Below, in pieces: positions 1-64,000 of a DNA stretch of 64,000 nucleotides. Under the pieces are notes generated by a model that searched no databases, was not told where the DNA came from, and saw only the letters and a list, made by a program, of their open reading frames with translations. A program made the position numbers and the translations under genes. The DNA lies in NCBI RefSeq assembly GCF_007997225.1, contig NZ_VORM01000001.1:124001-188000 (forward strand), given 5' to 3'. This DNA is from Subsaximicrobium wynnwilliamsii (GTDB lineage: Bacteria; Bacteroidota; Bacteroidia; Flavobacteriales; Flavobacteriaceae). Numbering within the stretch: position 1 is the first letter of the stretch; each line of letters begins with the position of its first letter.

Positions 1-204
1 AGTTGCAGCATTGGTCACGCGCCTGCCATCAATCATGTTGACCTCCATCCCTAAATCGGTCGCAAGTTTTGTGGCCAGTTTGCCCCCACCGTGAATCAGG
101 ATTTTTGGGCCTTCCAATTTGGCGAACAGTTCTATAAATGCGGACAAGCTAGACGCATCATCAATTATATTCCCTCCAATTTTTATGATTTTTAGTGTTT
201 TCAT
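1..204 (-). CDS. argB: Acetylglutamate kinase, N-terminal part (cut by window edge)
   Basis: ArgB phosphorylates N-acetylglutamate (or N-succinylglutamate in some Bacteroidota) with ATP in the second step of arginine synthesis, in the cytoplasm. Only the first 68 codons are in the window. The translation opens MKTLKIIKIGGNIID, followed by the HGGGKLATKL turn, the glycine-rich nucleotide and substrate-binding start of the amino-acid kinase fold, and then MIDGRRVTNA. It is the last arginine gene seen in a minus-strand series starting near 6.7 kb. The spacer to argF' holds a CCCGC-GAAA-GCGGG hairpin directly upstream of the start codon and a larger hairpin at 311-350. The assignment is secure although the C-terminal half is not visible. 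Confidence 0.93.
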   Translation of the reverse strand, partial: MKTLKIIKIGGNIIDDASSLSAFIELFAKLEGPKILIHGGGKLATKLATDLGMEVNMIDGRRVTNAAT

Positions 205-310
205 CTTTGTGCCCGCGAAAGCGGGTATCTTTTAATTTCAGCTCTGATTTTATAAGTAGTTCAATAGTTTCATAAATCCGACGCTAAGAGTTCCGAACAA
301 ACCGCTCATC

Positions 311-350
311 AGACCTCACAGTCCCGAAAGCTTTCGGGACGGTGAGGTCT
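311..350. repeat. Nested palindrome between argF' and argB
   Basis: AGACCTCAC pairs with GTGAGGTCT around an inner perfect palindrome GTCCCGAAAGCTTTCGGGAC, giving an almost continuous 19-bp stem. It combines two repeat families seen elsewhere in the window (GACCT..AGGTC stems and CCCGA..TCGGG palindromes). It could act as an mRNA 3' stabiliser or an attenuating stem between argF' and argB. There is no U-tract, so it is not a canonical terminator. Confidence 0.7.
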
Positions 351-379
351 ATAACGAAGTCCAACGGTGTTGCTCATCA

Positions 380-1315
380 CTACAAACCTTCCAAAATATG
401 TTTTAGCACTACTTGCGCTGCAAAAGTGCGATTGTTAGCTTGCTTTATCACTAGGGAATTGTCGCCATCCAACACCGCGTCCTCGACCACCACATTCCGC
501 CTTACCGGTAAACAGTGCATAAATTTTGCCTTACCCAATTTTGCTTCGGTCATCATCCAATTGGGGTCTTGGTTTAAAATTTTTCCGTAGTCCTTAAAAT
601 TGCTCCAGTTTTTGACATACACAAAATCGGCATCTTTTAAAGCTTCCGTTTGCTTGTGATTGATGGGTGTGTTTTTCGTAATCGCTTCATCCAGTTCATA
701 CCCCTCGGGATGCGTGATGCTAAAATCAACTTCCATCATCTGCATCATTTCCACAAAGGAATTGGCGACTGCCTGCGGCAAAGCTTTAGGATGTGGTGCC
801 CAAGACAAAACCACTTTAGGCCTTGGTTTATCGGCCAATTCTGAAATGGTAATCGCATCGGTCAAGGCCTGAAGCGGGTGGGCGGTGGCGCTTTCCATGT
901 TAATAATTGGCACCGTTGCATATTTTTCGAAACTGCGCAACACGTATTCAGACTGGTCTTTGGCCTTATCGGTTAAACTCGGGAATGCGCGAACCGCAAT
1001 CACATCGGCATATTGTGAAATCACTTTCGCTGCTTCCTTGATGTGTTCGGTACTGTTGGTGTTCATTATGCCGCCATCTTCAAACTCGATGTTCCAAGCG
1101 TCGTTGACGTTGAGAATGCTAACGTTCATGCCCAAGTTTCGAGCAGCTTTTTCGGTACTCAAACGCGTTCGCAAACTGGCATTGAAAAACAACATGACCA
1201 AGGTTTTATGCTTGCCCAAATGGGCATACTCGTACGGATTCATTTTCAGCAAAATGGCTTCTTTTATGAGTTCCTGTAGATTTTTGATGTCGTTGATTTG
1301 TGTGTATTTTTTCAT
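380..1315 (-). CDS. argF': N-acetyl/N-succinyl-ornithine carbamoyltransferase (ArgF'-type)
   Basis: Cytoplasmic transcarbamylase that moves the carbamoyl group of carbamoyl phosphate onto an N-acylated ornithine, the Bacteroidota version of the ornithine transcarbamylase step. The 311-residue protein has the carbamoyl-phosphate loop FFNASLRTRLS (about 43-53), the HPLQALTD motif (about 147-154) and the late MHCLPVRRN motif (about 267-275). The last distinguishes the acyl-ornithine branch from classical OTCases, which have HCLP followed by other residues. The specificity position just before EH (residues 90-91) is Thr, so acetyl versus succinyl substrate is not settled by sequence. It lies between argD and argB; the ATG at 1315 directly follows another CCGC-GAAA-GCGG hairpin. 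Confidence 0.92.
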   Translation of the reverse strand: MKKYTQINDIKNLQELIKEAILLKMNPYEYAHLGKHKTLVMLFFNASLRTRLSTEKAARNLGMNVSILNVNDAWNIEFEDGGIMNTNSTEHIKEAAKVISQYADVIAVRAFPSLTDKAKDQSEYVLRSFEKYATVPIINMESATAHPLQALTDAITISELADKPRPKVVLSWAPHPKALPQAVANSFVEMMQMMEVDFSITHPEGYELDEAITKNTPINHKQTEALKDADFVYVKNWSNFKDYGKILNQDPNWMMTEAKLGKAKFMHCLPVRRNVVVEDAVLDGDNSLVIKQANNRTFAAQVVLKHILEGL

Positions 1316-1411
1316 GCCCTGTCCGCGAAAGCGGGTATCTTTTATGCTTTCCCCTAACGTCGATAACTATCGGAACCTAAGGGGAATGTTAATTTCGTTC
1401 TCAATTTAAAA

Positions 1412-1512
1412 TTTTATCAAACCTACAAGGTCTTTAAGACCTTGCAGGTTGGTCGATTTGCGTGCTTTGGGGTTCAAACCTAACAGGTTTTAGAAACCTG
1501 TTAGGTTTAGTT
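1412..1512. repeat. Two tandem ACCT..AGGT hairpins between argD and argF'
   Basis: Two adjacent perfect or near-perfect hairpins: CCTACAAGGTCTTTAAGACCTTGCAGG near 1420-1448, and AACCTAACAGG-N-CCTGTTAGGTT near 1480-1508. The same hairpin family recurs at 2702-2733, in the ilvC-ilvN gap and after ilvB. They look like dispersed palindromic repeats transcribed within the operon. Confidence 0.65.
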
Positions 1513-1519
1513 TGTCACG

Positions 1520-2647
1520 TCATTTTAGTTCGTAACGAAGTGCCTCAAACAATTTATCTATGTGCTTTTCCTGAATGGTCAATGGCGGAAGAATGCGAAT
1601 CAAATTAGGATTTTTTGCACTTCCCGTAAAAATGTGATGCTCGTAAATAAGAGCTTTTCGCAATTCTGAAATTGGAAACTCAAACTCCAAGCCTAACATC
1701 AAACCTCTACCTTTGACTGATTTCAAGCCGGGCAAACCTTCTGTTTTACTTCGGAAATAGTCTGAAACACGCTTCACATTTTCCGTCAATTGTTCTGTTT
1801 CCAAAACCTTTAAAACCGATAAAGTCGCAACACAGGCGAGATGGTTACCGCCAAAAGTGGTGCCCAACAAACCAAAAGAGGCCTTAATTTCAGGATGAAT
1901 CAAAATACCTCCAACTGGAAATCCGTTGCCCATACCTTTAGCTATAGAAATGATATCTGGAGTTAAGCCATGTTTTTGAAAGGCGAAAAAATCGCCTGTT
2001 CTTCCAAATCCGGATTGCACTTCATCGGCGATAAAAACGGTGTTGTACTGCTTGCACAATTTTTCGAGACCTTGATAAAATCCGGAAGTGGATTCATCCA
2101 AACCGCCAACGCCTTGGATGCATTCAATGATTACTGCGCAGGTTTCCTCTTTTTTTAGAATGGCTTCCACCGCTTCCAAATCGCCCAATGCCACAAAATC
2201 GACTTGCTGTTGTGCGTTTAAAGGCGCTACGATTTTAGGATTGTCGGTAGCTGCAACCGCTGCAGAGGTTCTTCCGTGAAAGGCATTATTAAAAGCTAAA
2301 ATCTTCTTTTTTCCATTGTGAAAAGAGGCCAATTTTAAGGCATTCTCATTGGCTTCCGCACCAGAACTGCACAAAAATAATTGGTAGTCTTCACAGTTTG
2401 AAAGTCTGCCCAATCGCTTTGCCAATTCTTCCTGCAGCGGATTCTGAATCGCGTTGCTATAAAAACCTAATTTTTCAACTTGATAGCAAATCGCCGAAAC
2501 ATATTCAGGATGCGAATGCCCAATGGAAATTACCGCGTGCCCACCATATAAATCGAGGTATTCCACGCCTTTGCCGTCATAGACATAAACATCTTTGGCG
2601 CTTACTGGCGTCACATCGTATAAGGGATAAACGTTGAATAGGTTCAT
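1520..2647 (-). CDS. argD: Acetylornithine aminotransferase
   Basis: Class III PLP-dependent aminotransferase that interconverts N-acyl-glutamate semialdehyde and N-acylornithine, with glutamate as amino donor. At 375 residues it is of usual length for ArgD. Visible features are the phosphate-binding SSGAEANENALK (about 94-105), FHGRTSAA (about 123-130), IADEVQSGFGRTG (about 206-218) with the PLP-ring aspartate, and the Schiff-base lysine in SIAKGMGNGFP (Lys237). It lies between proC and argF' in the minus-strand arginine cluster, separated by about 200 bp on each side. Those spacers contain only small hairpins, so one transcript is plausible. Confidence 0.94.
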   Translation of the reverse strand: MNLFNVYPLYDVTPVSAKDVYVYDGKGVEYLDLYGGHAVISIGHSHPEYVSAICYQVEKLGFYSNAIQNPLQEELAKRLGRLSNCEDYQLFLCSSGAEANENALKLASFHNGKKKILAFNNAFHGRTSAAVAATDNPKIVAPLNAQQQVDFVALGDLEAVEAILKKEETCAVIIECIQGVGGLDESTSGFYQGLEKLCKQYNTVFIADEVQSGFGRTGDFFAFQKHGLTPDIISIAKGMGNGFPVGGILIHPEIKASFGLLGTTFGGNHLACVATLSVLKVLETEQLTENVKRVSDYFRSKTEGLPGLKSVKGRGLMLGLEFEFPISELRKALIYEHHIFTGSAKNPNLIRILPPLTIQEKHIDKLFEALRYELK

Positions 2648-2851
2648 GGGTTTATGTTTTCAAACAGTTCGTTTGAGTTGATGGTAATTATTTTTCAATT
2701 CAGACCTACAAGGTTTTTGAAACCTTGCAGGTCGGCGTGCTAACTTTGCAGGTCGGCGCGCAAAGCATTTAGGGCGGTTTGCAAACCTTGCAGGTCGCTC
2801 CAATATGTCATTGCTATCCAGATAATTATCGGGAGACGCACTCTTTTTATT

Positions 2852-3652
2852 TTAAATCTGCTCTTTCTTTATGTTACTAATTTTGTTAAACGACGCCACC
2901 ATCCCTTGAATCAAGGACGAGCTTAAACCTTTGTGTTCCATTTCGTTCAGGCCTTCTATGGTGCAGCCTTTTGGTGTGGTTACGCGGTCTATTTCCTCTT
3001 CGGGATGTTTTTTATTCTGAATCAATAGACTTGCAGCGCCTTCACTGGTGTACATCGCCAATTCCTGAGCTTCCTTGGCATCAAAACCCAATTGTATGGC
3101 GGCTTGGGTGCTGGCACGAATGAGTCGCATCCAAAAGGCAATCCCGCTGGCGCAAACCACGGTGGCAGCTTGCATCTGAGTTTCAGGAATGACCAAAGAA
3201 TGCCCCAATCGGTTGAAAATCGCTTCTGCAACCTTAATTCGCTTGGAGCCTTGCCCGTTACTGCATAAACAGGTCATGGATTTCCCAACCGCAATCGCGG
3301 TATTTGGCATGGCCCTGATGATGAATTGCTCCTGCCCCACGATGGCTTCTATCTTAGCAATCGAGAATCCGGTAACCGTAGAGATAATAATGTGTCTTTC
3401 AGTTAGCGATAACTTAATGTCGTTCAAAATACTTTCCAAATGTGAAGGCTGCACTGCTAAAATCAAAATATCCGACTTCTGTACCGCTTCCAGATTATCA
3501 CTGGTCAAGCTTACGTTTTTGTAGCCTTCAAAGTCTGAAATGGATTCCAAATTGCGTTTTGTGAGCCAAAGTGTGGTTATGGCGTTGGTGGTAACCAAGC
3601 CTTTTGCGATGGATTTCCCTAAATTGCCGGTGCCTATAATTGCTATTTTCAT
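2852..3652 (-). CDS. proC: Pyrroline-5-carboxylate reductase
   Basis: Reduces 1-pyrroline-5-carboxylate to proline with NAD(P)H; cytoplasmic. The translation starts MKIAIIGTGNLGKSIAKGL with a GxGxxG dinucleotide fold at residues 7-12. The C-terminal part carries the typical substrate and dimer region (EAQELAMYTSEGAASLL, then TTPKGCTIEGLNEME). The reading frame stays open 33 bases further upstream, but those codons come from a CCGCGAAAGCGG hairpin repeat. I therefore place the start at the ATG at 3652, giving 266 residues, the normal family length. Its position between argC and argD links proline and arginine synthesis, which share glutamate-semialdehyde chemistry. Confidence 0.92.
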   Translation of the reverse strand: MKIAIIGTGNLGKSIAKGLVTTNAITTLWLTKRNLESISDFEGYKNVSLTSDNLEAVQKSDILILAVQPSHLESILNDIKLSLTERHIIISTVTGFSIAKIEAIVGQEQFIIRAMPNTAIAVGKSMTCLCSNGQGSKRIKVAEAIFNRLGHSLVIPETQMQAATVVCASGIAFWMRLIRASTQAAIQLGFDAKEAQELAMYTSEGAASLLIQNKKHPEEEIDRVTTPKGCTIEGLNEMEHKGLSSSLIQGMVASFNKISNIKKEQI

Positions 3653-3752
3653 CTTAGTGACCGCGAAAGCGGTTATCTGTTTCATTAAACTTGTTTTTTT
3701 AGACCTTTCTGTCCCGAAAGCTTTCGGGATGAAAACCTGACAGGTCTTTCGT

Positions 3753-3832
3753 ATGCTCTGTCTTCCGTCTGCCCTCTCCCGTCTTCCGTCTTCCGTCTTC
3801 CCTCTTCCCTCTTCCGTCTTCAGTCTCCTTTT
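3753..3832. repeat. Heptanucleotide tandem repeat (CTTCCGT-like)
   Basis: A pyrimidine-rich run of imperfect 7-mers (GTCTTCC/GCCCTCT variants, roughly ten units) fills the argC-proC spacer. A second heptamer array with another unit (TTGGTTC/TTGGTAC) occurs at 31998-32053. It is possibly slippage-prone; no protein is encoded. Confidence 0.75.
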
Positions 3833-3840
3833 CTAATTCT

Positions 3841-4818
3841 TTAAAAATAATTCGCCTTCAGCCTCAACCCTTCCGTCTCCTCAAAACCAAACATGAGATT
3901 CATATTTTGAACCGCTTGGCCTGAAGCGCCTTTTAAGAGGTTATCGATACAACTTGTGATCAATAATTTGTTATTGTGCTTCTGTAAGTGCAACAGACAT
4001 TTGTTGGTGTTGACCACTTGTTTCAGATGAATATCCTCCTCGCAAACCACGGTAAACGCAGCGTCTTTATAAAATTCCAAATACAGCCTTTTTGCCTCTT
4101 GCAAGCTGCCTTCAAAATTGGTGTAGGCAGTTGCAAAAATCCCTCTGGAAAAATTACCTCGGTTAGGAATGAAAAGTACTTCCGAAGAAAAATTGGTTTG
4201 TAATTGCTTAATACGCTCGTTGATTTCGCCCAAATGTTGATGCGTGAAACTCTTGTAATGTGAAAAGTTATTATCGCGATAGGTAAAATGTGTGGTTTCG
4301 GAAAGAGCCGTTCCCGCTCCTGTAGCGCCTGTCACTGCGTTGACGTGAATGTCTGCCTTCAGTAGATGTATGTCTGCCAAGGGTAAAATGGCCAATTGGA
4401 TAGCAGTCGCAAAACAGCCTGGATTAGCGATGTAATTTGCTGTTTTGATGTCTTCCTTAAACAATTCAGGCAAGCCGTAAATGAAATCCATACCTTTAAA
4501 ATGTTGGTCATGTTCTAGTCGGAAATCGTTGCTCAAATCGATAATCTTTGTGCTTTCAGAAAATGCGTTACTCTCTAAAAAAGCTTTGGAATGCCCGTGG
4601 CCTAAACATAAAAACAACACATCCACTTCGGGATTCAAGTCGCTGGAAAACTTCAAATCGGTACTGCCCACCAAATCCTGATGCACCTTTGAAAGTTTGT
4701 TTCCCGCATTTGAGGTGCTGTAAACGAAATCGAGTTTCGCTTCCTTATGATTGAGCAACAACCGAATCAATTCCCCAGCAGTATAACCTGCGCCTCCAAC
4801 AATGCCAACTCCTATCAT
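3841..4818 (-). CDS. argC: N-acetyl-gamma-glutamyl-phosphate reductase
   Basis: NADPH-dependent reduction of N-acylglutamyl phosphate to the semialdehyde, the third arginine step. From the ATG at 4818 the protein is 325 residues: MIGVGIVGGAGYTAGELIRLL gives the dinucleotide-binding loop, and ANPGCFATAIQLA holds the catalytic Cys (about 135). The open frame extends 27 codons upstream into argG, but the family starts at the glycine loop. The start codon overlaps the argG stop as ATGA, so translation is probably coupled to argG. Length and motifs are normal for the family. Confidence 0.94.
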   Translation of the reverse strand: MIGVGIVGGAGYTAGELIRLLLNHKEAKLDFVYSTSNAGNKLSKVHQDLVGSTDLKFSSDLNPEVDVLFLCLGHGHSKAFLESNAFSESTKIIDLSNDFRLEHDQHFKGMDFIYGLPELFKEDIKTANYIANPGCFATAIQLAILPLADIHLLKADIHVNAVTGATGAGTALSETTHFTYRDNNFSHYKSFTHQHLGEINERIKQLQTNFSSEVLFIPNRGNFSRGIFATAYTNFEGSLQEAKRLYLEFYKDAAFTVVCEEDIHLKQVVNTNKCLLHLQKHNNKLLITSCIDNLLKGASGQAVQNMNLMFGFEETEGLRLKANYF

Positions 4819-6050
4819 AATGTTTGATTTACTTGATGGTATATCTTGTTTTGATTGGCGAATATTTTGATGAAGCCCTTGGCCTCTTCTGCGGTCCAAC
4901 CTGAGTTTACCTCGCCATATGCGCCGAATTTGGCGTTCATCAAATCGTGTTCAGAGCGAATGCCATCCAAAGAAAAATGATAGGGTTTTAAGGTAACGAT
5001 GACTTCTCCGGAAACTTGTGCCTGGCTGCTCTCTAGAAAGGCTTCCATGTTGCGCATCACAGGGTCCAGATATTGACCTTCGTGCAAATGCATTCCGTAG
5101 AAACTGGATAAATAATCCTTATGCTGTAATTGCCATTTGGTCAAAGTATGTTTTTCCAATAAATGATGCGCTTTGATGATGACTAAGGCCGCAGGCGCCT
5201 CAAAACCAACGCGCCCCTTGATGCCCACAATGGTATCGCCCACATGAATGTCGCGACCAATGGCATAGGCGGAGGCCATATCATTAAGCACCTCAATATT
5301 AATTTCAGGACTGTTCTCAACGCCATTGACCGCAACCAATTCGCCTTCCAAAAAACGCAACAGCACTTTTTCTGGGTCGGAATGTTTCAATTGCGACGGA
5401 TAAGCGGAATCTGGCAAAGGTTTTTCCGAAGTCAAGGTTTCTTCCCCGCCAACACTGGTGCCCCAAAGGCCTTTGTTGATGGAATACTTGGATTTTTCCC
5501 AAGACGAATCCACCCCATGTTGCTTGAGGTAATCGATTTCTTCCTGACGCGTTAATTTCTGGTCCCTAATGGGCGTTATGATTTCGATATGAGGCGCCAA
5601 GGTTTGGAAAATCATATCGAAACGCACTTGGTCGTTTCCTGCGCCGGTGCTTCCGTGGGCAATGAATTGGGCATCAATACTTTTGGCGTATTCCACAATT
5701 TCAATGGCTTGAATGATGCGTTCTGCACTTACTGAAAGCGGATAGGTGTTATTTTTAAGCACGTTTCCGAAGATTAAATATTTGATGACTTTCTCATAAT
5801 AGGAAGCCACCGCATCGATATTCTTATAAGTAGAAACACCCATTTTATAGGCATTGCTCTCAATGTGTTCTATTTCTTCGGAAGAAAAACCGCCTGTGTT
5901 GACGCTTACCGAATGCACCTCGTAGCCCGCTTTGCTTAAGCTCACAGCGCAGTAGGAAGTATCCAAGCCACCACTGTAGGCCAAAACCAATTTACCCGAT
6001 TTCTTGCTTTGCGATTGCGCTTCCGAAGAAGAATTAGTTGCTTCCTTCAT
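4815..6050 (-). CDS. argG: Argininosuccinate synthase
   Basis: ATP-dependent condensation of citrulline and aspartate to argininosuccinate. The PP-loop SGGLDTSY sits at residues 26-33, followed by the citrulline/aspartate-binding region containing AHGSTGAGNDQVRFD (about 132-146). At 411 residues it is slightly longer than most ArgG proteins because of a low-complexity Ser/Gln/Lys-rich N-terminal extension of about 18 residues. No Met lies closer to the PP-loop, so the ATG at 6050 is kept. It overlaps the 3' end of the upstream acyltransferase gene by 17 bp and the downstream argC start by 4 bp, indicating a tight operon. Confidence 0.94.
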   Translation of the reverse strand: MKEATNSSSEAQSQSKKSGKLVLAYSGGLDTSYCAVSLSKAGYEVHSVSVNTGGFSSEEIEHIESNAYKMGVSTYKNIDAVASYYEKVIKYLIFGNVLKNNTYPLSVSAERIIQAIEIVEYAKSIDAQFIAHGSTGAGNDQVRFDMIFQTLAPHIEIITPIRDQKLTRQEEIDYLKQHGVDSSWEKSKYSINKGLWGTSVGGEETLTSEKPLPDSAYPSQLKHSDPEKVLLRFLEGELVAVNGVENSPEINIEVLNDMASAYAIGRDIHVGDTIVGIKGRVGFEAPAALVIIKAHHLLEKHTLTKWQLQHKDYLSSFYGMHLHEGQYLDPVMRNMEAFLESSQAQVSGEVIVTLKPYHFSLDGIRSEHDLMNAKFGAYGEVNSGWTAEEAKGFIKIFANQNKIYHQVNQTL

Positions 6051-6678
6051 TAGTTTGATTTTTAACTTTTCTCAATAGCATGGTTTGTTTGATGTTTTTC
6101 AAACGCGTCCACACTTTCTTGTCGTAAACATGCTCCTGACTCTCAATGCTATGTTTTGCTTTTGGATCGTATAACATGCCCGTACACAAACACATTTTTT
6201 GCTCGGTACGTTGCAGCACATCATAGTTTTTACAGGTTTGGCAGCCGTTCCAAAAGGATTCGTCATCGGTCAATTCTGAAAACGTGACGGGTTTATAACC
6301 CAAATCGCTATTCATTTTCATGACCGCCAATCCTGTAGTAATGCTGAACACCTTAGAATCTGGAAATTTTTTACGGGAGTGGTCGAATATTTTCTGTTTG
6401 ATTTGCTTGGCCAAGCCCATTTTACGATAGCTGGGATAAACAATCAAGCCCGAATTGGCCACGAATTTCGCGTGGCTCCACGCTTCAATATAGCAGAAAC
6501 CCGCGAAGTTCTCACCATCCAGCGCAATGACAGCGTTGCCATTTTCCATTTTGCTAATGATGTATTCTGGGGTACGCTTGGCGATGCCTGTACCTCTATC
6601 TTTCGCTGATTCCGCTATGGTATCGCAAATAATCTGGGCATAGACCGAATGGGATTTGTTAGCAATAACAATGTCCAT
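6034..6678 (-). CDS. GNAT acyltransferase, probable N-acylglutamate synthase of the arginine operon
   Basis: GNAT fold: the acyl-CoA-binding segment is seen as GLIVYPSYRKMGLAKQIKQ (residues about 77-95), preceded by the FAGFCYIEAW strand. It opens the arginine gene series and overlaps argG by 17 bp. No classical argA or argJ is visible, so it is the natural candidate for acylating glutamate in the first arginine step. Genetic work on other Bacteroidota has pointed to GNAT proteins for this role. A C-terminal CxxC...CxC group (Cys146, 149, 163, 165) could bind zinc or iron. The acyl donor (acetyl- or succinyl-CoA) cannot be read from the sequence. Confidence 0.75.
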   Translation of the reverse strand: MDIVIANKSHSVYAQIICDTIAESAKDRGTGIAKRTPEYIISKMENGNAVIALDGENFAGFCYIEAWSHAKFVANSGLIVYPSYRKMGLAKQIKQKIFDHSRKKFPDSKVFSITTGLAVMKMNSDLGYKPVTFSELTDDESFWNGCQTCKNYDVLQRTEQKMCLCTGMLYDPKAKHSIESQEHVYDKKVWTRLKNIKQTMLLRKVKNQTNEGSN

Positions 6679-6745
6679 TGTTTTGATTTATAAATTAAAA
6701 TAATATTGAGATTGTGTTTTGAGAAAGAACCGGACTCACCTAAGT

Positions 6746-6787
6746 TCAAAAAATAGAGTGTACACCCAAAGGGCGACGCAACACCAT
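6746..6787 (-). CDS. Possible 13-residue leader peptide with Arg-Arg (speculative)
   Basis: A short ORF MVLRRPLGVHSIF lies in the leader of the arginine operon, 67 nt before the acyltransferase start. It is preceded by an AGGAG sequence eight bases before its ATG, unusual in Bacteroidota where Shine-Dalgarno sequences are weak. It contains two adjacent Arg codons. The same frame is open further upstream (to 6940) and also holds an RR pair. It could sense arginyl-tRNA supply, but no clear terminator/antiterminator pair follows it, so confidence is low. Confidence 0.2.
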   Translation of the reverse strand: MVLRRPLGVHSIF

Positions 6788-6975
6788 GGGGAATCTCCTC
6801 AAGGCTTTGCTCGTTAAAGCAAGGCTATTTGAAAAATAAGATATGAAGTGGAAATGACTCAAAATAAAAAATATAAACGTTAATGGCTTCTTTTTAAGAT
6901 TCAGAATGCACAGCGCCTGCGCAAAAATTGTGCGGGACACTCGGGACGTCTAGTATTTTGATTGATGATCATATT

Positions 6976-7004
6976 CAAATGTACTATTTTATTTTTCAAC
7001 TCAA
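6976..7004 (-). promoter_or_regulatory. Probable promoter of the arginine operon
   Basis: Read on the minus strand, TTG (7004-7002) is followed after 18 bases by TACATTTG (6983-6976), matching the Bacteroidota consensus TTG-N17-23-TAnnTTTG. Initiation would fall near 6968, leaving an untranslated leader of about 290 nt before the acyltransferase ATG at 6678. Confidence 0.5.
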
Positions 7005-7024
7005 TTTATTTTAAAAGTGTTTTT

Positions 7025-8602
7025 TTACAATAAATAATCGGTGCTCACGAAGTTTGACGCTTTACTATCCAACAAATTTTCGAGAATGGCATTGTTATAA
7101 TCATTGTCTTTAGAAGCCACAAATGTACGGATGGAGAATGAGCGCAAGGCGTCATAAACACTCAAAGTGCCCACTGCAGAATCCTTTCTTCCCGTAAACG
7201 GATACACATCTGGCCCACGTTGGCAAGAACTGTTCAAATTGACCCTACATACTAAGTTTACCAAGGCATCAATGAGTGGCGCCAAGGTCTTGACATCACT
7301 ACCAAACAAACTCACTTGTTGGCCATAATTGGAAGCTGCCATGTCATCTAAAGGCTTATCAATATCGCTAAAAGAAAGCACCGGAATCACAGGGCCAAAC
7401 TGCTCTTCTTGAAAAACACGCATGTCTTTTGTTACCGGATACAATACCGCTGGATAGATATAATTGTCGGTGGTTTTACCGCCCTTCTCATTCAATATTT
7501 TTGCTCCTTTTTCTAACGCGTCATCAATCAACTCTTGAATGTAGGCTGGTTTATCTGGCTCTGGGAGTGGTGTCAATTTTACTCCATCGTCCCAAGGGTT
7601 TCCAAACTTAAGCGCATCGACTTTGGCCGAAAAGCGCTTATTGAATTCTTCTACGATGTCTTCATGTACATAAACAATTTTCAATGCTGTACAGCGCTGA
7701 CCGTTGAATGAGGTTGTTCCTGAAATGCACTCATCAATCGCCAAATCTAAATCGGCATCTTTTAGAACTATAGCAGGATTTTTTGCTTCCAAGCCCAACA
7801 CCAGTCTCAAACGGTTGCTTTTTGGGTGTTGGTTCTGCAAGGCATTAGCCGATTTACTATTTCCAATTAAAGCCAACACATCCACTTTTCCAGTTTTCAT
7901 GATTGGACTTGCAACCGTGCGACCACGACCATAAATAATGTTGACCACACCTTTTGGAAAACTACTGCGGAAGGCTTCCAACAAAGGAGAAATTAGCAAT
8001 ACGCCAAACTTTGCAGGTTTGAAAATCGCAGTATTCCCCATAATCAATGCAGGAATCAATAGCGCAAAAGTTTCATTGAGCGGATAATTATAGGGACCCA
8101 AGCAGAGTACAACACCTAAAGGACCGCGTCTAATGTGTGCACGAACGCCATCATGCTTTTCAAATTTGGCGTTGTCCCGATCCAATTGCTTATATTCTTC
8201 TATAGTATTGTAGATATAATCGACCGTACGATCAAATTCTTTTTCAGAATCTGGTAAGCTTTTTCCAATTTCCCACATCAACAGTTTAACCACCTCATCA
8301 CGTTTGGTTTTCATTTGAATCACAAACTTCTCCATGCATATTATACGGTCTTTGACCTTCATGGTTGGCCAAAGCCCTTGTCCTTTATCGTATGCATTGA
8401 CTGCAGCATCAAGCGCTTCCAAAGCTTCAGTTTCACCCAAGGTTGGGATAGTTCCTAATAAGGTTGGTTTGTAATCTTTCGTAGAGGAAATTGAGGAATA
8501 CACCTCTGAAGATTCGCCAGTCCATGGTCTTAATTCGCCATTTATTAGGTAGGTGTCTTGTTTTATTTCGGACTTTATTTGAAATTTTTCTGGAATGGTC
8601 AT
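7025..8602 (-). CDS. NADP-dependent glyceraldehyde-3-phosphate dehydrogenase-like aldehyde dehydrogenase
   Basis: Aldehyde dehydrogenase superfamily, 525 residues. Catalytic elements are complete: [10 protein letters not shown] with the oxyanion Asn (about 172), [11 protein letters not shown] with the general-base Glu (about 272), and [10 protein letters not shown] with the nucleophile Cys304. The [17 protein letters not shown] context and the RC-T motif resemble non-phosphorylating GapN, which oxidises glyceraldehyde 3-phosphate to 3-phosphoglycerate while making NADPH. Another aldehyde substrate is possible. It lies 15 bp after the ilvA stop on the same strand, so it may be transcribed with the branched-chain genes. 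An NADPH-producing role would suit neighbours that consume NADPH (ilvC, gltBD, argC, proC), but that link is inferred. Confidence 0.8.
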
Positions 8603-8617
8603 CGTGTTATTTTATGT

Positions 8618-9883
8618 TTATACTAAAAATTGAAATAAATCAGGTTTGTCATTAAGGTAGTCCCCAAAAAAGTTGCGCAATTTCATTCTAGCGATCAAAG
8701 GCTGCAAGTCTTTGGCATCCTTCAACTGAAGCCCCACTACTGCAGCACCATTCTCCCGATTGGTTTTTTTGGTGTACTCAAAATGCGTGATGTCATCGTT
8801 TGGGCCTAAAATTTCGACCACAAATTCCCGTAATGCTCCCGCGCGTTGTGGAAATTTGATAATAAAATAGTGTTTTAAATTGGCATATAGTAATGCACGC
8901 TCCTTAATTTCGGCAGTTCTTGTAATATCATTATTGCTTCCGCTTATCACGCAAACCACATTTTTACCTTTGATCTCTTCAGCATATTGGTCTAAAGCGG
9001 CAATGCTCAAAGCGCCTGCAGGCTCAATCACAATCGCTTCCTTGTTGTAAAGATCCAAGATGACTTGGCATATTTTACCTTCATCCACAGTGATCACATC
9101 GTGTAGATTTGCCCTACAGATTTCAAAATTGAGGTCGCCCACACGTTTTACCGCAGCGCCATCCACGAAATTCTCTATATTATCCAGCTCGGTATTTTGA
9201 TTGTTTTTAATGGAAGTAGACATGGATGGTGCACCTTTTGGTTCCACACCAATCACTTTGGTTTGCGGCGATAATTCCTTGAAAACCGCAGACAACCCTG
9301 CCGATAAACCGCCGCCTCCCACCGGCACAAACACATAATGGATGGGATGCTCGAGCGCTTGGTCAATAATCTCCAGACCTACCGTAGCCTGCCCTTCAAT
9401 CACTTTTTTATCGTTAAATGGGTTTATAAAGGTTTTATGCGAATCCTCACAGTGCATCATAGCTGCATGAAAGGCATCGTCATAGGTATCACCTATCAAA
9501 ATCACATCGATAAACTCCTCACCAAACATTTTGACCTGTTCAATTTTTTGATTTGATGTTGGCGCAGGCATAAATATCGCGCCTTTAATCTTCAGTAATT
9601 TACAAGAAAGCGCTACACCTTGTGCGTGATTTCCAGCACTGGCACAAACGATTCCGTTTTCGGTTTCCGCAGCCGATAAGGATGACATCTTATTGTAAGC
9701 ACCTCTTATTTTATAGGAACGCACTTGCTGCAAATCCTCGCGCTTGAAGAGAATATTACATTCAAATTGTTTAGAATGCCGCACATTTTTCATCAAAGGC
9801 GTCACAGCAGCAACACCTTCCAATTTTTTTGCAGCTGCTTCTACGGAAGCTAAGCTTGGGTAATATGTGGTGGTTATTTGCAT
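8618..9883 (-). CDS. ilvA: Threonine ammonia-lyase (threonine deaminase)
   Basis: PLP enzyme that converts threonine to 2-oxobutanoate, committing carbon to isoleucine. The PLP lysine is in RSYKIRGAYNKM (Lys58 from the chosen start), the phosphate-cup glycine loop is VPVGGGGLSAGL, and a C-terminal regulatory ACT-like segment follows (HYFIIKFPQRAGALREFV onward). The frame is open 14 codons upstream, but those codons come from a CCTGC..GCAGG hairpin. The ATG at 9883, opening MQITTTYYPS, is preferred. Length (421) fits the short, single-ACT-like form. It is the last gene of the ilvD-B-N-C-A series and leads directly into the aldehyde dehydrogenase gene. Confidence 0.92.
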   Translation of the reverse strand: MQITTTYYPSLASVEAAAKKLEGVAAVTPLMKNVRHSKQFECNILFKREDLQQVRSYKIRGAYNKMSSLSAAETENGIVCASAGNHAQGVALSCKLLKIKGAIFMPAPTSNQKIEQVKMFGEEFIDVILIGDTYDDAFHAAMMHCEDSHKTFINPFNDKKVIEGQATVGLEIIDQALEHPIHYVFVPVGGGGLSAGLSAVFKELSPQTKVIGVEPKGAPSMSTSIKNNQNTELDNIENFVDGAAVKRVGDLNFEICRANLHDVITVDEGKICQVILDLYNKEAIVIEPAGALSIAALDQYAEEIKGKNVVCVISGSNNDITRTAEIKERALLYANLKHYFIIKFPQRAGALREFVVEILGPNDDITHFEYTKKTNRENGAAVVGLQLKDAKDLQPLIARMKLRNFFGDYLNDKPDLFQFLV

Positions 9884-9993
9884 AGTATATTCCTGCACAG
9901 GCAGGAATCTTTTGATTTTATTCAATTCATATAAAATTTCCCTAAATGACCTCTAAGCCCCGAAGCTTCGGGATTAAAACCTTAGAGGACTAA

Positions 9994-11502
9994 CTATGAT
10001 GCCAAAACCGATGCTTCAGCATCCACCTCATCAGACTTTATCACTTTCATGGCAGTCATGGCAGCGCGTAATCGTTTCCCAACTTTTTCGATGGAATGGT
10101 TTCTGATGGCATCATTTGCTGCAATCAATTCAATATTATCAACTGAATTTGAATTTGAATAGGATTTCCCAATAACCGAAGTATCGACCGATTTCATAAA
10201 ATCTGCCAATAGTGGTTTGCAGGCATGGTCAAATAAATAGCAGCCATATTCCGCAGTATCGGAAATCACACGGTTCATCTCAAATAATTTCTTTCTGGCG
10301 ATGGTATTGGCAATCAAAGGCAACTCGTGCAAGGACTCATAATACGCCGAATCCTCAACAATCCCAGCGCTTACCATAGTCTCATAAGCCAATTCCACAC
10401 CCGATTTTACAAAAGCCACTAATAAAGTACCATGGTCAAAATAGTCCTGTTCTGAAATGTGCTCTGAAGTCAGTTTTGTTTTTTCGAAAGCCGTCTCACC
10501 GGTTTCAGCACGCCATTTCAAAAGGTTCACATCGTCATTGGCCCAATCTTCCATCATGGTTTTTGAGAAATGTCCGGAAATGATATCGTCCATGTGCTTT
10601 TCAAATAAGGGGCGCATGATGTCCTTCAATTCTTCGGAAAGTTGAAAAGCCTTCAGTTTTGCAGGATTGGATAAACGGTCCATCATATTCGTGATACCGC
10701 CATGTTTCAGCGCTTCGGTAATCGTTTCCCAACCATATTGTATCAATTTCGCAGCGTAATTAGAGTCGATACCTTCAGCAACCATTTTATCAAAACTCAA
10801 GATAGCACCTGTTTGCAAAAGACCGCACAGCATGGTTTGCTCGCCCATCAAATCCGATTTTACTTCTGCGATAAACGAAGACTGCAATACGCCAGCCTTA
10901 TCGCCTCCGGTAGCCACCGCATAAGCTTTGGCCTGGTTCCAACCCTTGTTTTCCGGGTCATTCTCAGGATGTACCGCAATTAATGTGGGCACACCGAAAC
11001 CGCGTTTGTATTCCTCACGTACCTCGGTACCAGGACATTTTGGCGCCACCATAATAACCGTTAAGTCTTCTCGAATTTTAGTGCCTTCCTCAACAATATT
11101 GAAACCGTGCGAATAACTTAGGGTCGCTCCTTTTTTCATCAAAGGCATCACGGTTTTTACCACATTGCTGTGTTGCTTATCGGGAGTGAGATTCAACACC
11201 AAGTCGGCAGTGGGAATTAAGTCGTCGTAATTGCCAACTGTAAATCCGTTTGAGCTCGCGTTTTTGTAGGACTCCCGCTTTTCATCAATGGCAGCTTGGC
11301 GCAGGGCATAGGAAATATCCAAGCCAGAATCGCGCATGTTCAAGCCTTGATTTAAGCCTTGCGCGCCACAACCTACGATGACGATTTTCTTGCCTTTCAA
11401 AGCGGTCACGCCATCCTCAAATTCTGAGGCGTCCATAAATCGGCATTTTCCCAATTGTTCCAATTGCTGTCTTAATGATAAAGTGTTGAAGTAATTTGAC
11501 AT
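9994..11502 (-). CDS. ilvC: Ketol-acid reductoisomerase (long form)
   Basis: NADPH- and Mg-dependent isomeroreductase of acetolactate and acetohydroxybutyrate. The Rossmann loop [16 protein letters not shown] is at about residues 41-56. At 502 residues it belongs to the long class II enzymes with a duplicated C-terminal knotted domain; the [27 protein letters not shown] and [28 protein letters not shown] blocks are the two related halves. It sits between ilvA (110 bp away) and the repeat-rich spacer before ilvN. There is no sign of damage. Confidence 0.95.
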
Positions 11503-11555
11503 GTCTTTTATTTATTTTACTGAAATTTATTTTGAAAATTGATGTTGTTAAATTT

Positions 11556-12302
11556 TAGAGAAGAGAAAATAGAGCCTAGAGTATAGACTTGATTTTATTA
11601 AACCTAATCATTCTTCTGTCATTCATCTTTTTTCTTTTTTCTCTTTTGTATGTTCTCTTTTCTATTCTAATTGTCAACTGCTGTTACTATCACCCTCAGA
11701 CCTATAAGGAGACCTCCTACGTCGGCGACACTTTGCAGGTCAGCCACCTTTGAATGAATTTGAAACTAAGGTCTTTTTTGTCTATGCTCTAGGTTCTATT
11801 CTCTATATTCTAAACTCTATTTTTTCAATGGTGCAAAAACGCTTCCCTAAAATTCTAGAAAAAAGAATATAGAAGCTAGAAAATAGACTTGATTTTATTG
11901 AGCCTCATCATTTATCTATCGTTCATCTTTTTTATTTCTCGCTCTTCTATGTTCTTTTCTCTCCTCTAATTCTCAATTGTTGTTTTACTGTCATCCTCAG
12001 ACCTACAAGGAGGCCTCCTGAGTCGGCGGCACCTTGCAGGTCAGCCACCTTTGAAGGAATTTGAAACTAAGGTCTTTTTTGTCTATGCTCTAGGTTCTAT
12101 TCTCTATTCTCTTTGCTCTACCCTATTTTTAGACTCGTGCTATATTATCGTCTCAGACCTACAAGGAGGCCTCCTACGTCGGCGACACTTTACAGGTCAG
12201 CCACCTTTGAAGGAATTTGAAACTAAGGTCTTTTTTGTCTATGCTCTAGGTTCTATTCTCTATATTCTTTTCTCTTTTCTTTATATTCTAAACTCTATTT
12301 TT
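11556..12302. repeat. Tandemly expanded intergenic repeat between ilvN and ilvC
   Basis: The 800-bp spacer holds no gene but three copies of a unit whose core is at 11697-11802, 11998-12107 and 12153-12262. The core begins with AGACCTACAAGGAGGCCTCCT (variants) closed by TTGCAGGTC, and runs on through a conserved tract ending CTATGCTCTAGGTTCTATTC. Two copies are preceded by a related AT/pyrimidine-rich segment (about 11556-11696 and 11855-11997), which also occurs in the ilvB-ilvN gap. Forty-seven bases including the 3' end of ilvN (12282-12328) are duplicated at 11804-11850, so the array grew by duplication from the ilvN end. Confidence 0.85.
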
Positions 12303-12836
12303 TCAATGGTGCAAAAACGCTTCCCTAAGCATGGTCGAAATCCGCATTTCATCTTTAGTGACCGCAATGCGACCCGAACGTGTGTATTGCATAATGCCGA
12401 AAACACTGAGCTCTCTTGAAAGCATATCGATTTCCTCTTTTCTGCCCGATTTCTCAATGACAAAAAATTCTCGGTTTACCGTAACAATGCGTGCGTTGCT
12501 TTCTTTGATGATGTTCTGAATTTGGCGTTCTTCAAACAACAAAGCCGACCTCATCTTAAAAATTGAGGATTCCTGATAAATGATATCATCTTCGGTATGA
12601 TAAAAGGCCTTGATAACCTCCACTTGCTTCTCTAACTGCCCAATGATTTTTTTAATGCGCTCTTCGGAAAGTTCCACAACAATGGTCCATTTTGAGACAT
12701 TTTCAATCTCGGAAGCCGAAGAATTAATGCTCTCAATGTTGATGTGTCTCCGCTGAAAAATCGCCGAAATACGATTGAGCAACCCGATATTATTTTCGGT
12801 GTATATAAAAACGGTGTATTGTATGTTGTCGTTCAT
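12303..12836 (-). CDS. ilvN: Acetolactate synthase small (regulatory) subunit
   Basis: Regulatory subunit of acetohydroxyacid synthase, which binds valine and activates the catalytic subunit. The N-terminal ACT domain is clear (YTVFIYTENNIGLLNRISAIF with the N-I-G-L-L-N-R-I-S signature, about residues 7-27), followed by a second ferredoxin-like C-terminal half; 177 residues is typical. It lies 245 bp downstream of ilvB, an unusually wide gap for a subunit pair, filled by a repeat-like pyrimidine tract. The 3' end of the gene is duplicated further downstream inside the repeat array. Confidence 0.9.
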   Translation of the reverse strand: MNDNIQYTVFIYTENNIGLLNRISAIFQRRHINIESINSSASEIENVSKWTIVVELSEERIKKIIGQLEKQVEVIKAFYHTEDDIIYQESSIFKMRSALLFEERQIQNIIKESNARIVTVNREFFVIEKSGRKEEIDMLSRELSVFGIMQYTRSGRIAVTKDEMRISTMLREAFLHH

Positions 12837-12852
12837 TGTTTTTCTATTTTAG

Positions 12853-13080
12853 AGGGAAGTTGGGTAGAGGGTGGAATCTAGAGTCTAGAGTCTAGATTTG
12901 ATTTTATTAAACCTCGTAATTCATCAATCGCTCATCTCTTTTCTTTTCTCGCTTTTCTATGCTCTTTTTCTAATCTAATTTTAGACTCTTTCTTTTTTTA
13001 AACTAATTTTAGGCTCTTCATGTATTTTCGTGGTCAGACCTACAAGGAGGCCTCCTTCGTGGGCAACACCTTGCAGGTTT
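12853..13080. repeat. Repeat copy between ilvB and ilvN
   Basis: This gap contains TCTAGAGTC direct repeats, a TTGATTTTATTAAACC segment and a pyrimidine-rich tract. It ends with the GACCTACAAGGAGGCCTCCT palindrome whose 3' arm (CCTTGCAGG) abuts the ilvB stop codon. It is a fourth, diverged copy of the unit expanded between ilvN and ilvC. Confidence 0.7.
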
Positions 13081-14817
13081 TTACTCCAAACGAATCTCAG
13101 AAACACTTGCTCCAGTAGGAATCATCGGGAAAACATTGCCTTCTTTTTCCACGCGCACTTCAAGAAAATACGGCCCTTCAGTTTCCATCATGGTTTTGAC
13201 CGCTTCTTTTAAATCTTCTCGTTTCGTCACTTTATTGGCTGCGATGCTATAGCCTTTGGCAATGGCGACAAAATCTGGATTTACCATTTCTGTGGAAGCG
13301 TAGCGTTTTTCAAAGAAGAGTTGTTGCCATTGGCGCACCATTCCGAGGAATTCATTATTTAAAACCACGATTTTTACTGGTGTTTTCTGCTGAAAAATAG
13401 TGCCCAATTCCTGAATGGTCATTTGGTACCCACCATCGCCTATAATGGCGACCACCTCACGGTCTGGAGCCGCCATTTTTGCGCCAATGGCTGCTGGTAA
13501 GGCAAAACCCATGGTGCCGAGACCTCCAGAGGTAATATTACTTTTGGTCTTATTGAAATTGGCATACCGGCAAGCCACCATTTGATGCTGGCCCACATCG
13601 CTCACAATCGCTGCATCGCCTTTGGTTTGGATGTTGATTTCTTTTAAAACCTCGCCCATGGTCAGGCCTTCCTTGGTGGGATATAAGTCGTGCTTAATGA
13701 CTTTCTCATATTCCACATCATATAAGTCTTTAAATCTTTGATGCCATTCTTGATGGGTTTTTTCTTCCAGCAGCGGCAATAGGGCCTCAAGACTTGCTTT
13801 CGCATCGCCCAATACCGCAATGTCGGTTTTGACGTTTTTATCCACTTCCGCAGGGTCAATTTCAAAATGGATGATTTTTGCCTGTTTGGCATAACTCGCC
13901 AGATTACCAGTAACACGGTCGTCAAAACGCATCCCAATAGCGATGAGCACATCGCAATCGTTGGTCAATACATTAGGCGCATAATTACCGTGCATGCCTA
14001 CCATACCTACATTCAATGGATGTGAGGTTGGGACGGCCGAAGCACCTAAAATCGTCCATGCTGAAGGGATTCCCGCTTTTTCGATAACCGCCTTAAACGC
14101 GTCTTCCGCTTTGCCTAAAATCACACCCTGTCCCCATACGATAAATGGTTTTTTCGCCGCATTTATAGCTTCCGCAGCCGCTTTTAAAGTGGCTTCATCG
14201 GTTTTAGGAACCGGTTTATAGCTTCTAATTCCTGTACATTTTTCATACTTAAAATCGAATTCCTCAAACTGTGCGTCTTTTGTAATATCAATTAATACAG
14301 GCCCTGGCCTTCCACTTCTAGCGATATAAAATGCTTTCGCCATGACTTCAGGAATTTGCGATGCTTTGGTAATTTGGTGGTTCCATTTAGTAACCGGTGT
14401 GGAAATACCCACAATATCGGTTTCTTGAAAGGCATCACTGCCCAACAAATGCGAGCCTACTTGACCCGTAATGCAGACCATAGGTGTGGAATCGATTTGC
14501 GCATCGGCGATACCGGTAATTAAGTTTGTCGCTCCCGGCCCAGAAGTCGCAATCGCGACGCCCACTTTCCCAGAAATTCTGGCGTAACCCTGCGCAGCAT
14601 GGGTTGCCCCTTGCTCGTGTCGCGTCATGACATGGTGGATTCTATCCTGATACTTATATAGCTCATCATAAACAGGCATGATGGCACCGCCAGGATAGCC
14701 GTATAAAATGTCAACGCCCTCGGCCAATAGACATTTGATAACGGCTTCGCTGCCCGAGATGCGCTCGGTAACTTGTGAATTATTGGTTTCTTTTTGTATG
14801 GTTTGTGTTGCTTTCAT
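13081..14817 (-). CDS. ilvB: Acetolactate synthase large (catalytic) subunit
   Basis: Thiamine-diphosphate enzyme that joins pyruvate with pyruvate or 2-oxobutanoate, the first common step to valine, leucine and isoleucine. The N-terminal domain shows GYPGGAIMPVYDELY and RHEQGATHAAQGYAR with the cofactor-activating Glu. The C-terminal domain shows the TPP/Mg motif GDGGYQMTIQELGT followed by VVLNNEFLGMVRQWQ. Its 578 residues are complete, and a C-terminal GASVSEIRLE tail ends at the adjoining repeat. It lies between ilvD and ilvN on the minus strand in the usual Bacteroidota order. Confidence 0.95.
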   Translation of the reverse strand: MKATQTIQKETNNSQVTERISGSEAVIKCLLAEGVDILYGYPGGAIMPVYDELYKYQDRIHHVMTRHEQGATHAAQGYARISGKVGVAIATSGPGATNLITGIADAQIDSTPMVCITGQVGSHLLGSDAFQETDIVGISTPVTKWNHQITKASQIPEVMAKAFYIARSGRPGPVLIDITKDAQFEEFDFKYEKCTGIRSYKPVPKTDEATLKAAAEAINAAKKPFIVWGQGVILGKAEDAFKAVIEKAGIPSAWTILGASAVPTSHPLNVGMVGMHGNYAPNVLTNDCDVLIAIGMRFDDRVTGNLASYAKQAKIIHFEIDPAEVDKNVKTDIAVLGDAKASLEALLPLLEEKTHQEWHQRFKDLYDVEYEKVIKHDLYPTKEGLTMGEVLKEINIQTKGDAAIVSDVGQHQMVACRYANFNKTKSNITSGGLGTMGFALPAAIGAKMAAPDREVVAIIGDGGYQMTIQELGTIFQQKTPVKIVVLNNEFLGMVRQWQQLFFEKRYASTEMVNPDFVAIAKGYSIAANKVTKREDLKEAVKTMMETEGPYFLEVRVEKEGNVFPMIPTGASVSEIRLE

Positions 14818-14820
14818 AGG

Positions 14821-14945
14821 CTTAATCCTCCCTTAATCCCTCCAAAGGAGGGAAACTGTTATTCCTCCATAACCCTCTCCTCCCTTAATCCCTCCAAAGG
14901 AGGGAAACTGTTCCTCCCTAACTCTCCCAAGGAGGGACTGTGGCG
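14821..14945. repeat. Duplicated CTCCCTTAATCCCTCCAAAGGAGGG palindrome
   Basis: Two direct copies of a unit built on CCCTCC-AAA-GGAGGG and ending GGAAACTGTT, plus a third partial stem (CTCTCCCAAGGAGGG), lie between ilvD and ilvB. Each can fold as a short hairpin. They look like dispersed intergenic palindromes rather than operators. Confidence 0.65.
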
Positions 14946-15046
14946 GGAATACTTTTGAGTGATGGTTTAATTATTATTTGATTCTAGTTCCTCTTATGTC
15001 TTGATTCTTGGTTCTATCTTCTATCTTCTCTCGGCAAATTCTGTTT

Positions 15047-16726
15047 TCAAAACTCATCTGTTACGCAGCCTTTTGAAGCTGAAGAAACCGTTTTTGCATA
15101 TTTATAGAGGACGCCCCGTTTGAATTTCAAGGCGGGTGCTTTCCAGTGTTGTCTTCTCTTCGATAATTCTTCTTCGGAAACTTCCATGGTAATCGTATTG
15201 GTTTCGGCATCAATGGCAATCATATCGCCATCTTTTACCAATGCTAGGTTCCCGCCCTCTTGGGCTTCTGGTGTGATGTGACCCACTACGAATCCGTGCG
15301 TGCCGCCTGAAAATCGCCCGTCGGTAATTAGGGCGACATCCTTTCCTAAGCCTGCACCCATAATGGCTGCGGTAGGTTTGAGCATTTCGGGCATGCCAGG
15401 ACCGCCTTTTGGACCTTCGTATCGAATGACCACCACGTCGCCTTTTTCGACTTTTCCGTCACGAATACCATCGTTCGCTGCATATTCGCCTTCGAAGACT
15501 TTCGCTTTTCCGCGGAAATGCAAGCCTTCCTTACCTGTGATTTTTGCGACGCTGCCTTCCGTAGCTAAATTTCCGTAGAGCATTCTTAAATGTCCGGAAA
15601 TCTTGATGGGTTCCTCAATGGATTTTATAACATCCTGACCTTCCGCCAAATCATCCACATCCAATAAGTTTTCGGCCAAAGTCTTCCCTGTAACTGTTAA
15701 GCAGTCGCCGTGGATGAGGCCATTTTTCAGCAAATATTTTAAAACCGCAGGGATGCCTCCAACACGATGCACGTCTTCCATGAGGTATTTTCCGCTGGGC
15801 TTTAAATCGGCCAAAAATGGTGTATTGTCACTAATCTCCTGAAAATCCTTCAGCGTAAAATCAATTTGAGCCGCTCGGGCAATGGCCAAAAAGTGGAGCA
15901 CCGCATTGGTAGAACCACCTAAAATCGTGACCAATCGTACGGCGTTTTCCAAAGATTTTCTGGTAATAATATCGGAGGGCTTAATATCTTTTTCCAACAG
16001 CAATCGCAAAGCTTCGCCAGCTTTAACTGATTCTTGCTGTTTGGCATCACTCAAAGCCGGATTGGAAGAATTAAAAGGCAGCGTCATGCCCAAAGCTTCA
16101 ATTGCCGAAGCCATGGTATTGGCAGTGTACATGCCACCGCAGGCTCCAGCGCCCGGACAGGCTTTCTCCACGATATGTTGATATTCGGTCTCGTCCATTG
16201 TGCCTGCGACCTTACTGCCCCAAGCTTCAAATGCTGAAACGACATCCAGTTTTTTACCATTATGGCAACCAGAATCGATGGTGCCACCGTAAACTAAAAT
16301 GCTGGGCCTATCCAACCGAATCATCGCCATCAAGGCGCCTGGCATATTTTTATCGCAGCCCACAACCGTAATCAAGCCATCATAACTCATGGCCTGCACC
16401 ACGGTTTCCATAGAGTCGGCAATGATATCTCGGGAAGGCAAGGAATAGCGCATCCCTGGAGTTCCCATAGAAATCCCATCACTTACACCAATGGTGTTGA
16501 AAATGAGCCCAATGATGTCCTCGTTTTTGGTGCCTTGCTTGACCAATTTCGCCAAGTCATTGAGATGCATATTACAAGGGTTGCCCTCATAACCTGTACT
16601 CGCAATCCCAACCATGGGCTTATAAAAATCTTCCTTTGTTAATCCAATCGCGTGCAACATCGCTTGCGCTGCAGGCTGGGTTGGGTCTTGGGTAACGGTT
16701 TTACTGTACTTGTTTAATTGGCTCAT
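15047..16726 (-). CDS. ilvD: Dihydroxy-acid dehydratase
   Basis: Fe-S dehydratase of the third common branched-chain step. Cluster ligands are visible in [25 protein letters not shown] and [17 protein letters not shown]; the C-terminal half has the [15 protein letters not shown] motif. The start is set at the ATG at 16726 ([17 protein letters not shown]), since the ten codons upstream in the open frame do not belong to the family; this gives 559 residues. The ATG overlaps the stop codon of a 14-codon upstream ORF (16723-16767), suggesting translational coupling. It is the first gene of the ilv series. Confidence 0.94.
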
Positions 16727-16767
16727 AATAAAATTTGATGAGACGAAATTAACCACTTGATTTTCAT
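16723..16767 (-). CDS. Possible ilv leader peptide overlapping ilvD
   Basis: The frame reads [14 protein letters not shown] then TGA, the stop sharing bases with the ilvD ATG (ATGA). Six of fourteen codons are Ile or Leu, the products of this operon, so stalling at these codons could alter ilvD initiation. The region is AT-rich, which favours such codons by chance, so this is suggestive only. Confidence 0.3.
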
Positions 16768-17310
16768 TGCTCTTAGAATTTGGGATTCGGAAGCTAAACC
16801 CAAGGCTCGAAGTGCCTATTTATTTTACTGAAAATCAGGGTTTTGACCTGGGCTAATTATGATGTTCAGGCGTGTTAATTTATTGTGGATTTAGAAGAAT
16901 TTATCAGATGAATAATTTTTCGCTCTTAAAATGAGAATTCTCTTATTCTGAAGCTTTATAAATTGCGTAGCATAAAGCCTTTGATTAAATTTTTGATTGC
17001 TGAAAACTATTTAGAAAAAGCACTATAGTGAAATCGGAAAACAATGAATTTAAATCAATATTGTCCGACAAAGACTTAAGACCGCTGCGCTGCAAGACAT
17101 AAGACTTGATTCGTAAACATTTGAGAATTAAGCCCATCTGATTGTCATTTTCACAACCAAAACTTAAAATGTCTTTAAGAGTTTAAGCAAGCTATTATAT
17201 TTAAAATTTGCCTAAAAGCTTGCTGCTGTTAACAAAATCGTTGTTTATAAAAGTTTAATCGGACAACAATGAACTTAATCTTTTAGTAATTTGGGGTATT
17301 ATAAGATTTC
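16768..17310. other. Non-coding region upstream of ilvD
   Basis: AT-rich DNA with no credible gene. I see no matched TTG/TAnnTTTG promoter pair for ilvD, no strong hairpin and no conserved RNA motif. The ilvD promoter must lie somewhere here or upstream. Confidence 0.5.
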
Positions 17311-17439
17311 TCATTTTGTCAAGTCCCTGCTAAGATGGTGGATAATAAGAATATCTGCCCTTTTATTATTGATGACTTTGTAGGTTATTCTATAGCGCCC
17401 TTGGATGAGTTGCCTTAAATCTGCTCTTTCAAATTCTGG
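17311..17439 (-). pseudogene. C-terminal remnant of a RelE/ParE-family toxin
   Basis: Between gltD and ilvD the minus strand encodes 42 residues. They read PEFERADLRQLIQGRYRITY, then KVINNKRADILIIHHLSRDL. This has the RxLxxGxYRIxYxV...IxILxIxHxxRxL pattern that ends ParE/RelE toxins. A stop codon precedes it in frame, and there is no start codon or antitoxin partner. It is read as the decayed tail of a toxin gene whose front half is lost. Confidence 0.6.
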
Positions 17440-17553
17440 CTACGGAAACCTCTCAACTCGCAGTGACCCATATGAAAGTCTGTGTTTTTTTTGACCAAGA
17501 TCCCGATAATTATCGGGACTGCTTCTGCCCTTCGGCATACAAGTTCGCAGGCA

Positions 17554-19020
17554 TTAAGCTCGGGGTAAATCGCCCTCATCTTTCCTTGGCAAATTAGAGC
17601 TGCCCATCAAATAAGAATCGACGTGATACGCTGCTTCGCGACCTTCGGAAATCGCCCAGACAATGAGTGATTGTCCGCGTCGCATATCGCCAGCGGCAAA
17701 AACGCCTTTGACGTTAGTGGCATAATCTTTTATGGTCGCCTTGATATTGGTCCTGAAATCCATTTCGAGTCCAAATTGATCGGCCAAGGTTTTTTCCGCC
17801 CCCGTGAAGCCCAGTGCCAACAGCACCATATCACATTCCCATTGTTTTTCGGTACCTTCCAATTCGCGGAGTTCTGGGCGTTCGCCTTGCTTTAAAATCC
17901 ATTCGACCTCAACGGTTTTGAGAGCCACGAGGTTTCCGTTTTTGTCTCCTATAAATTCTTTGGTCGAGACACTAAAAAAGCGCTCCACGCCTTCTTGGTG
18001 GGACGAGGTCGTTTTCAAGCGCATGGGCCAATACGGCCACGGTTGATGTGCGGGGCGACCTTCGGAAGGCTTACTCAGAATCTCAAAATTTGTGACCGAT
18101 TTAGCGCCATGCCGGTTGCTGGTGCCAATGCAATCGCTGCCGGTATCGCCTCCACCAATCACAATCACATTTTTGTCTTTTGCGGAAACGATATCCTTTA
18201 ACTCTAGCAATCCGTCAACATATTGGTTATTTGGTTTTAGGAAGTCCATAGCTTGATACACGCCTTTCAAATGATTTCCCTTGATAGGGATGTTTCGCCT
18301 TACCGTTGCACCTCCACATAAAACTACGGCATCAAAATCGGCTTTGATGGTTTCTACACTAATATTCTTGCCAACCTCAGCATTGGTTTTGAAGTGGATG
18401 CCTTCTTCCTCTAGAATCGCCAATCGCCTATCGATGACCTTTTTTTCCATTTTAAAGTCAGGAATCCCGTAGCGCAACAAACCGCCCACTTTAGAATCGC
18501 GCTCAAAAACGGTAACCTCATGGCCTGCGCGGTTCAATTGCTGTGCTGCTGCGAGACCTGAAGGCCCTGAACCTATGACTGCCACTTTTTTATCGGTACG
18601 TATTTTTGGTGGATGTGCTGTTATCCAACCCTCTTCAAAGGCGCGTTCAGCAATGATCTTTTCTATATTTTCTATGGAAACCGGGTCTTCATTGATGCCC
18701 AAAACGCAAGCTTCCTCGCAAGGTGCAGGGCATAAACGTCCCGTAAACTCCGGAAAGTTATTGGTAGCATGAAGAATCTGCGCCGCTTCCTTCCAGCGAC
18801 CTTTATAGACTTTATCGTTAAAATCTGGGATGAGATTTCCCAATGGGCAGCCGCTATGGCAAAACGGAATTCCGCAATCCATACAGCGCGCCCCTTGGTC
18901 TTTCATCGCCTTTTCCTCTAAGGGAATGGTAAATTCCTGATAGTTTTTTACCCGCGTCTCAACCTTTACATAAGGTTCGTCCTCTCTTTCGTATTCTAAA
19001 AATCCTGTTACTTTTCCCAA
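17554..19020 (-). CDS. gltD: Glutamate synthase (NADPH) small subunit
   Basis: Flavoprotein subunit that passes electrons from NADPH through FAD and 4Fe-4S clusters to GltB. N-terminal cysteine groups are visible (RCMDCGIPFCHSGCPLGN and RLCPAPCEEACVLG), then the FAD loop VIGSGPSGLAAAQQL and the NADPH loop VIGGGDTGSDCIGTS, and a C-terminal VFAAGDMRRGQSLIVWAI. The frame matches the family start MGKVTGFLE only if the TTG at 19020 initiates. No ATG lies nearby, so TTG is accepted. It follows gltB after 185 bp and is probably cotranscribed. Length 488 is standard. Confidence 0.94.
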   Translation of the reverse strand: MGKVTGFLEYEREDEPYVKVETRVKNYQEFTIPLEEKAMKDQGARCMDCGIPFCHSGCPLGNLIPDFNDKVYKGRWKEAAQILHATNNFPEFTGRLCPAPCEEACVLGINEDPVSIENIEKIIAERAFEEGWITAHPPKIRTDKKVAVIGSGPSGLAAAQQLNRAGHEVTVFERDSKVGGLLRYGIPDFKMEKKVIDRRLAILEEEGIHFKTNAEVGKNISVETIKADFDAVVLCGGATVRRNIPIKGNHLKGVYQAMDFLKPNNQYVDGLLELKDIVSAKDKNVIVIGGGDTGSDCIGTSNRHGAKSVTNFEILSKPSEGRPAHQPWPYWPMRLKTTSSHQEGVERFFSVSTKEFIGDKNGNLVALKTVEVEWILKQGERPELRELEGTEKQWECDMVLLALGFTGAEKTLADQFGLEMDFRTNIKATIKDYATNVKGVFAAGDMRRGQSLIVWAISEGREAAYHVDSYLMGSSNLPRKDEGDLPRA

Positions 19021-19205
19021 AATTGTTATATTATATTAATTCGTGCCACGTTATTATATGGCGTCCCCTTTTATATATCGTCCTTTCAGGACTTTAGGGT
19101 TTTAGTTATTATTTGTTTTGTGTCGTTAAGTCTTAAGTCATTTGCCTATCACGTCCTAAAATAAAAAAAATTCAGACACTACTTTAGCAACCAATCTGGA
19201 CCTGA

Positions 19206-22200
19206 CTACGCTTCCACTTTTTGCTCTTCTTCCAATCGCAACAAGGCCTGTTTGTATTCTTCTGGCAGAATCTTGACGAATTTTGGAAGCTCATTCTGCC
19301 AATTTTCCAATAAGCGTTGTGCCAACGGACTCAAGGTCGCATTGTAATGATTTTCGACCAGTGCTTTTAATTCTGAAATATCTTCAGGAATTACCACCTC
19401 GTCCAAGTTCAAACCTTCGGTGTTGCAATTGGCTTCAAAAGTGCCTTTCGGGTTATAGACATAAGCGATACCACCGCTCATTCCTGCACCGAAATTTCTT
19501 CCGACTTCGCCCAAAATAACTGCGCGACCGCCGGTCATGTACTCGCAACCGTGGTCACCAATGCCCTCCACAACCGCATGTGCTCCCGAGTTTCTCACGC
19601 AAAAACGCTCGCCAGCTTTGCCGTTGATGTAAGCTTCGCCCGATGTGGCGCCATACAATGCCACATTGCCAATGATGACATTTTCTTCAGGAACAATCGT
19701 TGCTTCCTCAGGTACTTTTACAATCAGTTTGGCTCCCGAAAGGCCTTTTCCGAGGTAATCGTTGGAATTCCCATTGATGGTAAAGGTCAAGCCCTTGGTG
19801 GCAAAAGCACCAAAACTTTGACCTGCAGACCCTGTGAAATTAATTTTCAAAGTATTCTCCGGTAAGCCCTGGGCACCATAGATTTTTGAAATTTCATTAC
19901 TCAATATGGCGCCGAAAGCACGGTCGCGATTGTTGATTTTCGATTCTATGACCGTTTTTTCCTTTCTGAATAAAGCAGGATGTGCCTGACGAATGATTTC
20001 AAAATCCAATGCTTTTTCCAACTGGTGGTCTTGGGTTTCGGTATTGTATAGTTTCGTCCCTTCTGGAACCGCCACTTGATGCAATATTGGTGTCAAATCC
20101 AAGCCCAGTGCCTTATAATGTGAAATTGTTTTATTGCGATTGAGTTTGTGTACCTGACCCACCATTTCATCCACCGTTCTAAAGCCCAATTGCGCCATAA
20201 TCTCACGCAGTTCTTGAGCGATGAAATACATGAAATTGACCACATGCTCTGGTTTGCCCTGAAATTTCTTCCGCAGGTCTGGATTTTGGGTCGCAATCCC
20301 AACCGGACAGGTATTCAAATGGCAAGCGCGCATCATGATACAGCCCGAAGCAACCAGTGGCGCTGTGGCAAAACCGAATTCCTCTGCTCCCAAAAGACAA
20401 GCAATGGCCACATCGCGGCCGGTTTTCATTTGCCCATCGCATTCCAAAACCACTCGGTTTCGAAGGTTGTTCATGACCAAGGTCTGCTGGGCCTCGGCAA
20501 GCCCTAATTCCCAAGGCAAACCAGCGTGCTTGAGCGAGGTCAAGGGCGATGCACCTGTACCACCATCATGGCCAGAGATTAAAATCACATCGCCTTTCGC
20601 TTTTGCAACGCCTGCTGCGACCGTGCCTACGCCAACTTCGGAAACCAATTTAACGTTAATCCGAGCCTCGCGATTGGCCGATTTCAAGTCGTAAATCAAC
20701 TGCGATAAATCTTCAATAGAATATATATCATGGTGCGGTGGTGGCGAAATCAAACCCACATAAGGTGTGGAATTTCTGGTTTTGGCAATATCCGGATTCA
20801 CTTTTGGACCAGGTAATTGTCCGCCCTCACCAGGTTTTGCCCCTTGTGCCATTTTTATTTGGATTTCCGACGCATTGGTCAAATAATTGGAGGTTACCCC
20901 AAAACGACCTGAGGCCACTTGCTTGATGGCAGAATTTTTCCAATCGCCATTGGCATGTTTGTAAAAACGTTCTTCGTCTTCACCGCCTTCACCAGAATTA
21001 CTTTTTCCGCCGATACGGTTCATGGCGATGGCAAGATTTTCGTGCGCTTCCTTAGAAATAGAACCGTAAGACATGGCTCCAGTCTTAAATCGCTTCACGA
21101 TTTTTGTCCATGGCTCGACCTCTTCCAATGGGATTGGGTCATAATTGGCGAACTCAAAAAGCCCGCGAATGGTCATGAGCTGCTTGGTTTGCTCATTAAT
21201 CAAATAGGAATATTCCTTATAAGTCTCATGCTTGTTGCCACGAACCGCCTCCTGCAATTTCGCAACCGTCAATGGGTTGAAACTGTGCTTTTCCCCATGA
21301 CGCCGCCATTTGTATTGTCCGCCAAACTCCAGGTTTAAATCAGCATCAACCGCATTGGTTTTATAGGCTTTTTTATGGCGTTTGTAGATTTCCTTTTCAA
21401 TCTCTCGCAACCCGATACCTTGAAGTCTCGTGACTGTATTTGGGAAGTACTCATTGACCACTTTTGTATTGAGCCCAACACACTCAAACAATTGTGACCC
21501 GCGGTAAGAATTGAGCGTGGAAATCCCAATTTTGTTCATCACTTTGAGGACGCCCATCCCAATCGCCTTATTGTAATTTTTGATGGCAGTCAAGTAATCC
21601 ATGTTCTCGATTTCCTTTTGCTGCACTTGTTTCTGAACAATTTCGTTGACAATGTACGGATTAATCGCACTCGCACCATAGCCAAACAATAGGGCAAAAT
21701 GATGCACTTCACGTGGTTCAGCAGATTCAATAACGATGCTCACTTTGGCACGTTTGCCAATTTTGTAGAGCTCATGATTTACGTAGGAACAGGCCATCAA
21801 AGCAGGGATTGGCGCTAACAGTTTACTTACACCCCTATCGGAAAGTATGATGATGTTTCCACCTTCATCGATGGCCTCAGAAGCGGTCTTGACCAAATGC
21901 TCGAGTGCAGATTCCAATCCGTTGAGACCTTTATCGACTTCATAGAGCATCGAAATGGTCGTGACCACAAAATGCGGATTGCTCTTATAGTTTTTGATTT
22001 TATCCAAATCGTGTTTCGAAATAACCGGATTTTGGATTTTAAGCTTTCGGCATTGATTTTCGTTGATTTGGAAGAGATTCGCATCCATACCCAAGGTAAG
22101 ACTGATATCGGTAATCAGTTTTTCACGAATGCCGTCCAATGGCGGATTGGTAACTTGAGCAAACAACTGCTTAAAGTAATTGTAGATAAGTTGCGGTTTT

Positions 22201-23711
22201 TCGGAAAGTACGGCGATAGGCACATCATTTCCCATAGAACCGATGGGCTCCTTGGCATTTTGCGCCATAGGTTTGATGAGCACACTCAAATCTTCTTCAG
22301 TATAACCAAAAACCACTTGACGTTTAGCCAAGGCATCCTCTTTATGTTTGATAGGGCCTTCTTTTGCTGGAATTTTTGCAAGGTGCACCAGATTATCGTC
22401 CAGCCATTTTTGGTAGGGATAGCGCGTCACGATATTTTCCTTTATTTCCGCATCGTTGATGATTCGACCTTGATTCATATCTACCAAAAACATTTTGCCC
22501 GGTTCTAGACGACCATGCTGCTCAATATTTTTAGGGTCGATGTCGATAACGCCAGTTTCCGAAGACATAATAACGAAACCATCTTTGGTAACGGTATATC
22601 TAGACGGTCGCAGGCCATTTCTATCGAGCACCGCGCCAATATAGTTACCATCGGTAAACGGAATACTCGCTGGCCCATCCCAAGGCTCCATGATGCAAGA
22701 ATTATATTCGTAAAAAGCGCGTTTTGCCTGCGACATTAGCGGGTTGCGCTCCCAAGCTTCGGGCACTAACATCATCATGACTTCTGGGAGTGAGCGACCC
22801 GTCATCAACAATAATTCGACCACCATATCCATTTGTGCGGAATCTGATTTGCCTGGTAAAATTATGGGGAAAATGCTTTTGATATCCTCGCCAAACCAAT
22901 CACTCTCCATCAATTCCTGTCTTGACAAGACTCGGGAAACATTGCCACGAAGCGTGTTAATTTCACCATTATGGCACATATAACGGAAAGGCTGTGCCAA
23001 ATCCCAGGTGGGGAAGGTATTGGTTGAAAACCGTTGGTGCACCAAGGCCAATCTGGTCACTAAACTCGGGTCCTGTAAATCGATATAATACAATTTGATA
23101 TCCTCCGGAATCAAGAGCCCTTTAAAGATGATGGTCTTTGTGGAGAGGCTCGGCAGGTAAAAACGAGCGCTTTCAGATAATTTTGACGCAATTATAAAAT
23201 GTTCGGTCTGTTTTCTGGCGGTAAATAATTTAAGGTTGAAATCAAAATCGGTTTGATGTTCTTCGCCTTTAGCAATGAAGACTTGTTTTGTGAACGGTTC
23301 CGTTTCCGCAGCGATTTTACCGATAACTTCAGAATTTACCGGCAAATCGCGCCAGCCCAAAATCTTGAGCCCTTGGCCTTTCATAAAAAGTTCCAATTTT
23401 TCGATACAGAAGTTGCGTTGGTTTTCTTTCTTCGGAAGAAAGACGTTGCTTACCGCGTATTGACCAAACTCAGGAAGTTGAAATTCACAGTTTTTCACGA
23501 AGAACTCATGCGGAATATCGATTAAAATCCCAGCACCATCGCCAGTTTTACCATCGGCACTCACAGCCCCGCGATGTTCCAGTTTTTCAAGAATCTCGAG
23601 CGCTTTGTGGATGATGCTATTTGAAGTATTGCCTTTGAGGCTGCAAATAAAACCCGCACCACAATTGTCGTGTTCAAATTCTGGTAAATAAAGGCCTTGG
23701 GCTGCTAACAT
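19206..23711 (-). CDS. gltB: Glutamate synthase (NADPH) large subunit
   Basis: Makes two glutamates from glutamine and 2-oxoglutarate. From the ATG at 23711 the 1501-residue protein begins MLAAQGLYLPEFEHDNCGAGF. The Cys at about 17 is the N-terminal glutaminase nucleophile exposed after propeptide removal. Later come the FMN-binding synthase domain (SGHDGGTGASPLTSLKHAGLPWE), the 3Fe-4S ligands (CIMMRACHLNTCPVGIATQNP) and the C-terminal glycine-rich beta helix (GGRAVILGEVGRNFGAGMSGG). The 54 upstream codons in the same frame are intergenic. The divergent neighbours glnK-amtB make this an ammonium assimilation locus. Confidence 0.95.
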   Translation of the reverse strand: MLAAQGLYLPEFEHDNCGAGFICSLKGNTSNSIIHKALEILEKLEHRGAVSADGKTGDGAGILIDIPHEFFVKNCEFQLPEFGQYAVSNVFLPKKENQRNFCIEKLELFMKGQGLKILGWRDLPVNSEVIGKIAAETEPFTKQVFIAKGEEHQTDFDFNLKLFTARKQTEHFIIASKLSESARFYLPSLSTKTIIFKGLLIPEDIKLYYIDLQDPSLVTRLALVHQRFSTNTFPTWDLAQPFRYMCHNGEINTLRGNVSRVLSRQELMESDWFGEDIKSIFPIILPGKSDSAQMDMVVELLLMTGRSLPEVMMMLVPEAWERNPLMSQAKRAFYEYNSCIMEPWDGPASIPFTDGNYIGAVLDRNGLRPSRYTVTKDGFVIMSSETGVIDIDPKNIEQHGRLEPGKMFLVDMNQGRIINDAEIKENIVTRYPYQKWLDDNLVHLAKIPAKEGPIKHKEDALAKRQVVFGYTEEDLSVLIKPMAQNAKEPIGSMGNDVPIAVLSEKPQLIYNYFKQLFAQVTNPPLDGIREKLITDISLTLGMDANLFQINENQCRKLKIQNPVISKHDLDKIKNYKSNPHFVVTTISMLYEVDKGLNGLESALEHLVKTASEAIDEGGNIIILSDRGVSKLLAPIPALMACSYVNHELYKIGKRAKVSIVIESAEPREVHHFALLFGYGASAINPYIVNEIVQKQVQQKEIENMDYLTAIKNYNKAIGMGVLKVMNKIGISTLNSYRGSQLFECVGLNTKVVNEYFPNTVTRLQGIGLREIEKEIYKRHKKAYKTNAVDADLNLEFGGQYKWRRHGEKHSFNPLTVAKLQEAVRGNKHETYKEYSYLINEQTKQLMTIRGLFEFANYDPIPLEEVEPWTKIVKRFKTGAMSYGSISKEAHENLAIAMNRIGGKSNSGEGGEDEERFYKHANGDWKNSAIKQVASGRFGVTSNYLTNASEIQIKMAQGAKPGEGGQLPGPKVNPDIAKTRNSTPYVGLISPPPHHDIYSIEDLSQLIYDLKSANREARINVKLVSEVGVGTVAAGVAKAKGDVILISGHDGGTGASPLTSLKHAGLPWELGLAEAQQTLVMNNLRNRVVLECDGQMKTGRDVAIACLLGAEEFGFATAPLVASGCIMMRACHLNTCPVGIATQNPDLRKKFQGKPEHVVNFMYFIAQELREIMAQLGFRTVDEMVGQVHKLNRNKTISHYKALGLDLTPILHQVAVPEGTKLYNTETQDHQLEKALDFEIIRQAHPALFRKEKTVIESKINNRDRAFGAILSNEISKIYGAQGLPENTLKINFTGSAGQSFGAFATKGLTFTINGNSNDYLGKGLSGAKLIVKVPEEATIVPEENVIIGNVALYGATSGEAYINGKAGERFCVRNSGAHAVVEGIGDHGCEYMTGGRAVILGEVGRNFGAGMSGGIAYVYNPKGTFEANCNTEGLNLDEVVIPEDISELKALVENHYNATLSPLAQRLLENWQNELPKFVKILPEEYKQALLRLEEEQKVEA

Positions 23712-24019
23712 ATGTGGAGTTGTTTTGTGCTTTTTCTGAAGCGTTGAACCTCTAATATAAACGGAACGTACTGATTTATAAAACCTCACCTGCACTTTTC
23801 CGAATATGACAATTTCAAGTACAGTAATTGCAAAATTCCTATTTACAGATGGGTTAAATTCAGATATCAACAATTGCGTTTAATTCAATGAAGACTAACT
23901 TAATATAAGAAAATATTTTAAAAACTGACTCATTGAGAAGAATAACCCAAATAAAAGGAGTGGAAACTAAGAATTATTTAATTGTAATTTATCGAATCAA
24001 TAGTATTTAGCGTGAAAAT

Positions 24020-24108
24020 ACGACATACCCTAAATCTTTAGGGGTAAAATATCTCTATGTGGTAAAAATTAAAACTTGACCCCAATTTTTTAGGGGTCAA
24101 TACTTTTT
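24020..24108. promoter_or_regulatory. Paired palindromes in the gltB-glnK divergent region
   Basis: Two palindromes sharing a TTTAGGGGTmAA half lie about 50 bp apart: CCCTAAATCTTTAGGGG near 24029 and TGACCCC-N8-GGGGTCA near 24080. They sit in the 700-bp space between the divergent gltB and glnK genes. They could be operators for a nitrogen regulator or a bidirectional terminator. No U-tract follows, which favours operators. Confidence 0.35.
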
Positions 24109-24347
24109 ATATATAGTTTTATAGCGAATAAAACAAAAAAGAACCATTTATAGAATTGAATTTGAACGAATTTATCCTATTCTCAATAATTATGGAATTA
24201 ACGCAAGACGATCCCGCCGGAAAAACTCAAAATCAGCGGAAGCATGGAGGTCTATAGAAATACAATTATAGCGGCAGTAGTTTATAGATTCAAAGCAACA
24301 AGCTCGGGGAAAGCCCACAAGTTATGAATTGAAAGATGTTCTTTGTA

Positions 24348-24393
24348 TTTCGAGGCAAGCCTCGGGGGAATAAAACCCTCTGCAGGGATTAAA
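24348..24393. repeat. GAGGCAAGC..GGGG..AAACCCTC repeat copy 1
   Basis: CGAGGCAAGCCTCGGGGGAA followed by TAAAACCCTC-N-GGGATTAAA, just upstream of the P-II gene start. Related copies occur near 28769-28818 and, shortened, near 55660-55695. GAGGCAAGCCTC and the ACCCT..AGGG pairs are small inverted repeats. It ends about 17 bp before the glnK ATG, so it is in the mRNA leader. Confidence 0.6.
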
Positions 24394-24409
24394 AACCAAC
24401 GCAATCATT

Positions 24410-24748
24410 ATGAAAAAAGTAGAAGCAATCATTAGAAAATCCAAGTTTTCCGCAGTAAAAAAAGCACTTCACGAGGTTGGCGTCAACTTCTTCTCCTATT
24501 GGGATGTCACTGGGTTGGGCAACGAGAAAGAAGGCCATGTTTATAGAGGCGTGTCTTATAGCACTAGCGATATACAGCGACGCTATTTGTCTATTGTGAT
24601 CAACGACGACTTTGAAGCCGCCACCATTAAAGCCATTCTTGATGCTGCCGCCACTGGCGAAGTTGGCGATGGGAAAATAGTTGTTTCAGACATCGCAGAA
24701 GTTTACAGGATAAGAACCGGAGAAAAAGGCGCCGACACTTTAAAATAA
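24410..24748 (+). CDS. glnK: P-II nitrogen regulatory protein
   Basis: Small trimeric signal protein that senses 2-oxoglutarate and ATP/ADP and, when paired with amtB, gates the ammonium channel. The 112 residues include a T-loop (about 37-55) with Tyr50 near the uridylylation position. They also contain the B-loop GEVGDGKIVVSDIAEVYRIRTGEKGADTL, the C-terminal P-II signature. It lies 8 bp before amtB and is surely cotranscribed. The T-loop (GLGNEKEGHVYRGVSY) differs from the proteobacterial GlnB sequence, so modification by GlnD is not certain. Confidence 0.93.
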   Translation: MKKVEAIIRKSKFSAVKKALHEVGVNFFSYWDVTGLGNEKEGHVYRGVSYSTSDIQRRYLSIVINDDFEAATIKAILDAAATGEVGDGKIVVSDIAEVYRIRTGEKGADTLK

Positions 24749-24756
24749 CCAACCCT

Positions 24757-25989
24757 ATGGAGTTACTTACAATAAATAACGTTTGGATGATGATGTGTAC
24801 CGCTTTGGTCTTTTTCATGCATCTCGGCTTTGCGCTTTTAGAAATAGGCCTGACCCGTCAAAAAAACACGCTCAACATCCTTTTCAAAAACGTCTTTATC
24901 ATTACCATTGGATTGTTATTATACTGTCTCGTGGGCTTTAACCTCATGTACCCCGGAGAATTCAATGGCTTTTTTGGATTTGCAGGATTCGGACTTGACT
25001 CGCCCCTAACCGCCGATGGCGCTCTAGATCTAACTTATAATGAAGGCTACACCTATTGGACCGATTTTTTATTTCAAGGCATGTTTGCAGCAACCGCAGC
25101 GACTATTGTTTCTGGTGCTGTGGCGGAACGCATGAAGATACTCCCATTTATGATTTTCACCATCATTTACGTTGGCTTGATTTATCCCATTGCCGGCTCT
25201 TGGAAATGGGGCGGCGGATTTCTACAAACACTTGAAACACCATTCCATGATTTTGCAGGCTCAACCTTAGTACACTCGGTTGGTGGCTGGGCAGCAGTGG
25301 TTGCCGTTTGCCTGCTAGGCGCAAGAATAGGCAAATACAAAGACGGAAAGCCACAAGCCATCCCAGGGCACAACATCCCACTGGCCACAGCGGGCGTACT
25401 CATTTTATGGCTGGGCTGGTTCGGTTTTAACGGAGGCTCGGTACTCTCTGCCGAACCTGGAATGACCTCATTGGTGTTGGTCAATACCTCCTTGGCAGCT
25501 GCTGCGGGAGGCGTGGTATGCATGTTAGTCTCCACTGTGCGTTATAAAAATCTGGATTTGACCATGTTTCTCAACGGAATTTTAGGAGGCCTGGTTGCCA
25601 TTACTGCAGGCGCAGACCAGATGGCGCCTACCGATGCCATCATTATTGGCGCTATTGGCGGAGCCATTATTGTATTCGCGGTGTCTTTGATTGACCGCTT
25701 AAAATTGGACGACCCCGTAGGCGCCATTGCAGTACATCTAATTTGTGGTATTTGGGGAACTCTGGCGGTTGGCCTCTTCGGAAATTTAGCCGGAGGCAAT
25801 CAATTTTTGAGTCAATTGATAGGTGTTGGATCTTATGCGCTGTTCTGCATTGTTTCCTCATTCATCATCATTTTCTTTTTAAAGAAAACCATTGGAATTA
25901 GAGTTTCCGAAGCTGAAGAGCTTGATGGTCTCGATGCCCATGAGCACGGGATGGAAGCCTACCCCAATTTTAGATTGAATGAACACTAA
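24757..25989 (+). CDS. amtB: Ammonium transporter
   Basis: Amt/MEP/Rh channel for NH4+/NH3 in the inner membrane, with eleven predicted transmembrane segments. Conserved parts are GFALLEIGLTRQKNTLN near the N-terminus, DFAGSTLVHSVGGWAAVV with the first pore His, and AVHLICGIWGTLAVGLFG with the second. The protein (410 residues) starts directly with the first membrane helix and has no cleavable signal peptide. It forms an operon with the P-II gene 8 bp upstream. A hairpin followed by a T-run ends the unit at about 26017-26055. Confidence 0.95.
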   Translation: MELLTINNVWMMMCTALVFFMHLGFALLEIGLTRQKNTLNILFKNVFIITIGLLLYCLVGFNLMYPGEFNGFFGFAGFGLDSPLTADGALDLTYNEGYTYWTDFLFQGMFAATAATIVSGAVAERMKILPFMIFTIIYVGLIYPIAGSWKWGGGFLQTLETPFHDFAGSTLVHSVGGWAAVVAVCLLGARIGKYKDGKPQAIPGHNIPLATAGVLILWLGWFGFNGGSVLSAEPGMTSLVLVNTSLAAAAGGVVCMLVSTVRYKNLDLTMFLNGILGGLVAITAGADQMAPTDAIIIGAIGGAIIVFAVSLIDRLKLDDPVGAIAVHLICGIWGTLAVGLFGNLAGGNQFLSQLIGVGSYALFCIVSSFIIIFFLKKTIGIRVSEAEELDGLDAHEHGMEAYPNFRLNEH

Positions 25990-26016
25990 CCCAAATCGTT
26001 TTTATTTCGAGGATAG

Positions 26017-26055
26017 GCCTTTAGAGATTTTTTCTAAGGGCTTATTTTTTTTTAA
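26017..26055 (+). terminator. Rho-independent terminator after amtB
   Basis: GCCTTTAGA pairs with TCTAAGGGC (one G-U) around a short T-rich loop and is followed by TTATTTTTTTTTT, about 30 bp after the amtB stop codon. Confidence 0.7.
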
Positions 26056-26188
26056 CACCTATTTTAAGCTGTTCATTTTTCATAGTTTCAATATTATATG
26101 TACTTTTGACCACAATTAAAGAGAGGAAAAATTTGTTCTGATTGCAACCTCTTCCAGTTTTGGGGCATCTTTAAAATAGGTGTTAAAA
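26050..26188. repeat. 18-bp inverted repeat flanking ~100 bp upstream of metK
   Basis: The arm at 26050-26067 (TTTTAACACCTATTTTAA) is perfectly repeated in inverse orientation at 26171-26188. The 103-bp interior codes for nothing, but holds a TACTTTTG box at 26101-26108 that could be a promoter element for metK. It could be a small non-autonomous element or a long-range RNA stem. No target duplication was seen. Confidence 0.55.
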
Positions 26189-26245
26189 CCAACTGGAAAT
26201 AAAATGCTAAAGCAGTTACCATTCAACTCCCTTAGCCTCTCCCAG

Positions 26246-26287
26246 AATTAGTGAAAACACTAATTTTGACCTCTCCAAAACAGAGGT
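26246..26287 (+). promoter_or_regulatory. Two adjacent hairpins in the metK leader
   Basis: AATTAGTG-AAAA-CACTAATT (26246-26265) is followed three bases later by ACCTCT-N7-AGAGGT (26269-26287), about 70 bases before the metK start codon. The pair does not match SAM riboswitch families that I know. It may be a dispersed palindrome similar to those near 14.8 kb, or a leader control element. Confidence 0.4.
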
Positions 26288-26355
26288 AAAGAAAGCGTTT
26301 CAATCAAGAACAAATCATTCTTATAATTGTATAATTAATTATATAAAGAGAATTT

Positions 26356-27609
26356 ATGTCGTATTTATTTACTTCGGAAAGTGTTTCTGAAGGCCACCCA
26401 GACAAAGTCGCAGATCAAATTAGTGACGCATTAATCGATAATTTTTTAGCCTTTGACCCCGAATCAAAGGTCGCTTGTGAAACTTTAGTCACTACTGGTC
26501 AAGTCTTTTTGGCTGGAGAAGTCAAATCAAAAACCTATCTGGACGTTCAAAAAATCGCAAGGGATACCATAAATAAGATTGGCTATACCAAAGGCGCTTA
26601 TATGTTTGATGGCAGCTCCTGCGGTGTGCTTTCAGCCATCCACGAACAGTCTGAAGATATCAATCGCGGTGTCGATAAAGCCAATAAGGAAGAGCAAGGC
26701 GCAGGCGATCAAGGGATGATGTTTGGTTATGCCACCCGTGAAACCGAAAATTACATGCCTTTGGCTTTGGACCTCTCTCACCGTATCCTCAAAGAGCTTG
26801 CAGTATTAAGACGCGAGGAAAAGGACATTACCTATTTGAGACCCGATTCTAAAAGCCAAGTCACTATTGAATATAGCGATGATAATAGTCCGCAACGTAT
26901 CGATTCCATCGTAGTTTCTACCCAACACGACGATTTTGCAGATGATGAGACGATGCTGGCAAAAATAAGAAAAGACATTATAGAGATTTTAATCCCGAGA
27001 GTGGTGGCCAAATTGCCTGAACAGCTTCAAGAACTGTTCAATGACGATATTACTTATCACATCAATCCCACAGGGAAATTTGTAATTGGAGGCCCTCATG
27101 GCGATACTGGATTGACTGGTCGCAAGATTATTGTGGATACTTATGGAGGGAAAGGTGCCCATGGTGGCGGCGCTTTCTCAGGAAAAGACCCGAGCAAAGT
27201 AGATCGATCGGCTGCTTATGCCACCAGGCATATTGCAAAAAACATGGTTGCCGCAGGCGTTTGTGACGAAATTTTAGTACAGGTTAGTTATGCCATTGGT
27301 GTGGTAGAACCCACTTCCATTTTTGTGGAAACCTATGGCACTTGTCCCTTCAACATTACCGATGGGGAAATCGCTCAAAAAGTACGCAGCCTTTTCGATA
27401 TGCGACCAGCAGCCATTGAAAAACGCTTAAGGCTACGTCAACCCATGTATAGCGAAACAGCGGCTTATGGCCACATGGGGCGCACCTCAGAAACCGTTAG
27501 TAAAACCTTTGAACAATTCAATGGCGAATCGGTAACTTTGGATGTGGAGCTCTTTACTTGGGAAAAGTTGGATTACGTGGATGAGATCAAAGCCGCTTTT
27601 GGCTTATAA
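26356..27609 (+). CDS. metK: S-adenosylmethionine synthetase
   Basis: Makes S-adenosylmethionine from ATP and methionine. Visible are the N-terminal [18 protein letters not shown] (about 11-28), the ATP-binding [15 protein letters not shown] (about 115-129) and the phosphate loop [19 protein letters not shown] (about 271-289). The 417 residues are complete, and the C-terminus (EIKAAFGL) resembles other flavobacterial enzymes. It is a single-gene unit, ending with a strong terminator before the convergent GLPGLI gene. SAM from this enzyme supplies the queA and rlmN reactions encoded later in the window. Confidence 0.96.
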
Positions 27610-27623
27610 GCAGCAACATTAAT

Positions 27624-27666
27624 CACAAAAAAACCTCTAGTTTCAAAAGCCAGAGGTTTTTTTGTG
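27624..27666. terminator. Bidirectional terminator between metK and the convergent GLPGLI gene
   Basis: A perfect 15-bp stem, CACAAAAAAACCTCT with AGAGGTTTTTTTGTG, encloses a 13-nt loop. The T-runs on both strands allow termination of both converging transcripts. Confidence 0.85.
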
Positions 27667-27684
27667 TTTCTATTTTAGTGAATA

Positions 27685-28542
27685 TTATCCGCGACTGCGG
27701 CCAGTGCGATTGCTTCTAAATTCTTTCATTTTCTCAACAATGGTCGCTTGGTATTGGGTTTTAGTGATGTCTTTCCCCTTTTCTGGCGCTTTAATTTCCA
27801 AGCGCTCTGCTGGATTGAGAACCAGCTTAGAACATAACATCGTGGTATCTCCCGCGCTTACCTCCAAAATCAATCCGGGAAGTCCCCAATATTCTGAAGG
27901 GCCGTGACCCACTGGTATTTGTGGTGAGTACCAAGCCTCCACCTCTGTCAATTGCAGCGTTTCTTCCGACGCAGTTTCTTGAGTTCCTTCGGCGGTAGCG
28001 CTACTATTTTGTCTCAATTTATCCCAAGAAAAAGAGTACCAAGTCAACTCATTTGTCGGGATAGATGCCGTTGCTTTAAAGCAAGTATAATCTCCTATCT
28101 GTTTTGTTTCTGAGCCTAATTTCCAAGAGATGGGTTGCAGGCTGTCTTTTACCAAAAACCGTTTTCCGTAAAACTCCTGTTCCTGAATTTGAGCATTGGT
28201 TTTCACATTTTTATACTGGTCTCCTGCCGCAAAGTTTTTTCCCCATGAATCTGTCGCCCCAGAAATGGCATCCAACTTATCATTTTCCTTAAAAAATGAT
28301 TCTGTTTTATTGAAAGTTAGCGTGTAGGTTTTCTCGAGCCGGTTCTTTAATTGGGCCTTAACCTGTTTCTTTTGCTCTTCAGATAATCGCGCTCCCCAAT
28401 CTCCCAAATCCAAAGAAGACTTTGAAATATAAGTCGCTTGACCTTGAAAGTCTTTAGCGCCCTGTGCGTTGCCTGCAATTGGACTTAGTGTCATTAAAGC
28501 AAGACTTAGAAGGCATTTAAACGTGAAATTTACAGGTTTCAT
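27685..28542 (-). CDS. GLPGLI family secreted protein 1
   Basis: Protein family named for its GLPGLI motif; function unknown, widespread in Bacteroidota. A Sec signal peptide (residues 1-26, ending in GNAQ) leads to a mature protein that begins DFQGQATYISKSS. Near the C-terminus come AWYSPQIPVGHGPSEYWGLP and then GLILEV. The mature chain has only two cysteines, in DYTCFKA and MLCSK, at positions shared with the two paralogues at 32.2 and 33.2 kb, which suggests a disulfide. It ends with a basic Arg/Ser/Gly tail (SNRTGRSRG). It probably acts in the periplasm or at the outer membrane with the receptor-like protein encoded just upstream. Confidence 0.85.
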   Translation of the reverse strand: MKPVNFTFKCLLSLALMTLSPIAGNAQGAKDFQGQATYISKSSLDLGDWGARLSEEQKKQVKAQLKNRLEKTYTLTFNKTESFFKENDKLDAISGATDSWGKNFAAGDQYKNVKTNAQIQEQEFYGKRFLVKDSLQPISWKLGSETKQIGDYTCFKATASIPTNELTWYSFSWDKLRQNSSATAEGTQETASEETLQLTEVEAWYSPQIPVGHGPSEYWGLPGLILEVSAGDTTMLCSKLVLNPAERLEIKAPEKGKDITKTQYQATIVEKMKEFRSNRTGRSRG

Positions 28543-29070
28543 AAGCTCTGAAATTGAAGGTTTTGTCTAACAAAAATAGACGAAAGCTAAAACGCCTTCT
28601 GTTTTTGCCTTAAAATTAACAGGTTATGAAGCACATAATCTGTTAGCTAATAAAAATATGGCTTTTTTTTTAAATTACTGAATCTATGAGCAACTAAATG
28701 AACACCTCGATGCAAGCATACGAGGTAACAAATCCCAAAAAACAAATTCCAAATTCCAAAAAAGGAAAAACGAGGCAAGCATCGGGGGAATTAAACCCTA
28801 AGAGATTAAAACCTTCTAAGGGTTTGTTCATTTCTCTGCTTTCTTCGGAAAAACAACCTGCTTCCCTTGTGCGATAAAAAGCATGCCATGGGTTCGAGAC
28901 CGCCCATGTAACAATTTAGAATGACCTCATGTTCTCAAGTTTAGCCTCTATTTGCAAACACATACCGCGTATCCCATAGAATAAGCAGAAGTTAAAAAAA
29001 GATTGCTTCTCTCAATAATTATCGGGATCGCATTGACCTTTATAGATTGGATGCATTAACGTGTATCAGC
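28543..29070. other. Non-coding spacer with repeats
   Basis: No gene is seen. It contains an imperfect AACAGgTTATG..CATAAtCTGTT hairpin at 28618-28644. The second copy of the GAGGCAAGC..GGGG..AAACCCT repeat is at about 28769-28818, with a TCTAAGGG companion stem, and a half ATTATCGGGAT palindrome is near 29019. Confidence 0.6.
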
Positions 29071-31803
29071 TTACAGCGTATAAATCAACCGAAACGTCAC
29101 AAATCGAGGCTGGATGAAGGTTTCTGAACTAAATACCGAAATGGCATTGGCACCGTTGCTAACTTGTGAATCCACATCCAAAAGATTCGTGGCACGCACC
29201 TGATACTCCAATTTGGCGTCGCGGTCTTTACGATAGGACAAAGAAGCGTTCCAATTTTGAAAGGATTGCGATTGCCCAGTTCCATTATCTTGGTTAGTGT
29301 AGGCATAGTCGGTTTTGAATGTGACCGACTTCCAAATGTAAGCGTCAAATTCTAAGGTAGGAGAGTTGGTGGTAAATGTGGTAGCATTAGAGCCTTGGTT
29401 ATTATTGGAAACCGAATAATTATAACTCACACTCACATTGGGTGCTTCCCTAAAATTAGTGCGCAGCTCTGGCGTGTAACTTTGCACAAAACGCTCGTTT
29501 ACCGATTGGATGCCCTGTATAAACTGGTTGTTTTTGCTATAATTGAAACTCGTTCTCAACGACGCTCTCAATTTGCCAAAAGTACGTTGCACGCGACCAA
29601 AAGCGGTCAAGCTCTCATCTGCGAAATTGGAATTGAAAAAGGTGCTGGTCCTGATGACATTGTCAAAATTGGTAAGGTTACGAATTTCATCCACATTCTT
29701 ATTATAGTTGATGACCGCATAAATGTTAGTGTAATTGAACATGTTAAAGCTAAAATAACTCAAATTCAAATTATGGGACAGCGCATTTTGTAGCTCGGGA
29801 TTTCCAAATTGGATGCTGTTGAAATTGTTCAAGACCAAACCTTGCGCCAAGCTCGTCACATCGGTAAATGAGTTTCTCATATTATAGCGAAAAATCAAAT
29901 TCTCAGATTTTTTGAATTGGATTCGGGTTTCAAAATCAGGAAGGATTCTAACGAAATTATCCTCAAATGTCTCGCCAAACTGAATGTTTTTGTTGCCGTA
30001 GGCATGTACGGAAAACCCTGGTGTGATCGTAAATTTTCCTGTTTTCAAGCGGTAGTGAGCGCCCAAATAGATATCACTGAAATTGTATTCGGTATCATTG
30101 GTATCCAAGCCTTCATTAATTACTGGCGTCGGATCAAAAAAGGAGCCATCATCTAAGAATTGAAAGATTTTGGAATTGAATTGCTGTTTGCTCAAAATAG
30201 TGCCCAAAGTAAAATTGATGTTGCTCACATTATTCAGAATGTGGTAGTAATCCAACTTGGCATCGAGCTGATTTGATTTGATGCGTCGTTCTTGATTGAG
30301 GTCGTAATTGAATTGGTTTCTGTCTAATCCCAATCCTTCCGCAGTGTTATCAAAAGCATCGGCATTAGGCCCATCCTCATTATTAGTTGGGTCGTTTGCC
30401 AAAACGGCATTGTAAAACGGGTCTTCATCCTTAAACAGATGCTGCGCTTCAAGGGCAAAAATATTGTTCTCGTTCAAGGTGTAATAATAGTTTAGATTTT
30501 GATTGATGCTGAAGGGTTTGACCTTATCCAGTTGATTGGTATTGCCTACCACGGAAGAAAAAAGGTTCTGTGCTTCCGTCCCATCGGAAATTCTTCCAAG
30601 CACATCATAATCTATTTGGTTGTTGGGGTTTGGCTTGTAAGAGGCACTCAATTTTGCCAAACCTTGGTTGCTGGCTTCACGACCCATTTCTACAGTAGCT
30701 TCATCTGGAATGCCCAATTCGGAATTGGTGTATTGCACAAAACTCTCCTGTCTGGTGCGCAATCTGCTGCTATTGTAAATCAAGAATCCGCTCAAATCCA
30801 AGCTCTTTTTTGGGGCATAACTAAAATTGGCTGCTGCCAGTTTTGTAACCACTTTTTGAGCATTGGCAATGTTGGTAAGGCCACTCAAGCCATTATCACC
30901 CAAATTGATGCTGGTGCCACTGCTCTGGCTAGGCGCTCTAAAGCCACCGCCAAAATTTCGAATATCGCGATTGGTCAACGCCACTTCGCCAATGTTATTA
31001 AGGTCTCCAATGAGGTTGATGCTATATTTTGGACTGTAATAAAATAATTTGGGCTGCAGCAGATAGAGGTCATCGGTGCCGGCCACACCAGAACCTGCGG
31101 TGACATCACCAAACCAGAAGTTCTTTTTGCCTTCCTTCAGCTTAATATTTATTGCAATATTATCTTGATTATTGGTCACACCGCCAAGTTGCCCTACTTC
31201 AGAATAGTTTTTCAAAACCTGCACCTTATCCACGGCATTTGAAGGAATGTTCTTGGTTGCCAGTTTAGTATCACCATCAAAAAAGTCCTTCCCATCGACC
31301 ATCAACTTCGTGACGACCTTGCCTTCGACCTCTATTTGTCCGTCGGCATTGATTTCAACACCCGGTAATTTTTTGAGTACGTCTTCCAGCTTTCGCTCCG
31401 TACCATCCTTGAAGGAATCGGCATTATAAACCAACGTATCGCCCCTTATGGTCACAGGCATTTCATAAGTGAGTTCTACTTCATCCAAAACATTATCTTC
31501 CTTAAGTGTGTAATTCTTGTCAATGTTTGTGTCTATAGTGCTTAGCGTTTCAGAAAAAGTTTTCATCCCGATATAACTGACTTGCACCGTATAAGCTGTG
31601 TTTTTTTCCAGATCTAACTTAAACTCCCCTTTATCGTTGGTTATTGCATAAGAGGCCATGGCTTTTGTTGCGGTATTGATGGCGATAATGTTAGCAAGTT
31701 CCAAGGGTTGGCCAATGCTGTCTTTGACGACGCCTTTAACTATGATTTGTGCAGTGCAGAGGGTTGTTGTTAAGAGGAAGGTTAAGAAGGCAATTTGTTT
31801 CAT
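29071..31803 (-). CDS. TonB-receptor-like outer membrane beta-barrel protein with N-terminal carboxypeptidase-like domain
   Basis: Outer-membrane protein of 910 residues from the ATG at 31803 (signal peptide MKQIAFLTFLLTTTLCTAQ); the 36 upstream codons in frame are intergenic. The order is a CarboxypepD_reg-like beta-sandwich (IIVKGVVKDSIGQPLELANI, about 20-105), a plug-like domain (LEDVLKKLPGVEINADGQIEVEGK), then a long beta-barrel rich in alternating aromatic strands. It ends in FRLIYTL, a plausible BAM signal. The substrate is unknown. It is flanked by GLPGLI genes on both sides, a pairing that suggests a shared envelope task. Confidence 0.85.
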   Translation of the reverse strand: MKQIAFLTFLLTTTLCTAQIIVKGVVKDSIGQPLELANIIAINTATKAMASYAITNDKGEFKLDLEKNTAYTVQVSYIGMKTFSETLSTIDTNIDKNYTLKEDNVLDEVELTYEMPVTIRGDTLVYNADSFKDGTERKLEDVLKKLPGVEINADGQIEVEGKVVTKLMVDGKDFFDGDTKLATKNIPSNAVDKVQVLKNYSEVGQLGGVTNNQDNIAINIKLKEGKKNFWFGDVTAGSGVAGTDDLYLLQPKLFYYSPKYSINLIGDLNNIGEVALTNRDIRNFGGGFRAPSQSSGTSINLGDNGLSGLTNIANAQKVVTKLAAANFSYAPKKSLDLSGFLIYNSSRLRTRQESFVQYTNSELGIPDEATVEMGREASNQGLAKLSASYKPNPNNQIDYDVLGRISDGTEAQNLFSSVVGNTNQLDKVKPFSINQNLNYYYTLNENNIFALEAQHLFKDEDPFYNAVLANDPTNNEDGPNADAFDNTAEGLGLDRNQFNYDLNQERRIKSNQLDAKLDYYHILNNVSNINFTLGTILSKQQFNSKIFQFLDDGSFFDPTPVINEGLDTNDTEYNFSDIYLGAHYRLKTGKFTITPGFSVHAYGNKNIQFGETFEDNFVRILPDFETRIQFKKSENLIFRYNMRNSFTDVTSLAQGLVLNNFNSIQFGNPELQNALSHNLNLSYFSFNMFNYTNIYAVINYNKNVDEIRNLTNFDNVIRTSTFFNSNFADESLTAFGRVQRTFGKLRASLRTSFNYSKNNQFIQGIQSVNERFVQSYTPELRTNFREAPNVSVSYNYSVSNNNQGSNATTFTTNSPTLEFDAYIWKSVTFKTDYAYTNQDNGTGQSQSFQNWNASLSYRKDRDAKLEYQVRATNLLDVDSQVSNGANAISVFSSETFIQPRFVTFRLIYTL

Positions 31804-32177
31804 TTGGTTGTTGACTGTTAGTTTATAAAATTGAACATTCTTTTCTCGCAGAGGCGCAGAGTCGCAGAGGTTAATCCCTATAATTATACTGAGAAATGAA
31901 GTTGAAAGCATCGACTTTAATTTCTCGCAGCCCTGCCTGCCGGCAGGTAGGGGCGCAAAGACGTAAAGTTGAAATTATCTTAAAATGCATCTATTTTTTG
32001 GTTCTTGGTTCTTGGTTCTTGGTACTTGGTACTTGGTACTTGGTACTTGGCTTTTAAAAAGGTGCTTTTACTGAGGCAATTTTGATGAACCGTTGAATTA
32101 TATTTATCATAAATTTTGCGTCTTGATTCTTGATTCTAAAAGCGCAGCAGTCTTGATTCTACCGATAGTTATCGGGA
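31804..32177. other. Spacer with TTGGTAC heptamer array and palindromes
   Basis: At 31998-32053 there are three TTGGTTC and four TTGGTAC units in tandem plus a partial unit. A CCTGCCTGCCGGCAGGTAGG palindrome lies near 31931. Near 32110-32165, CTTGATTCT repeats surround AAAGCGCAGCAG and a GATAGTTATC half palindrome. No gene is present. Confidence 0.75.
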
Positions 32178-33071
32178 TTAATTCCTGCGTCCTCTACCAC
32201 CGTACATCTCGCGCATTTCTTGGATTTTATCTTTCATGATCTTATTGTATTCATCACGGGTTACGACATCGCCTTTTTTAGGTCTATCGATGTTTTGTTT
32301 GTCTTTGGGGTTCATCACGATTTTAGTGCAGAGCATTATGGTTCTATCGGCATTGACCTCAAGGATGAGGCCTGGTAAACCGTGGTATTCCGCGGGACCT
32401 GTACTCACTGGGATTTGTGGTGTGTACCACGCGGTAACGATGATATATTTTGGCACTTCAAGCTCATCAAAAGGATCATCGGCTTCGGTTTTTGTGGAAT
32501 CCTGAACTTTTTTTCCGTTTTTCTTTTCAGCTTCCTTTTTATCGTCGTCCTCTTTATTCTTCCGGCGCATGCTCATAAAATCCATCTCGTCCGCTTTTTT
32601 GGTGGTGGTGGCTTTAAAGCAAGTGTATTGACCAATTTGTTTGGTCTCGTTTTCCAGTTTCCACTCTAAGTTTGGGAGAGAATCCTGCACCAAAAAGGCC
32701 TTTCCGAAAAATTCCTGTTCCTGCAACAACACATTTTCCTTGATGTTTTTATATTGAGGGCCACCTGTAAAACTACTCATCATGCCACTCCACATACCAC
32801 CACCAGATCCTGGAGCATCCAGTTTTTCCTCTTCCTTATATGTGGCTTCACTGCGATTAAAATTGAGCACATAGGTTTTTTCAAGCATATTCTTCATACG
32901 CTCTGCGATCATCTTTTTTTGCTGTTCACTCATTTGCCCATTACCCCAACTGTCCATATCTACAGAAGTCTTCGCTTGGTATATGGCTTGTCCCTGAAAA
33001 TCTTGAGCTGCGGCATTGAGCCCTATCATGAAAATAAATACAATAGATAATTTGGCAGTAAACTGTTTCAT
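32178..33071 (-). CDS. GLPGLI family secreted protein 2
   Basis: Paralogue of the 27.7-kb and 33.2-kb genes. The signal peptide (ending NAAAQ, about residue 23) is followed by DFQGQAIYQAKTSVD, QIGQYTCFKATTT, AWYTPQIPVSTGPAEYHGLP with GLILEV, and MLCTKIVMNP. Distinctive here are a Gly/Met-rich insert (GSGGGMWSGMMSSFTGG, about 104-120) and a highly charged Lys/Glu/Asp stretch (about 185-215) inserted before the conserved C-terminal half. The C-terminus is a basic GGRGRRN tail. The mature part has exactly two Cys. It lies between the receptor-like gene and GLPGLI protein 3 on the same strand. Function is unknown. Confidence 0.85.
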   Translation of the reverse strand: MKQFTAKLSIVFIFMIGLNAAAQDFQGQAIYQAKTSVDMDSWGNGQMSEQQKKMIAERMKNMLEKTYVLNFNRSEATYKEEEKLDAPGSGGGMWSGMMSSFTGGPQYKNIKENVLLQEQEFFGKAFLVQDSLPNLEWKLENETKQIGQYTCFKATTTKKADEMDFMSMRRKNKEDDDKKEAEKKNGKKVQDSTKTEADDPFDELEVPKYIIVTAWYTPQIPVSTGPAEYHGLPGLILEVNADRTIMLCTKIVMNPKDKQNIDRPKKGDVVTRDEYNKIMKDKIQEMREMYGGRGRRN

Positions 33072-33178
33072 TCGATGTGTTTTTTGGGGATTGGGATTAA
33101 AAATAATCCATTCTGAAACAGTAAGACTTCAATAGGGCGTGTTTGTTAGTTTTCATTAGGTTAAAGTTTTCTTAAACT

Positions 33179-34000
33179 TCAGTCCCCCAAATTGATTTCG
33201 ATACGATTGCTACCATCCTTACTTTTAACCCCGTAACGCTCCAAAAACTCTTTGTTTTTTTGGTCTTTGATGGTATCAAATTCAGTCTGTGTAACTTCCT
33301 TGCCAGTATCGGGAGCTTCGATCTTATTGGTTTTTTTGGGATTAATCTGGATTTTGCTACAGATGATGGTTTGCTGTCCGTCGTTGATTTCCAAAATGAG
33401 TCCGGGAAGTCCTTGGTAAAGTTCTGGCCCATTGCTCACGGGGATTTGTGGCGTGTACCAAGCGGTAATTTTGCGGGCTTCAAACCTGAGGCTATCCTTG
33501 TCATTTTCAAAATCCCTAATGGGATGTTGATAGGTATAGGTTGCTTTAAAGCACGTGTAATTGCCAATGTTTTTGGTTTCGTTTTCCAATTGCCAAGCGA
33601 TATCCTTTATGGAATCCTTAATCAAGAAGGACTTGCTTAAAATATCGGTTTGCTCTACATAAGTCTGTGTTTTTATATTTTTATAAAGCACATCGGTATT
33701 GGACGAAAACACAATTTGCGCAGCGTTTCCCATGGGATTTGGCTTTGCCAATGCTTCTTCCTGCTTATAGAGTGATTCTTCTTTACTAAACGACAACATG
33801 AAGGTCTTCTGAAACTGTTTTTTGAGCTGCTCATTAAACTGTTTTTGTTGGTCGGTACTAATTTTTGACTTGCTGCTGTCTATTTTTATGTTGACTTTTC
33901 GGTGGGTTTTGTAGGTGGCTTCACCTGTAAATTCTTGGGCGTTGAGATGGCCTGTTAAAACGAAAAATACAAGTAGTGAAAGTTTTCTCAATGTGTTCAT
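33179..34000 (-). CDS. GLPGLI family secreted protein 3
   Basis: Third paralogue. The start is set at the ATG at 34000, which gives a clean signal peptide (MNTLRKLSLLVFFVLTGHLNAQ); the 13 codons upstream belong to a 55-bp repeat also found at 35731-35785. Family marks are EFTGEATYKT, NIGNYTCFKATY, AWYTPQIPVSNGPELYQGLP with GLILEI, and IICSKIQINP. Only two Cys occur in the mature chain. It differs from the other two in ending with an acidic rather than Arg-rich tail (IEINLGD). It is followed after 107 bp by GLPGLI protein 2. Confidence 0.85.
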   Translation of the reverse strand: MNTLRKLSLLVFFVLTGHLNAQEFTGEATYKTHRKVNIKIDSSKSKISTDQQKQFNEQLKKQFQKTFMLSFSKEESLYKQEEALAKPNPMGNAAQIVFSSNTDVLYKNIKTQTYVEQTDILSKSFLIKDSIKDIAWQLENETKNIGNYTCFKATYTYQHPIRDFENDKDSLRFEARKITAWYTPQIPVSNGPELYQGLPGLILEINDGQQTIICSKIQINPKKTNKIEAPDTGKEVTQTEFDTIKDQKNKEFLERYGVKSKDGSNRIEINLGD

Positions 34001-34051
34001 TAGAATTGATTTAATTGTTATAAAAAGCAAGCGCAGCATTTCTTATTTTAG
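33997..34051. repeat. 55-bp direct repeat, left copy
   Basis: Fifty-five bases identical to 35731-35785. This copy contains the start codon region of GLPGLI gene 3. The other copy contains the last codons of the small secreted protein gene. The DNA between them carries the two thioredoxin-fold genes. Confidence 0.9.
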
Positions 34052-34269
34052 AACCGTTTATCTTTTGAGGATGACCATTGCATATCTGTTTATGAACCAT
34101 TAGAAAAAAAGTTGAGAAATTCTTGGGGTTCTTCAGATCAAACCAAACGTTTATGAATGTGAGCTGTGGCGTGTTTTAGGACGAACTTCTTCAAATAAAA
34201 ACTGACTTCCCAGAATCCGTAGATTTTCCAAGTGAGGCCAGACCAAGCCATAGCTTATATGTGGCTTAG

Positions 34270-34938
34270 CTACAGCAGTTTGTCCAGTTCTTTCTTCATT
34301 CCTCTATCTAAATCTTTAGAAAGGGACCCTTGATATGATTGTATTATACCATTCTTGTCTAAATAAATATTCAAAGGATAGCTTTTAGTATTCAATTTGT
34401 CCATTTCAATTTGAGCATCAATACTATGAGTGAAATGAAAAGTTCTATTTAACAAAAAATCCTCAACCTGTTTTTTCTTATCGAATGTTACAGCTAAAAA
34501 ATTTACTCTGTCTCCATAATGTTCTTTTAATTCATTTAAATGTGGTATTTCCTCAACACAAGGCGGACAATTTACAAACCAAAGATTAACTAGTGTAGGT
34601 TTTCCGTTTAATGATTCTATATTCAATGTATCTCCATCAATGTCCATTAAATTTTCAAAAGGTAGTTTTTTGCCTATAAAATTCTCCATTTCAGAATAAG
34701 GATTTACTTCTTTAACTGTTGTTTCAAATAGATTTATTATAGAATCATTTCTTTCAACAGTCGATAAGATTGCTTCATGTATTGCGCCTCGTTGAGACAA
34801 TTTTAGTTTAACTTCTTCATACTTTTCTGACGAAAATATTTTTCCATTTGGTGCCTGATAGAATATTTCCTTCTTCTGTTCAGTTTTACAAGACAATAAA
34901 GAAATTATAGACAAAGTAATTAGGATTGTTTTTATCAT
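34270..34938 (-). CDS. TlpA-like thioredoxin-fold lipoprotein
   Basis: Lipoprotein signal with lipobox SLLSC (Cys17), then about 90 residues of unassigned N-terminal domain, then a TlpA/AhpC-type thioredoxin fold. The redox motif CPPC occurs in NLWFVNCPPCVEEIPHLNEL, followed by NFLAVTFDKK and the cis-Pro loop region SYPLNIYLDKNGII. It probably oxidises, reduces or isomerises disulfides at the envelope. It pairs with the similar gene upstream (34989-35714), and both lie between the two copies of a 55-bp direct repeat. Base composition is more AT-rich than in the flanking GLPGLI genes, consistent with a later arrival. Confidence 0.85.
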   Translation of the reverse strand: MIKTILITLSIISLLSCKTEQKKEIFYQAPNGKIFSSEKYEEVKLKLSQRGAIHEAILSTVERNDSIINLFETTVKEVNPYSEMENFIGKKLPFENLMDIDGDTLNIESLNGKPTLVNLWFVNCPPCVEEIPHLNELKEHYGDRVNFLAVTFDKKKQVEDFLLNRTFHFTHSIDAQIEMDKLNTKSYPLNIYLDKNGIIQSYQGSLSKDLDRGMKKELDKLL

Positions 34939-34988
34939 TTCGTTTTTTCTTTTTAGTATAGCTAACTAGTAATTACGCCAGATGTCAA

Positions 34989-35714
34989 CTAGAGTAAGTT
35001 TTCCAACTGTTTTTCGAATTCGGACAAATCAAATTCTAATTCTACTTTTTTATTCTTGGTTTTCTCCTCATACGGTATTTCATTTTTAATTGCTCTTATA
35101 GTGCCGTTTTTGTCCATAAATATATTTCTGGGATATGTATTTAAACCTATATCATTAATAAAATCGTCTGCGTTAACGATATGTTTATAATCAAATTCTC
35201 TTTTTTCCAGAAATGATTCAACTTCCTTTGCATCGTTAAATGTAATTGCGACAAAGTTTACCCTATCACCATATTTTTTCTTCAACTCAATTAAAGCGGG
35301 CAATTCTTTAATACAAGGTGCACACTGTATAAACCAAAAGGATATAAAAGTAGGTTTGCCTTCTAAACCACTGAAACTAAATTTTTCCGACTCCAAAGTT
35401 AGCAGTTCATTTGAGGGGAATTTTTTATCAATATATGTATCTATCCTTTCTTTTTTGGTCGTTTCCGTTATTTCGACAAAGAATAACTTGAAATTTTTAT
35501 ATGTGGTTTGATGGGCAATACTATCTTTGATTTCTTCTTTAACTTCGCCAGTTTTACCTTGTTTTTTCATTTTGTCCTTAAAATTGTTTTTCATTTTAAG
35601 GTATTGAGATTCAGTCATAAGTTTCCCGTCTGCCTGTCGATAGATTATTTCTTTGTCTTGAGCCGATAATCTTAGCAAGGAAAAAAGGGCTAGAATAAGT
35701 GTGAGTTTTTTCAT
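34989..35714 (-). CDS. TlpA-like thioredoxin-fold secreted protein
   Basis: Signal peptide MKKLTLILALFSLLRLSAQ, a helical and beta N-terminal region (YRQADGKLMTESQYLKMKNNF), then a thioredoxin fold. The active-site CAPC lies in SFWFIQCAPCIKELPALIELKKKYGDRVNFVAI, and the cis-Pro loop is TYPRNIFMDKNGTI. It is a close paralogue of the downstream lipoprotein (both share KxYGDRVNFxAxTF), but lacks a lipobox. The two genes lie 50 bp apart and look like a duplicated pair. Clients are unknown; the neighbouring GLPGLI proteins, with two conserved Cys each, are candidates. Confidence 0.85.
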   Translation of the reverse strand: MKKLTLILALFSLLRLSAQDKEIIYRQADGKLMTESQYLKMKNNFKDKMKKQGKTGEVKEEIKDSIAHQTTYKNFKLFFVEITETTKKERIDTYIDKKFPSNELLTLESEKFSFSGLEGKPTFISFWFIQCAPCIKELPALIELKKKYGDRVNFVAITFNDAKEVESFLEKREFDYKHIVNADDFINDIGLNTYPRNIFMDKNGTIRAIKNEIPYEEKTKNKKVELEFDLSEFEKQLENLL

Positions 35715-35730
35715 GGTTTTTTCAATCTGA

Positions 35731-35785
35731 TCATTAGAATTGATTTAATTGTTATAAAAAGCAAGCGCAGCATTTCTTATTTTAG
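35731..35785. repeat. 55-bp direct repeat, right copy
   Basis: Identical to 33997-34051; encodes the end (RNAALAFYNN and stop) of the small secreted protein gene. With the left copy it frames a 1.7-kb segment carrying the two TlpA-like genes. Confidence 0.9.
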
Positions 35786-36104
35786 TGGCATATTTCAGGA
35801 AATCGCCTCTGTTATTTGCATTCACTTTATAGGTTACAGATTTGTTCATGTTAGCATTGTCCTGTTTAGTATTGCAAACAATTTCAATACTAATGCTTTC
35901 GTTTTCACTGAGGGATTGCATGAAGTCCTCAATATCTGATATCTTGAATGTCTTTTCTAGTTCTTCTGCAGAATCCACAGTTATGGAAACCGCCATATTT
36001 GAGACGATGATGTTTCTTTCCGAAATCGTTCCATTTAAGTTTTTGGCTTGCGAGAAGCTAAGGGCCATCGCAAATAAGGCTAAAATTGTAAGTGCATTTT
36101 TCAT
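35745..36104 (-). CDS. Small secreted protein of unknown function
   Basis: 119 residues with a Sec signal peptide (MKNALTILALFAMALSFSQA). The mature part reads as a small alpha/beta domain (NLNGTISERNIIVSNMAVSI, then a helical acidic stretch SAEELEKTFKISDIEDFMQSL, then a strand SISIEIVCNTKQ). No family was recognised. It is the first gene of the minus-strand envelope series and is divergent from the sensor kinase, with which it shares a 123-bp regulatory region. Its last codons are duplicated 1.7 kb downstream, implying it once lay directly upstream of GLPGLI gene 3. Confidence 0.7.
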   Translation of the reverse strand: MKNALTILALFAMALSFSQAKNLNGTISERNIIVSNMAVSITVDSAEELEKTFKISDIEDFMQSLSENESISIEIVCNTKQDNANMNKSVTYKVNANNRGDFLKYATKIRNAALAFYNN

Positions 36105-36132
36105 GATTCTTGTGTTTAAGATTAGTACATTA

Positions 36133-36140
36133 CAAACTTA
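36133..36140 (-). promoter_or_regulatory. Putative -7 box for the small secreted protein gene
   Basis: The minus strand reads TAAGTTTG, a match to TAnnTTTG. It would place initiation near 36126, about 22 nt before the ATG. No good TTG lies 17-23 bases upstream; the TTAAC boxes occupy that area instead. Confidence 0.4.
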
Positions 36141-36163
36141 GAAGCAAGAGAGCTCAATCTTAG

Positions 36164-36188
36164 TTAACCAACGTTAACGTGTGTTAAG
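36164..36188. promoter_or_regulatory. Three TTAAC/TTAAG half-sites at exact 10-bp spacing
   Basis: TTAAC at 36164 and 36174 and TTAAG at 36184, with a further TTAAC at 36208. One-helical-turn spacing of direct repeats is typical for OmpR/PhoB-family response regulators. The neighbouring response regulator (37762-38442) is of that family. The boxes lie about 40-65 bp upstream of both predicted divergent start sites. Confidence 0.45.
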
Positions 36189-36215
36189 CGATTAGTTTTT
36201 AAATGTCTTAACGAT

Positions 36216-36223
36216 TACTTTTG
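36216..36223 (+). promoter_or_regulatory. Putative -7 box close to the sensor kinase start codon
   Basis: TACTTTTG (TAnnTTTG) ends five bases before the ATG at 36228, so the transcript would begin at or beside the start codon. There is no TTG at the right distance, in line with activation through the TTAAC boxes. Confidence 0.4.
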
Positions 36224-36227
36224 AGTC

Positions 36228-37769
36228 ATGAACGATTCTAAATACCGCTACATCCTTTACCTCATCGTGCTGGTCATCATTGCCACAATTGGGATACAAG
36301 CCTATTGGAATTATAAAAATTACCTCGCCAATAAGCAACAGTTGATTAATGATGTACAAGTGAGTCTGGACGGGGCGATTGACGACTATTACGCCAACCT
36401 CGCCGAACGAAGCACTATTGGTTTTGGCATAGAGGATATGACGCAAAAGGAGTTTTTGAGCAATGGCAAATTTGATAGCATCTTGGATGGTATTGAAATG
36501 TCTGAAACCGACGGCTTTAGTGGTCTAGAATCGATTGACCCTAAATTGATTGAAGGCATTGCTATTGTTAAGGGCATTAACGCAGACTCTATCTTGTCGC
36601 GCCTTCAAATAAAAGGATCTGTTTTAAATAACAAAAAATTTAGTCCCGCTTCCCAATTGGCAGAAAACGCTCAAAAAGACCTTTTGACCTCAAAAAACGT
36701 ACGACTCCTAACCTCAAAGGTCATTATTTCGATGACCACAGATTCGCTTTCTCTTGTAGGAATTGACACATTATTACAGGCAGAATTGTTGCGAAAAGAC
36801 ATTGTGATAAATTACCTTATTGCTTATAAAGACCCATCGGCAGATATGGATTATTATGATGCAATTGATAAAAATCTGGAGACCATTGATTCCCTTAAAT
36901 ATTCCAGTTATCTGCAAACAAGCTCTAAGTCCACTTTTCTTCCGAAGCAAAGTGAACTGAGCATTTTATTTAGCAATATAACAGAAACCATTTTTAAACG
37001 TATCGCCATAGGCCTCATCATTTCAACAGTCTTGGTCTTAACGGTAATCTCCTGCCTATTCTACCTCCTACACATCATCAACCAGCAAAAACAATTGGCA
37101 GAAGTGAAAAATGACCTCATCAACAACATTACCCACGAATTTAAAACCCCAATTTCAACCATTGGCGTGGCCTTGGAAAGCTTAGGTCATTTTGATGGCC
37201 TTAGCGATAAAGACCGCACCCAACGCTATTTGCAATTGAGTAAGGCGCAATTATCTAAACTGAATGTCATGGTCGAAAAACTTTTGGAAACCGCCACATT
37301 GGATAGCGAAGCGATTGAACTGCAATTGGAATCTGTAAATCTCAATGCACTGCTGAAACAATTGGTTGAAAAACATGGGTTTCAGCACAAAGACAAATCG
37401 ATTGTTTTAAAGCCTTCCGAAGTAGAGATCACTATACATGTAGATGCCTTTCATTTTGAAAATGCCATCAATAACATCCTCGATAATGCCTTGAAATATG
37501 GAGGTTCTGAAATTGATATTTCTTCGGAAGTACTGCGGGATTCGGTTGAAATCCTGATTTCAGATTCTGGCAGCAGCTTGACCAAAGGGCAGAAAGAACA
37601 GGTTTTCGATAAATTCTACCGCGTCCCCAAAGGGAATCAACATGATGTGAAAGGCTTTGGCATCGGACTTTATTACAGTAAGAAAATCATTGAAAAACAC
37701 CAAGGCCGTATTGTTTTGGAACTAAAATCGAATCTAACCACCTTTAAAATCAGCCTTCCAAATGGATAA
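36228..37769 (+). CDS. Sensor histidine kinase
   Basis: Membrane sensor kinase of 513 residues. TM1 spans about 8-27, followed by a roughly 230-residue periplasmic sensor region with no recognised domain and TM2 at about 258-284. The HisKA dimerisation helix has the H-box NNITHEFKTPIST (phospho-accepting His303), and the HATPase domain shows NAINNILDNALKYGG (N-box), ISDSGSS and GFGIGLYYSKKI. It overlaps the response regulator by 8 bp. It is divergent from the envelope series, which makes those genes likely targets. The signal is unknown. Confidence 0.92.
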   Translation: MNDSKYRYILYLIVLVIIATIGIQAYWNYKNYLANKQQLINDVQVSLDGAIDDYYANLAERSTIGFGIEDMTQKEFLSNGKFDSILDGIEMSETDGFSGLESIDPKLIEGIAIVKGINADSILSRLQIKGSVLNNKKFSPASQLAENAQKDLLTSKNVRLLTSKVIISMTTDSLSLVGIDTLLQAELLRKDIVINYLIAYKDPSADMDYYDAIDKNLETIDSLKYSSYLQTSSKSTFLPKQSELSILFSNITETIFKRIAIGLIISTVLVLTVISCLFYLLHIINQQKQLAEVKNDLINNITHEFKTPISTIGVALESLGHFDGLSDKDRTQRYLQLSKAQLSKLNVMVEKLLETATLDSEAIELQLESVNLNALLKQLVEKHGFQHKDKSIVLKPSEVEITIHVDAFHFENAINNILDNALKYGGSEIDISSEVLRDSVEILISDSGSSLTKGQKEQVFDKFYRVPKGNQHDVKGFGIGLYYSKKIIEKHQGRIVLELKSNLTTFKISLPNG

Positions 37770-38442
37770 ACCCATCACGATTCTATTGGCCGAAGATGAA
37801 CCAGCCTTAGGCCAAATCATCAAGGAGAGTCTGGAAACCCGACATTTTAAAGTGCTTTTGTGCGCTAATGGCGAAACTGCGCTTGAAACTTATAGAAACC
37901 AAGAACCCGAACTTTTGGTGCTGGATGTGATGATGCCCAAAAAAGACGGTTTTACCCTAGCCAAGGAGATTAGGGCCATAGACGAGCAGATCCCAATCAT
38001 CTTCCTTACCGCCAAATCCCAGACCCAAGATGTGGTTGAAGGCTTCAGCATTGGCGGAAATGACTATCTGAAAAAACCGTTTTCGATGGAAGAACTAATC
38101 GTGAGAATCGACAATTTATTGCATCGAAAAACCCTTCAAATCACTTCGGAACTACTGGAAATTGGCAAATACCATTTCAATTTCCCCAAACAGTTGCTCT
38201 TTTTTGAAAATGCTTCAGTACAGCTAACCCATCGCGAAGCGCACTTACTCTTCCATCTGGTAAAGAACAAAAACAAAGTACTGGATCGTTCTTTGATCCT
38301 GAATAAACTCTGGGGCAATGACGATTTCTTTTCCGCCAGAAGCATGGACGTATTTATCTCCAAACTCCGCAAAAAACTGCAACAAGATGCTGAAGTCCAA
38401 ATCATAAATGTGCGCGGGTTTGGGTATAAGTTGGTGTTTTAA
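37762..38442 (+). CDS. OmpR-family response regulator
   Basis: 226 residues: a receiver domain with acidic pair ED (11-12), phospho-acceptor Asp55 in LLVLDVMMPKKDG, Thr in IIFLTAKS and the conserved Lys in YLKKPF. A winged-helix DNA-binding domain follows (LTHREAHLLFHLVKNKNKVLDRSLILNKLWG, then SMDVFISKLRKKL and VRGFGYKLVF). It overlaps the kinase gene, so the two are translated together. The TTAAC direct repeats upstream of the kinase are a plausible autoregulatory binding site. Confidence 0.93.
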   Translation: MDKPITILLAEDEPALGQIIKESLETRHFKVLLCANGETALETYRNQEPELLVLDVMMPKKDGFTLAKEIRAIDEQIPIIFLTAKSQTQDVVEGFSIGGNDYLKKPFSMEELIVRIDNLLHRKTLQITSELLEIGKYHFNFPKQLLFFENASVQLTHREAHLLFHLVKNKNKVLDRSLILNKLWGNDDFFSARSMDVFISKLRKKLQQDAEVQIINVRGFGYKLVF

Positions 38443-38449
38443 TTTCAGT

Positions 38450-38525
38450 CGCAGTTTTCAGTTGTAGTTTTCAGTTACCTTCCTTTGTTAATATTGGTTT
38501 TTCAGTAGTTTTCAGTCGCAATTAT
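38450..38525. repeat. CAGTTTTCAGT-type tandem repeat
   Basis: Several imperfect copies of GTTTTCAGT and CAGTCGCA follow the response regulator stop codon. It is a simple-sequence spacer with no gene. Confidence 0.6.
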
Positions 38526-38616
38526 CTTCTAACCCTATATTAAAGCGAAGGCAAGTTTCATTAGTTGAGAATTGGATTGGTTTTTGTAACTTGCTTTGTG
38601 ATTCAATCCTTTCAAT

Positions 38617-38811
38617 ATGCATGCCAATAGAAAAGAAAACTTGATGGATTGGCTAAAAACTATTGACGATGAGCACATTCTTCTCAAAATTGAAGCCATT
38701 AAAAAACAGAACGCATTTGATTTTGACAAAGCTATGCGCGAAGGTCTAACCTCTGAGCAATTTAAGGCTGAGATGAAAAAACGCATAGACACCTACGACA
38801 CAAGAAAATGA
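38617..38811 (+). CDS. Small antitoxin-like protein
   Basis: 64 residues (54 if the second ATG at 38644 is used, giving MDWLKTIDDEHILLKIEAIK). The pattern of a WLxxIDDxxILxKI helix followed by an acidic FDFDKAMREGLTSEQFKAEMKKRI tail resembles the antitoxin half of RelE/ParE-type modules common in flavobacteria. It has no DNA-binding fold that I can name with certainty. Its stop overlaps the start of a 37-codon ORF in toxin position (ATGA). The partner seems truncated, so this is probably an orphan antitoxin. Function is assigned by resemblance only. Confidence 0.5.
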   Translation: MHANRKENLMDWLKTIDDEHILLKIEAIKKQNAFDFDKAMREGLTSEQFKAEMKKRIDTYDTRK

Positions 38812-38921
38812 TAATTTGGAAGCAACAGGTTTTAGATTATTTTGAAGGCCTTTTTTATGCTATTTATGATGATAACCATATTGAGGACTCAAAATGGCTA
38901 AATAATGATTATTTGCAATGA
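38808..38921 (+). pseudogene. 37-codon ORF, possibly a truncated toxin N-terminus
   Basis: It reads MIIWKQQVLDYFEGLFYAIY and continues for 17 residues. It is joined by ATGA overlaps to the antitoxin-like gene before it and the secreted protein gene after it. The xIxWxxxVLxYFxxLxxxLY start recalls ParE/RelE-like toxins of Bacteroidota, but the rest of the fold is missing. Either the toxin was deleted or the ORF serves only to couple translation. Confidence 0.35.
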
Positions 38922-39700
38922 ATTTATCAAAACTCTTTCTCCTACTATTTTGCGCTTCCTGTTTTTCCCAAACCAGCATCAAGGCTACTTTTATCGATGC
39001 TACAGCATTGACAGCCGATCATTTGATAGCCATAGATAATTTTGGCACCCTATATTACACCAAAAATAATATCTTCAACCAAGTAAAAGCCAATAAACCG
39101 GCACTCAATTACAGCAACGTGCAATTGGGGATCATTACTTCGGTTAATGCCTTCAATCCTTTAAAAATAAATATCTTTTATCAGGACTTCAATACGGTGG
39201 TGATTTTAGATAACCGATTGGCAGAAATTTACAAGATTGATTTCAACACCATTCAGCCTTATAAAAACGTGACCCATATTAGTACAGGTTACGACAACAC
39301 CATCTGGATATTCAATCAAGACTTACAGCAGTTAGAGCTTTTTGACTACAAGACCGAGCGAATCAGGGTTACAACAATCCCTGTGCAATCCAATGTTTTG
39401 GACCTCAAGAGCGATTACAACCATTGCTGGATGCTTACCGAGAAGTTTCTGTACCAATACTCCTATTTTGGCAGTCTCATCTCCAAGATCAAAAACGAGG
39501 GGTTCAAAGCCATAGCTGTGGAAAATGAAAATTGCCTCATCCAAACCAGCGATTCCTATCTTTACAAAGCCAAGGATCGCGAGGACTTAATTCCTTTGGC
39601 AATGCCCAAATTGTTAATAAATCAGTTTTTATTGGCCAACCAAACCTTGTATATTTACGAGCTCGATAGACTCCATAGATACCAACTTAAAATCAAATAG
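38918..39700 (+). CDS. Secreted protein, probable beta-propeller-like
   Basis: 260 residues with a signal peptide (MNLSKLFLLLFCASCFSQ). A Cys in this segment could also be a lipobox, but the -3 to -1 context fits poorly. The mature chain is a run of short beta-strands with regular spacing (LIAIDNFGTLYYTKNN, NTVVILDNRLAEIYKI, NTIWIFNQDLQQLELFDYK, DSYLYKAKD), as in propeller or WD-like folds. No catalytic motif was seen. It lies 2 bp upstream of the deoxynucleoside kinase gene, probably in one transcript. Function is unknown. Confidence 0.7.
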   Translation: MNLSKLFLLLFCASCFSQTSIKATFIDATALTADHLIAIDNFGTLYYTKNNIFNQVKANKPALNYSNVQLGIITSVNAFNPLKINIFYQDFNTVVILDNRLAEIYKIDFNTIQPYKNVTHISTGYDNTIWIFNQDLQQLELFDYKTERIRVTTIPVQSNVLDLKSDYNHCWMLTEKFLYQYSYFGSLISKIKNEGFKAIAVENENCLIQTSDSYLYKAKDREDLIPLAMPKLLINQFLLANQTLYIYELDRLHRYQLKIK

Positions 39701-39702
39701 TT

Positions 39703-40317
39703 ATGCACGTTGCAGTTGCAGGAAACATTGGCGCTGGCAAGACCACGCTCACAAATTTACTCGCCAAACATTACCGCTGGGAACCGCAATTGGAAGACGT
39801 GGTAGACAATCCCTATCTGGATGACTTTTACAACCAGATGGAACGTTGGAGCTTTAATCTACAAGTCTATTTTTTAAACTCCCGTTTTCGTCAAATCAAA
39901 CTAATTCATGAGAGTGGGAAGGATATTATCCAAGACCGCACCATCTATGAGGATGCCCATATTTTCGCACCTAATTTGCACGCCATGGGCCTCATGACCA
40001 ACCGTGATTTTGAAAACTACAAATCGCTTTTTGATTTGATGCAGACCTTCGTTGAAGGTCCAGACTTGTTGATTTACTTGAGAAGCTCTATTCAAAATTT
40101 GGTGGCACAGATCCATAAACGCGGTCGGGATTATGAAAACTCCATCAGCATCGATTACCTAAGCAGGTTGAATGAGCGCTACGAAGCCTGGGTGCATGGG
40201 TATGACAAGGGCAATTTGCTCATCATTGATGTGGATCAACTCGATTTTGTGAGCAGTCCCGAAGATTTGGGCTTCGTCATCAATAAAATCGATGCCCAAA
40301 TCAATGGGCTCTTTTAA
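39703..40317 (+). CDS. Deoxynucleoside kinase
   Basis: P-loop kinase of the deoxyadenosine/deoxyguanosine kinase family, 204 residues, which phosphorylates salvaged deoxynucleosides in the cytoplasm. The Walker A loop GNIGAGKTT is at 7-15. QDRTIYEDAHIFA (the DR[ST]-type motif with catalytic and sugar-binding residues) lies at about 77-89, and the lid region HKRGRDYENSISIDYL is near 144-159. It ends GLF and is complete. The substrate preference cannot be told from the sequence. Confidence 0.88.
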   Translation: MHVAVAGNIGAGKTTLTNLLAKHYRWEPQLEDVVDNPYLDDFYNQMERWSFNLQVYFLNSRFRQIKLIHESGKDIIQDRTIYEDAHIFAPNLHAMGLMTNRDFENYKSLFDLMQTFVEGPDLLIYLRSSIQNLVAQIHKRGRDYENSISIDYLSRLNERYEAWVHGYDKGNLLIIDVDQLDFVSSPEDLGFVINKIDAQINGLF

Positions 40318-40477
40318 AGCTTAGCATTTAGCTAACATAATCCCTGTTTTTAATTCCTTATTTTACGGGCCTGAAAGGCGCACATTCATAATTCATCAGC
40401 CAATGAAATGATGGATCGCGAATAGCCGCTGCCGGCAGGCAGGGAGGTGTGCCCATAAAACCAATAGACATTAACAC

Positions 40478-42502
40478 ATGAAATTATACAACTCTAAATT
40501 TTATCATCGTGACCTGTCATGGCTTCGGTTCAACCACCGTGTCCTTCAGGAAGCTTCAGATAAGTTGAATCCGTTATATGAACGCATCAAATTCCTGGCG
40601 ATTTTCTCATCAAATCTCGACGAGTTTTTCAGGGTGCGCGTTTCAGACATTCGGCAAATAAGACAGGTTGAAAAGCCACTTCGGAAGAAACTCATAACCA
40701 AACCCAATAAAGTCTTACAGGAAATAAAAAAACAGGTCGATATCCAACAAACGGCCTTTGGAAAGGTGTTTAAGGAAGAGATCATTCCCGATCTTGAAAA
40801 GGAAAACATTTTCTTGATCGATTATCACGAATTCAGCGATTCCCAAAAAGCCATTGCCAACGATTATTTCGAGAAAACGCTGAAAGATTTGCTGGCCCTA
40901 GAAACCACCTATCACAAAAATCCAGATACCATTTTTGTTGAGAATGAAGCGTCCTACCTCTGCACCATGTCTGGCGAGACCTTACACTTGGTCAAAATTC
41001 CGGACAGTGAACCGCGTTTTTTCTCCTTTCCTTCGGAAGGTGGGAAACACTACATCAGCTTTATCGATGATATTTTAAAATACAACTTGGCGAAAATCCA
41101 TCCTGATGATGCCGTACGCTATTACGCCTTAAAGATTTCGCGAGATGCGGAATTGTACATCGAAGATGAGTTCTCGGGCGATCTCATGAAAAAAATCAAG
41201 GCTTCTCTCCCAAAACGCGACAAAGGCCAGCCCACCCGCGTGTTGATAGACGAGCGCATGCCAAAATCGTTTCAGGATATTTTAATGAAAGCCTTAGACG
41301 TTTATAATGCCGATTTGATTTTAGGCGGAAGGCACCACAATTTCAAGGACTTCTTTTCATTCCCAAATCCCACGGAAAATGAGAAACTCCATTTTGAACC
41401 CTTACCTCCCTTGCCACATCCCGTGCTATCAAAATCTAAAAACATATTTGACACCATTGAGGAAAAAGACCAATTGCTCAATTACCCCTATGAAGCTTTT
41501 GATCCTGTGATCACGCTTTTAGAGACCGCTGCCAGCGACCCAACCGTAACTGCCATCAAGATGACCTTGTATCGTCTCGCCAATGAGTCGCGATTGAATA
41601 CCGCCATTGCCAAAGCTGCAAAAAACGGAAAGGAAGTCATTTTATTTATCGAAGTAAAAGCCCGTTTTGATGAGCAAAACAACATCAAATGGGGTGCTAT
41701 TTTCAAAGAGAATGGTGCAAAAGTGATCTACAGTTATGCCGATATTAAAGTGCACTCAAAGATTCTCTACATAGAACGCTTGGTCAATGAGGAAATAAAA
41801 CGATACGCCTACATAAGCACAGGTAATTTCAACAGCAAAACTGCTGAACTCTATGCTGATTATGGTTTGATGACTGCCCATAAAAAAATAACCAAAGACC
41901 TCAACAAGGTATTTATGGTTTTGCAGGGCATCACGCTAATTCCCAAAACCAAATGCTTGCTGGTATCGCCATTTAGCACGAGACATACTTTGGAGCAGCT
42001 TGTAGATCAAGAAATGGAAAATGCCAGAGACGGAAAAGAGGCCTACATCATTTTAAAGATGAACAGCTTCCAAGACCATGCCTTGATCAAAAAACTCTAT
42101 GACGCCAACAATGTAGGCGTTAAAATCAAATTGATTGTGAGAGGGATGTGCAGCCTGGTAGCTGGCATTGAAAACCAGAGCGAGCATATTGAAGTCATTA
42201 GTATCCTCGACCGCTTTTTAGAGCACGGCCGGGTTTATATCTTCGGAAACGACGGTGACGAGATCATGTACATTGGTTCTGCCGATTGGATGACCCGAAA
42301 CCTGAAACACCGCATCGAAGTCTTGACTCCTATTTTGGATGCCGATATCCATAAAATGCTGCGCGAATTGGTGGATATCCAACTTAAGGATAACGTCAAG
42401 GCGAGAATCATTGACGCCGAACAAACCAATACTTACGTCAAGAATTCCAAACCCAAAGTGCGGGCGCAGTATGCGACTTATGCGTATTTTGAGGGGTTGT
42501 AG
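40478..42502 (+). CDS. ppk1: Polyphosphate kinase 1
   Basis: Reversible transfer of the ATP gamma-phosphate to polyphosphate. The N-terminal domain starts YHRDLSWLRFNHRVLQEA, followed by the head domain. The two phospholipase D-like catalytic domains show KVHSKILYIER (the autophosphorylated His region) and LEHGRVYIFGNDGDEIMYIGSADWMTRNL. At 674 residues it is slightly shorter than the E. coli enzyme but complete. The leader holds a GCCGGCAGGCAGG palindrome. It is the last core gene before the cassette array; its 3' end is 31 bp from the first attC-like site. Confidence 0.93.
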   Translation: MKLYNSKFYHRDLSWLRFNHRVLQEASDKLNPLYERIKFLAIFSSNLDEFFRVRVSDIRQIRQVEKPLRKKLITKPNKVLQEIKKQVDIQQTAFGKVFKEEIIPDLEKENIFLIDYHEFSDSQKAIANDYFEKTLKDLLALETTYHKNPDTIFVENEASYLCTMSGETLHLVKIPDSEPRFFSFPSEGGKHYISFIDDILKYNLAKIHPDDAVRYYALKISRDAELYIEDEFSGDLMKKIKASLPKRDKGQPTRVLIDERMPKSFQDILMKALDVYNADLILGGRHHNFKDFFSFPNPTENEKLHFEPLPPLPHPVLSKSKNIFDTIEEKDQLLNYPYEAFDPVITLLETAASDPTVTAIKMTLYRLANESRLNTAIAKAAKNGKEVILFIEVKARFDEQNNIKWGAIFKENGAKVIYSYADIKVHSKILYIERLVNEEIKRYAYISTGNFNSKTAELYADYGLMTAHKKITKDLNKVFMVLQGITLIPKTKCLLVSPFSTRHTLEQLVDQEMENARDGKEAYIILKMNSFQDHALIKKLYDANNVGVKIKLIVRGMCSLVAGIENQSEHIEVISILDRFLEHGRVYIFGNDGDEIMYIGSADWMTRNLKHRIEVLTPILDADIHKMLRELVDIQLKDNVKARIIDAEQTNTYVKNSKPKVRAQYATYAYFEGL

Positions 42503-42532
42503 TTTGAGATTTGTGATTTTGGAATTTTGAAG

Positions 42533-42672
42533 GGGATAATGATGACGGTTATAATATGAAAAGTAGGCGATTAAGAAGCACGAAACTTTCGGTTAAACAC
42601 GAAGTTTGATACGAACCAAAAGCTTCAAATTTATTGCTATTTCGCCTATTTTTTATATACATTATTATCTGC
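42533..42672 (-). repeat. attC-like site A (left end of cassette array)
   Basis: Imperfect long palindrome: GGATAATGATG..TATAATATGAAAAGTAGGCGA on the left mirrors TCGCCTATTTTTTATATACATTATTATC on the right. The right edge, ATTATCTGC (42664-42672), is the complement of GCAGATAAC at 45882-45890, so these two cores bound one cassette. The stop codon of the serine hydrolase gene lies inside the site, as often seen in integron cassettes. Confidence 0.65.
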
Positions 42673-44115
42673 TGGCTTTTCTCCAGTCTTCAGTATGTAG
42701 TTCGGTATCATTTCGTTCGGTGGTGTACTTTTCCCATAAAGTGCATATGAATTGTAATTTCCGCCCGTAAACACGGTAATCATATCCAGTTCGGGCCAAA
42801 TATTGATTTTTTGTCCACCGTTACCCGAAGCTAAATACGAATTGTATTTTTGTCCGTCAATTACAAAATATTTATGTTCCCACAAATACCCGTAATCTCC
42901 TTCGTCCATATCAAATGTTTTGTTAATCCAACTTTCGGAAATTATTTGCTTGTCTTTCCATTTACCGCCATCTTTAAATAGCTTCGCCAACTTTATCAAG
43001 TCCCTTGGAGTAAGATACATTTGACTAAACGTTGTCATACTTGCCTGATTCGGTTCGAAAGTCCAATCATAATTCGAGACTCCCAATGGGTTAAATAGGT
43101 TTTCTTTTGCAAAATCTTCGATGTTTTTACTAGTTGCCATCTCAACCAAACTACCCAAAGTCAAAGCACAACCTGTACAATAGGATGATGATTTCCCAGA
43201 TTCTTTGACCATTGGTAAATCAAGAGTGTATTTTACCCAATCTTTGCTTGCCATCATTGCTTGCTCGTTTCCTTTGCTTTTAGGGTTATCATTTTCACAG
43301 TCCATACCGTGTCGGTACATTAAGAAATTTTCTATAGTAATTTCTTTTTTTCGGTCATCCAAATTTGCAATTTCCGAGTATGTTGAATTGAAATAAGGTA
43401 AGAGTTTATCTTTTTCACTTTTTATGAATCCTTGGTCAATGGCAATTCCAAGAATTCCGCCAATGAACGGTTTTGTGGCAGACCTTAATTGATGCGGTAT
43501 ATTTTCATCATAACCGTAGAAATATTCTTCAAGTACCAATTTGTTATTCTTGTAAATTAAGATGCTGTGCACATCAGGAAATTTTCCTTTTATGGTTTCT
43601 TTGACCATATCGATTATAGGTTCGGGATTTTTGAATTCATCTTCTAAACTGCCCGTTTCTAGTCCATCTTCGGTTTTTTTGGGTTTATGATAAACGTAGC
43701 TATCAGGATTATGAAATAATTCTTTTCTCGGGAACATTTCCGTTTTTTCAATTTCGGAAGTAATTAGTTTAAATTCTAGTCCATCAGTTCTGTACCCTTT
43801 AACTCGATTGGTTTTGTCTCGTTCAAAAACGACTGGAACATCCTGAATATTGGTAAAACTATCCAAGGCGATATGTTTTAAAGGGTATTTCGCGTTATCT
43901 ACGATTGCATAAAGTGTTGTGTCAAGTTCAGACGCTACAATGTCGAGTGTAGTTTTATCTACATATTCATATTCATAGTTTCCTTCATATTCCAAAAGTT
44001 TTTCATAATCCGATTTTTCTTTCGGTGATGAACATCCAAAAGCCAGTATTACGATCATCAATAGCAACGGGAATGTTTTTTTAAAATTATTTTTTCTGAT
44101 TGTTTGTATTTCCAT
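42646..44115 (-). CDS. Beta-lactamase-family serine hydrolase (lipoprotein)
   Basis: 489 residues. A lipoprotein signal (VILAFGCSS, Cys28) is followed by a beta domain at about 40-125 that resembles the C-terminal domain of the neighbouring 44.2-kb protein. The penicillin-binding/beta-lactamase fold then has the SxxK motif in LRSATKPFIGG (Ser212, Lys215), RHGMDC in the YxN area, and a SGNGGQKINIWPE C-terminal motif. It is probably an esterase or peptidase acting in the periplasm or at the surface, not necessarily a beta-lactamase. Its last nine codons fall inside attC-like site A. It shares cassette 6 with the HTH/DJ-1 gene, which lies 71 bp upstream. Confidence 0.8.
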   Translation of the reverse strand: MEIQTIRKNNFKKTFPLLLMIVILAFGCSSPKEKSDYEKLLEYEGNYEYEYVDKTTLDIVASELDTTLYAIVDNAKYPLKHIALDSFTNIQDVPVVFERDKTNRVKGYRTDGLEFKLITSEIEKTEMFPRKELFHNPDSYVYHKPKKTEDGLETGSLEDEFKNPEPIIDMVKETIKGKFPDVHSILIYKNNKLVLEEYFYGYDENIPHQLRSATKPFIGGILGIAIDQGFIKSEKDKLLPYFNSTYSEIANLDDRKKEITIENFLMYRHGMDCENDNPKSKGNEQAMMASKDWVKYTLDLPMVKESGKSSSYCTGCALTLGSLVEMATSKNIEDFAKENLFNPLGVSNYDWTFEPNQASMTTFSQMYLTPRDLIKLAKLFKDGGKWKDKQIISESWINKTFDMDEGDYGYLWEHKYFVIDGQKYNSYLASGNGGQKINIWPELDMITVFTGGNYNSYALYGKSTPPNEMIPNYILKTGEKPADNNVYKK

Positions 44116-44186
44116 AAATATATATTTATTAGACTAATAAAATTGTAGAATCAGCAGTTGCTATATCTCTTTAAAATTGTTAATCG

Positions 44187-45767
44187 CTAGTTTAATTTAG
44201 CATAAAATTTACTGTTTTTTTCTGCTGCTTTGAACCCTAAAATTTCATCATTAGAATTTCTCTCAAATATGATTTTCTCTTCATCAACATTTAGAAAAAT
44301 ATTATCTTTGATAAAGAATATAGGGTAGTTCCTTCCATTTACTTTTGCATAAAGGGACTGTTCATTACTATTTACTTTGAGTATTATATCTGTGTTATTT
44401 TGAAATTCATAAATTCCTACGTAATCATCAAATTTGCCATTACCAATGAAATTTTTATATGGATTATCATCAGATAAAATAAGGCCCTCACCCGGAATCC
44501 ATTTATCGTATTCCATATAATAAGCGACCTTTCTAGCAGCATTAAACCCTTTTAGTTTGGCCACTAAATGAAGTGCGCCATCTATGCCCGCAGAAATTCC
44601 CGCAGTAGTGATAACGTTACCATTGTCAACGAACCTAATATTTTTCAAAACAGTAGTCTCAGGGTACTTGTATTCAAATTCATCTAGCGCGTTATGAAAA
44701 GTTGTTGCGGTTTTCCCTTTTAGAATATCTGATTCCGCAAGTATAAATGCTCCAGTACAAACGGAAAAATAATATTTAGTACTATTTTGAGACTTTACCC
44801 AATTAATAACCTCAATATCCTTATATGCTTCTGAAGAATTTCCCCCAAAAAAGGCTAGTATATCAGCTGAAGGTGCATTTTTAATACTGTATTGCGGAAT
44901 AATTTTCATTATCCCTTGAGTTGTAATAGGGTGAGTTGTTTTAGAGACAATGAAAATTTCATAACCTGCATAAGCAAAAACTTCCATAGGTCCAGAAAAA
45001 TCTAAAACTTCAACGCCATCTTGTAGGTAAAATGCAATTTTATTAACCTCAAGTGTTTGTTTAGAAGTTAGAATAGAATCACTAAGATTATTACTTATAA
45101 TACCCTTGTAATATTTATTTTTATTTGTGAAGCTCACGCAAAGAATCATAATAGTCAGTATTGCGGTAATAGATAATAATTGAAATGGTTTTTTTAGATG
45201 CTTTTTTGTGTTAGTCTTTAAAAAAGGAAATGATAGTGGATAATAACATTTTTGAGCAGTTATAGCTTTAAAAAGATTATAAGATATTACCAAAATATTG
45301 AAAGGAACAACAGCAATAAAAAATAAAAAGCCCCATCCTTCAACAGTTACCAAAGAAATAAATGCAAGAATATATAATATGGTTACACTTAATTGAAAAT
45401 TAATTATTTTTATGCCGTGCTGATTATAAATAGGATTATCATCGCGTTTGTGCAGCCATATAAATAATGGGAATAAGACTGAAAAAGGGAAGATAAATCC
45501 CAACAGCGGAGAGCCGTGTAAGAATAATAACCATTTATTTTGTAAAGCTTCCTCTTTAGGATTCTCTAATATTATTAGGTCGTCCACTTCTATTTTTAAA
45601 GCATCTGCTAATAATTTTATGGTTTGAAGTTGTGGATTTACTTCGTCTTTTTCAATACGTTGTATTGTCCTTATTGCAACGTTTGATTTTTCAGATAATA
45701 TGTCTTGAGTATATCCCTTCAATTTTCTTTGATACGCTAACTTTTTTCCGATTGTTTGCTTTTCCAT
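44187..45767 (-). CDS. HTH-membrane-DJ-1/PfpI fusion protein
   Basis: Four parts in 526 residues: an XRE-type helix-turn-helix (about 8-62, LAYQRKLKGYTQDILSEKS), a membrane region of three to four helices (about 79-214, the first part DUF4870-like), a DJ-1/PfpI class I amidotransferase-like domain (about 242-420), and a C-terminal beta domain (about 445-524). The third domain has the nucleophile-elbow Cys337 in YFSVCTGAFILAESDILKG and resembles GlxA/AraC N-terminal domains. The fourth is similar to the N-terminal domain of the adjacent serine hydrolase. This suggests a membrane-bound regulator or sensor. Whether the DJ-1 domain is inside or outside depends on the helix count, which I cannot settle. 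Confidence 0.75.
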   Translation of the reverse strand: MEKQTIGKKLAYQRKLKGYTQDILSEKSNVAIRTIQRIEKDEVNPQLQTIKLLADALKIEVDDLIILENPKEEALQNKWLLFLHGSPLLGFIFPFSVLFPLFIWLHKRDDNPIYNQHGIKIINFQLSVTILYILAFISLVTVEGWGFLFFIAVVPFNILVISYNLFKAITAQKCYYPLSFPFLKTNTKKHLKKPFQLLSITAILTIMILCVSFTNKNKYYKGIISNNLSDSILTSKQTLEVNKIAFYLQDGVEVLDFSGPMEVFAYAGYEIFIVSKTTHPITTQGIMKIIPQYSIKNAPSADILAFFGGNSSEAYKDIEVINWVKSQNSTKYYFSVCTGAFILAESDILKGKTATTFHNALDEFEYKYPETTVLKNIRFVDNGNVITTAGISAGIDGALHLVAKLKGFNAARKVAYYMEYDKWIPGEGLILSDDNPYKNFIGNGKFDDYVGIYEFQNNTDIILKVNSNEQSLYAKVNGRNYPIFFIKDNIFLNVDEEKIIFERNSNDEILGFKAAEKNSKFYAKLN

Positions 45768-45881
45768 AAATTTTTATTTGGCACAAAGATACCAACATAC
45801 CTTCATTTTCTTTACGTCATATTGGTGTCATCTATCTGTCATTTCTTTGTTTTATAGGTTTTTGCTTGGTTTTTTTAGCTT

Positions 45882-46662
45882 GCAGATAACGCTCTTGAGA
45901 TCGAGTAGACAAGGGGAATTTCACCCCAAGCCTCTCACAGTCCCGATAGCTATCGGGATCATCACTACTACGAATGAGTCTGCCACTGCATACAGAATTG
46001 GTATTCTGCCTCTAGGTTGTGCCTATTGTACATTTCCCTTAACATTTGTATGCAGCTTCCCAAGTTCCGTAAATAAGCCCAAATAAAGTTCCCCGATAAA
46101 AATCGGGGCAGGCTTCGACATCTGAATGACGCCAGCCTTACAGAAAATAAATAGGTTATCTCTGTAATTAATGTTGTCGCTAACATTAATTTTTACTCGG
46201 CACAGCCACCCACGCCAACTGGCTCGTTTGCTAAAAATGTCCGCAGGACATTTTCTTTACGCTCCGCCCTGTAGCTTTTGACTGGAGGTAGCAACTTCTC
46301 GACACCTCACCAATGGTTCTCCGCCTCAGGCGGATCAACTCCCCTGCCTGCCTGCAGGCAGGTTTATTCATACCTGTTAATCTCTTGGACTAGATTCTCC
46401 TAAAAGCTCAGTACCAAGACTATTAATCAAAGCACCTTTAGGTGGTTTAGAGCCATCGCCTATACGACGACTCTGATGGACCTACCATCATCTTATCTAC
46501 AGCATGCAGCCAGTTTAATGCCGTGGCTGCTTCTTGGCACACTATGAAAAGTAGCGTGTAAATAAACAAGTACTTTTCCGCCTAAAATAACGTTATTAAA
46601 TAAACAATGCAAATAGTATTTGGCACGGATTTAGCTATTTTTTATATACATTGTTGGCAGTA
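45882..46662 (-). repeat. attC-like site B, interrupted by intron copy 1
   Basis: The left core GCAGATAACG (45882-45891) and the right core GTTGGCAGTA (46653-46662) belong to different cassettes. The former matches site A across cassette 6; the latter matches site C across cassette 5. Removing the intron at 45900-46542 leaves a palindromic element of about 138 nt, with TATGAAAAGTAGCG on one side and TAGCTATTTTTTATATACA on the other, the same inner motifs as in sites A and F. Confidence 0.65.
45900..46542 (-). mobile_element. ORF-less group II intron copy 1 (domain V lost)
   Basis: On the minus strand it begins GTGTGCCAAGAAG (GUGYG 5' end) and contains the domain I landmark ACTCATTCGTAGTAGTGATGA. 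It ends with a domain VI-like stem GGCTTGGGGTGAAATTCCCC and the 3' terminus TTGTCTACTCGAT (AY end). No reverse transcriptase is encoded. Compared with copy 2, the segment between two CCCGATAGCTATCGGG palindromes, including domain V, is missing. The copy therefore cannot splice and is a relic. It is inserted after CATA in attC-like site B. Confidence 0.7.
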
Positions 46663-46676
46663 GTTTTTTATTTTTG
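46651..46676 (+). promoter_or_regulatory. Possible promoter of the toxin-antitoxin-chaperone operon
   Basis: TATTTTTG (46669-46676) fits TAnnTTTG and would start a transcript about 10 nt before the toxin ATG. A TTG lies 15 bases upstream, slightly closer than usual. The genes run opposite to the other cassettes, so an own promoter is expected. Confidence 0.3.
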
Positions 46677-46692
46677 TTCCAAATACTAATAA

Positions 46693-47268
46693 ATGTTGTT
46701 ACAATTTAATGGGTTTCACGGTACAAGTGTAAGCGCAGCAAAACAAATAGTAAGTTCAAACTATGAAACGTCAATAGGTGATGATGAATGGTTGGGAAAT
46801 GGTGTTTATTTTTTTGTAAGTGGAATAAGTTCAAAACCAGAAGAACAAGCTAAAAAATGGGCAATTGCTGAAGCTTGGGATAAAGATAAACAAGTATATA
46901 AATATAAAAACTATTGTGTTATTAATTCAGTTATTGAAGTAGAAGAAGACAACTTTATAGATTTAACTAAAGAAGAAGGTGTTGAAATACTAACATACCT
47001 TGCTGAATGTTTTGAAAAGAAATTAAATAAAATTAGTAAAAGGTTTAAGGCAGTAGATGGTTTACTTATTAACTTAGCAAGAGAAGAAGGTATTTTGCCA
47101 ATTGATGTTGTTAAAGGGAATTTTTATATTAAATTTGCAAAAGAAAGAATTAAAAGGATTACTTTAAGGACTTCTAATTGTACAATATGTACAGTATATG
47201 AACCAACTAAAAATATTACCAATTCTAACATAATAGAAATAGGGGATATAAAAGATGAAACTAAATAA
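46693..47268 (+). CDS. PARP-like ADP-ribosyltransferase toxin of a toxin-antitoxin-chaperone system (CmdT-like)
   Basis: 191 residues. The start LQFNGFHGTSVSAAKQIV (His9-Gly10-Thr11) and WLGNGVYFF (Tyr39) match the first two parts of the H-Y-E signature of PARP-type ADP-ribosyltransferases, which bind NAD. A catalytic Glu is likely near CTVYEPT (Glu170), though this is less certain. It overlaps the next small gene by 14 bp, and a SecB-like chaperone gene follows: the toxin-antitoxin-chaperone order. In E. coli CmdTAC, an ADP-ribosyltransferase of this arrangement modifies mRNA during phage infection; whether this one does is inferred. Its AT-rich composition and cassette position indicate transfer. 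Confidence 0.75.
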   Translation: MLLQFNGFHGTSVSAAKQIVSSNYETSIGDDEWLGNGVYFFVSGISSKPEEQAKKWAIAEAWDKDKQVYKYKNYCVINSVIEVEEDNFIDLTKEEGVEILTYLAECFEKKLNKISKRFKAVDGLLINLAREEGILPIDVVKGNFYIKFAKERIKRITLRTSNCTICTVYEPTKNITNSNIIEIGDIKDETK

Positions 47269-47479
47269 AGAAATAAAGAATCGAATAGACCAATACTTTG
47301 AAAATATAAGTTCAGAAGAACTTTATTTTAAAGCAATTGGTAAATATGGTTTTAATGAAGATATAGATTTTGAAATCGACAATCAATTTTTTGATAATGC
47401 CGGACAAAATTTTTATTGTCCAAATTCAGATAATAGCTTAGACGCTAATGATATGGAATCTTTACTGTTAGCTGCTTAA
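47255..47479 (+). CDS. Small antitoxin of the toxin-antitoxin-chaperone system (CmdA-like)
   Basis: 74 residues, acidic (many Asp/Glu/Asn), starting MKLNKEIKNRIDQYFENISS and ending MESLLLAA. Its place between an ADP-ribosyltransferase and a SecB-like gene, overlapping the first by 14 bp and separated from the second by one base, marks it as the antitoxin. In known TAC systems the antitoxin carries a C-terminal chaperone-addiction segment that makes it unstable unless the SecB-like partner binds. The hydrophobic LLLAA end is a candidate for such a segment. No DNA-binding motif was recognised. Confidence 0.65.
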   Translation: MKLNKEIKNRIDQYFENISSEELYFKAIGKYGFNEDIDFEIDNQFFDNAGQNFYCPNSDNSLDANDMESLLLAA

Positions 47480-47480
47480 T

Positions 47481-47876
47481 ATGAAAATTCAATTAGATAA
47501 TTGGAAAGTTATAAACGTTAACTTTTCGTCCTTAAAAGATGAGCCAAGAGAAGATAATTCTTTTGACTTATCAACGGGTCACTTTTTTCCAAAAGAAATT
47601 GACAAATCATTTGGTGTTGGATTTGAAATCGAAATAAAGGATAAGTTTTTTGATTTATTCGTTGAAGCGATTTTTATGTTCAAACTTGATGAAGATATAA
47701 CGGAAGAGTTTAAGCTTTCTAATTTTCCAAAAATAAATGCACCAGCAATTGCTTTTCCTTTCTTGAGGGCTTATGTGTCAAATTTAACTCTTCAGTCAGG
47801 TTTTGATCCTGTAATTCTACCTTCTATAAATTTCGTTCAGTTCGCAAAAGATAAGCAAGAATCTGAGGCTGAGTAA
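47481..47876 (+). CDS. SecB-like chaperone of the toxin-antitoxin-chaperone system (CmdC-like)
   Basis: 131 residues with the SecB fold pattern: N-terminal strands (NWKVINVNFSSLKDEP, FGVGFEIEIKDKFFDLFVEAIFMFKL), then the hallmark INAPAIAFPFLRAYVSNLTLQSGFDPVILPSINF. This last matches the export chaperone's AP..FPY.R...S....G..P..L.P.NF segment. It ends in an acidic tail (KQESEAE). General SecB is not otherwise expected next to a toxin, so this is the dedicated chaperone that would stabilise the small antitoxin. It is the last gene of the cassette; the attC-like site C begins 7 bp after the stop. Confidence 0.8.
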   Translation: MKIQLDNWKVINVNFSSLKDEPREDNSFDLSTGHFFPKEIDKSFGVGFEIEIKDKFFDLFVEAIFMFKLDEDITEEFKLSNFPKINAPAIAFPFLRAYVSNLTLQSGFDPVILPSINFVQFAKDKQESEAE

Positions 47877-47882
47877 GCAAAT

Positions 47883-48857
47883 TACTGCCAACGGTTTTGT
47901 GATCGAGTAGACAAGGGGAGTTTTACCCCAAGTCTCTCACAGTCCCGATAGCTATCGGGACGTGCTTGAAAGTCTCCCCTCACACGGCTCTTCTAATTTA
48001 ATTTACAAATATAAGCTCATCCTTTTGCAAGTTGGCAAACCGTAAATATAATTAGCCCATCCCTTCGCTCCACTTCCATTACAGTCCCGATAGCTATCGG
48101 GATCATCACTACTACGAATGAGTCTGCCACTGCATACAGCATTGGTATTCTGCCTTTAGGTTGTGCCTATTGTACATTTCCCTTAACATTTGTATGCAGC
48201 TTCCCAAGTTCCGTAAATAAGCCCAAATAAAGTTCCCCGATAAAAATCGGGGCAGGCTTCGACATCTGAATGACGCCAGCCTTACAGAAAATAAATAGGT
48301 TATCTCTGTAATTAATGTTGTCGCTAACATTAATTTTTACTCGGCACAGCCACCCACGCCAACTGGCGCGTTTGCTAAAAATGTCCGCAGGACATTTTCT
48401 TTACGCTCCGCCCTGTAGCTTTTGACTGGAGGTAGCAACTTCTCTGCCTGCACCGCTTTTTGGCGGGGACACCTCATCAATGGTTCACTTTTGCCTGCCT
48501 GCCGGCATAGCCAGCCTCAACTCCCCTGCCTGCCGGCAGGCAGGTTTACTAATACCTGCCAACCTCATGGATTGGATTCTCCCAAACGCGCAATACCCCC
48601 GAGGCTTCGGGGCTCTTTACAATAGCACCTTTGGTTGGTTTAGAGCCATCGCCTATACAACGTCCCTGATGGATCTACCATCATCTTATCTAAAGCATGC
48701 AGCCAGTTTATTGCCCTGACTACTTCTTGGCACACTATGGTTAGTTGCGTGGTTGAGCAACTAAATTAGTAGATAAATAGGGGCTAGAGAAAATTTCAGT
48801 GGAATTTTCCAGATGAGCAATGACCAAAGCAATTATTTATACACCGTATTGGCATTT
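47883..48857 (-). repeat. attC-like site C, interrupted by intron copy 2
   Basis: The left core TACTGCCAAC (47883-47892) is the complement of GTTGGCAGTA at 46653-46662, bounding the toxin-antitoxin-chaperone cassette. The right edge ATTGGCATTT (48848-48857) is the complement of AATGCCAAC in site D, bounding the amidohydrolase cassette. Without the intron (47902-48735) the site is about 141 nt and carries the inner pair TATGGTTAGTTGCG and AATTATTTATACACCG. Confidence 0.65.
47902..48735 (-). mobile_element. ORF-less group II intron copy 2
   Basis: The minus strand starts GTGTGCCAAGAAGTAG, passes through the domain I landmark ACTCATTCGTAGTAGTGATGA, and reaches a domain V-like segment GAGCCGTGTG-N-AAGCACG. 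A domain VI-like stem CTTGGGGTAAAACTCCCC and the 3' end TTGTCTACTCGAT follow. No reverse transcriptase is present. The 3' strand of domain V is broken where TCCCGATAGCTATCGGGAC stands in place of the expected GTTC. Palindromes CCTGCCTGCCGGCAGGCAGG and CCCCGAGGCTTCGGGG also sit inside domain I. It is nearly identical to copy 1 over its central part. Confidence 0.7.
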
Positions 48858-48929
48858 CGTTATCATGCATAAACGAGATGGTATTCCCAATGTTTTTCTA
48901 AATAATCAAAATAAAAACTCCAAGAAAAT

Positions 48930-50378
48930 TTATTCAATCCAATAACCTTCGAGCATCACCTTATAGATGGTTCGCGAATTTTTTACGTCATCTAATGGGT
49001 TTTTATCCAGCATCAGGAAATTGGCAATTTTGCCTTCGTTGATACTTCCGATTTTATTCTCCAATTTTAAAAATCTAGCAGGAGCAATAGTTGCTGAGCG
49101 AAGAACTTCTGCATTAGACATGCCCGCTTCTGACATAAATTGTAATTCCTTGTGTGCACTATATCCGGGAATGATTGAGGGGTTTCTCGCATCTGACCCC
49201 ATGAGCACGTTGACACCTGCCTTATACATTGCCGTAAAGTTTTTAATGTTATTCTCTTTATGCAAATCCAGATCAATACCGTAACTACTAACCATCATTT
49301 GTCTTACGGGCCAGTTTTCAAGGCTGCGATTAGTTCTCTCAGAACTGTATTGCATCATAAAAGGATCCTCTAAAATTTCAGCAGAGCCAACATATTGAAA
49401 GATATACGCTACAGAAAGTGTAGGTGTGTAAAAGATAGAATCTCTGATCATTTTTTCTAAGAAAGGCTCAGCACCCGTTAGTAACTCATCTTCTACGGTA
49501 TGAACAATAACATCTACGCCCGCATTCACAGCATCTTGCAAGTCGGCTATACGGGTTACATGGGCAAAAACGGGTAGATTGTATTGTGATGCTTTCTGGA
49601 CGATTTTCCCTGTCAATTTATTTGATAATCGGGGTTCTTCTGAAGCACCACCTAAGCCAGATTCCACCATGACTTTTACGCCGTTGAGGCCAAGCTTTTT
49701 CTTTTTAGAAAATATAGCGTCTAAATCAGTTTCATCTGTAATAGTAAATATGCCTTGTTCATCAAGATCTATTTCATCTTCTGATAAGCCTGTCATACCA
49801 GATACAAATGGAATGGGATAACCACCTGGTGCCGTTAGTATACTTCCAGTTGCTAAAATCATTGGGGCTACAATTTTGTGCTTCCGTTGTTTTTCTTTCA
49901 GTTCTGTGGTGGTTTCCTCATTAAATCCGTGGCCTCCTAAAGTAAAAATTGTACTCACACCGTATCTTGCAAATTGCTCTAATGCCATTGGCCGAGTAGA
50001 TTCGTCTGGCGGTAACAGCCCACCGCTATTCAAGTGGGTGTGCATATCGATCATTCCGGGCATGAGGTAACGATTTTTTGCATCTACAATTTCATACTTC
50101 GTTTTTAGGCTATCAGTAACTTGACCTTCAAAAATTAGCTTGAAAACACCGTCCTGTATGATTAGATTTTTATTTTTAAGGACTATACCAGCTTCAACAT
50201 CAATAATATTTGCGTTGGTTATCAAATAACTATTGCCTTTCTCAGGGCTATAAACTTCCGAAGCTTGAAGTTTGAGGATGTGTTCTTCTGTATTATGGAA
50301 CCAAAAGAAATAACTCGTTAAACCAATTAGTAAGAGGATACCTACTGCAATGCCAATAAACTTTAAGACTTTTTTCAT
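48930..50378 (-). CDS. Membrane-anchored amidohydrolase family protein
   Basis: 482 residues. An N-terminal anchor (about 5-26, LKFIGIAVGILLLIGLTSYFFW) is followed by a short stalk and then an imidazolonepropionase-like amidohydrolase. Metal-site motifs are visible: MIDMHTHLNSG, GVKVMVESG, VFAHVTR, DVIVHTVED and LMGSDARNP. A C-terminal TIAPARFLKLENKIGSINEGKIANFLMLDKNPL follows, as is usual in this superfamily. It is probably a metal-dependent hydrolase of a cyclic amide or dipeptide in the periplasm; the substrate is unknown. It occupies cassette 4 (cores at 48848-48857 and 50576-50584), with the attC-like site directly after its 3' end, and is complete. Confidence 0.82.
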   Translation of the reverse strand: MKKVLKFIGIAVGILLLIGLTSYFFWFHNTEEHILKLQASEVYSPEKGNSYLITNANIIDVEAGIVLKNKNLIIQDGVFKLIFEGQVTDSLKTKYEIVDAKNRYLMPGMIDMHTHLNSGGLLPPDESTRPMALEQFARYGVSTIFTLGGHGFNEETTTELKEKQRKHKIVAPMILATGSILTAPGGYPIPFVSGMTGLSEDEIDLDEQGIFTITDETDLDAIFSKKKKLGLNGVKVMVESGLGGASEEPRLSNKLTGKIVQKASQYNLPVFAHVTRIADLQDAVNAGVDVIVHTVEDELLTGAEPFLEKMIRDSIFYTPTLSVAYIFQYVGSAEILEDPFMMQYSSERTNRSLENWPVRQMMVSSYGIDLDLHKENNIKNFTAMYKAGVNVLMGSDARNPSIIPGYSAHKELQFMSEAGMSNAEVLRSATIAPARFLKLENKIGSINEGKIANFLMLDKNPLDDVKNSRTIYKVMLEGYWIE

Positions 50379-50575
50379 ATTTTTTTTGCTCTTTATTTCA
50401 AGTGGGTTATCACTTTTGTTATTTAATTGAATAAACTTTTTTCAATTTCAATTGATGAGTAATTCCAAAATTTGCCAACTACAGTATTCAGGTCGATCTT
50501 ATCCTTTTCAATTCAGCTGTTAGTACAGAAAATTTACTAAAATTCTGATATTTTCATTGAACCCGTTCTTCAATG

Positions 50576-50674
50576 AATGCCAACGGGCCTTGAGTATGAT
50601 TAGCGGCATGGCTAAGCAACGAATTTAGCAAAAATAGAACCAAGCAATTAATCATACACGGCTTTGTTACCTGC
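50576..50674 (-). repeat. attC-like site D
   Basis: 99 nt. AATGCCAACGGGCCTTGAGTATGATTA on the left mirrors TAATCATACACGGCTTTGTTACC on the right: GCCTTGAGTATGATTA against GCCGTGTATGATTA when reversed. The left core matches site C across the amidohydrolase cassette; the right core GTTACCTGC matches AGGTAAC in site E. The neighbouring gene's stop codon lies 6 bp beyond the right edge. Confidence 0.7.
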
Positions 50675-50680
50675 GTTTTT

Positions 50681-51361
50681 TTAAGAATCCTTTTTAAACA
50701 CGATTAGCTTTAATGCTTTCTCCGAATCTTCTAAAATCCAAATTTTATAATGCTTCCATTCTATAGTTAGTGCCTTCTCTTCATGCTTATTTAGTGACAT
50801 AAACGACACGGTTTTCTGCTTATCTTCTTCTGATAATGAAATAGTATATGAATTAAAGGCGTCTGTCTGATTTCCATTTATATCCTCTGACCTTTCTCCA
50901 ACACAATCTTCAAACAGAATTTCAAGCTTACCAATAACTGCTGTTTGCCCTAAATCAATAAACATTGTTTTTCCAAAGTCTAATTTTTCAACAACTAACG
51001 CAACTTCCTCTTTATCAATTTTTAAATCAAAAGAGTAGTTTTGATATGCTTTAGGATAGTTTGCTTTTTCACTATCACTAGACGCATCATAACACCAGAG
51101 AAAAGTAGTGTATTTAGTGTTGTTTTCAAATACATTCAATTCTAGTTGAATATGTGGGGAGTCCTTGTTTATTGGTTTTGATTGAATGAATAGATTCGCA
51201 GGTTCTATAACTAATTTCTCAAATAGAGAACTAGGGTTTTTCCCAGTTTTTAGAGGTATTATAATAGAACTATTTATCATATTATGTTCTGATTGTGCAT
51301 ATCCTGTAAATTGAATAAATACAAGTAGTAGAATCGATATATTAGTTTCAAAAACCTTCAT
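50681..51361 (-). CDS. Secreted protein of unknown function
   Basis: 226 residues from the ATG at 51361 (signal peptide MKVFETNISILLLVFIQFTGYAQ). Twelve more codons are open upstream, but they would weaken the signal peptide and overlap the membrane-protein gene before it. The mature part is mostly beta (IIIPLKTGKNPSSLFEKLVIE, then HIQLELNVFENNTKYTTFLW), with a mid-chain EDCVGERSEDINGNQ loop holding a single Cys. No family was recognised. It lies in cassette 3 behind the small membrane protein, with its stop 6 bp before attC-like site D. It is AT-rich like the other cassette genes. Confidence 0.65.
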   Translation of the reverse strand: MKVFETNISILLLVFIQFTGYAQSEHNMINSSIIIPLKTGKNPSSLFEKLVIEPANLFIQSKPINKDSPHIQLELNVFENNTKYTTFLWCYDASSDSEKANYPKAYQNYSFDLKIDKEEVALVVEKLDFGKTMFIDLGQTAVIGKLEILFEDCVGERSEDINGNQTDAFNSYTISLSEEDKQKTVSFMSLNKHEEKALTIEWKHYKIWILEDSEKALKLIVFKKDS

Positions 51362-51380
51362 TATTCGGTATGATTTATCT

Positions 51381-51752
51381 TTAAAAAAGTCTGTCAAATT
51401 TAAATGCTAACATATAATAAAGCATTCCTGTTGTAGCCAATAAATGATTTCCAAATCCAATGAAATTTATGACTTTTACATAGGTTTTATTATGAAAACC
51501 TATAATAGCGTAGAAAGCGAATATCAAAATACAAGCTTCCAGACATATTACTAATAATTCTCTTAATTCAAAGTTATGTTGTTTTAAATTCGGGCTAGTG
51601 ATCGCCCAAAAAACAAATATACCTATCACAATAACGGTATTTAAATAAGAAATTATTAAAGTTGTTTTTTGCATTTTATACCCGATGGCAATGGCTGCTA
51701 AATGGCTTATCAGGATAATGGTTATTGCTGTGCTTACGCATATATCATTCAT
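51381..51752 (-). CDS. Small four-helix membrane protein of unknown function
   Basis: 123 residues with four predicted transmembrane helices (about 7-25, 31-51, 65-86, 92-115), separated by short loops. Basic residues (KMQK, HNK) suggest loop placement. No motif or family was recognised. It is first in cassette 3, its stop 19 bp before the start of the secreted protein gene, so the two are probably cotranscribed. The start ATG at 51752 lies about 40 bp from the attC-like site E core. It could be an immunity or anchoring partner of the secreted protein, but nothing in the sequence proves that. Confidence 0.6.
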   Translation of the reverse strand: MNDICVSTAITIILISHLAAIAIGYKMQKTTLIISYLNTVIVIGIFVFWAITSPNLKQHNFELRELLVICLEACILIFAFYAIIGFHNKTYVKVINFIGFGNHLLATTGMLYYMLAFKFDRLF

Positions 51753-51790
51753 AACTATGTTGCGGCATTTTCATTTTTTGTTACGGTTGT

Positions 51791-51923
51791 AGGTAACGTC
51801 TTATGTATTGAACCGTTGCGTGTCTAAAGGCACTAATTTAGCAAATAATGATAAACTAGGGAATCTGCCAGGATTTCCGTAGGCAGCTTTGCTTTACCAA
51901 TTAATCATACACGATGTTAGCAA
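51791..51923 (-). repeat. attC-like site E
   Basis: About 133 nt. AGGTAACGTCTTATGTATTG on the left mirrors ATCATACACGATGTTAGC on the right. An inner CTGCC..GGCAG stem and an AGCAAA..TTTGCT pair are in between. The left core matches GTTACCT of site D across cassette 3; the right core GTTAGCAAA (51915-51923) matches TTTGCTAAC of site F across cassette 2. Confidence 0.7.
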
Positions 51924-51926
51924 ACG

Positions 51927-52520
51927 TTATTCTGTTTTTACATCCGGTAATTTAATTTCTTCAACTTTCTTTATCAATTCTTCTTTCAGTTTTTTTATTT
52001 CACTCAGAAATTTTATTTTTTCTTTATCATTCGATATATAATTCCTGTAAGAGTAGGAATATAAGACTAAATAATTTCCAGATTCATTATTTTGATTTTG
52101 ATAACGATAAATATTCCATTCGTAGACACTTTTACCGTCACTCAAAACAAAATCAAGGATTATTTCATTGTTTTCTTTATTTTCAAATTTTTCATAATTC
52201 ACAACTGGATTTCTTTTTTTTCTATTTTCTAATTCATTAATTTTTCCAGCTACTACATTTTTTGCGGGTATATTCCCTTTTACAGCTTCGACCATTATCA
52301 TTTTTTCGTGTCTAGGCAGTTTGTCATCTTTCCTTAAGTATTCTTGTTTGTAATATTCATTTGATGGATGAGAACTCCATTTCAATTCGAAATTTTCTCC
52401 GTTAAATTCAATTTTATTCCCTACTGATAAATATTCAGTTGGTTCAGATTGAGCTTTTGTAGTTGAAATAAATAATAAACTTAAAAATCCTATTGTAAAC
52501 AATCTATAGATGCTTTTCAT
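51927..52520 (-). CDS. Secreted protein of unknown function
   Basis: 197 residues with a signal peptide (MKSIYRLFTIGFLSLLFISTTKAQ). The mature chain has beta segments (KIEFNGENFELKWSSHPSNE, IILDFVLSDGKSVYEWNIYRY), a Tyr-rich stretch (NYLVLYSYSYRNYI) and a C-terminal Lys/Glu-rich helix (about 165-192) that could form a coiled coil. No family was recognised. It is the only gene of cassette 2; its stop codon lies 4 bp from the core of site E, and its ATG 24 bp from the core of site F. AT-rich codon use matches the other cassette genes. Confidence 0.65.
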   Translation of the reverse strand: MKSIYRLFTIGFLSLLFISTTKAQSEPTEYLSVGNKIEFNGENFELKWSSHPSNEYYKQEYLRKDDKLPRHEKMIMVEAVKGNIPAKNVVAGKINELENRKKRNPVVNYEKFENKENNEIILDFVLSDGKSVYEWNIYRYQNQNNESGNYLVLYSYSYRNYISNDKEKIKFLSEIKKLKEELIKKVEEIKLPDVKTE

Positions 52521-52543
52521 TCTTTGCGTTTCGTTTTTTTATA

Positions 52544-52739
52544 TTTGCTAACGTTTAGTGTATGAAACGTAGCGTTTAAAAATACGCTGACTTTTCGATT
52601 TAGCAAAAGCCAAAACTTTTGCATTTTGTTTTAATTTTTCACTCTAAAAGCTAAATCAAAAGATTTGGCGACTTTGTAAATAGACACGAACCTTTGGAAA
52701 AGCCTGAATTAGCTATGTTTTATACACGCTGTTGTGCTT
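52544..52739 (-). repeat. attC-like site F
   Basis: 196 nt, the longest site. TTTGCTAACGTTTAGTGTATGAAACGTAGC on the left mirrors GCTATGTTTTATACACGCTGTTG on the right (GTGTATgAAACgTAGC against GTGTATaAAACaTAGC). An AGCAAAAG..CTAAATCAAAAG inner region is present. Cores TTTGCTAAC (52544-52552) and GTTGTGCTT (52731-52739) match neighbours E and G. It is intact and shows the empty intron target CATA|CACTAAACG. Confidence 0.75.
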
Positions 52740-52757
52740 TCGTTATTTTTTTCCGCT

Positions 52758-53444
52758 TTATTTTTCTACAATTATTTTATCAATTTCGGTTGTGGCTAAC
52801 TTTAACTGGTTTAGATACCATTCCATTTGCACATAATGATGATATAAGTCATCAAGAAATTCAGTCAACTGTTCAGGTTTCATTTCTCGGAAATGTCCAG
52901 TTCTTCTCTCGTAACTATATTTTTTACTTAAAAAAGCCCACCTTTCGTCCAAAATTTGACCGTTATCAATTAATCTATCATATGTTGAATTATATAATTT
53001 AATAATCTTTTGTATTAATTTTTTATTTCTAAAAACAGTAATTTGATTTCCTGAAACCGCTGATTCATAAGAGCCAGATATCGGATAGAATGTGCGTTGA
53101 CTTTTAAAATAATGATGAAAAATGACATCTAATGATTTTCTGTCATTATTATATAAATTCGGTAAGTCACTATTTAAGGCATTATAAGCTTCTATTCTTG
53201 GTTCTATAATTTCTACTATCAGTTGAATAAAAGCTTTATCTTGTTTGAGGTCATTTTTTACGCTAGTAATGAATTCCTTTTCTGATTTAGATTGTTTTCT
53301 GGTTTCGTTCCAATTATTAATGCTTAATGCAATTAAAATTCCAATAACAACAAGAATAATCTCACCAATTGCGTATTTCAGATACTTTCCAGTTTTTCCT
53401 TCTGAAAGTAAATTTTGACGAATTTTTCTATAAAATTTTATCAT
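52758..53444 (-). CDS. DUF6090-type membrane-anchored protein
   Basis: 228 residues that begin MIKFYRKIRQNLLSEGKTGK, then YAIGEIILVVIGILIALSINNWNE. This is the hallmark N-terminus of a large flavobacterial family of unknown function with one transmembrane helix (about 26-45). A helical C-terminal domain follows, with GSYESAVSGNQ in the middle and a tyrosine-rich YHHYVQMEWYLNQ near the end. It is complete and is the sole gene of cassette 1, with its stop 19 bp from the edge of site F and its start 23 bp from the core of site G. Such proteins are frequent in variable regions of flavobacterial genomes. Confidence 0.75.
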   Translation of the reverse strand: MIKFYRKIRQNLLSEGKTGKYLKYAIGEIILVVIGILIALSINNWNETRKQSKSEKEFITSVKNDLKQDKAFIQLIVEIIEPRIEAYNALNSDLPNLYNNDRKSLDVIFHHYFKSQRTFYPISGSYESAVSGNQITVFRNKKLIQKIIKLYNSTYDRLIDNGQILDERWAFLSKKYSYERRTGHFREMKPEQLTEFLDDLYHHYVQMEWYLNQLKLATTEIDKIIVEK

Positions 53445-53459
53445 TGGTTATTGGTTGGT

Positions 53460-53499
53460 CATAATGAAGCACAACAACTTATATAAGCACTAAATATAC
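53460..53499 (-). repeat. attC-like half site G (right end of array)
   Basis: AAGCACAAC (53467-53475) is the complement of GTTGTGCTT at 52731-52739 and closes cassette 1. It is followed by AACTTATATAAGCAC, an inner arm like those of the other sites. The far half is not recognisable before the App1-type gene, so this may be where the array joins the core chromosome. Confidence 0.5.
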
Positions 53500-53601
53500 T
53501 AATATCACTCCAAAATAGGACACAATTTTTAAGTATCTCAAACATCGACCCACCAATCCAACAGTTCACAATGGTCCTGCAATCCACTTCTTTCGCACAC
53601 A

Positions 53602-54606
53602 CTATTTTATAAACCCCTGCTCCCGAGCATGCGCAATGGCCTGTTTACTGCTCTCTACCATTAAAAACGCAGTTGTTTTATAATTTTCAACAAGGCCTTT
53701 TACCCGCAACATGCGCTTTTTATGTTTGACGCTTCTCAAGTAAATGGCTAAAATACGGTCTGGGAATTCTTCAGCGATCTCCATGTAAATATCGGGATCA
53801 TGCTCGCCACTGTCCCCAATCAAAATGAAAGGCAATTTGGGATAGGTCTTTAGTAGATCTAGAATTTCCTTTTGCTTTTGGGGTTTCTCGCCCTCGGGTT
53901 TTTTCCGAAGAAAATTACTGAGACTTCGAAGCAAAATCGGGCCTTTCGGGAAATTGTTCTGCTTGAGAAACACTTCCAAATAACGGTACAGATTCCAAGG
54001 GCTGTGGCTCACATAAAAAATGGGATTCGCATTTTCGCCCGAAACACCTTGATGCAATTGCTGGTAGAAATCTGCAGCACCTTCTAAAGGCGTTCTGTTT
54101 TTGGCATTTTTAAAGATGGAATTATAGATGACCCGCCATTTGAGCAAAGACACAATACCTGTTTGTAAAATGGTGTCATCAATATCGCTGGCCACTCCAA
54201 ATTGTGCAGTATCGGCAGGAATCAACAGCTCGCCAGGAAAGCGATTTTCGTTTTGAATGCTGCGCTTGATATTCACATCGTCGTAAGACAATTCATAGGC
54301 CAACCAACCTTGCTCGTTTGTTAGCGCTTCCAATGCTTTGAGATTGGCTTCTACTCTAAAATACCCATCGGCATCTGTGGTTGTTTTCAGGATTTTTCCG
54401 TTGGGCAGTTTGATGTTCACGCCCACATTTCTGATTTCGTCGGTCTTAAAGCGCTTCCAGGTATTGACTGCCAAATGCCATATTTTCTGGGATTCCAGGT
54501 CTATGGATTCGTCTTCCAAGGTTCTTCCGCGCGCAAAAAAATGAGAATCGGTTCCGTAGCTCTGAAAACTAATAATCTGTAAAGGATCCTTTTTGAACCA
54601 GCCCAT
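53602..54606 (-). CDS. App1-family phosphatase (DUF2183)
   Basis: 334 residues from the ATG at 54606 (a TTG two codons upstream is less likely). The N-terminal half is a beta-rich domain (GVNIKLPNGKILKTTTDADGYFRVEANL). The C-terminal half is an HAD-like phosphatase related to yeast App1 phosphatidate phosphatase, with the DxDxT nucleophile motif ASDIDDTILQTG, FYVSHSPWNLYRYL and the late FILIGDSGEHDPDIY. It probably hydrolyses a phospholipid or related phosphomonoester in the cytoplasm. It borders the right end of the cassette array and lies 72 bp from the SRAP gene upstream on the same strand. Confidence 0.85.
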   Translation of the reverse strand: MGWFKKDPLQIISFQSYGTDSHFFARGRTLEDESIDLESQKIWHLAVNTWKRFKTDEIRNVGVNIKLPNGKILKTTTDADGYFRVEANLKALEALTNEQGWLAYELSYDDVNIKRSIQNENRFPGELLIPADTAQFGVASDIDDTILQTGIVSLLKWRVIYNSIFKNAKNRTPLEGAADFYQQLHQGVSGENANPIFYVSHSPWNLYRYLEVFLKQNNFPKGPILLRSLSNFLRKKPEGEKPQKQKEILDLLKTYPKLPFILIGDSGEHDPDIYMEIAEEFPDRILAIYLRSVKHKKRMLRVKGLVENYKTTAFLMVESSKQAIAHAREQGFIK

Positions 54607-54677
54607 AAGCAATGCATGTCGTTATATTAGATTTTAAATTTAACCAAAATAAATCACTTCACGGTTGAGCCCAGCGC

Positions 54678-55415
54678 CTATTGAAAACTAAGGAGCTCAT
54701 CATAAACCACTTTATCGGTAATACTTTCAATGTTGCTATCTGTTTTAGGGCTGAATAAGGTTTTGCTAACCGAATAGGCCTCCAATTGCGATTCTGGAAA
54801 ATTAAAACCAACAATGGTTTTAACGTCCGTTTCGGTAAGATCGGAAGACAACCAATTATGCGTCTGCACCTCGTCTAGAATGAGCGGCTGACGCTTTTTG
54901 AGATTGTGGATCTTTTCAAACAGAGGCGAAGCCGATTTTGTAAGAATGGCAAAAGTCACATAGTTTTCAATGACCGTGTAAATCCCGGCGAGTGCCATGG
55001 GCTCCTTGTTTTTTTGATGGATGTAAAAAGGGTATTTCTTGCGTTTATGGGTATGCGGTTCAAAAAAACCAGATACAGGGATGATGCAGCGTCGAGTCAT
55101 GGCCGATTCGCGATATACAAAATGTTCAAACAATTTTTCCGATCGTGCATTTAAGCCGCCGCCAAATTTAACCGCCTCTTTTTGATAGGCCTTGATTTCA
55201 TTGGCCAATTTATCTTGAGGCACAATGCCCCAAATTCCTGGAGCAAGCACATTCGACTTTTCCTGCGGAATAAGCAACACATTGGGATGCGCAAAGCCAT
55301 TGAGATGATACTGAGCTTTACTGAATTGAGCTCTCAGCTGCTCATCATGCAACTTAACCTTGAAACGCCTTTCGGTCTTTTTTAATGGCAGCGCGATACT
55401 GGTATGAAAACACAT
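54678..55415 (-). CDS. SRAP/HMCES-type abasic-site DNA-protein crosslinking protein
   Basis: SOS-response-associated peptidase family (YedK/HMCES). After removal of the initiator Met, Cys2 (MCFHTSIAL) forms a thiazolidine link with abasic sites in single-stranded DNA and protects them. Family marks are GIWGIVPQ, LNARSEKL (Asn/Arg/Glu of the active site), RRCIIPVSGFFEPH and IHNLKKRQPLIL with the active-site His. Its 245 residues are slightly longer than YedK because of inserted loops. The start codon is fixed by the need for Cys at position 2. It is probably in one transcript with the App1-type gene. Confidence 0.9.
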   Translation of the reverse strand: MCFHTSIALPLKKTERRFKVKLHDEQLRAQFSKAQYHLNGFAHPNVLLIPQEKSNVLAPGIWGIVPQDKLANEIKAYQKEAVKFGGGLNARSEKLFEHFVYRESAMTRRCIIPVSGFFEPHTHKRKKYPFYIHQKNKEPMALAGIYTVIENYVTFAILTKSASPLFEKIHNLKKRQPLILDEVQTHNWLSSDLTETDVKTIVGFNFPESQLEAYSVSKTLFSPKTDSNIESITDKVVYDELLSFQ

Positions 55416-55784
55416 AATTGGAAATTTAAAGGAGCTTCCCCAAAATTAACCATATGATTCCGGATTTCGAAAAAATTCTTGGCTGCGGAAATTGGCTGCG
55501 GAAAGTGTAGAACTTATAAACACAAGTTCTGAAGTTTTCAAATTACTGCGCTTTCTTCCGAAGAAAAACGCCGGAAGCATGATATATTTTTTTAGAAAAA
55601 TCTCATTATCACATTAAAAATCCATAGCCTAGCACACCGTTTTCAAAAAGAATTCAATAAGCTCGAGGCATAAAACCCTCTGGAGAGATTCAAACTAAAA
55701 CAAGCTTCTATTTTGAAAAGTCATTTTTTTGTTGAATCTTGAAAATTCGATCCAAATGCATCAAACCATTAAAATCCTTAGATC
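55416..55784. other. Non-coding divergent region between SRAP and dtd genes
   Basis: No gene. It holds a short direct repeat TTGGCTGCGGAAA near 55480 and a shortened GAGGCATAAAACCCTC repeat near 55662. No clear promoter pair was seen for either gene. Confidence 0.5.
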
Positions 55785-56234
55785 TTGAAAGCAGTACTCC
55801 AAAGAGTTTCAGAAGCCCGTGTTAGCATTCACAATGAGGAGGTCGCCTCTATAAAACAGGGTTTGCTCATCCTCATCGGAATTGTCGCCAACGACACGCC
55901 TGACGACATCAAATGGCTATCCAACAAAATCGTGAACTGTCGCATTTTTCCAGATGATGCCCAGGTCATGAACAACTCCATCTTGCAAAACCAGGGCGAT
56001 ATCATTGTGGTAAGTCAGTTTACCTTGCACGCCAACACTAAAAAAGGCCATCGTCCCAGTTACATCGCTGCTGCAAAGCCCGAAATAGCCATCCCAATTT
56101 ATGAGGCGTTTATCAAACAATTGGAGTCCGATTTGGGCAAACCCGTTCAAACTGGAGCGTTTGGTGCCGACATGCAGGTGCAATTGATCAATGACGGCCC
56201 CGTAACCCTCATCATAGATACCGAACATAAATGA
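55785..56234 (+). CDS. dtd: D-aminoacyl-tRNA deacylase
   Basis: Cytoplasmic proofreading enzyme that hydrolyses D-aminoacyl-tRNAs (and glycyl-tRNA-Ala). The family start MKAVLQRVSEARVSI, the SQFTLHA motif (about 77-83) and the C-terminal NDGPVTLIID with the Gly-cis-Pro-like GP motif are present; 149 residues is the standard length. It is followed by the MazG-like gene after 138 bp, and then aroA. Confidence 0.93.
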   Translation: MKAVLQRVSEARVSIHNEEVASIKQGLLILIGIVANDTPDDIKWLSNKIVNCRIFPDDAQVMNNSILQNQGDIIVVSQFTLHANTKKGHRPSYIAAAKPEIAIPIYEAFIKQLESDLGKPVQTGAFGADMQVQLINDGPVTLIIDTEHK

Positions 56235-56372
56235 CCATTTTAAACTGCGCGTCATTTTCCCAGGCTTAAATAAAACACTAATTTTACCTTTTGCAAAAAC
56301 TTAATCTTTCAATGAAAACGCTTTGATCTCGGTTAGGGTCTTCGTGGAATTACACTTAAAAACAAGCTAAAG

Positions 56373-56699
56373 ATGAACATAGAAAACTCCCAAAAAGCAG
56401 TAGACCATTGGATTAAAGAACACGGTGTGAGGTATTTCAATGAGCTTACCAACATGGCGCAGCTCACTGAAGAAGTTGGCGAGGTTGCCAGGATCATAGC
56501 ACGTCGTTATGGTGAACAAAGTGAGAAAGAAAGTGACAAAGATAAAGATCTGGGCGAGGAACTTGCCGATGTGGTCTTTGTGGTGCTTTGCCTCGCCAAT
56601 CAAACAGGCATCGATCTGCAGCAGGCCTTTGATAAAAAAATGGATGAAAAAACCAAACGTGATCACGATAGGCATCACAATAACAAAAAATTAAAATAA
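56373..56699 (+). CDS. MazG-like nucleotide pyrophosphohydrolase
   Basis: 108-residue all-alpha NTP pyrophosphohydrolase of the MazG superfamily. The metal-binding E-E-x-x-E and E-x-x-D motifs are visible as LTEEVGEVARIIARRYG (about 31-47) and DLGEELADVVFVVLCLA (about 63-79). It probably cleaves (d)NTPs to monophosphates as a house-cleaning enzyme. The middle is a charged SEKESDKDKD loop, and the C-terminus is basic and His-rich (KTKRDHDRHHNN). It lies between dtd and aroA on the same strand. Confidence 0.88.
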   Translation: MNIENSQKAVDHWIKEHGVRYFNELTNMAQLTEEVGEVARIIARRYGEQSEKESDKDKDLGEELADVVFVVLCLANQTGIDLQQAFDKKMDEKTKRDHDRHHNNKKLK

Positions 56700-56736
56700 G
56701 CGCTGGTCTTTCTTTGCTGAAAACCGAACACCAATT

Positions 56737-57963
56737 ATGACAATATCCCTACAGAAATCCAGTATCCATAAAACCAACAGTCTCACCATAACAGGATCTA
56801 AAAGTGAGTCTAACAGACTCCTATTGCTACAAGCCTTATTTCCTGAATTGACCATTGAAAACGTGTCCAATTCCGACGATTCCCATGTGATGCAACAGGC
56901 ACTTGAGACGACTTCCGAAATTATCGATATTCATCATGCAGGTACGGCCATGCGTTTTTTAACCGCCTATTTTGCCAGCAAATCGGGTAGCGAAGTGGTC
57001 TTGACAGGTTCTCCTCGCATGAAAGAACGCCCCGTTGAGATCTTAGTCGAAGCGCTTACACATTTGGGCGCAGACATTGCATATCTCGAAACTGAAGGCT
57101 GCCCACCCTTGCGCATCAAAGGCAAACACTTAACGCAATCAAAGGTAAGCTTGAATGCCAATGTGAGCAGTCAGTACATTTCAGCACTAATGCTCATTGC
57201 AGCGAAGCTTGAAAACGGACTAGAGCTTACCTTAAAAGGAAAAATCACTTCAGTGCCTTACATCGAAATGACCTTGGCCCTTTTGAAGCAAGTAGGGATT
57301 GAGGCCAGTTTCAATGGCAACCTGATAAAGATCGTGCCGCAAGTCTCAACCCTCAACCCTCAAACCTTGGTGGTGGAGTCTGACTGGTCCTCGGCATCTT
57401 ATTTTTACAGCATCGTTGCGCTAAGCGCTGTGGGAACCAACATCAGGCTTTCGTCCTATAAAAAGGATTCCTTACAAGGCGATTCGGTTTTGGCTTCCCT
57501 ATATGAATCCTTTGGAGTAAGCACCGTTTTTGAAAACGAGCAAATTCAAATTAAAAAAGTTTCAGAAGCCATTAAGGAACCCATCAATTTTCAGCTCAAC
57601 CATGCGCCAGATATTGCACAAACCATTGCCGTCACTTGTTTGGGTTTGGGAATATCATGTCACTTATCTGGTCTCCACACCTTAAAAATAAAAGAAACCG
57701 ACAGGCTATTGGCCTTAAAAACCGAGATTGAAAAATTGGGCGGCAGCGTGCACATCACAGAAAACAGTTTGGCTTTAGAAGTCACAAAACACATCAATTT
57801 CGATGTTTCCATCGCTACGTATAATGACCATAGAATGGCCATGGCCTTTGCACCTATGGCGCTCAAAACCAAGTTAAACATAGAAGATGCCAATGTAGTT
57901 TCAAAATCCCATCCTAGCTTTTGGGACGACCTAAAAAACCTTGGTTTTAAAATAACTCAATAA
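56737..57963 (+). CDS. aroA: 3-phosphoshikimate 1-carboxyvinyltransferase (EPSP synthase)
   Basis: Shikimate-pathway enzyme that joins phosphoenolpyruvate with shikimate 3-phosphate. Motifs include the N-terminal GSKSESNRLLLLQAL (about 20-34), HHAGTAMRFLTAYFA (about 68-82, in place of the usual NAGTAxR), and the C-terminal LKIKETDRLLALKTELEK-like stretch and DHRMAMAFAPMA. Its 408 residues are a little shorter than the E. coli enzyme. HAGTAMR matches neither of the two common class signatures exactly, so inhibitor sensitivity cannot be guessed. It is the last gene of the dtd-MazG-aroA run, followed by the queA promoter. Confidence 0.92.
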   Translation: MTISLQKSSIHKTNSLTITGSKSESNRLLLLQALFPELTIENVSNSDDSHVMQQALETTSEIIDIHHAGTAMRFLTAYFASKSGSEVVLTGSPRMKERPVEILVEALTHLGADIAYLETEGCPPLRIKGKHLTQSKVSLNANVSSQYISALMLIAAKLENGLELTLKGKITSVPYIEMTLALLKQVGIEASFNGNLIKIVPQVSTLNPQTLVVESDWSSASYFYSIVALSAVGTNIRLSSYKKDSLQGDSVLASLYESFGVSTVFENEQIQIKKVSEAIKEPINFQLNHAPDIAQTIAVTCLGLGISCHLSGLHTLKIKETDRLLALKTEIEKLGGSVHITENSLALEVTKHINFDVSIATYNDHRMAMAFAPMALKTKLNIEDANVVSKSHPSFWDDLKNLGFKITQ

Positions 57964-57978
57964 AATAAGGCTATTTAC

Positions 57979-58010
57979 TTGACAAAGCCTACTTTGAGGT
58001 TGTATATTTG
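57979..58010 (+). promoter_or_regulatory. Promoter of queA
   Basis: TTG (57979-57981), 21-base spacer, TATATTTG (58003-58010): a good Bacteroidota promoter. Initiation near 58017 leaves a leader of about 320 nt that contains three tandem mini-ORFs. Confidence 0.6.
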
Positions 58011-58031
58011 CATCCTTAAAAACGACCTTAA

Positions 58032-58340
58032 ATGAATCGAGCATGTTCAAAATTTCATAACCCAACGGAATGATTAACAGCGAACAGTACTTGCCTGCCG
58101 CCAGGCAGGTGTGTCGATAAAAAAACAATAAACATAAACACATGAATCGAGCATGTTCAAAATTTCATTACCTAACGGAATGATTAACAGCGAACACATG
58201 TGTCGATAAAAAAACAATAAACATAAACACATGAATCGAGCATGTTCAAAATTTCATTACCTAACGGAATGATTAACAGCGAACAGCACCTGCCTGCCGG
58301 CAGGCAGGTGTGTCGATAAAAAAACAATAAACATAAACAC
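58032..58340 (+). repeat. Triplicated mini-ORF leader upstream of queA
   Basis: Three tandem copies of a unit of roughly 80-110 bp start at 58032, 58141 and 58231. Each begins with an ATG and encodes a 13-residue peptide: MNRACSKFHNPTE in copy 1 and MNRACSKFHYLTE in copies 2 and 3, then TGA. It continues TTAACAGCGAACA and ends with TGTGTCGATA and AACAATAAACATAAACAC before the next ATG. The queA ATG itself follows the third unit with the same upstream sequence, so the initiation region of queA is the repeated element. Copies 1 and 3 carry a CCTGCCTGCCGGCAGGCAGG-type palindrome that copy 2 lacks. Confidence 0.85.
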
Positions 58341-59390
58341 ATGAAATTATCCCACTTCAGTTTTAAACTTCCAGAAGAATTATTGGCAGAACACCCCTCC
58401 GAAATCAGGGACGAATCACGCCTAATGGTATTGGACCGAAAAAATCAAACCATAGAGCATAAACTGTTCAAGGATGTCATAGATTATTTCAAGGAAGATG
58501 ATGTGATGATTCTCAATAACACCAAGGTGTTTCCGGCACGTTTATTTGGTAATAAAGAAAAAACAGGCGCAAGAATCGAAGTGTTTTTGTTGAGAGAACT
58601 CAATGAAGAACAACGTCTTTGGGACGTTTTGGTAGATCCAGCGCGTAAAATTAGAATTGGCAATAAACTGTACTTTGGCGAAGACGAAACCTTAGTGGCC
58701 GAAGTGATTGACAATACCACCTCTAGAGGGCGTACGCTTCGCTTTTTATACGATGGCTCTTATACGGAGTTCCGTAGAAAATTGACCGAACTCGGCGAAA
58801 CACCATTACCTAAATACATTCAACGTGACGTTGAGCCAGAAGATGCAGAGCGTTACCAAACGATTTTCGCTAAAAACGAAGGCGCTGTTGCGGCTCCAAC
58901 GGCTGGTTTACACTTTTCAAAGCATTTATTGAAGCGTTTGGAAATCAAAGGCGTTCACTTGCCAGAAGTAACGTTGCACGTTGGTTTAGGCACCTTCAAC
59001 CCGGTGGAAGTGGAAGATTTATCTAAACACAAAATGGACAGTGAAGAAATTTTCATCACCAAGCCAGCAGTAGACGTGATCAATAGAGGGATTAGAGAAA
59101 AAAGACGTGTTTGTGCTGTGGGAACCACTGCCATGCGAACCGTTGAAAGTTCGGTATCCTCAAATGGGATGTTGAATGAATTCTCAGGGTGGACCAATAA
59201 ATTTATTTTCCCGCCTTATGAGTTTAGCATTGCCAATTGCATGATCACTAATTTCCACACCCCAAAATCAACTTTGTTGATGATGGTTTCAGCATTTGCA
59301 GGACACGATTTCATGAAAAGAGCTTACGAAGAAGCAGTCAAGGAAAAATACCGTTTCTACACTTACGGTGACGCCATGTTAATCATCTAA
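58341..59390 (+). CDS. queA: S-adenosylmethionine:tRNA ribosyltransferase-isomerase
   Basis: Transfers and rearranges the ribose of SAM onto preQ1 in tRNA to make epoxyqueuosine. The 349 residues show the family blocks [59 protein letters not shown] and [15 protein letters not shown]. The start is fixed by the family N-terminus. It depends on SAM from metK. A simple terminator follows 24 bp after the stop codon. The unusual leader is described separately. Confidence 0.95.
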
Positions 59391-59413
59391 GCATCCCATT
59401 CATTTATAAAATT

Positions 59414-59445
59414 AAAGCCTTGTTTATGACGAGGCTTTTTTTGTT
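59414..59445 (+). terminator. Rho-independent terminator after queA
   Basis: AAAGCCT and AGGCTTT form a 7-bp stem with an 11-nt loop followed by a T-run (TTTTTTTG). Confidence 0.75.
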
Positions 59446-59753
59446 TTACTTCGGAAGGAAAAAGCATCAAGACCGTCCCACTGGGAATCAGGACTACTAA
59501 GACGAAACACTCCCGAAAATTTCGGGAATGTTTGCAACTATTTGTTTAGCTCAAACTTTCTTGTTTTATGTAGCCCAAATGGCCATACAGCACTAAGTCC
59601 CATCTATAATTTCATTTTTCTGTGGAAAAAATTTCAGGTTTGGATAGGCAAGTCTTGATACTCAAAGCGAAGCGGTCTTAATTCTTTGTACTCAATACTT
59701 AGCATTCAACACTAAAAGGGAAGCAGTCCTTCTACTTCTCCCAATACTTTGAT
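59446..59753. other. Spacer between queA and rlmN
   Basis: No gene. It holds a CTCCCGAAAATTTCGGGAATG palindrome near 59508 and CTTGATACT/CTTAATTCT-type repeats with AAAGCGAAGCGG near 59650-59735, similar to the repeat near 32.1 kb. Confidence 0.6.
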
Positions 59754-59761
59754 TACTTTTG
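59754..59761 (+). promoter_or_regulatory. Putative -7 box close to the rlmN start codon
   Basis: TACTTTTG inside GATTACTTTTG, eight bases before the rlmN ATG, the same ATTACTTTTG string as before the sensor kinase gene. It would give a near-leaderless mRNA. No matching -33 TTG was found. Confidence 0.35.
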
Positions 59762-59769
59762 CAATATCT

Positions 59770-60810
59770 ATGGAAATCAAAAAGAAAGACATACGCGCGT
59801 TAACCAAAGAGCAACTTAGAACGTTCTTCGAGACCCAGGGCGATAAAGCCTTCCGAGGCAACCAAGTCTATGAATGGCTTTGGGGTAAAGCTGCCCACAG
59901 TTTTGAGGACATGACCAATGTCTCCAAGGAAACCAGACAGATGCTAGAAGCGCATTTCGTGATCAACCACATTAAAGTGGACCAAATGCAGCGCAGTAGC
60001 GACGGCACGGTTAAAAACGCAGTGAGACTGCATGATGGTTTAGTGGTAGAATCGGTTTTGATCCCTACCAAAAGTAGAACCACCGCTTGCGTATCCAGTC
60101 AAGTGGGTTGCAGTTTGGATTGTCGTTTCTGTGCGACTTCGCGATTGAAGCGCATGCGCAACCTCAATCCTGATGAGATTTATGATCAAGTGGTTGCCAT
60201 TGATAATGAAAGCCGACTCTATTTTGACCGACCGCTAAGCAACATCGTATTCATGGGCATGGGCGAACCCTTGATGAATTACAACAACATGATCAAGGCC
60301 ATAGATAAAATCACGTCTCCAGAAGGTTTGGGCATGTCACCAAAACGGATTACCGTTTCCACTTCGGGCGTGCCGAAAATGATCAAAAAAATGGCAGATG
60401 ATGAGGTCAAGTTTAAATTGGCGGTGTCTTTACACTCTGCGATTGACGAGATTAGAACCTCGATCATGCCTTTTAATGCGACCTTTCCCTTAGACGATTT
60501 ACGGGAATCCTTAGAATACTGGTACGCCAAAACCAAAAACCGAATTACCTATGAATATATAGTTTGGGACGGCATCAATGATAAGAAATCTGATGTGGAA
60601 GCCCTGATAAAATTCTGCAAGTTTGCACCCAGTAAAGTGAATTTAATTGAGTACAATCCTATTGATGATGGCGAGTTTCAGCAGGCCAACACGGAAGCCT
60701 TAGACATGTATGTATCCATGTTGGAAGCCAATCACATCACCGTGACTGTTAGGCGTTCTCGAGGCAAGGACATTGATGCCGCTTGCGGACAATTGGCGAA
60801 TAAAGGCTAA
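59770..60810 (+). CDS. rlmN: 23S rRNA (adenine2503-C2)-methyltransferase
   Basis: Radical-SAM methyltransferase acting on A2503 of 23S rRNA and A37 of some tRNAs. The 4Fe-4S motif is CSLDCRFCATS (CxxxCxxC, about 115-121). The GMGEPLMNYNN SAM-binding loop follows, then VSTSGVPKMIKKMA and, at the end, TVRRSRGKDIDAACGQL with the Cys that transiently links to RNA. The ATG at 59770 (MEIKKKDIRALTKEQL) is chosen; an upstream TTG in frame would add seven residues and overlap the promoter box. Length 346 is normal. Confidence 0.94.
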   Translation: MEIKKKDIRALTKEQLRTFFETQGDKAFRGNQVYEWLWGKAAHSFEDMTNVSKETRQMLEAHFVINHIKVDQMQRSSDGTVKNAVRLHDGLVVESVLIPTKSRTTACVSSQVGCSLDCRFCATSRLKRMRNLNPDEIYDQVVAIDNESRLYFDRPLSNIVFMGMGEPLMNYNNMIKAIDKITSPEGLGMSPKRITVSTSGVPKMIKKMADDEVKFKLAVSLHSAIDEIRTSIMPFNATFPLDDLRESLEYWYAKTKNRITYEYIVWDGINDKKSDVEALIKFCKFAPSKVNLIEYNPIDDGEFQQANTEALDMYVSMLEANHITVTVRRSRGKDIDAACGQLANKG

Positions 60811-60934
60811 TTTAGACCGCAATCAGGTTAATGTGCTCACCAGTGTATCACAAATAAAGCCATAGGCATTGCTAATCCTAGCATCGCGTTTGTAGAAGCT
60901 TGCAGCGCACATTCAAACTCAAAACACATAGAAT
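60811..60934. other. Short spacer after rlmN
   Basis: Only short fragments are seen, with no gene or repeat, before the terminator at 60935-60988. Confidence 0.4.
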
Positions 60935-60988
60935 AAAATAACCCAAATAAACCGCCAAAAATTGATCGGTTTATATGGGTTATTTTTT
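60935..60988. terminator. Strong terminator after rlmN
   Basis: AAAATAACCCAaATAAACCG pairs with CGGTTTATaTGGGTTATTTT (one internal mismatch) around a 12-nt loop and is followed by a T-run, 125 bp after the rlmN stop. It can work in both directions. Confidence 0.8.
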
Positions 60989-61082
60989 GACATGTGGTAA
61001 AGTTTCTTTTCTGAAGACTAGACTACTCCTCAAGTGCTTTAGCAAAAGCACTTGAGGCTTCGGTCACTTCTTCCAAAGCCCC

Positions 61083-61238
61083 CTAAAAGTGCTTCTCAAC
61101 AACAAGAGTTTGACCGTTTTCCTGTGTGGTGGTGCTCACTTTAGCTTCCGCTGTGTTAGTGATAATTCCGTCTGCTTTGGTTTCCGTGGAAATGGTTCTT
61201 ACTACAACGGCTTCCGTATTGGTTTGAGAATTTAGGCC
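61083..61238 (-). pseudogene. C-terminal coding fragment, no start codon
   Basis: The minus strand is open for 51 codons: TNTEAVVVRTISTETKADGI, then ITNTAEAKVSTTTQENGQTL and VVEKHF. It has a protein-like Thr/Glu/Val composition, but an in-frame stop immediately precedes it and there is no ATG. It looks like the tail of a lost gene or a short repeat protein. Family unknown. Confidence 0.4.
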
Positions 61239-61342
61239 TTACTAACTTTAAAAAAAGATATCTTGATTATCTTTGAAGGACTTGTATTAATTACTAATAT
61301 TGTGATTATCCAATGCTTAATCGTGAATTTATAAATTGTTAA

Positions 61343-63442
61343 ATGACAAAATCTAGACTTTTTGCCCTTTTAGCGCTGTTGCTCATTAACTTCACTAATT
61401 CTATCGCTCAAGTTCAGTCTAGCGGTAAAATGGAAGTTCACTTAGAACTACTAAATCCTTCTTCCGAAATTAATAATGGAACCGCAAAGGTGTCGATAGA
61501 AGGAGGTCTTGCTCCCTATCAATACAAATGGAGTAATGTAAACACGCCTTTAATTGCGTCAGAATCGGTTGGTTTGATTGAGGGGATGGAACATTCCGTA
61601 CTTGTAAGCGATGCCAGCGGAAATAAGGTTTCGAAGACATTTACCATTCCTGCAAAATCAATAACCGAAATTTTCAACAGCAAAGTGCAACCGGCGGTAG
61701 ATGTGCTAGGAGCCGTTCTATTTTGGGATGCTTTTGCTACACTTGGCATATATGATCCAGTAGTTTACACTTCTTATAAAAATATACCCCTTCCTCGAAT
61801 CGAAGTATCTACCGATGAGGAATACCTCGTAAAAAAATGGTTGGCTCCAGAGGGAAGCCAGGTGAAAAAAGGTGTCGAGATTGCATTGCTGGAAGGCAAT
61901 AATAATACAGCATTTTCTGTTTACGCTCCGGCCGAAGGAACTTTAGAACACGATACCAAAGAAGGATCTTTGATTTCCAGATTGCCCGAAACAGGTTCTT
62001 TCAATGCGCCGCTCCTTGGGATAATCCAATTTCAAGATCCCCAACCACTTTTACATCCCAACGGAGATGTAAAAACCAATAACATTCCTTTCATTGTTGT
62101 CTGGCTTATTTTGGGAAGTATTTTCTTTACGCTACGTTTAAAGTTCATAAACATTCGAGGATTTCGGCATTCTTTAGATTTGGCAAGGGGAAAGTATGAC
62201 GATCCCGATGCTCCAGGCACGATAACGCATTTTCAAGCTATGGCCACGGCTGTCTCTGCCACAGTGGGCCTGGGAAATATTGCAGGGGTAGCGGTGGCGA
62301 TTTCTCTGGGTGGTGCGGGCGCAACTTTCTGGATGTTTCTCGCAGGATTTTTCGGAATGTCCTTAAAGTTTGCCGAATGTACTTTGGGGGTGAAATATCG
62401 CTTTATTGATCACGACGGGCGCATTTTTGGAGGGCCTATGAATTATTTGCGCTATGGGCTGGAAAAGCGCAACCTTAAGAATTTGGGGAAATTCCTGGCA
62501 GTACTCTTTGCGGTTCTTGGAGTTGGAGCCTCATTTGGCGGTGGTAATATGTTGCAATCAAATCAGGCTTTTAAAATAGTGTCAGAGCAAATTCCCTTTT
62601 TACAAGGTCAGGGATTCTGGTTCGGAATTGGTTTCGCCCTTTTGGTAGGCGTAGTGATTATTGGTGGCATTAAAAGTATTGCTCAAGTGACCGCGAAAGT
62701 AGTTCCAGGTATGGCCATTTTGTACGTGTTGGGTTGTTTAATAGTGATAGGTTATCATTTTGAATATATTGGAGGTGCTTTTTTAGCCATTTATGATGGG
62801 GCTTTTTCTGCAGAAGCTTTGAAAGGTGGATTTATTGGCGTTTTGATCATAGGCTTGCAACGCGCTGCTTTTTCTAGTGAAGCAGGAGTAGGATCGGCCG
62901 CAATTGCTCACAGTGCCGCCAAAACCAATCACCCTATAGCCGATGGCTTCACTTCTTTGGTTGAACCTTTTATCGATACAATGCTGGTTTGTACCATGAC
63001 TGCCCTAGTTTTGATTTTTACTGGAATGCATGAAACCAGTAGCGGACTGGGTGGCGTAGAACTTACCGCTGATGCCTTTGGAAGTGTAGTTTCATGGTTC
63101 CCCTCAGTTTTGGCGGTCGCGGTATTTTTATTTGCTTTTTCTACTATGGTTTCCTGGTCATATTATGGCATGCGCTCTTGGACTTTTCTCTTTGGAAGAA
63201 GTAAAAAAGTGGAACTGATCTACAAAGTAATGTATTTAGGTTTTGTAGTATTAGGTGCTTCGGTAAGTTTAGGTGCTGTTTTAAGCTTCGCCGATATGAT
63301 GATCCTGGCCATGTCCTTTCCCAATATCATAGGATTGTATATTATGGCCCCTGAAATCAACGCCGACATGAAAATTTACTGGCAGAAATTAAAAGATGGG
63401 AAATTGTATATCAATCCAAGATTCTTAAAATCTGAAGATTAA
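61343..63442 (+). CDS. Alanine/sodium symporter (AGCS) with SprB-like and lipoyl-like extra domains
   Basis: 699 residues. A signal peptide (1-22) precedes a SprB-type repeat (about 34-102: NNGTAKVSIEGGLAPYQYKWSN..VLVSDASGN), then a first membrane helix (about 114-135). A lipoyl/biotinyl-like beta domain follows (about 150-215: YLVKKWLAPEGSQVKKGVEIALLEG), lacking the modified lysine, and then the AGCS transporter (about 245-690). The transporter has IPFIVVWLILGSIFFTLRLKFINIRGF and the Na-site region SATVGLGNIAGVAVAISLGG. It takes up alanine, glycine or a related amino acid with sodium. The extra domains face the periplasm if the signal is cleaved. Confidence 0.85.
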   Translation: MTKSRLFALLALLLINFTNSIAQVQSSGKMEVHLELLNPSSEINNGTAKVSIEGGLAPYQYKWSNVNTPLIASESVGLIEGMEHSVLVSDASGNKVSKTFTIPAKSITEIFNSKVQPAVDVLGAVLFWDAFATLGIYDPVVYTSYKNIPLPRIEVSTDEEYLVKKWLAPEGSQVKKGVEIALLEGNNNTAFSVYAPAEGTLEHDTKEGSLISRLPETGSFNAPLLGIIQFQDPQPLLHPNGDVKTNNIPFIVVWLILGSIFFTLRLKFINIRGFRHSLDLARGKYDDPDAPGTITHFQAMATAVSATVGLGNIAGVAVAISLGGAGATFWMFLAGFFGMSLKFAECTLGVKYRFIDHDGRIFGGPMNYLRYGLEKRNLKNLGKFLAVLFAVLGVGASFGGGNMLQSNQAFKIVSEQIPFLQGQGFWFGIGFALLVGVVIIGGIKSIAQVTAKVVPGMAILYVLGCLIVIGYHFEYIGGAFLAIYDGAFSAEALKGGFIGVLIIGLQRAAFSSEAGVGSAAIAHSAAKTNHPIADGFTSLVEPFIDTMLVCTMTALVLIFTGMHETSSGLGGVELTADAFGSVVSWFPSVLAVAVFLFAFSTMVSWSYYGMRSWTFLFGRSKKVELIYKVMYLGFVVLGASVSLGAVLSFADMMILAMSFPNIIGLYIMAPEINADMKIYWQKLKDGKLYINPRFLKSED

Positions 63443-63496
63443 GTTATCGTGAAATATAAATTTAGGGTGAGGCAGAAATTCTAAATTTTGAAGAAG

Positions 63497-63625
63497 TTAT
63501 TCAGTCCATAGTTTTCCAATGGAATAGGTACGGGCATCACCTGCAATTTCGACTCTTGCGCCTTTGTTTCTGCACACAAGGCTGCCGCCACGATCAGAAA
63601 GCTGGCGGGCATGTAATTCCTGTTT
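63497..63625 (-). pseudogene. C-terminal remnant of a PhzF-family protein
   Basis: The minus strand reads KQELHARQLSDRGGSLVCRN, then KGARVEIAGDARTYSIGKLW and TE. This fits the last strands of PhzF-like isomerases (xARQxSxRGGxLxCRxxGxRVxIxGxA...G.L). An in-frame stop precedes it. It overlaps a longer ORF in another frame that has no family features. It appears to be the leftover 3' end of a deleted gene. Confidence 0.55.
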
Positions 63626-63642
63626 TCAAGTTTTTCCCTGCT

Positions 63643-63665
63643 AACGCGAGCGTCCCGCTCGTGAC
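63643..63665. repeat. REP-like hairpin
   Basis: GCGAGCG-TCC-CGCTCGTGACGG: a 6-7-bp G/C-rich stem with a three-base loop, embedded in AT-rich DNA beside a probable REP-associated transposase remnant. This is the setting of REP/RAYT systems. Confidence 0.5.
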
Positions 63666-63738
63666 GGTTTGAGTAAGAGCCGCTATAAAAACATTTACGG
63701 AACAAACAAGAGGCTTGCACTAGTAAAAAAAGCATGAG

Positions 63739-63966
63739 TTGAAACTACAAATTGCAGATCCCAACCGCAGCCTACTTTATAAGTTTTATCCGCAGCTAGA
63801 TGTTTTTTATTGTGGAATTCATGCAATCACTTCGCTCAAGTGCAACGATGTATGGATTAGATATTATTTAACTCGGACAATTTATTTCAATGTTTTAGAA
63901 GAGCGCATAACCTACTGCAGAACTGAAAAAGGAATGAAAGTTTTTGCCCATTGTTTTATGCCATAG
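63739..63966 (+). pseudogene. Probable remnant of a REP-associated (Y1/IS200-like) transposase
   Basis: The end of the reading frame, ITYCRTEKGMKVFAHCFMP, matches the SLxYCxxxKGLKVYAYCIMPSHVH stretch of REP-associated tyrosine transposases. It stops (TAG) exactly where the HUH motif (SHVH) should begin. The first 45 codons show only weak resemblance, and initiation would need TTG. I read it as a frameshifted, truncated copy. The window ends 34 bases later, so the fate of the rest is unknown. Confidence 0.4.
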
Positions 63967-64000
63967 CTGAAACCTAACTGAATACAGATCATAAGGGAAT

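Follow-up and report, generated by a model that had tools for sequence, protein, structure and literature searches.

The cassette array between ppk1 and APP1

The window, by which we mean the whole stretch of 64,000 nucleotides analysed, carries six cassettes between ppk1 and APP1. The first-pass annotation had given each cassette an inverted core pair of its own; all six pairs are present, on the minus strand, and each cassette starts at G|TT. In the array's own reading direction the first junction is G|TTGTGCTT, its G at position 53475 (minus strand); here cassette 1 is joined and no integrase is found. The bit scores quoted here for sites are those of a covariance model described below.

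Cassette 1 (52552-53474, minus strand, core pair GTTGTGCTT / AAGCACAAC) carries a DUF6090 gene (PF19578) at 52758-53444 on the minus strand. Its attC-like site, at 52544-52739 on the same strand, is a long form of approximately 195 nt that gives only a partial match of 22 bits, over 52545-52671. Cassette 2 (51797-52551, minus strand, GTTAGCAAA / TTTGCTAAC) has one minus-strand gene, 51927-52520, with no Pfam family at E ≤ 0.01, and a minus-strand site at 51791-51924 that scores 79.8 bits and is itself in the training set of the model. Cassette 3 (50584-51796, minus strand, GTTACCT / AGGTAAC) contributes two minus-strand genes, 51381-51752 and 50681-51397, again with no Pfam family at E ≤ 0.01, and a short-form site on that strand (50576-50672, 28.6 bits). 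Cassette 4 (47892-50583, minus strand, GTTGGCATT / AATGCCAAT) encodes an amidohydrolase (PF01979; 48930-50378, minus strand); its minus-strand site, 47884-48856, is split by an intron and scores 52.1 bits. The genes of cassette 5 (45890-47891, GTTGGCAGT / ACTGCCAAC) are both on the plus strand, one at 46693-47268 with no Pfam family at E ≤ 0.01 and a SecB-like gene (PF02556) at 47481-47876, and the site, on the minus strand at 45882-46661 (51.4 bits), is also split by an intron. Cassette 6 (42546-45889, minus strand, GTTATCTGC / GCAGATAAT) holds two minus-strand genes, one combining HTH, DUF4870 and DJ-1/PfpI domains (44187-45767), the other of the beta-lactamase-fold family PF00144 (42646-44115). 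Its site, 42533-42672 on the minus strand, is the last of the array and scores 75.2 bits from outside the training set.

The right-hand core of this last site is G|TCATC, so that the array ends at G|TC and not G|TT; joined, the flanks of the array read AAGTTG|TCATCATT. The inverse cores of cassettes 4 and 6 end in AAT rather than AAC. A solitary attC-like site lies outside the array at 34141-34271 (minus strand, 60.2 bits), directly 3′ of the gene at 34270-34938. With at least two attC-like sites and no integrase nearby the array fits the description of a CALIN, an integrase-less satellite array, where 'attC' denotes the sites of this system; a profile search lists no TIGR02249 match on the contig that carries it.

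Group II introns within the sites

Palindromes had been noted between the cassettes. Sites do stand there, but those of cassettes 4 and 5 are split by group II introns lacking an open reading frame, which account for the large GC-rich repeats at these two positions. The cassette 4 intron (47902-48735, minus strand, 834 nt) interrupts the L′ arm at CATA|CAC. It matches Rfam RF01999 at 48554-48682 (73.2 bits, 1.5e-13) and RF00029 at 47902-47992 with 30.4 bits, under the gathering threshold of 40, and its stop-to-stop frames do not exceed 97 codons. That of cassette 5 (45900-46542, minus strand, 643 nt) enters the L′ arm at the identical point, here CATA|CTC, and matches RF01999 at 46372-46489 (99.5 bits, 5.5e-20), with no domain V match. 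The genome holds six copies, all of which share a single insertion point (CATA|YWC) in the L′ arm, and no group II intron reverse transcriptase at the level of TIGR04416, E ≤ 1e-10. Searched against Rfam at E ≤ 1, the array gives the introns, two doubtful matches and no attC family, though the library may hold none.

Group IIC-attC introns likewise occur inside or beside attC-type sites, as do the IIB introns of halophile integrons, of which UHB.I2 also reads with the cassettes (PMC7923331). The IIC-attC introns are of class C, with their insertion at TTGT/T in R″ of the bottom strand, whereas those described here have the top-strand orientation, lie in the L′ arm at CATA|YWC, match RF01999 and have no open reading frame; strand, insertion point and RF01999 type thus place the window introns outside group IIC-attC. 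They probably arrived later, as passengers with the L′ arm as their target. Since two of its sites carry introns, the array is probably old.

Cores, cassette ends and predicted fold of the sites

The covariance model was built from 40 hand-picked sites of the genome, 130-137 nt in length, one of them from the window (51790-51923); sites that were long (approximately 200 nt) or unparsed were left out of the alignment, as was the 97-nt one. With filters off it recovers the six array sites, at E values from 1.2e-17 to 0.003, and the solitary site. An attC model built from the sites themselves had been proposed as a check on the annotation, and elsewhere in the genome a model of this kind finds more than 100 further sites, in one-directional arrays. 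Direction is uniform in 19 of 19 loci, two weak reverse-strand duplicates of strong matches being set aside.

Cores begin GTTR in all 100 parsed sites of the genome. The proposal that they follow GTTRNC more than GTTRRRY needs correcting, as GTTRNC describes only 40 of the 100 and GTTRRRY 5. The match is between the two ends of a cassette. In 103 cassettes from this genome and 13 relative loci, for which 135 of 142 sites were parsed, start and end agree at six of six bases in 71 and at four or more in 80; the two halves of a single site agree fully in 3 of 103 and random pairings in 68 of 5400. Within this genome alone the ends match at all six bases in 54 of 79 cassettes. The end and core statistics for the genome use 103 of 109 matches, leaving out two weak reverse-strand duplicates, two truncated at sequence ends and two split by introns.

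Seven of 17 stem pairs show two-sided covariation. Two A.C oppositions in the stem are fixed, in 40 and 39 of the 40 aligned sites, and recur in 102 sites of relatives (A in 102 and C in 101 at one position, A in 97 and C in 96 at the other). On that account the bottom strand is the better folder, as it is in attC hairpins; its predicted fold is the more stable one in 36 of 40 sites. The sites are thus predicted to form the single-strand hairpin with strand asymmetry that is characteristic of integrons.

Arrays headed by a tyrosine recombinase

A tyrosine recombinase gene directly precedes one array of the genome, which starts at an attI-like element. The motif of this element occurs at 25 of 26 clade A loci, our own included, compared with 57 of 5000 control windows. 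Sites lie 3′ of the integrase on the same strand at each of the 14 loci with more than 800 bp of sequence there (our own and 13 relatives). At the remaining seven of 21 integrase loci the sequence ends within 630 bp of the gene, an assembly break that the arrays may also explain. In the named loci 49 of 51 matches are on the plus strand, 3′ of a plus-strand integrase, and these come from 13 of 36 loci.

Among 295 genomes drawn from the class, the integrase family is present in 147 and sites in at least 121. Both occur in 90, integrase only in 57, sites only in 31 and neither in 117 (p 1.4e-12), site counts being lower bounds. An attempt to treat integrases of no more than 40% identity as an unrelated family was dropped, sites having been found behind several of them.

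Two marks of an integron are therefore observed directly: cassette ends that match at G|TT and a recombinase that heads an array with a primary site adjacent to it. Together with the further sites and the empty locus described below they bear out the initial description of the array as integron-like. We consider it very probable that the ppk1-APP1 array is a CALIN belonging to an integron system indigenous to Bacteroidia and run by an integrase that is not IntI. The attribution to this class follows from the named carriers of near integrases, and the chromosome itself appears to be a flavobacterial one.

Proposed cassette movement and the origin of the ppk1-APP1 array

In such a system the recombinase would excise a cassette as a circle by way of two folded bottom-strand attC-like hairpins, and the circle would be inserted at attI, at about TATATTWRTNNNNATATAACNA|GTT. 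Insertion might occasionally occur at a secondary G|TN site, for example AAGTTG|TCATC between ppk1 and APP1. A comparison of ppk1-APP1 regions across strains had been suggested and is informative. At three of 20 relative APP1 loci ppk1 adjoins APP1 with nothing between, at the level of genes rather than base by base; the other 17 are uninformative, since the flank retrieved (up to 1500 bases) shows no ppk1 match. Among the matches listed is one cassette found both next to attI and, in another place, within an array; the left breakpoint lies at G|TT.

Did the recombinase place the array at this locus? Homologous recombination or a rearrangement could instead have brought in the whole array as one block, and the last junction at G|TC instead of G|TT, as well as the probable age indicated by the two intron-bearing sites, would suit such a history. 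Yet the joined flanks form one continuous G|TC target, as expected for recombination of an attC with a secondary site, and inspection by eye reveals no mobile element at the array ends. We regard a block move as a distinct but lesser possibility, and unlikely on balance.

The recombinase

The recombinase is a tyrosine recombinase related to IntI but without the IntI-specific domain of approximately 42 residues. Could it be an ordinary IntI, and the system a classical integron, with the additional domain diverged beyond recognition? The best stretch against TIGR02249 scores 122.4 bits, the genome's runner-up recombinase reaching 76.6 bits, the full score is 212 bits (197-211 for four other members), and the protein has a C-terminal SPLD motif, as do many of the IntI compared. 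All of these full scores are below the cut-off of 265, however, and profile positions 192-238, the additional domain near patch III, are without a match. Nearly all family members have 90-93 residues between the first arginine motif and HxLRH, as opposed to 133 in the five IntI for which the pattern gave a distance, so the IntI-specific residues are missing, not diverged.

In a careful tree IntI forms a 100/100 clade that excludes the recombinase family. An AU test allows the two as one clade, a sister relation, with p values of 0.67 and 0.74. The constrained trees in this test exceed the quick tree by 8 and 11 log units; the careful tree, which exceeds it by 15, was outside the test. An independent origin from IntI, our first reading of the quick tree, finds no support in this test. 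The idea of an ordinary IntI is largely refuted as far as the domain is concerned, and we consider it very improbable overall. The annotation had proposed looking for an IntI-clade recombinase elsewhere in the genome: an IntI-related enzyme does head one array, but it falls outside that clade, and the accompanying suggestion of a divergent lineage holds in that this enzyme has no IntI-specific insert.

The best NCBIfam match is NF040815 ('site-specific tyrosine recombinase/integron integrase'), with 221.9 bits against a cut-off of 220, four other members falling just below at 214-217; the best solved structures are those of XerA, 5hxy and 4a8e. Compared with XerA and NF040815, the recombinase has an extra N-terminal domain of approximately 75 residues and heads cassette arrays. 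This domain is HARP-like, by a weak match: HARP (PF07443) is found in seven of 26 members at E ≤ 5, with a best value of 6.3e-5, though not in our own protein. With a model of the domain Foldseek ranked the HARP domain of SMARCAL1 (PDB code 4o66) second, while the best 50 VIA-align rows do not include it. The closest known domains are the HARP domain of SMARCAL1 and the N-terminal domain of XPB. The recombinase may work without the IntI-specific domain and, conceivably, the HARP-like domain takes over recognition of hairpin or fork DNA. We lean towards a Bacteroidia integron lineage whose recombinase is XerA-like, fused to a HARP domain and free of the IntI domain, whether from the start or by loss; the lineage would be sister to IntI or else represent an independent second origin of integrons.

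The cassettes might also be real but moved by another enzyme, XerC/D or a phage-type recombinase, with the adjacent gene a passenger. The genome has five or more other loci for tyrosine recombinases, and the role given to the adjacent gene is a prediction from sequence. Against this, the family heads arrays in many species and diverged branches, and in clade A the conserved attI-like element adjoins the family gene; we judge a passenger gene very improbable. That the palindromes are ordinary dispersed repeats, REP-like or the ends of small transposons, gathering between genes with no site-specific capture, might be suggested by the solitary site and by sites in genomes with no detected integrase, but is refuted on present evidence and scarcely credible, as the match joins cassette ends and not the halves of one site, arrays run in one direction and start at an attI-like element beside the integrase, and one cassette is found in different places.

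Comparison with classical integrons

The system shares with classical integrons of the sedentary chromosomal type an integrase, attI, cassettes bounded by G|TT with a matching inverse core, a hairpin with R and L arms and an asymmetric spacer, one-directional arrays and CALINs. In one genome (G002) the listed sites span approximately 174 kb, which is the span of the sites and not one proven continuous array. The integrase differs in having no IntI domain, a position outside the IntI clade, a HARP-like N-terminus and a gene that reads in the array direction, and the cores are rarely GTTRRRY. Classical attC sites have bulged bases; here the stem has no conserved bulged base and the strand asymmetry comes from the two fixed A.C oppositions of the top strand, T.G on the bottom.

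PMC9024848, PMC2426708 and PMC9668308 distinguish integron integrases by the IntI domain, and for Bacteroidetes the first of these records a single complete integron, that of Salinibacter ruber M1, with only lone integrases reported earlier. In titles and the opening parts of abstracts of published papers we found no report of Flavobacteriia or Bacteroidia integrons with a non-IntI integrase. The system seems to be widespread in Bacteroidia and overlooked until now, because its recombinase is without the part of the protein by which integron recombinases are recognized.

If the lineage is as we propose, recombination of folded, single-stranded attC sites can dispense with the IntI domain, a structure-recognizing domain of HARP/XPB type would serve instead, and strand choice would depend on fixed G.T wobbles rather than bulged bases. 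If right, a very common class of bacteria has large, overlooked gene-capture arrays, and one can test whether the IntI domain is needed, with a bearing on the origins of integrons.

The cassette array

Six cassettes, all with the minus strand as reading strand, lie between ppk1 (40478-42502, + strand; name from the first sequence-only reading) and an APP1-type gene (53602-54612, - strand, PF09949). The first-pass annotation had assigned each its own pair of core and inverse core, and the coordinates of all six, checked on the minus strand, bear this out; every cassette opens with TT from a G|TT core and closes with an inverse core complementary to its own start. Cassettes 1 to 3 encode, in turn, a DUF6090 protein, one unknown protein and two unknown proteins; cassette 4 an amidohydrolase; cassette 6 an HTH/DJ-1 protein and a beta-lactamase-fold hydrolase. 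Cassette 5 carries + strand genes (46693-47876), opposite to the array, for an unknown protein and a SecB-like protein. By eye this pair resembles a toxin-antitoxin operon; such operons are frequent in integron arrays. Distant from the array, a solitary attC-like site (34141-34271) stands at the 3' end of gene 34270-34938, whose product looks thioredoxin-like on inspection.

The flanks of the array, when joined, read AAGTTG|TCATCATT, consistent with insertion at a secondary target. IntI is known to make such attG insertions, according to a passage of PMC12444791 citing Loot et al. 2024. APP1 is present in 20/37 genomes (counting the own one), giving 20 relative loci, none of which has an attC-like site match at E<=0.1. 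The comparison of the ppk1-APP1 interval across relatives, proposed at first pass, yielded a cassette-free locus in three (G006, G003 and G018), where the two genes' matches are convergent with ends 18, 64 and 2 bases apart, respectively.

The two large GC-rich blocks of the array are group II introns (Rfam RF01999). Mapping of their ends places both within an attC-like site, where they interrupt the L' arm at an identical position, CATA|YWC. In a DNA search the genome showed six intron copies. Each has a 5' exon with ACGYWACNNNYCATA at its end, and a pattern search found CAC, CTC or TAC and then the GTT core on the 3' side of five, the 3' end of the sixth being unmatched by the pattern. Neither window intron has a notable reading frame (the longest between stops are 97 and 77 codons), and no group II reverse transcriptase matched in the genome at E<=1e-10. 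Intron 45900-46542 gave no domain V match; compared by eye with other copies it shows an apparent deletion between two copies of CCCGATAGCTATCGGG.

The attC-like sites

A strict site pattern matched the genome 36 times, against four for the reversed control, mostly on contigs of <15 kb. The search with a new covariance model of such sites, as suggested by the first-pass annotation, was productive, with 109 matches at E<=0.01 in 19 fetched loci of the genome (160,482 bases). Within each of the 19 loci the sites (103 parsed, median spacing 702 bases) are all on one strand, two weak reverse-strand duplicates of strong matches being set aside.

The end of an integron cassette is complementary to its own start because both formed one site in the circle. 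Start and end were compared over the first six core bases in 103 consecutive pairs, drawn from 13 relative loci and the own genome: they match at 6/6 in 71 and at four or more in 80; the two halves of one site match at 6/6 in only 3/103, and random pairing gave 68/5400. That core and inverse core are complementary within a cassette and differ between cassettes, as had been proposed, is upheld. The own genome alone gives 54/79 against 7/77 within one site. In 19/79 of its cassettes only two bases are shared between the ends, as is the case for a multiplied cassette, and the matching rule is therefore strong but with exceptions. That cassette, of ~450 bases (TTGTAAAAAATGGCGG...), recurs in own arrays at L066, L067, L071, L082, L083 and L084, among the matches listed.

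RNAalifold of the 40 own sites behind the model gave 17 base pairs, seven with changes on both sides. At two positions a left-arm A stands opposite a right-arm C, in 40/40 and 39/40 sites. The same columns in 102 sites of 13 relative loci hold A in 102 and C in 101, and A in 97 and C in 96, while the surrounding pairs vary (TA, CG, AT, GC). Because the model leaves the A.C columns unpaired, their conservation is not a product of fit to it. On the bottom strand they become T.G wobbles, and with DNA parameters this strand is the more stable in 36/40 sites, by a mean of 2.4 kcal/mol, compared with -0.04 kcal/mol for 300 random array pieces. The strand asymmetry of classical attC is due to bulged bases, whereas the stem here has no conserved bulge. 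As modelled, the attC-like site is a strand-specific hairpin. Classical integrons recombine attC through its bottom strand only (PMC7923331).

The integrase locus

The first-pass annotation saw no integrase beside the array and proposed a search for an IntI-clade recombinase. A related recombinase does head an own array, but lies outside the IntI clade (100/100 without it). Its gene, the best IntI-type match of the genome (contig C121:168902-170083, L083:8903-10084), points in the array direction. Some 20 bases past it is ATATAACTA|GTTGTACA, from which a cassette ending TTGTACAAC, a site and a second cassette ending GTGTACAAC follow, on to the contig end. The divergent neighbour (L083:8080-8778, - strand), which has a relative adjoining the G003 integrase, encodes a Peptidase_S24 domain, as a LexA-type regulator that might link the integrase to DNA damage.

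Integrase matches at E<=1e-60 occur in 47/97 genomes, own included. Twenty-one loci were examined, the own and 20 from relatives; all 14 with >800 bases 3' of the gene have sites in that stretch, in the orientation of the gene, and the remaining seven end <=630 bases past it. Two reverse matches near 21 bits are duplicates of strong ones. From 80 fetched loci, 36 named integrase loci gave 51 site matches in 14 and none in 22; 49/51 share the + strand with the integrase and lie 3' of it. Carriers with sites include Zunongwangia mangrovi, Algibacter onchidii, Winogradskyella ursingii, Seonamhaeicola aphaedonensis, Algoriphagus ornithinivorans, two Flavobacterium species and a Rufibacter. The remaining two matches are minus-strand sites upstream of a + integrase (L250:83-1692); the divergent layout of the classical integron is found at this locus and not at the other named loci.

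An attI-like motif, ATATARCNNGTT, lies <=180 bases from the stop codon in 25/26 clade A loci (the integrase loci used for this count, own included), compared with 57/5000 random windows from integrase-bearing loci. Comparison by eye extends the consensus to TATATTWRTNNNNATATAACNA|GTT. In at least 11/25 loci the inverse core, exact over 9 bases, stands 0.4-1.2 kb past the motif, the available sequence of many being too short to reach it. Lower-identity integrase branches have a similar element ~100 bases past the gene (by eye, uncounted). The integrase frames of L101, L107 and L109 start ~85 residues late and lack the N-terminal domain, yet an attI-like element follows. In L088, L089, L092 and L095 the integrase has a 3-dehydroquinate synthase gene on its upstream side (identified by Pfam in one locus and by similarity in three), and in L093, L094, L098 and L102 another shared gene adjoins it; the integrase appears to occupy a few recurrent chromosomal seats.

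Two cases bear on cassette movement. In G005 (L127) the same cassette stands at attI and within the array (408 aligned bases, 93.6% identical), with GTT as the precise start of the alignment and dissimilar sequence to its left. The 866-base attI cassette of G022 recurs within the Algibacter onchidii array at 90.4% identity. One copy has the core pair GTTGTAAGT/ACTTACAAC and the other GTTGTGGTT/AACCACAAC; the two ends have changed in concert. The respective integrases belong to a higher- and a lower-identity branch.

Affinity and distribution

With NCBIfam the own integrase scores 221.9 bits for NF040815 (cut-off 220), 184 for XerC, 182 for XerD and 212 for TIGR02249 (IntI), below the cut-off of 265. 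By sequence the PDB order is XerA (158 bits), another archaeal Xer (147) and IntI4 (123); a structural search gave the same order, from a model with pTM of only 0.51. The first arginine motif and HxLRH are 90-93 residues apart in nearly all family loci measured (96 in one), compared with 133 in the five IntI measurable by pattern. In a phylogeny of 74 recombinases, the 17 IntI form a 100/100 clade excluding the integrase family. Of the 39 Bacteroidota rows, thirty group in one clade (99/98), and the remainder, including L223 and L235, which both have sites behind them, branch beside it without resolved position. Given the exclusive IntI clade, the spacing and the scores, the integrase is not IntI, falling outside that family by three tested features. 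An AU test did not reject IntI with all 39 rows as one clade (p 0.67), nor IntI with the 30 (p 0.74), and the family may be the sister of IntI. True IntI above cut-off occur in 105/395 genomes of the phylum; genomes with an IntI match include one with the same-class label and none with the nearer-kin label.

Among 295 class genomes, 147 have the integrase family (E<=1e-70) and at least 121 have sites (E<=1e-4); 90 have both and 117 neither (Fisher p 1.4e-12, kinship ignored). The site counts are floors because the model was built on a single genome and few candidates were scored per genome (11 in the class, 34 in the relatives set). In the relatives set of 97 genomes, by hand count, sites occur in 46/47 with the integrase (E<=1e-60) and 21/50 without, the latter counting against a strict integrase-site link; draft assemblies, lost integrases or the threshold may explain them. 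By its anatomy, as read from sequence, the system is integron-like and would represent a Bacteroidia integron lineage.
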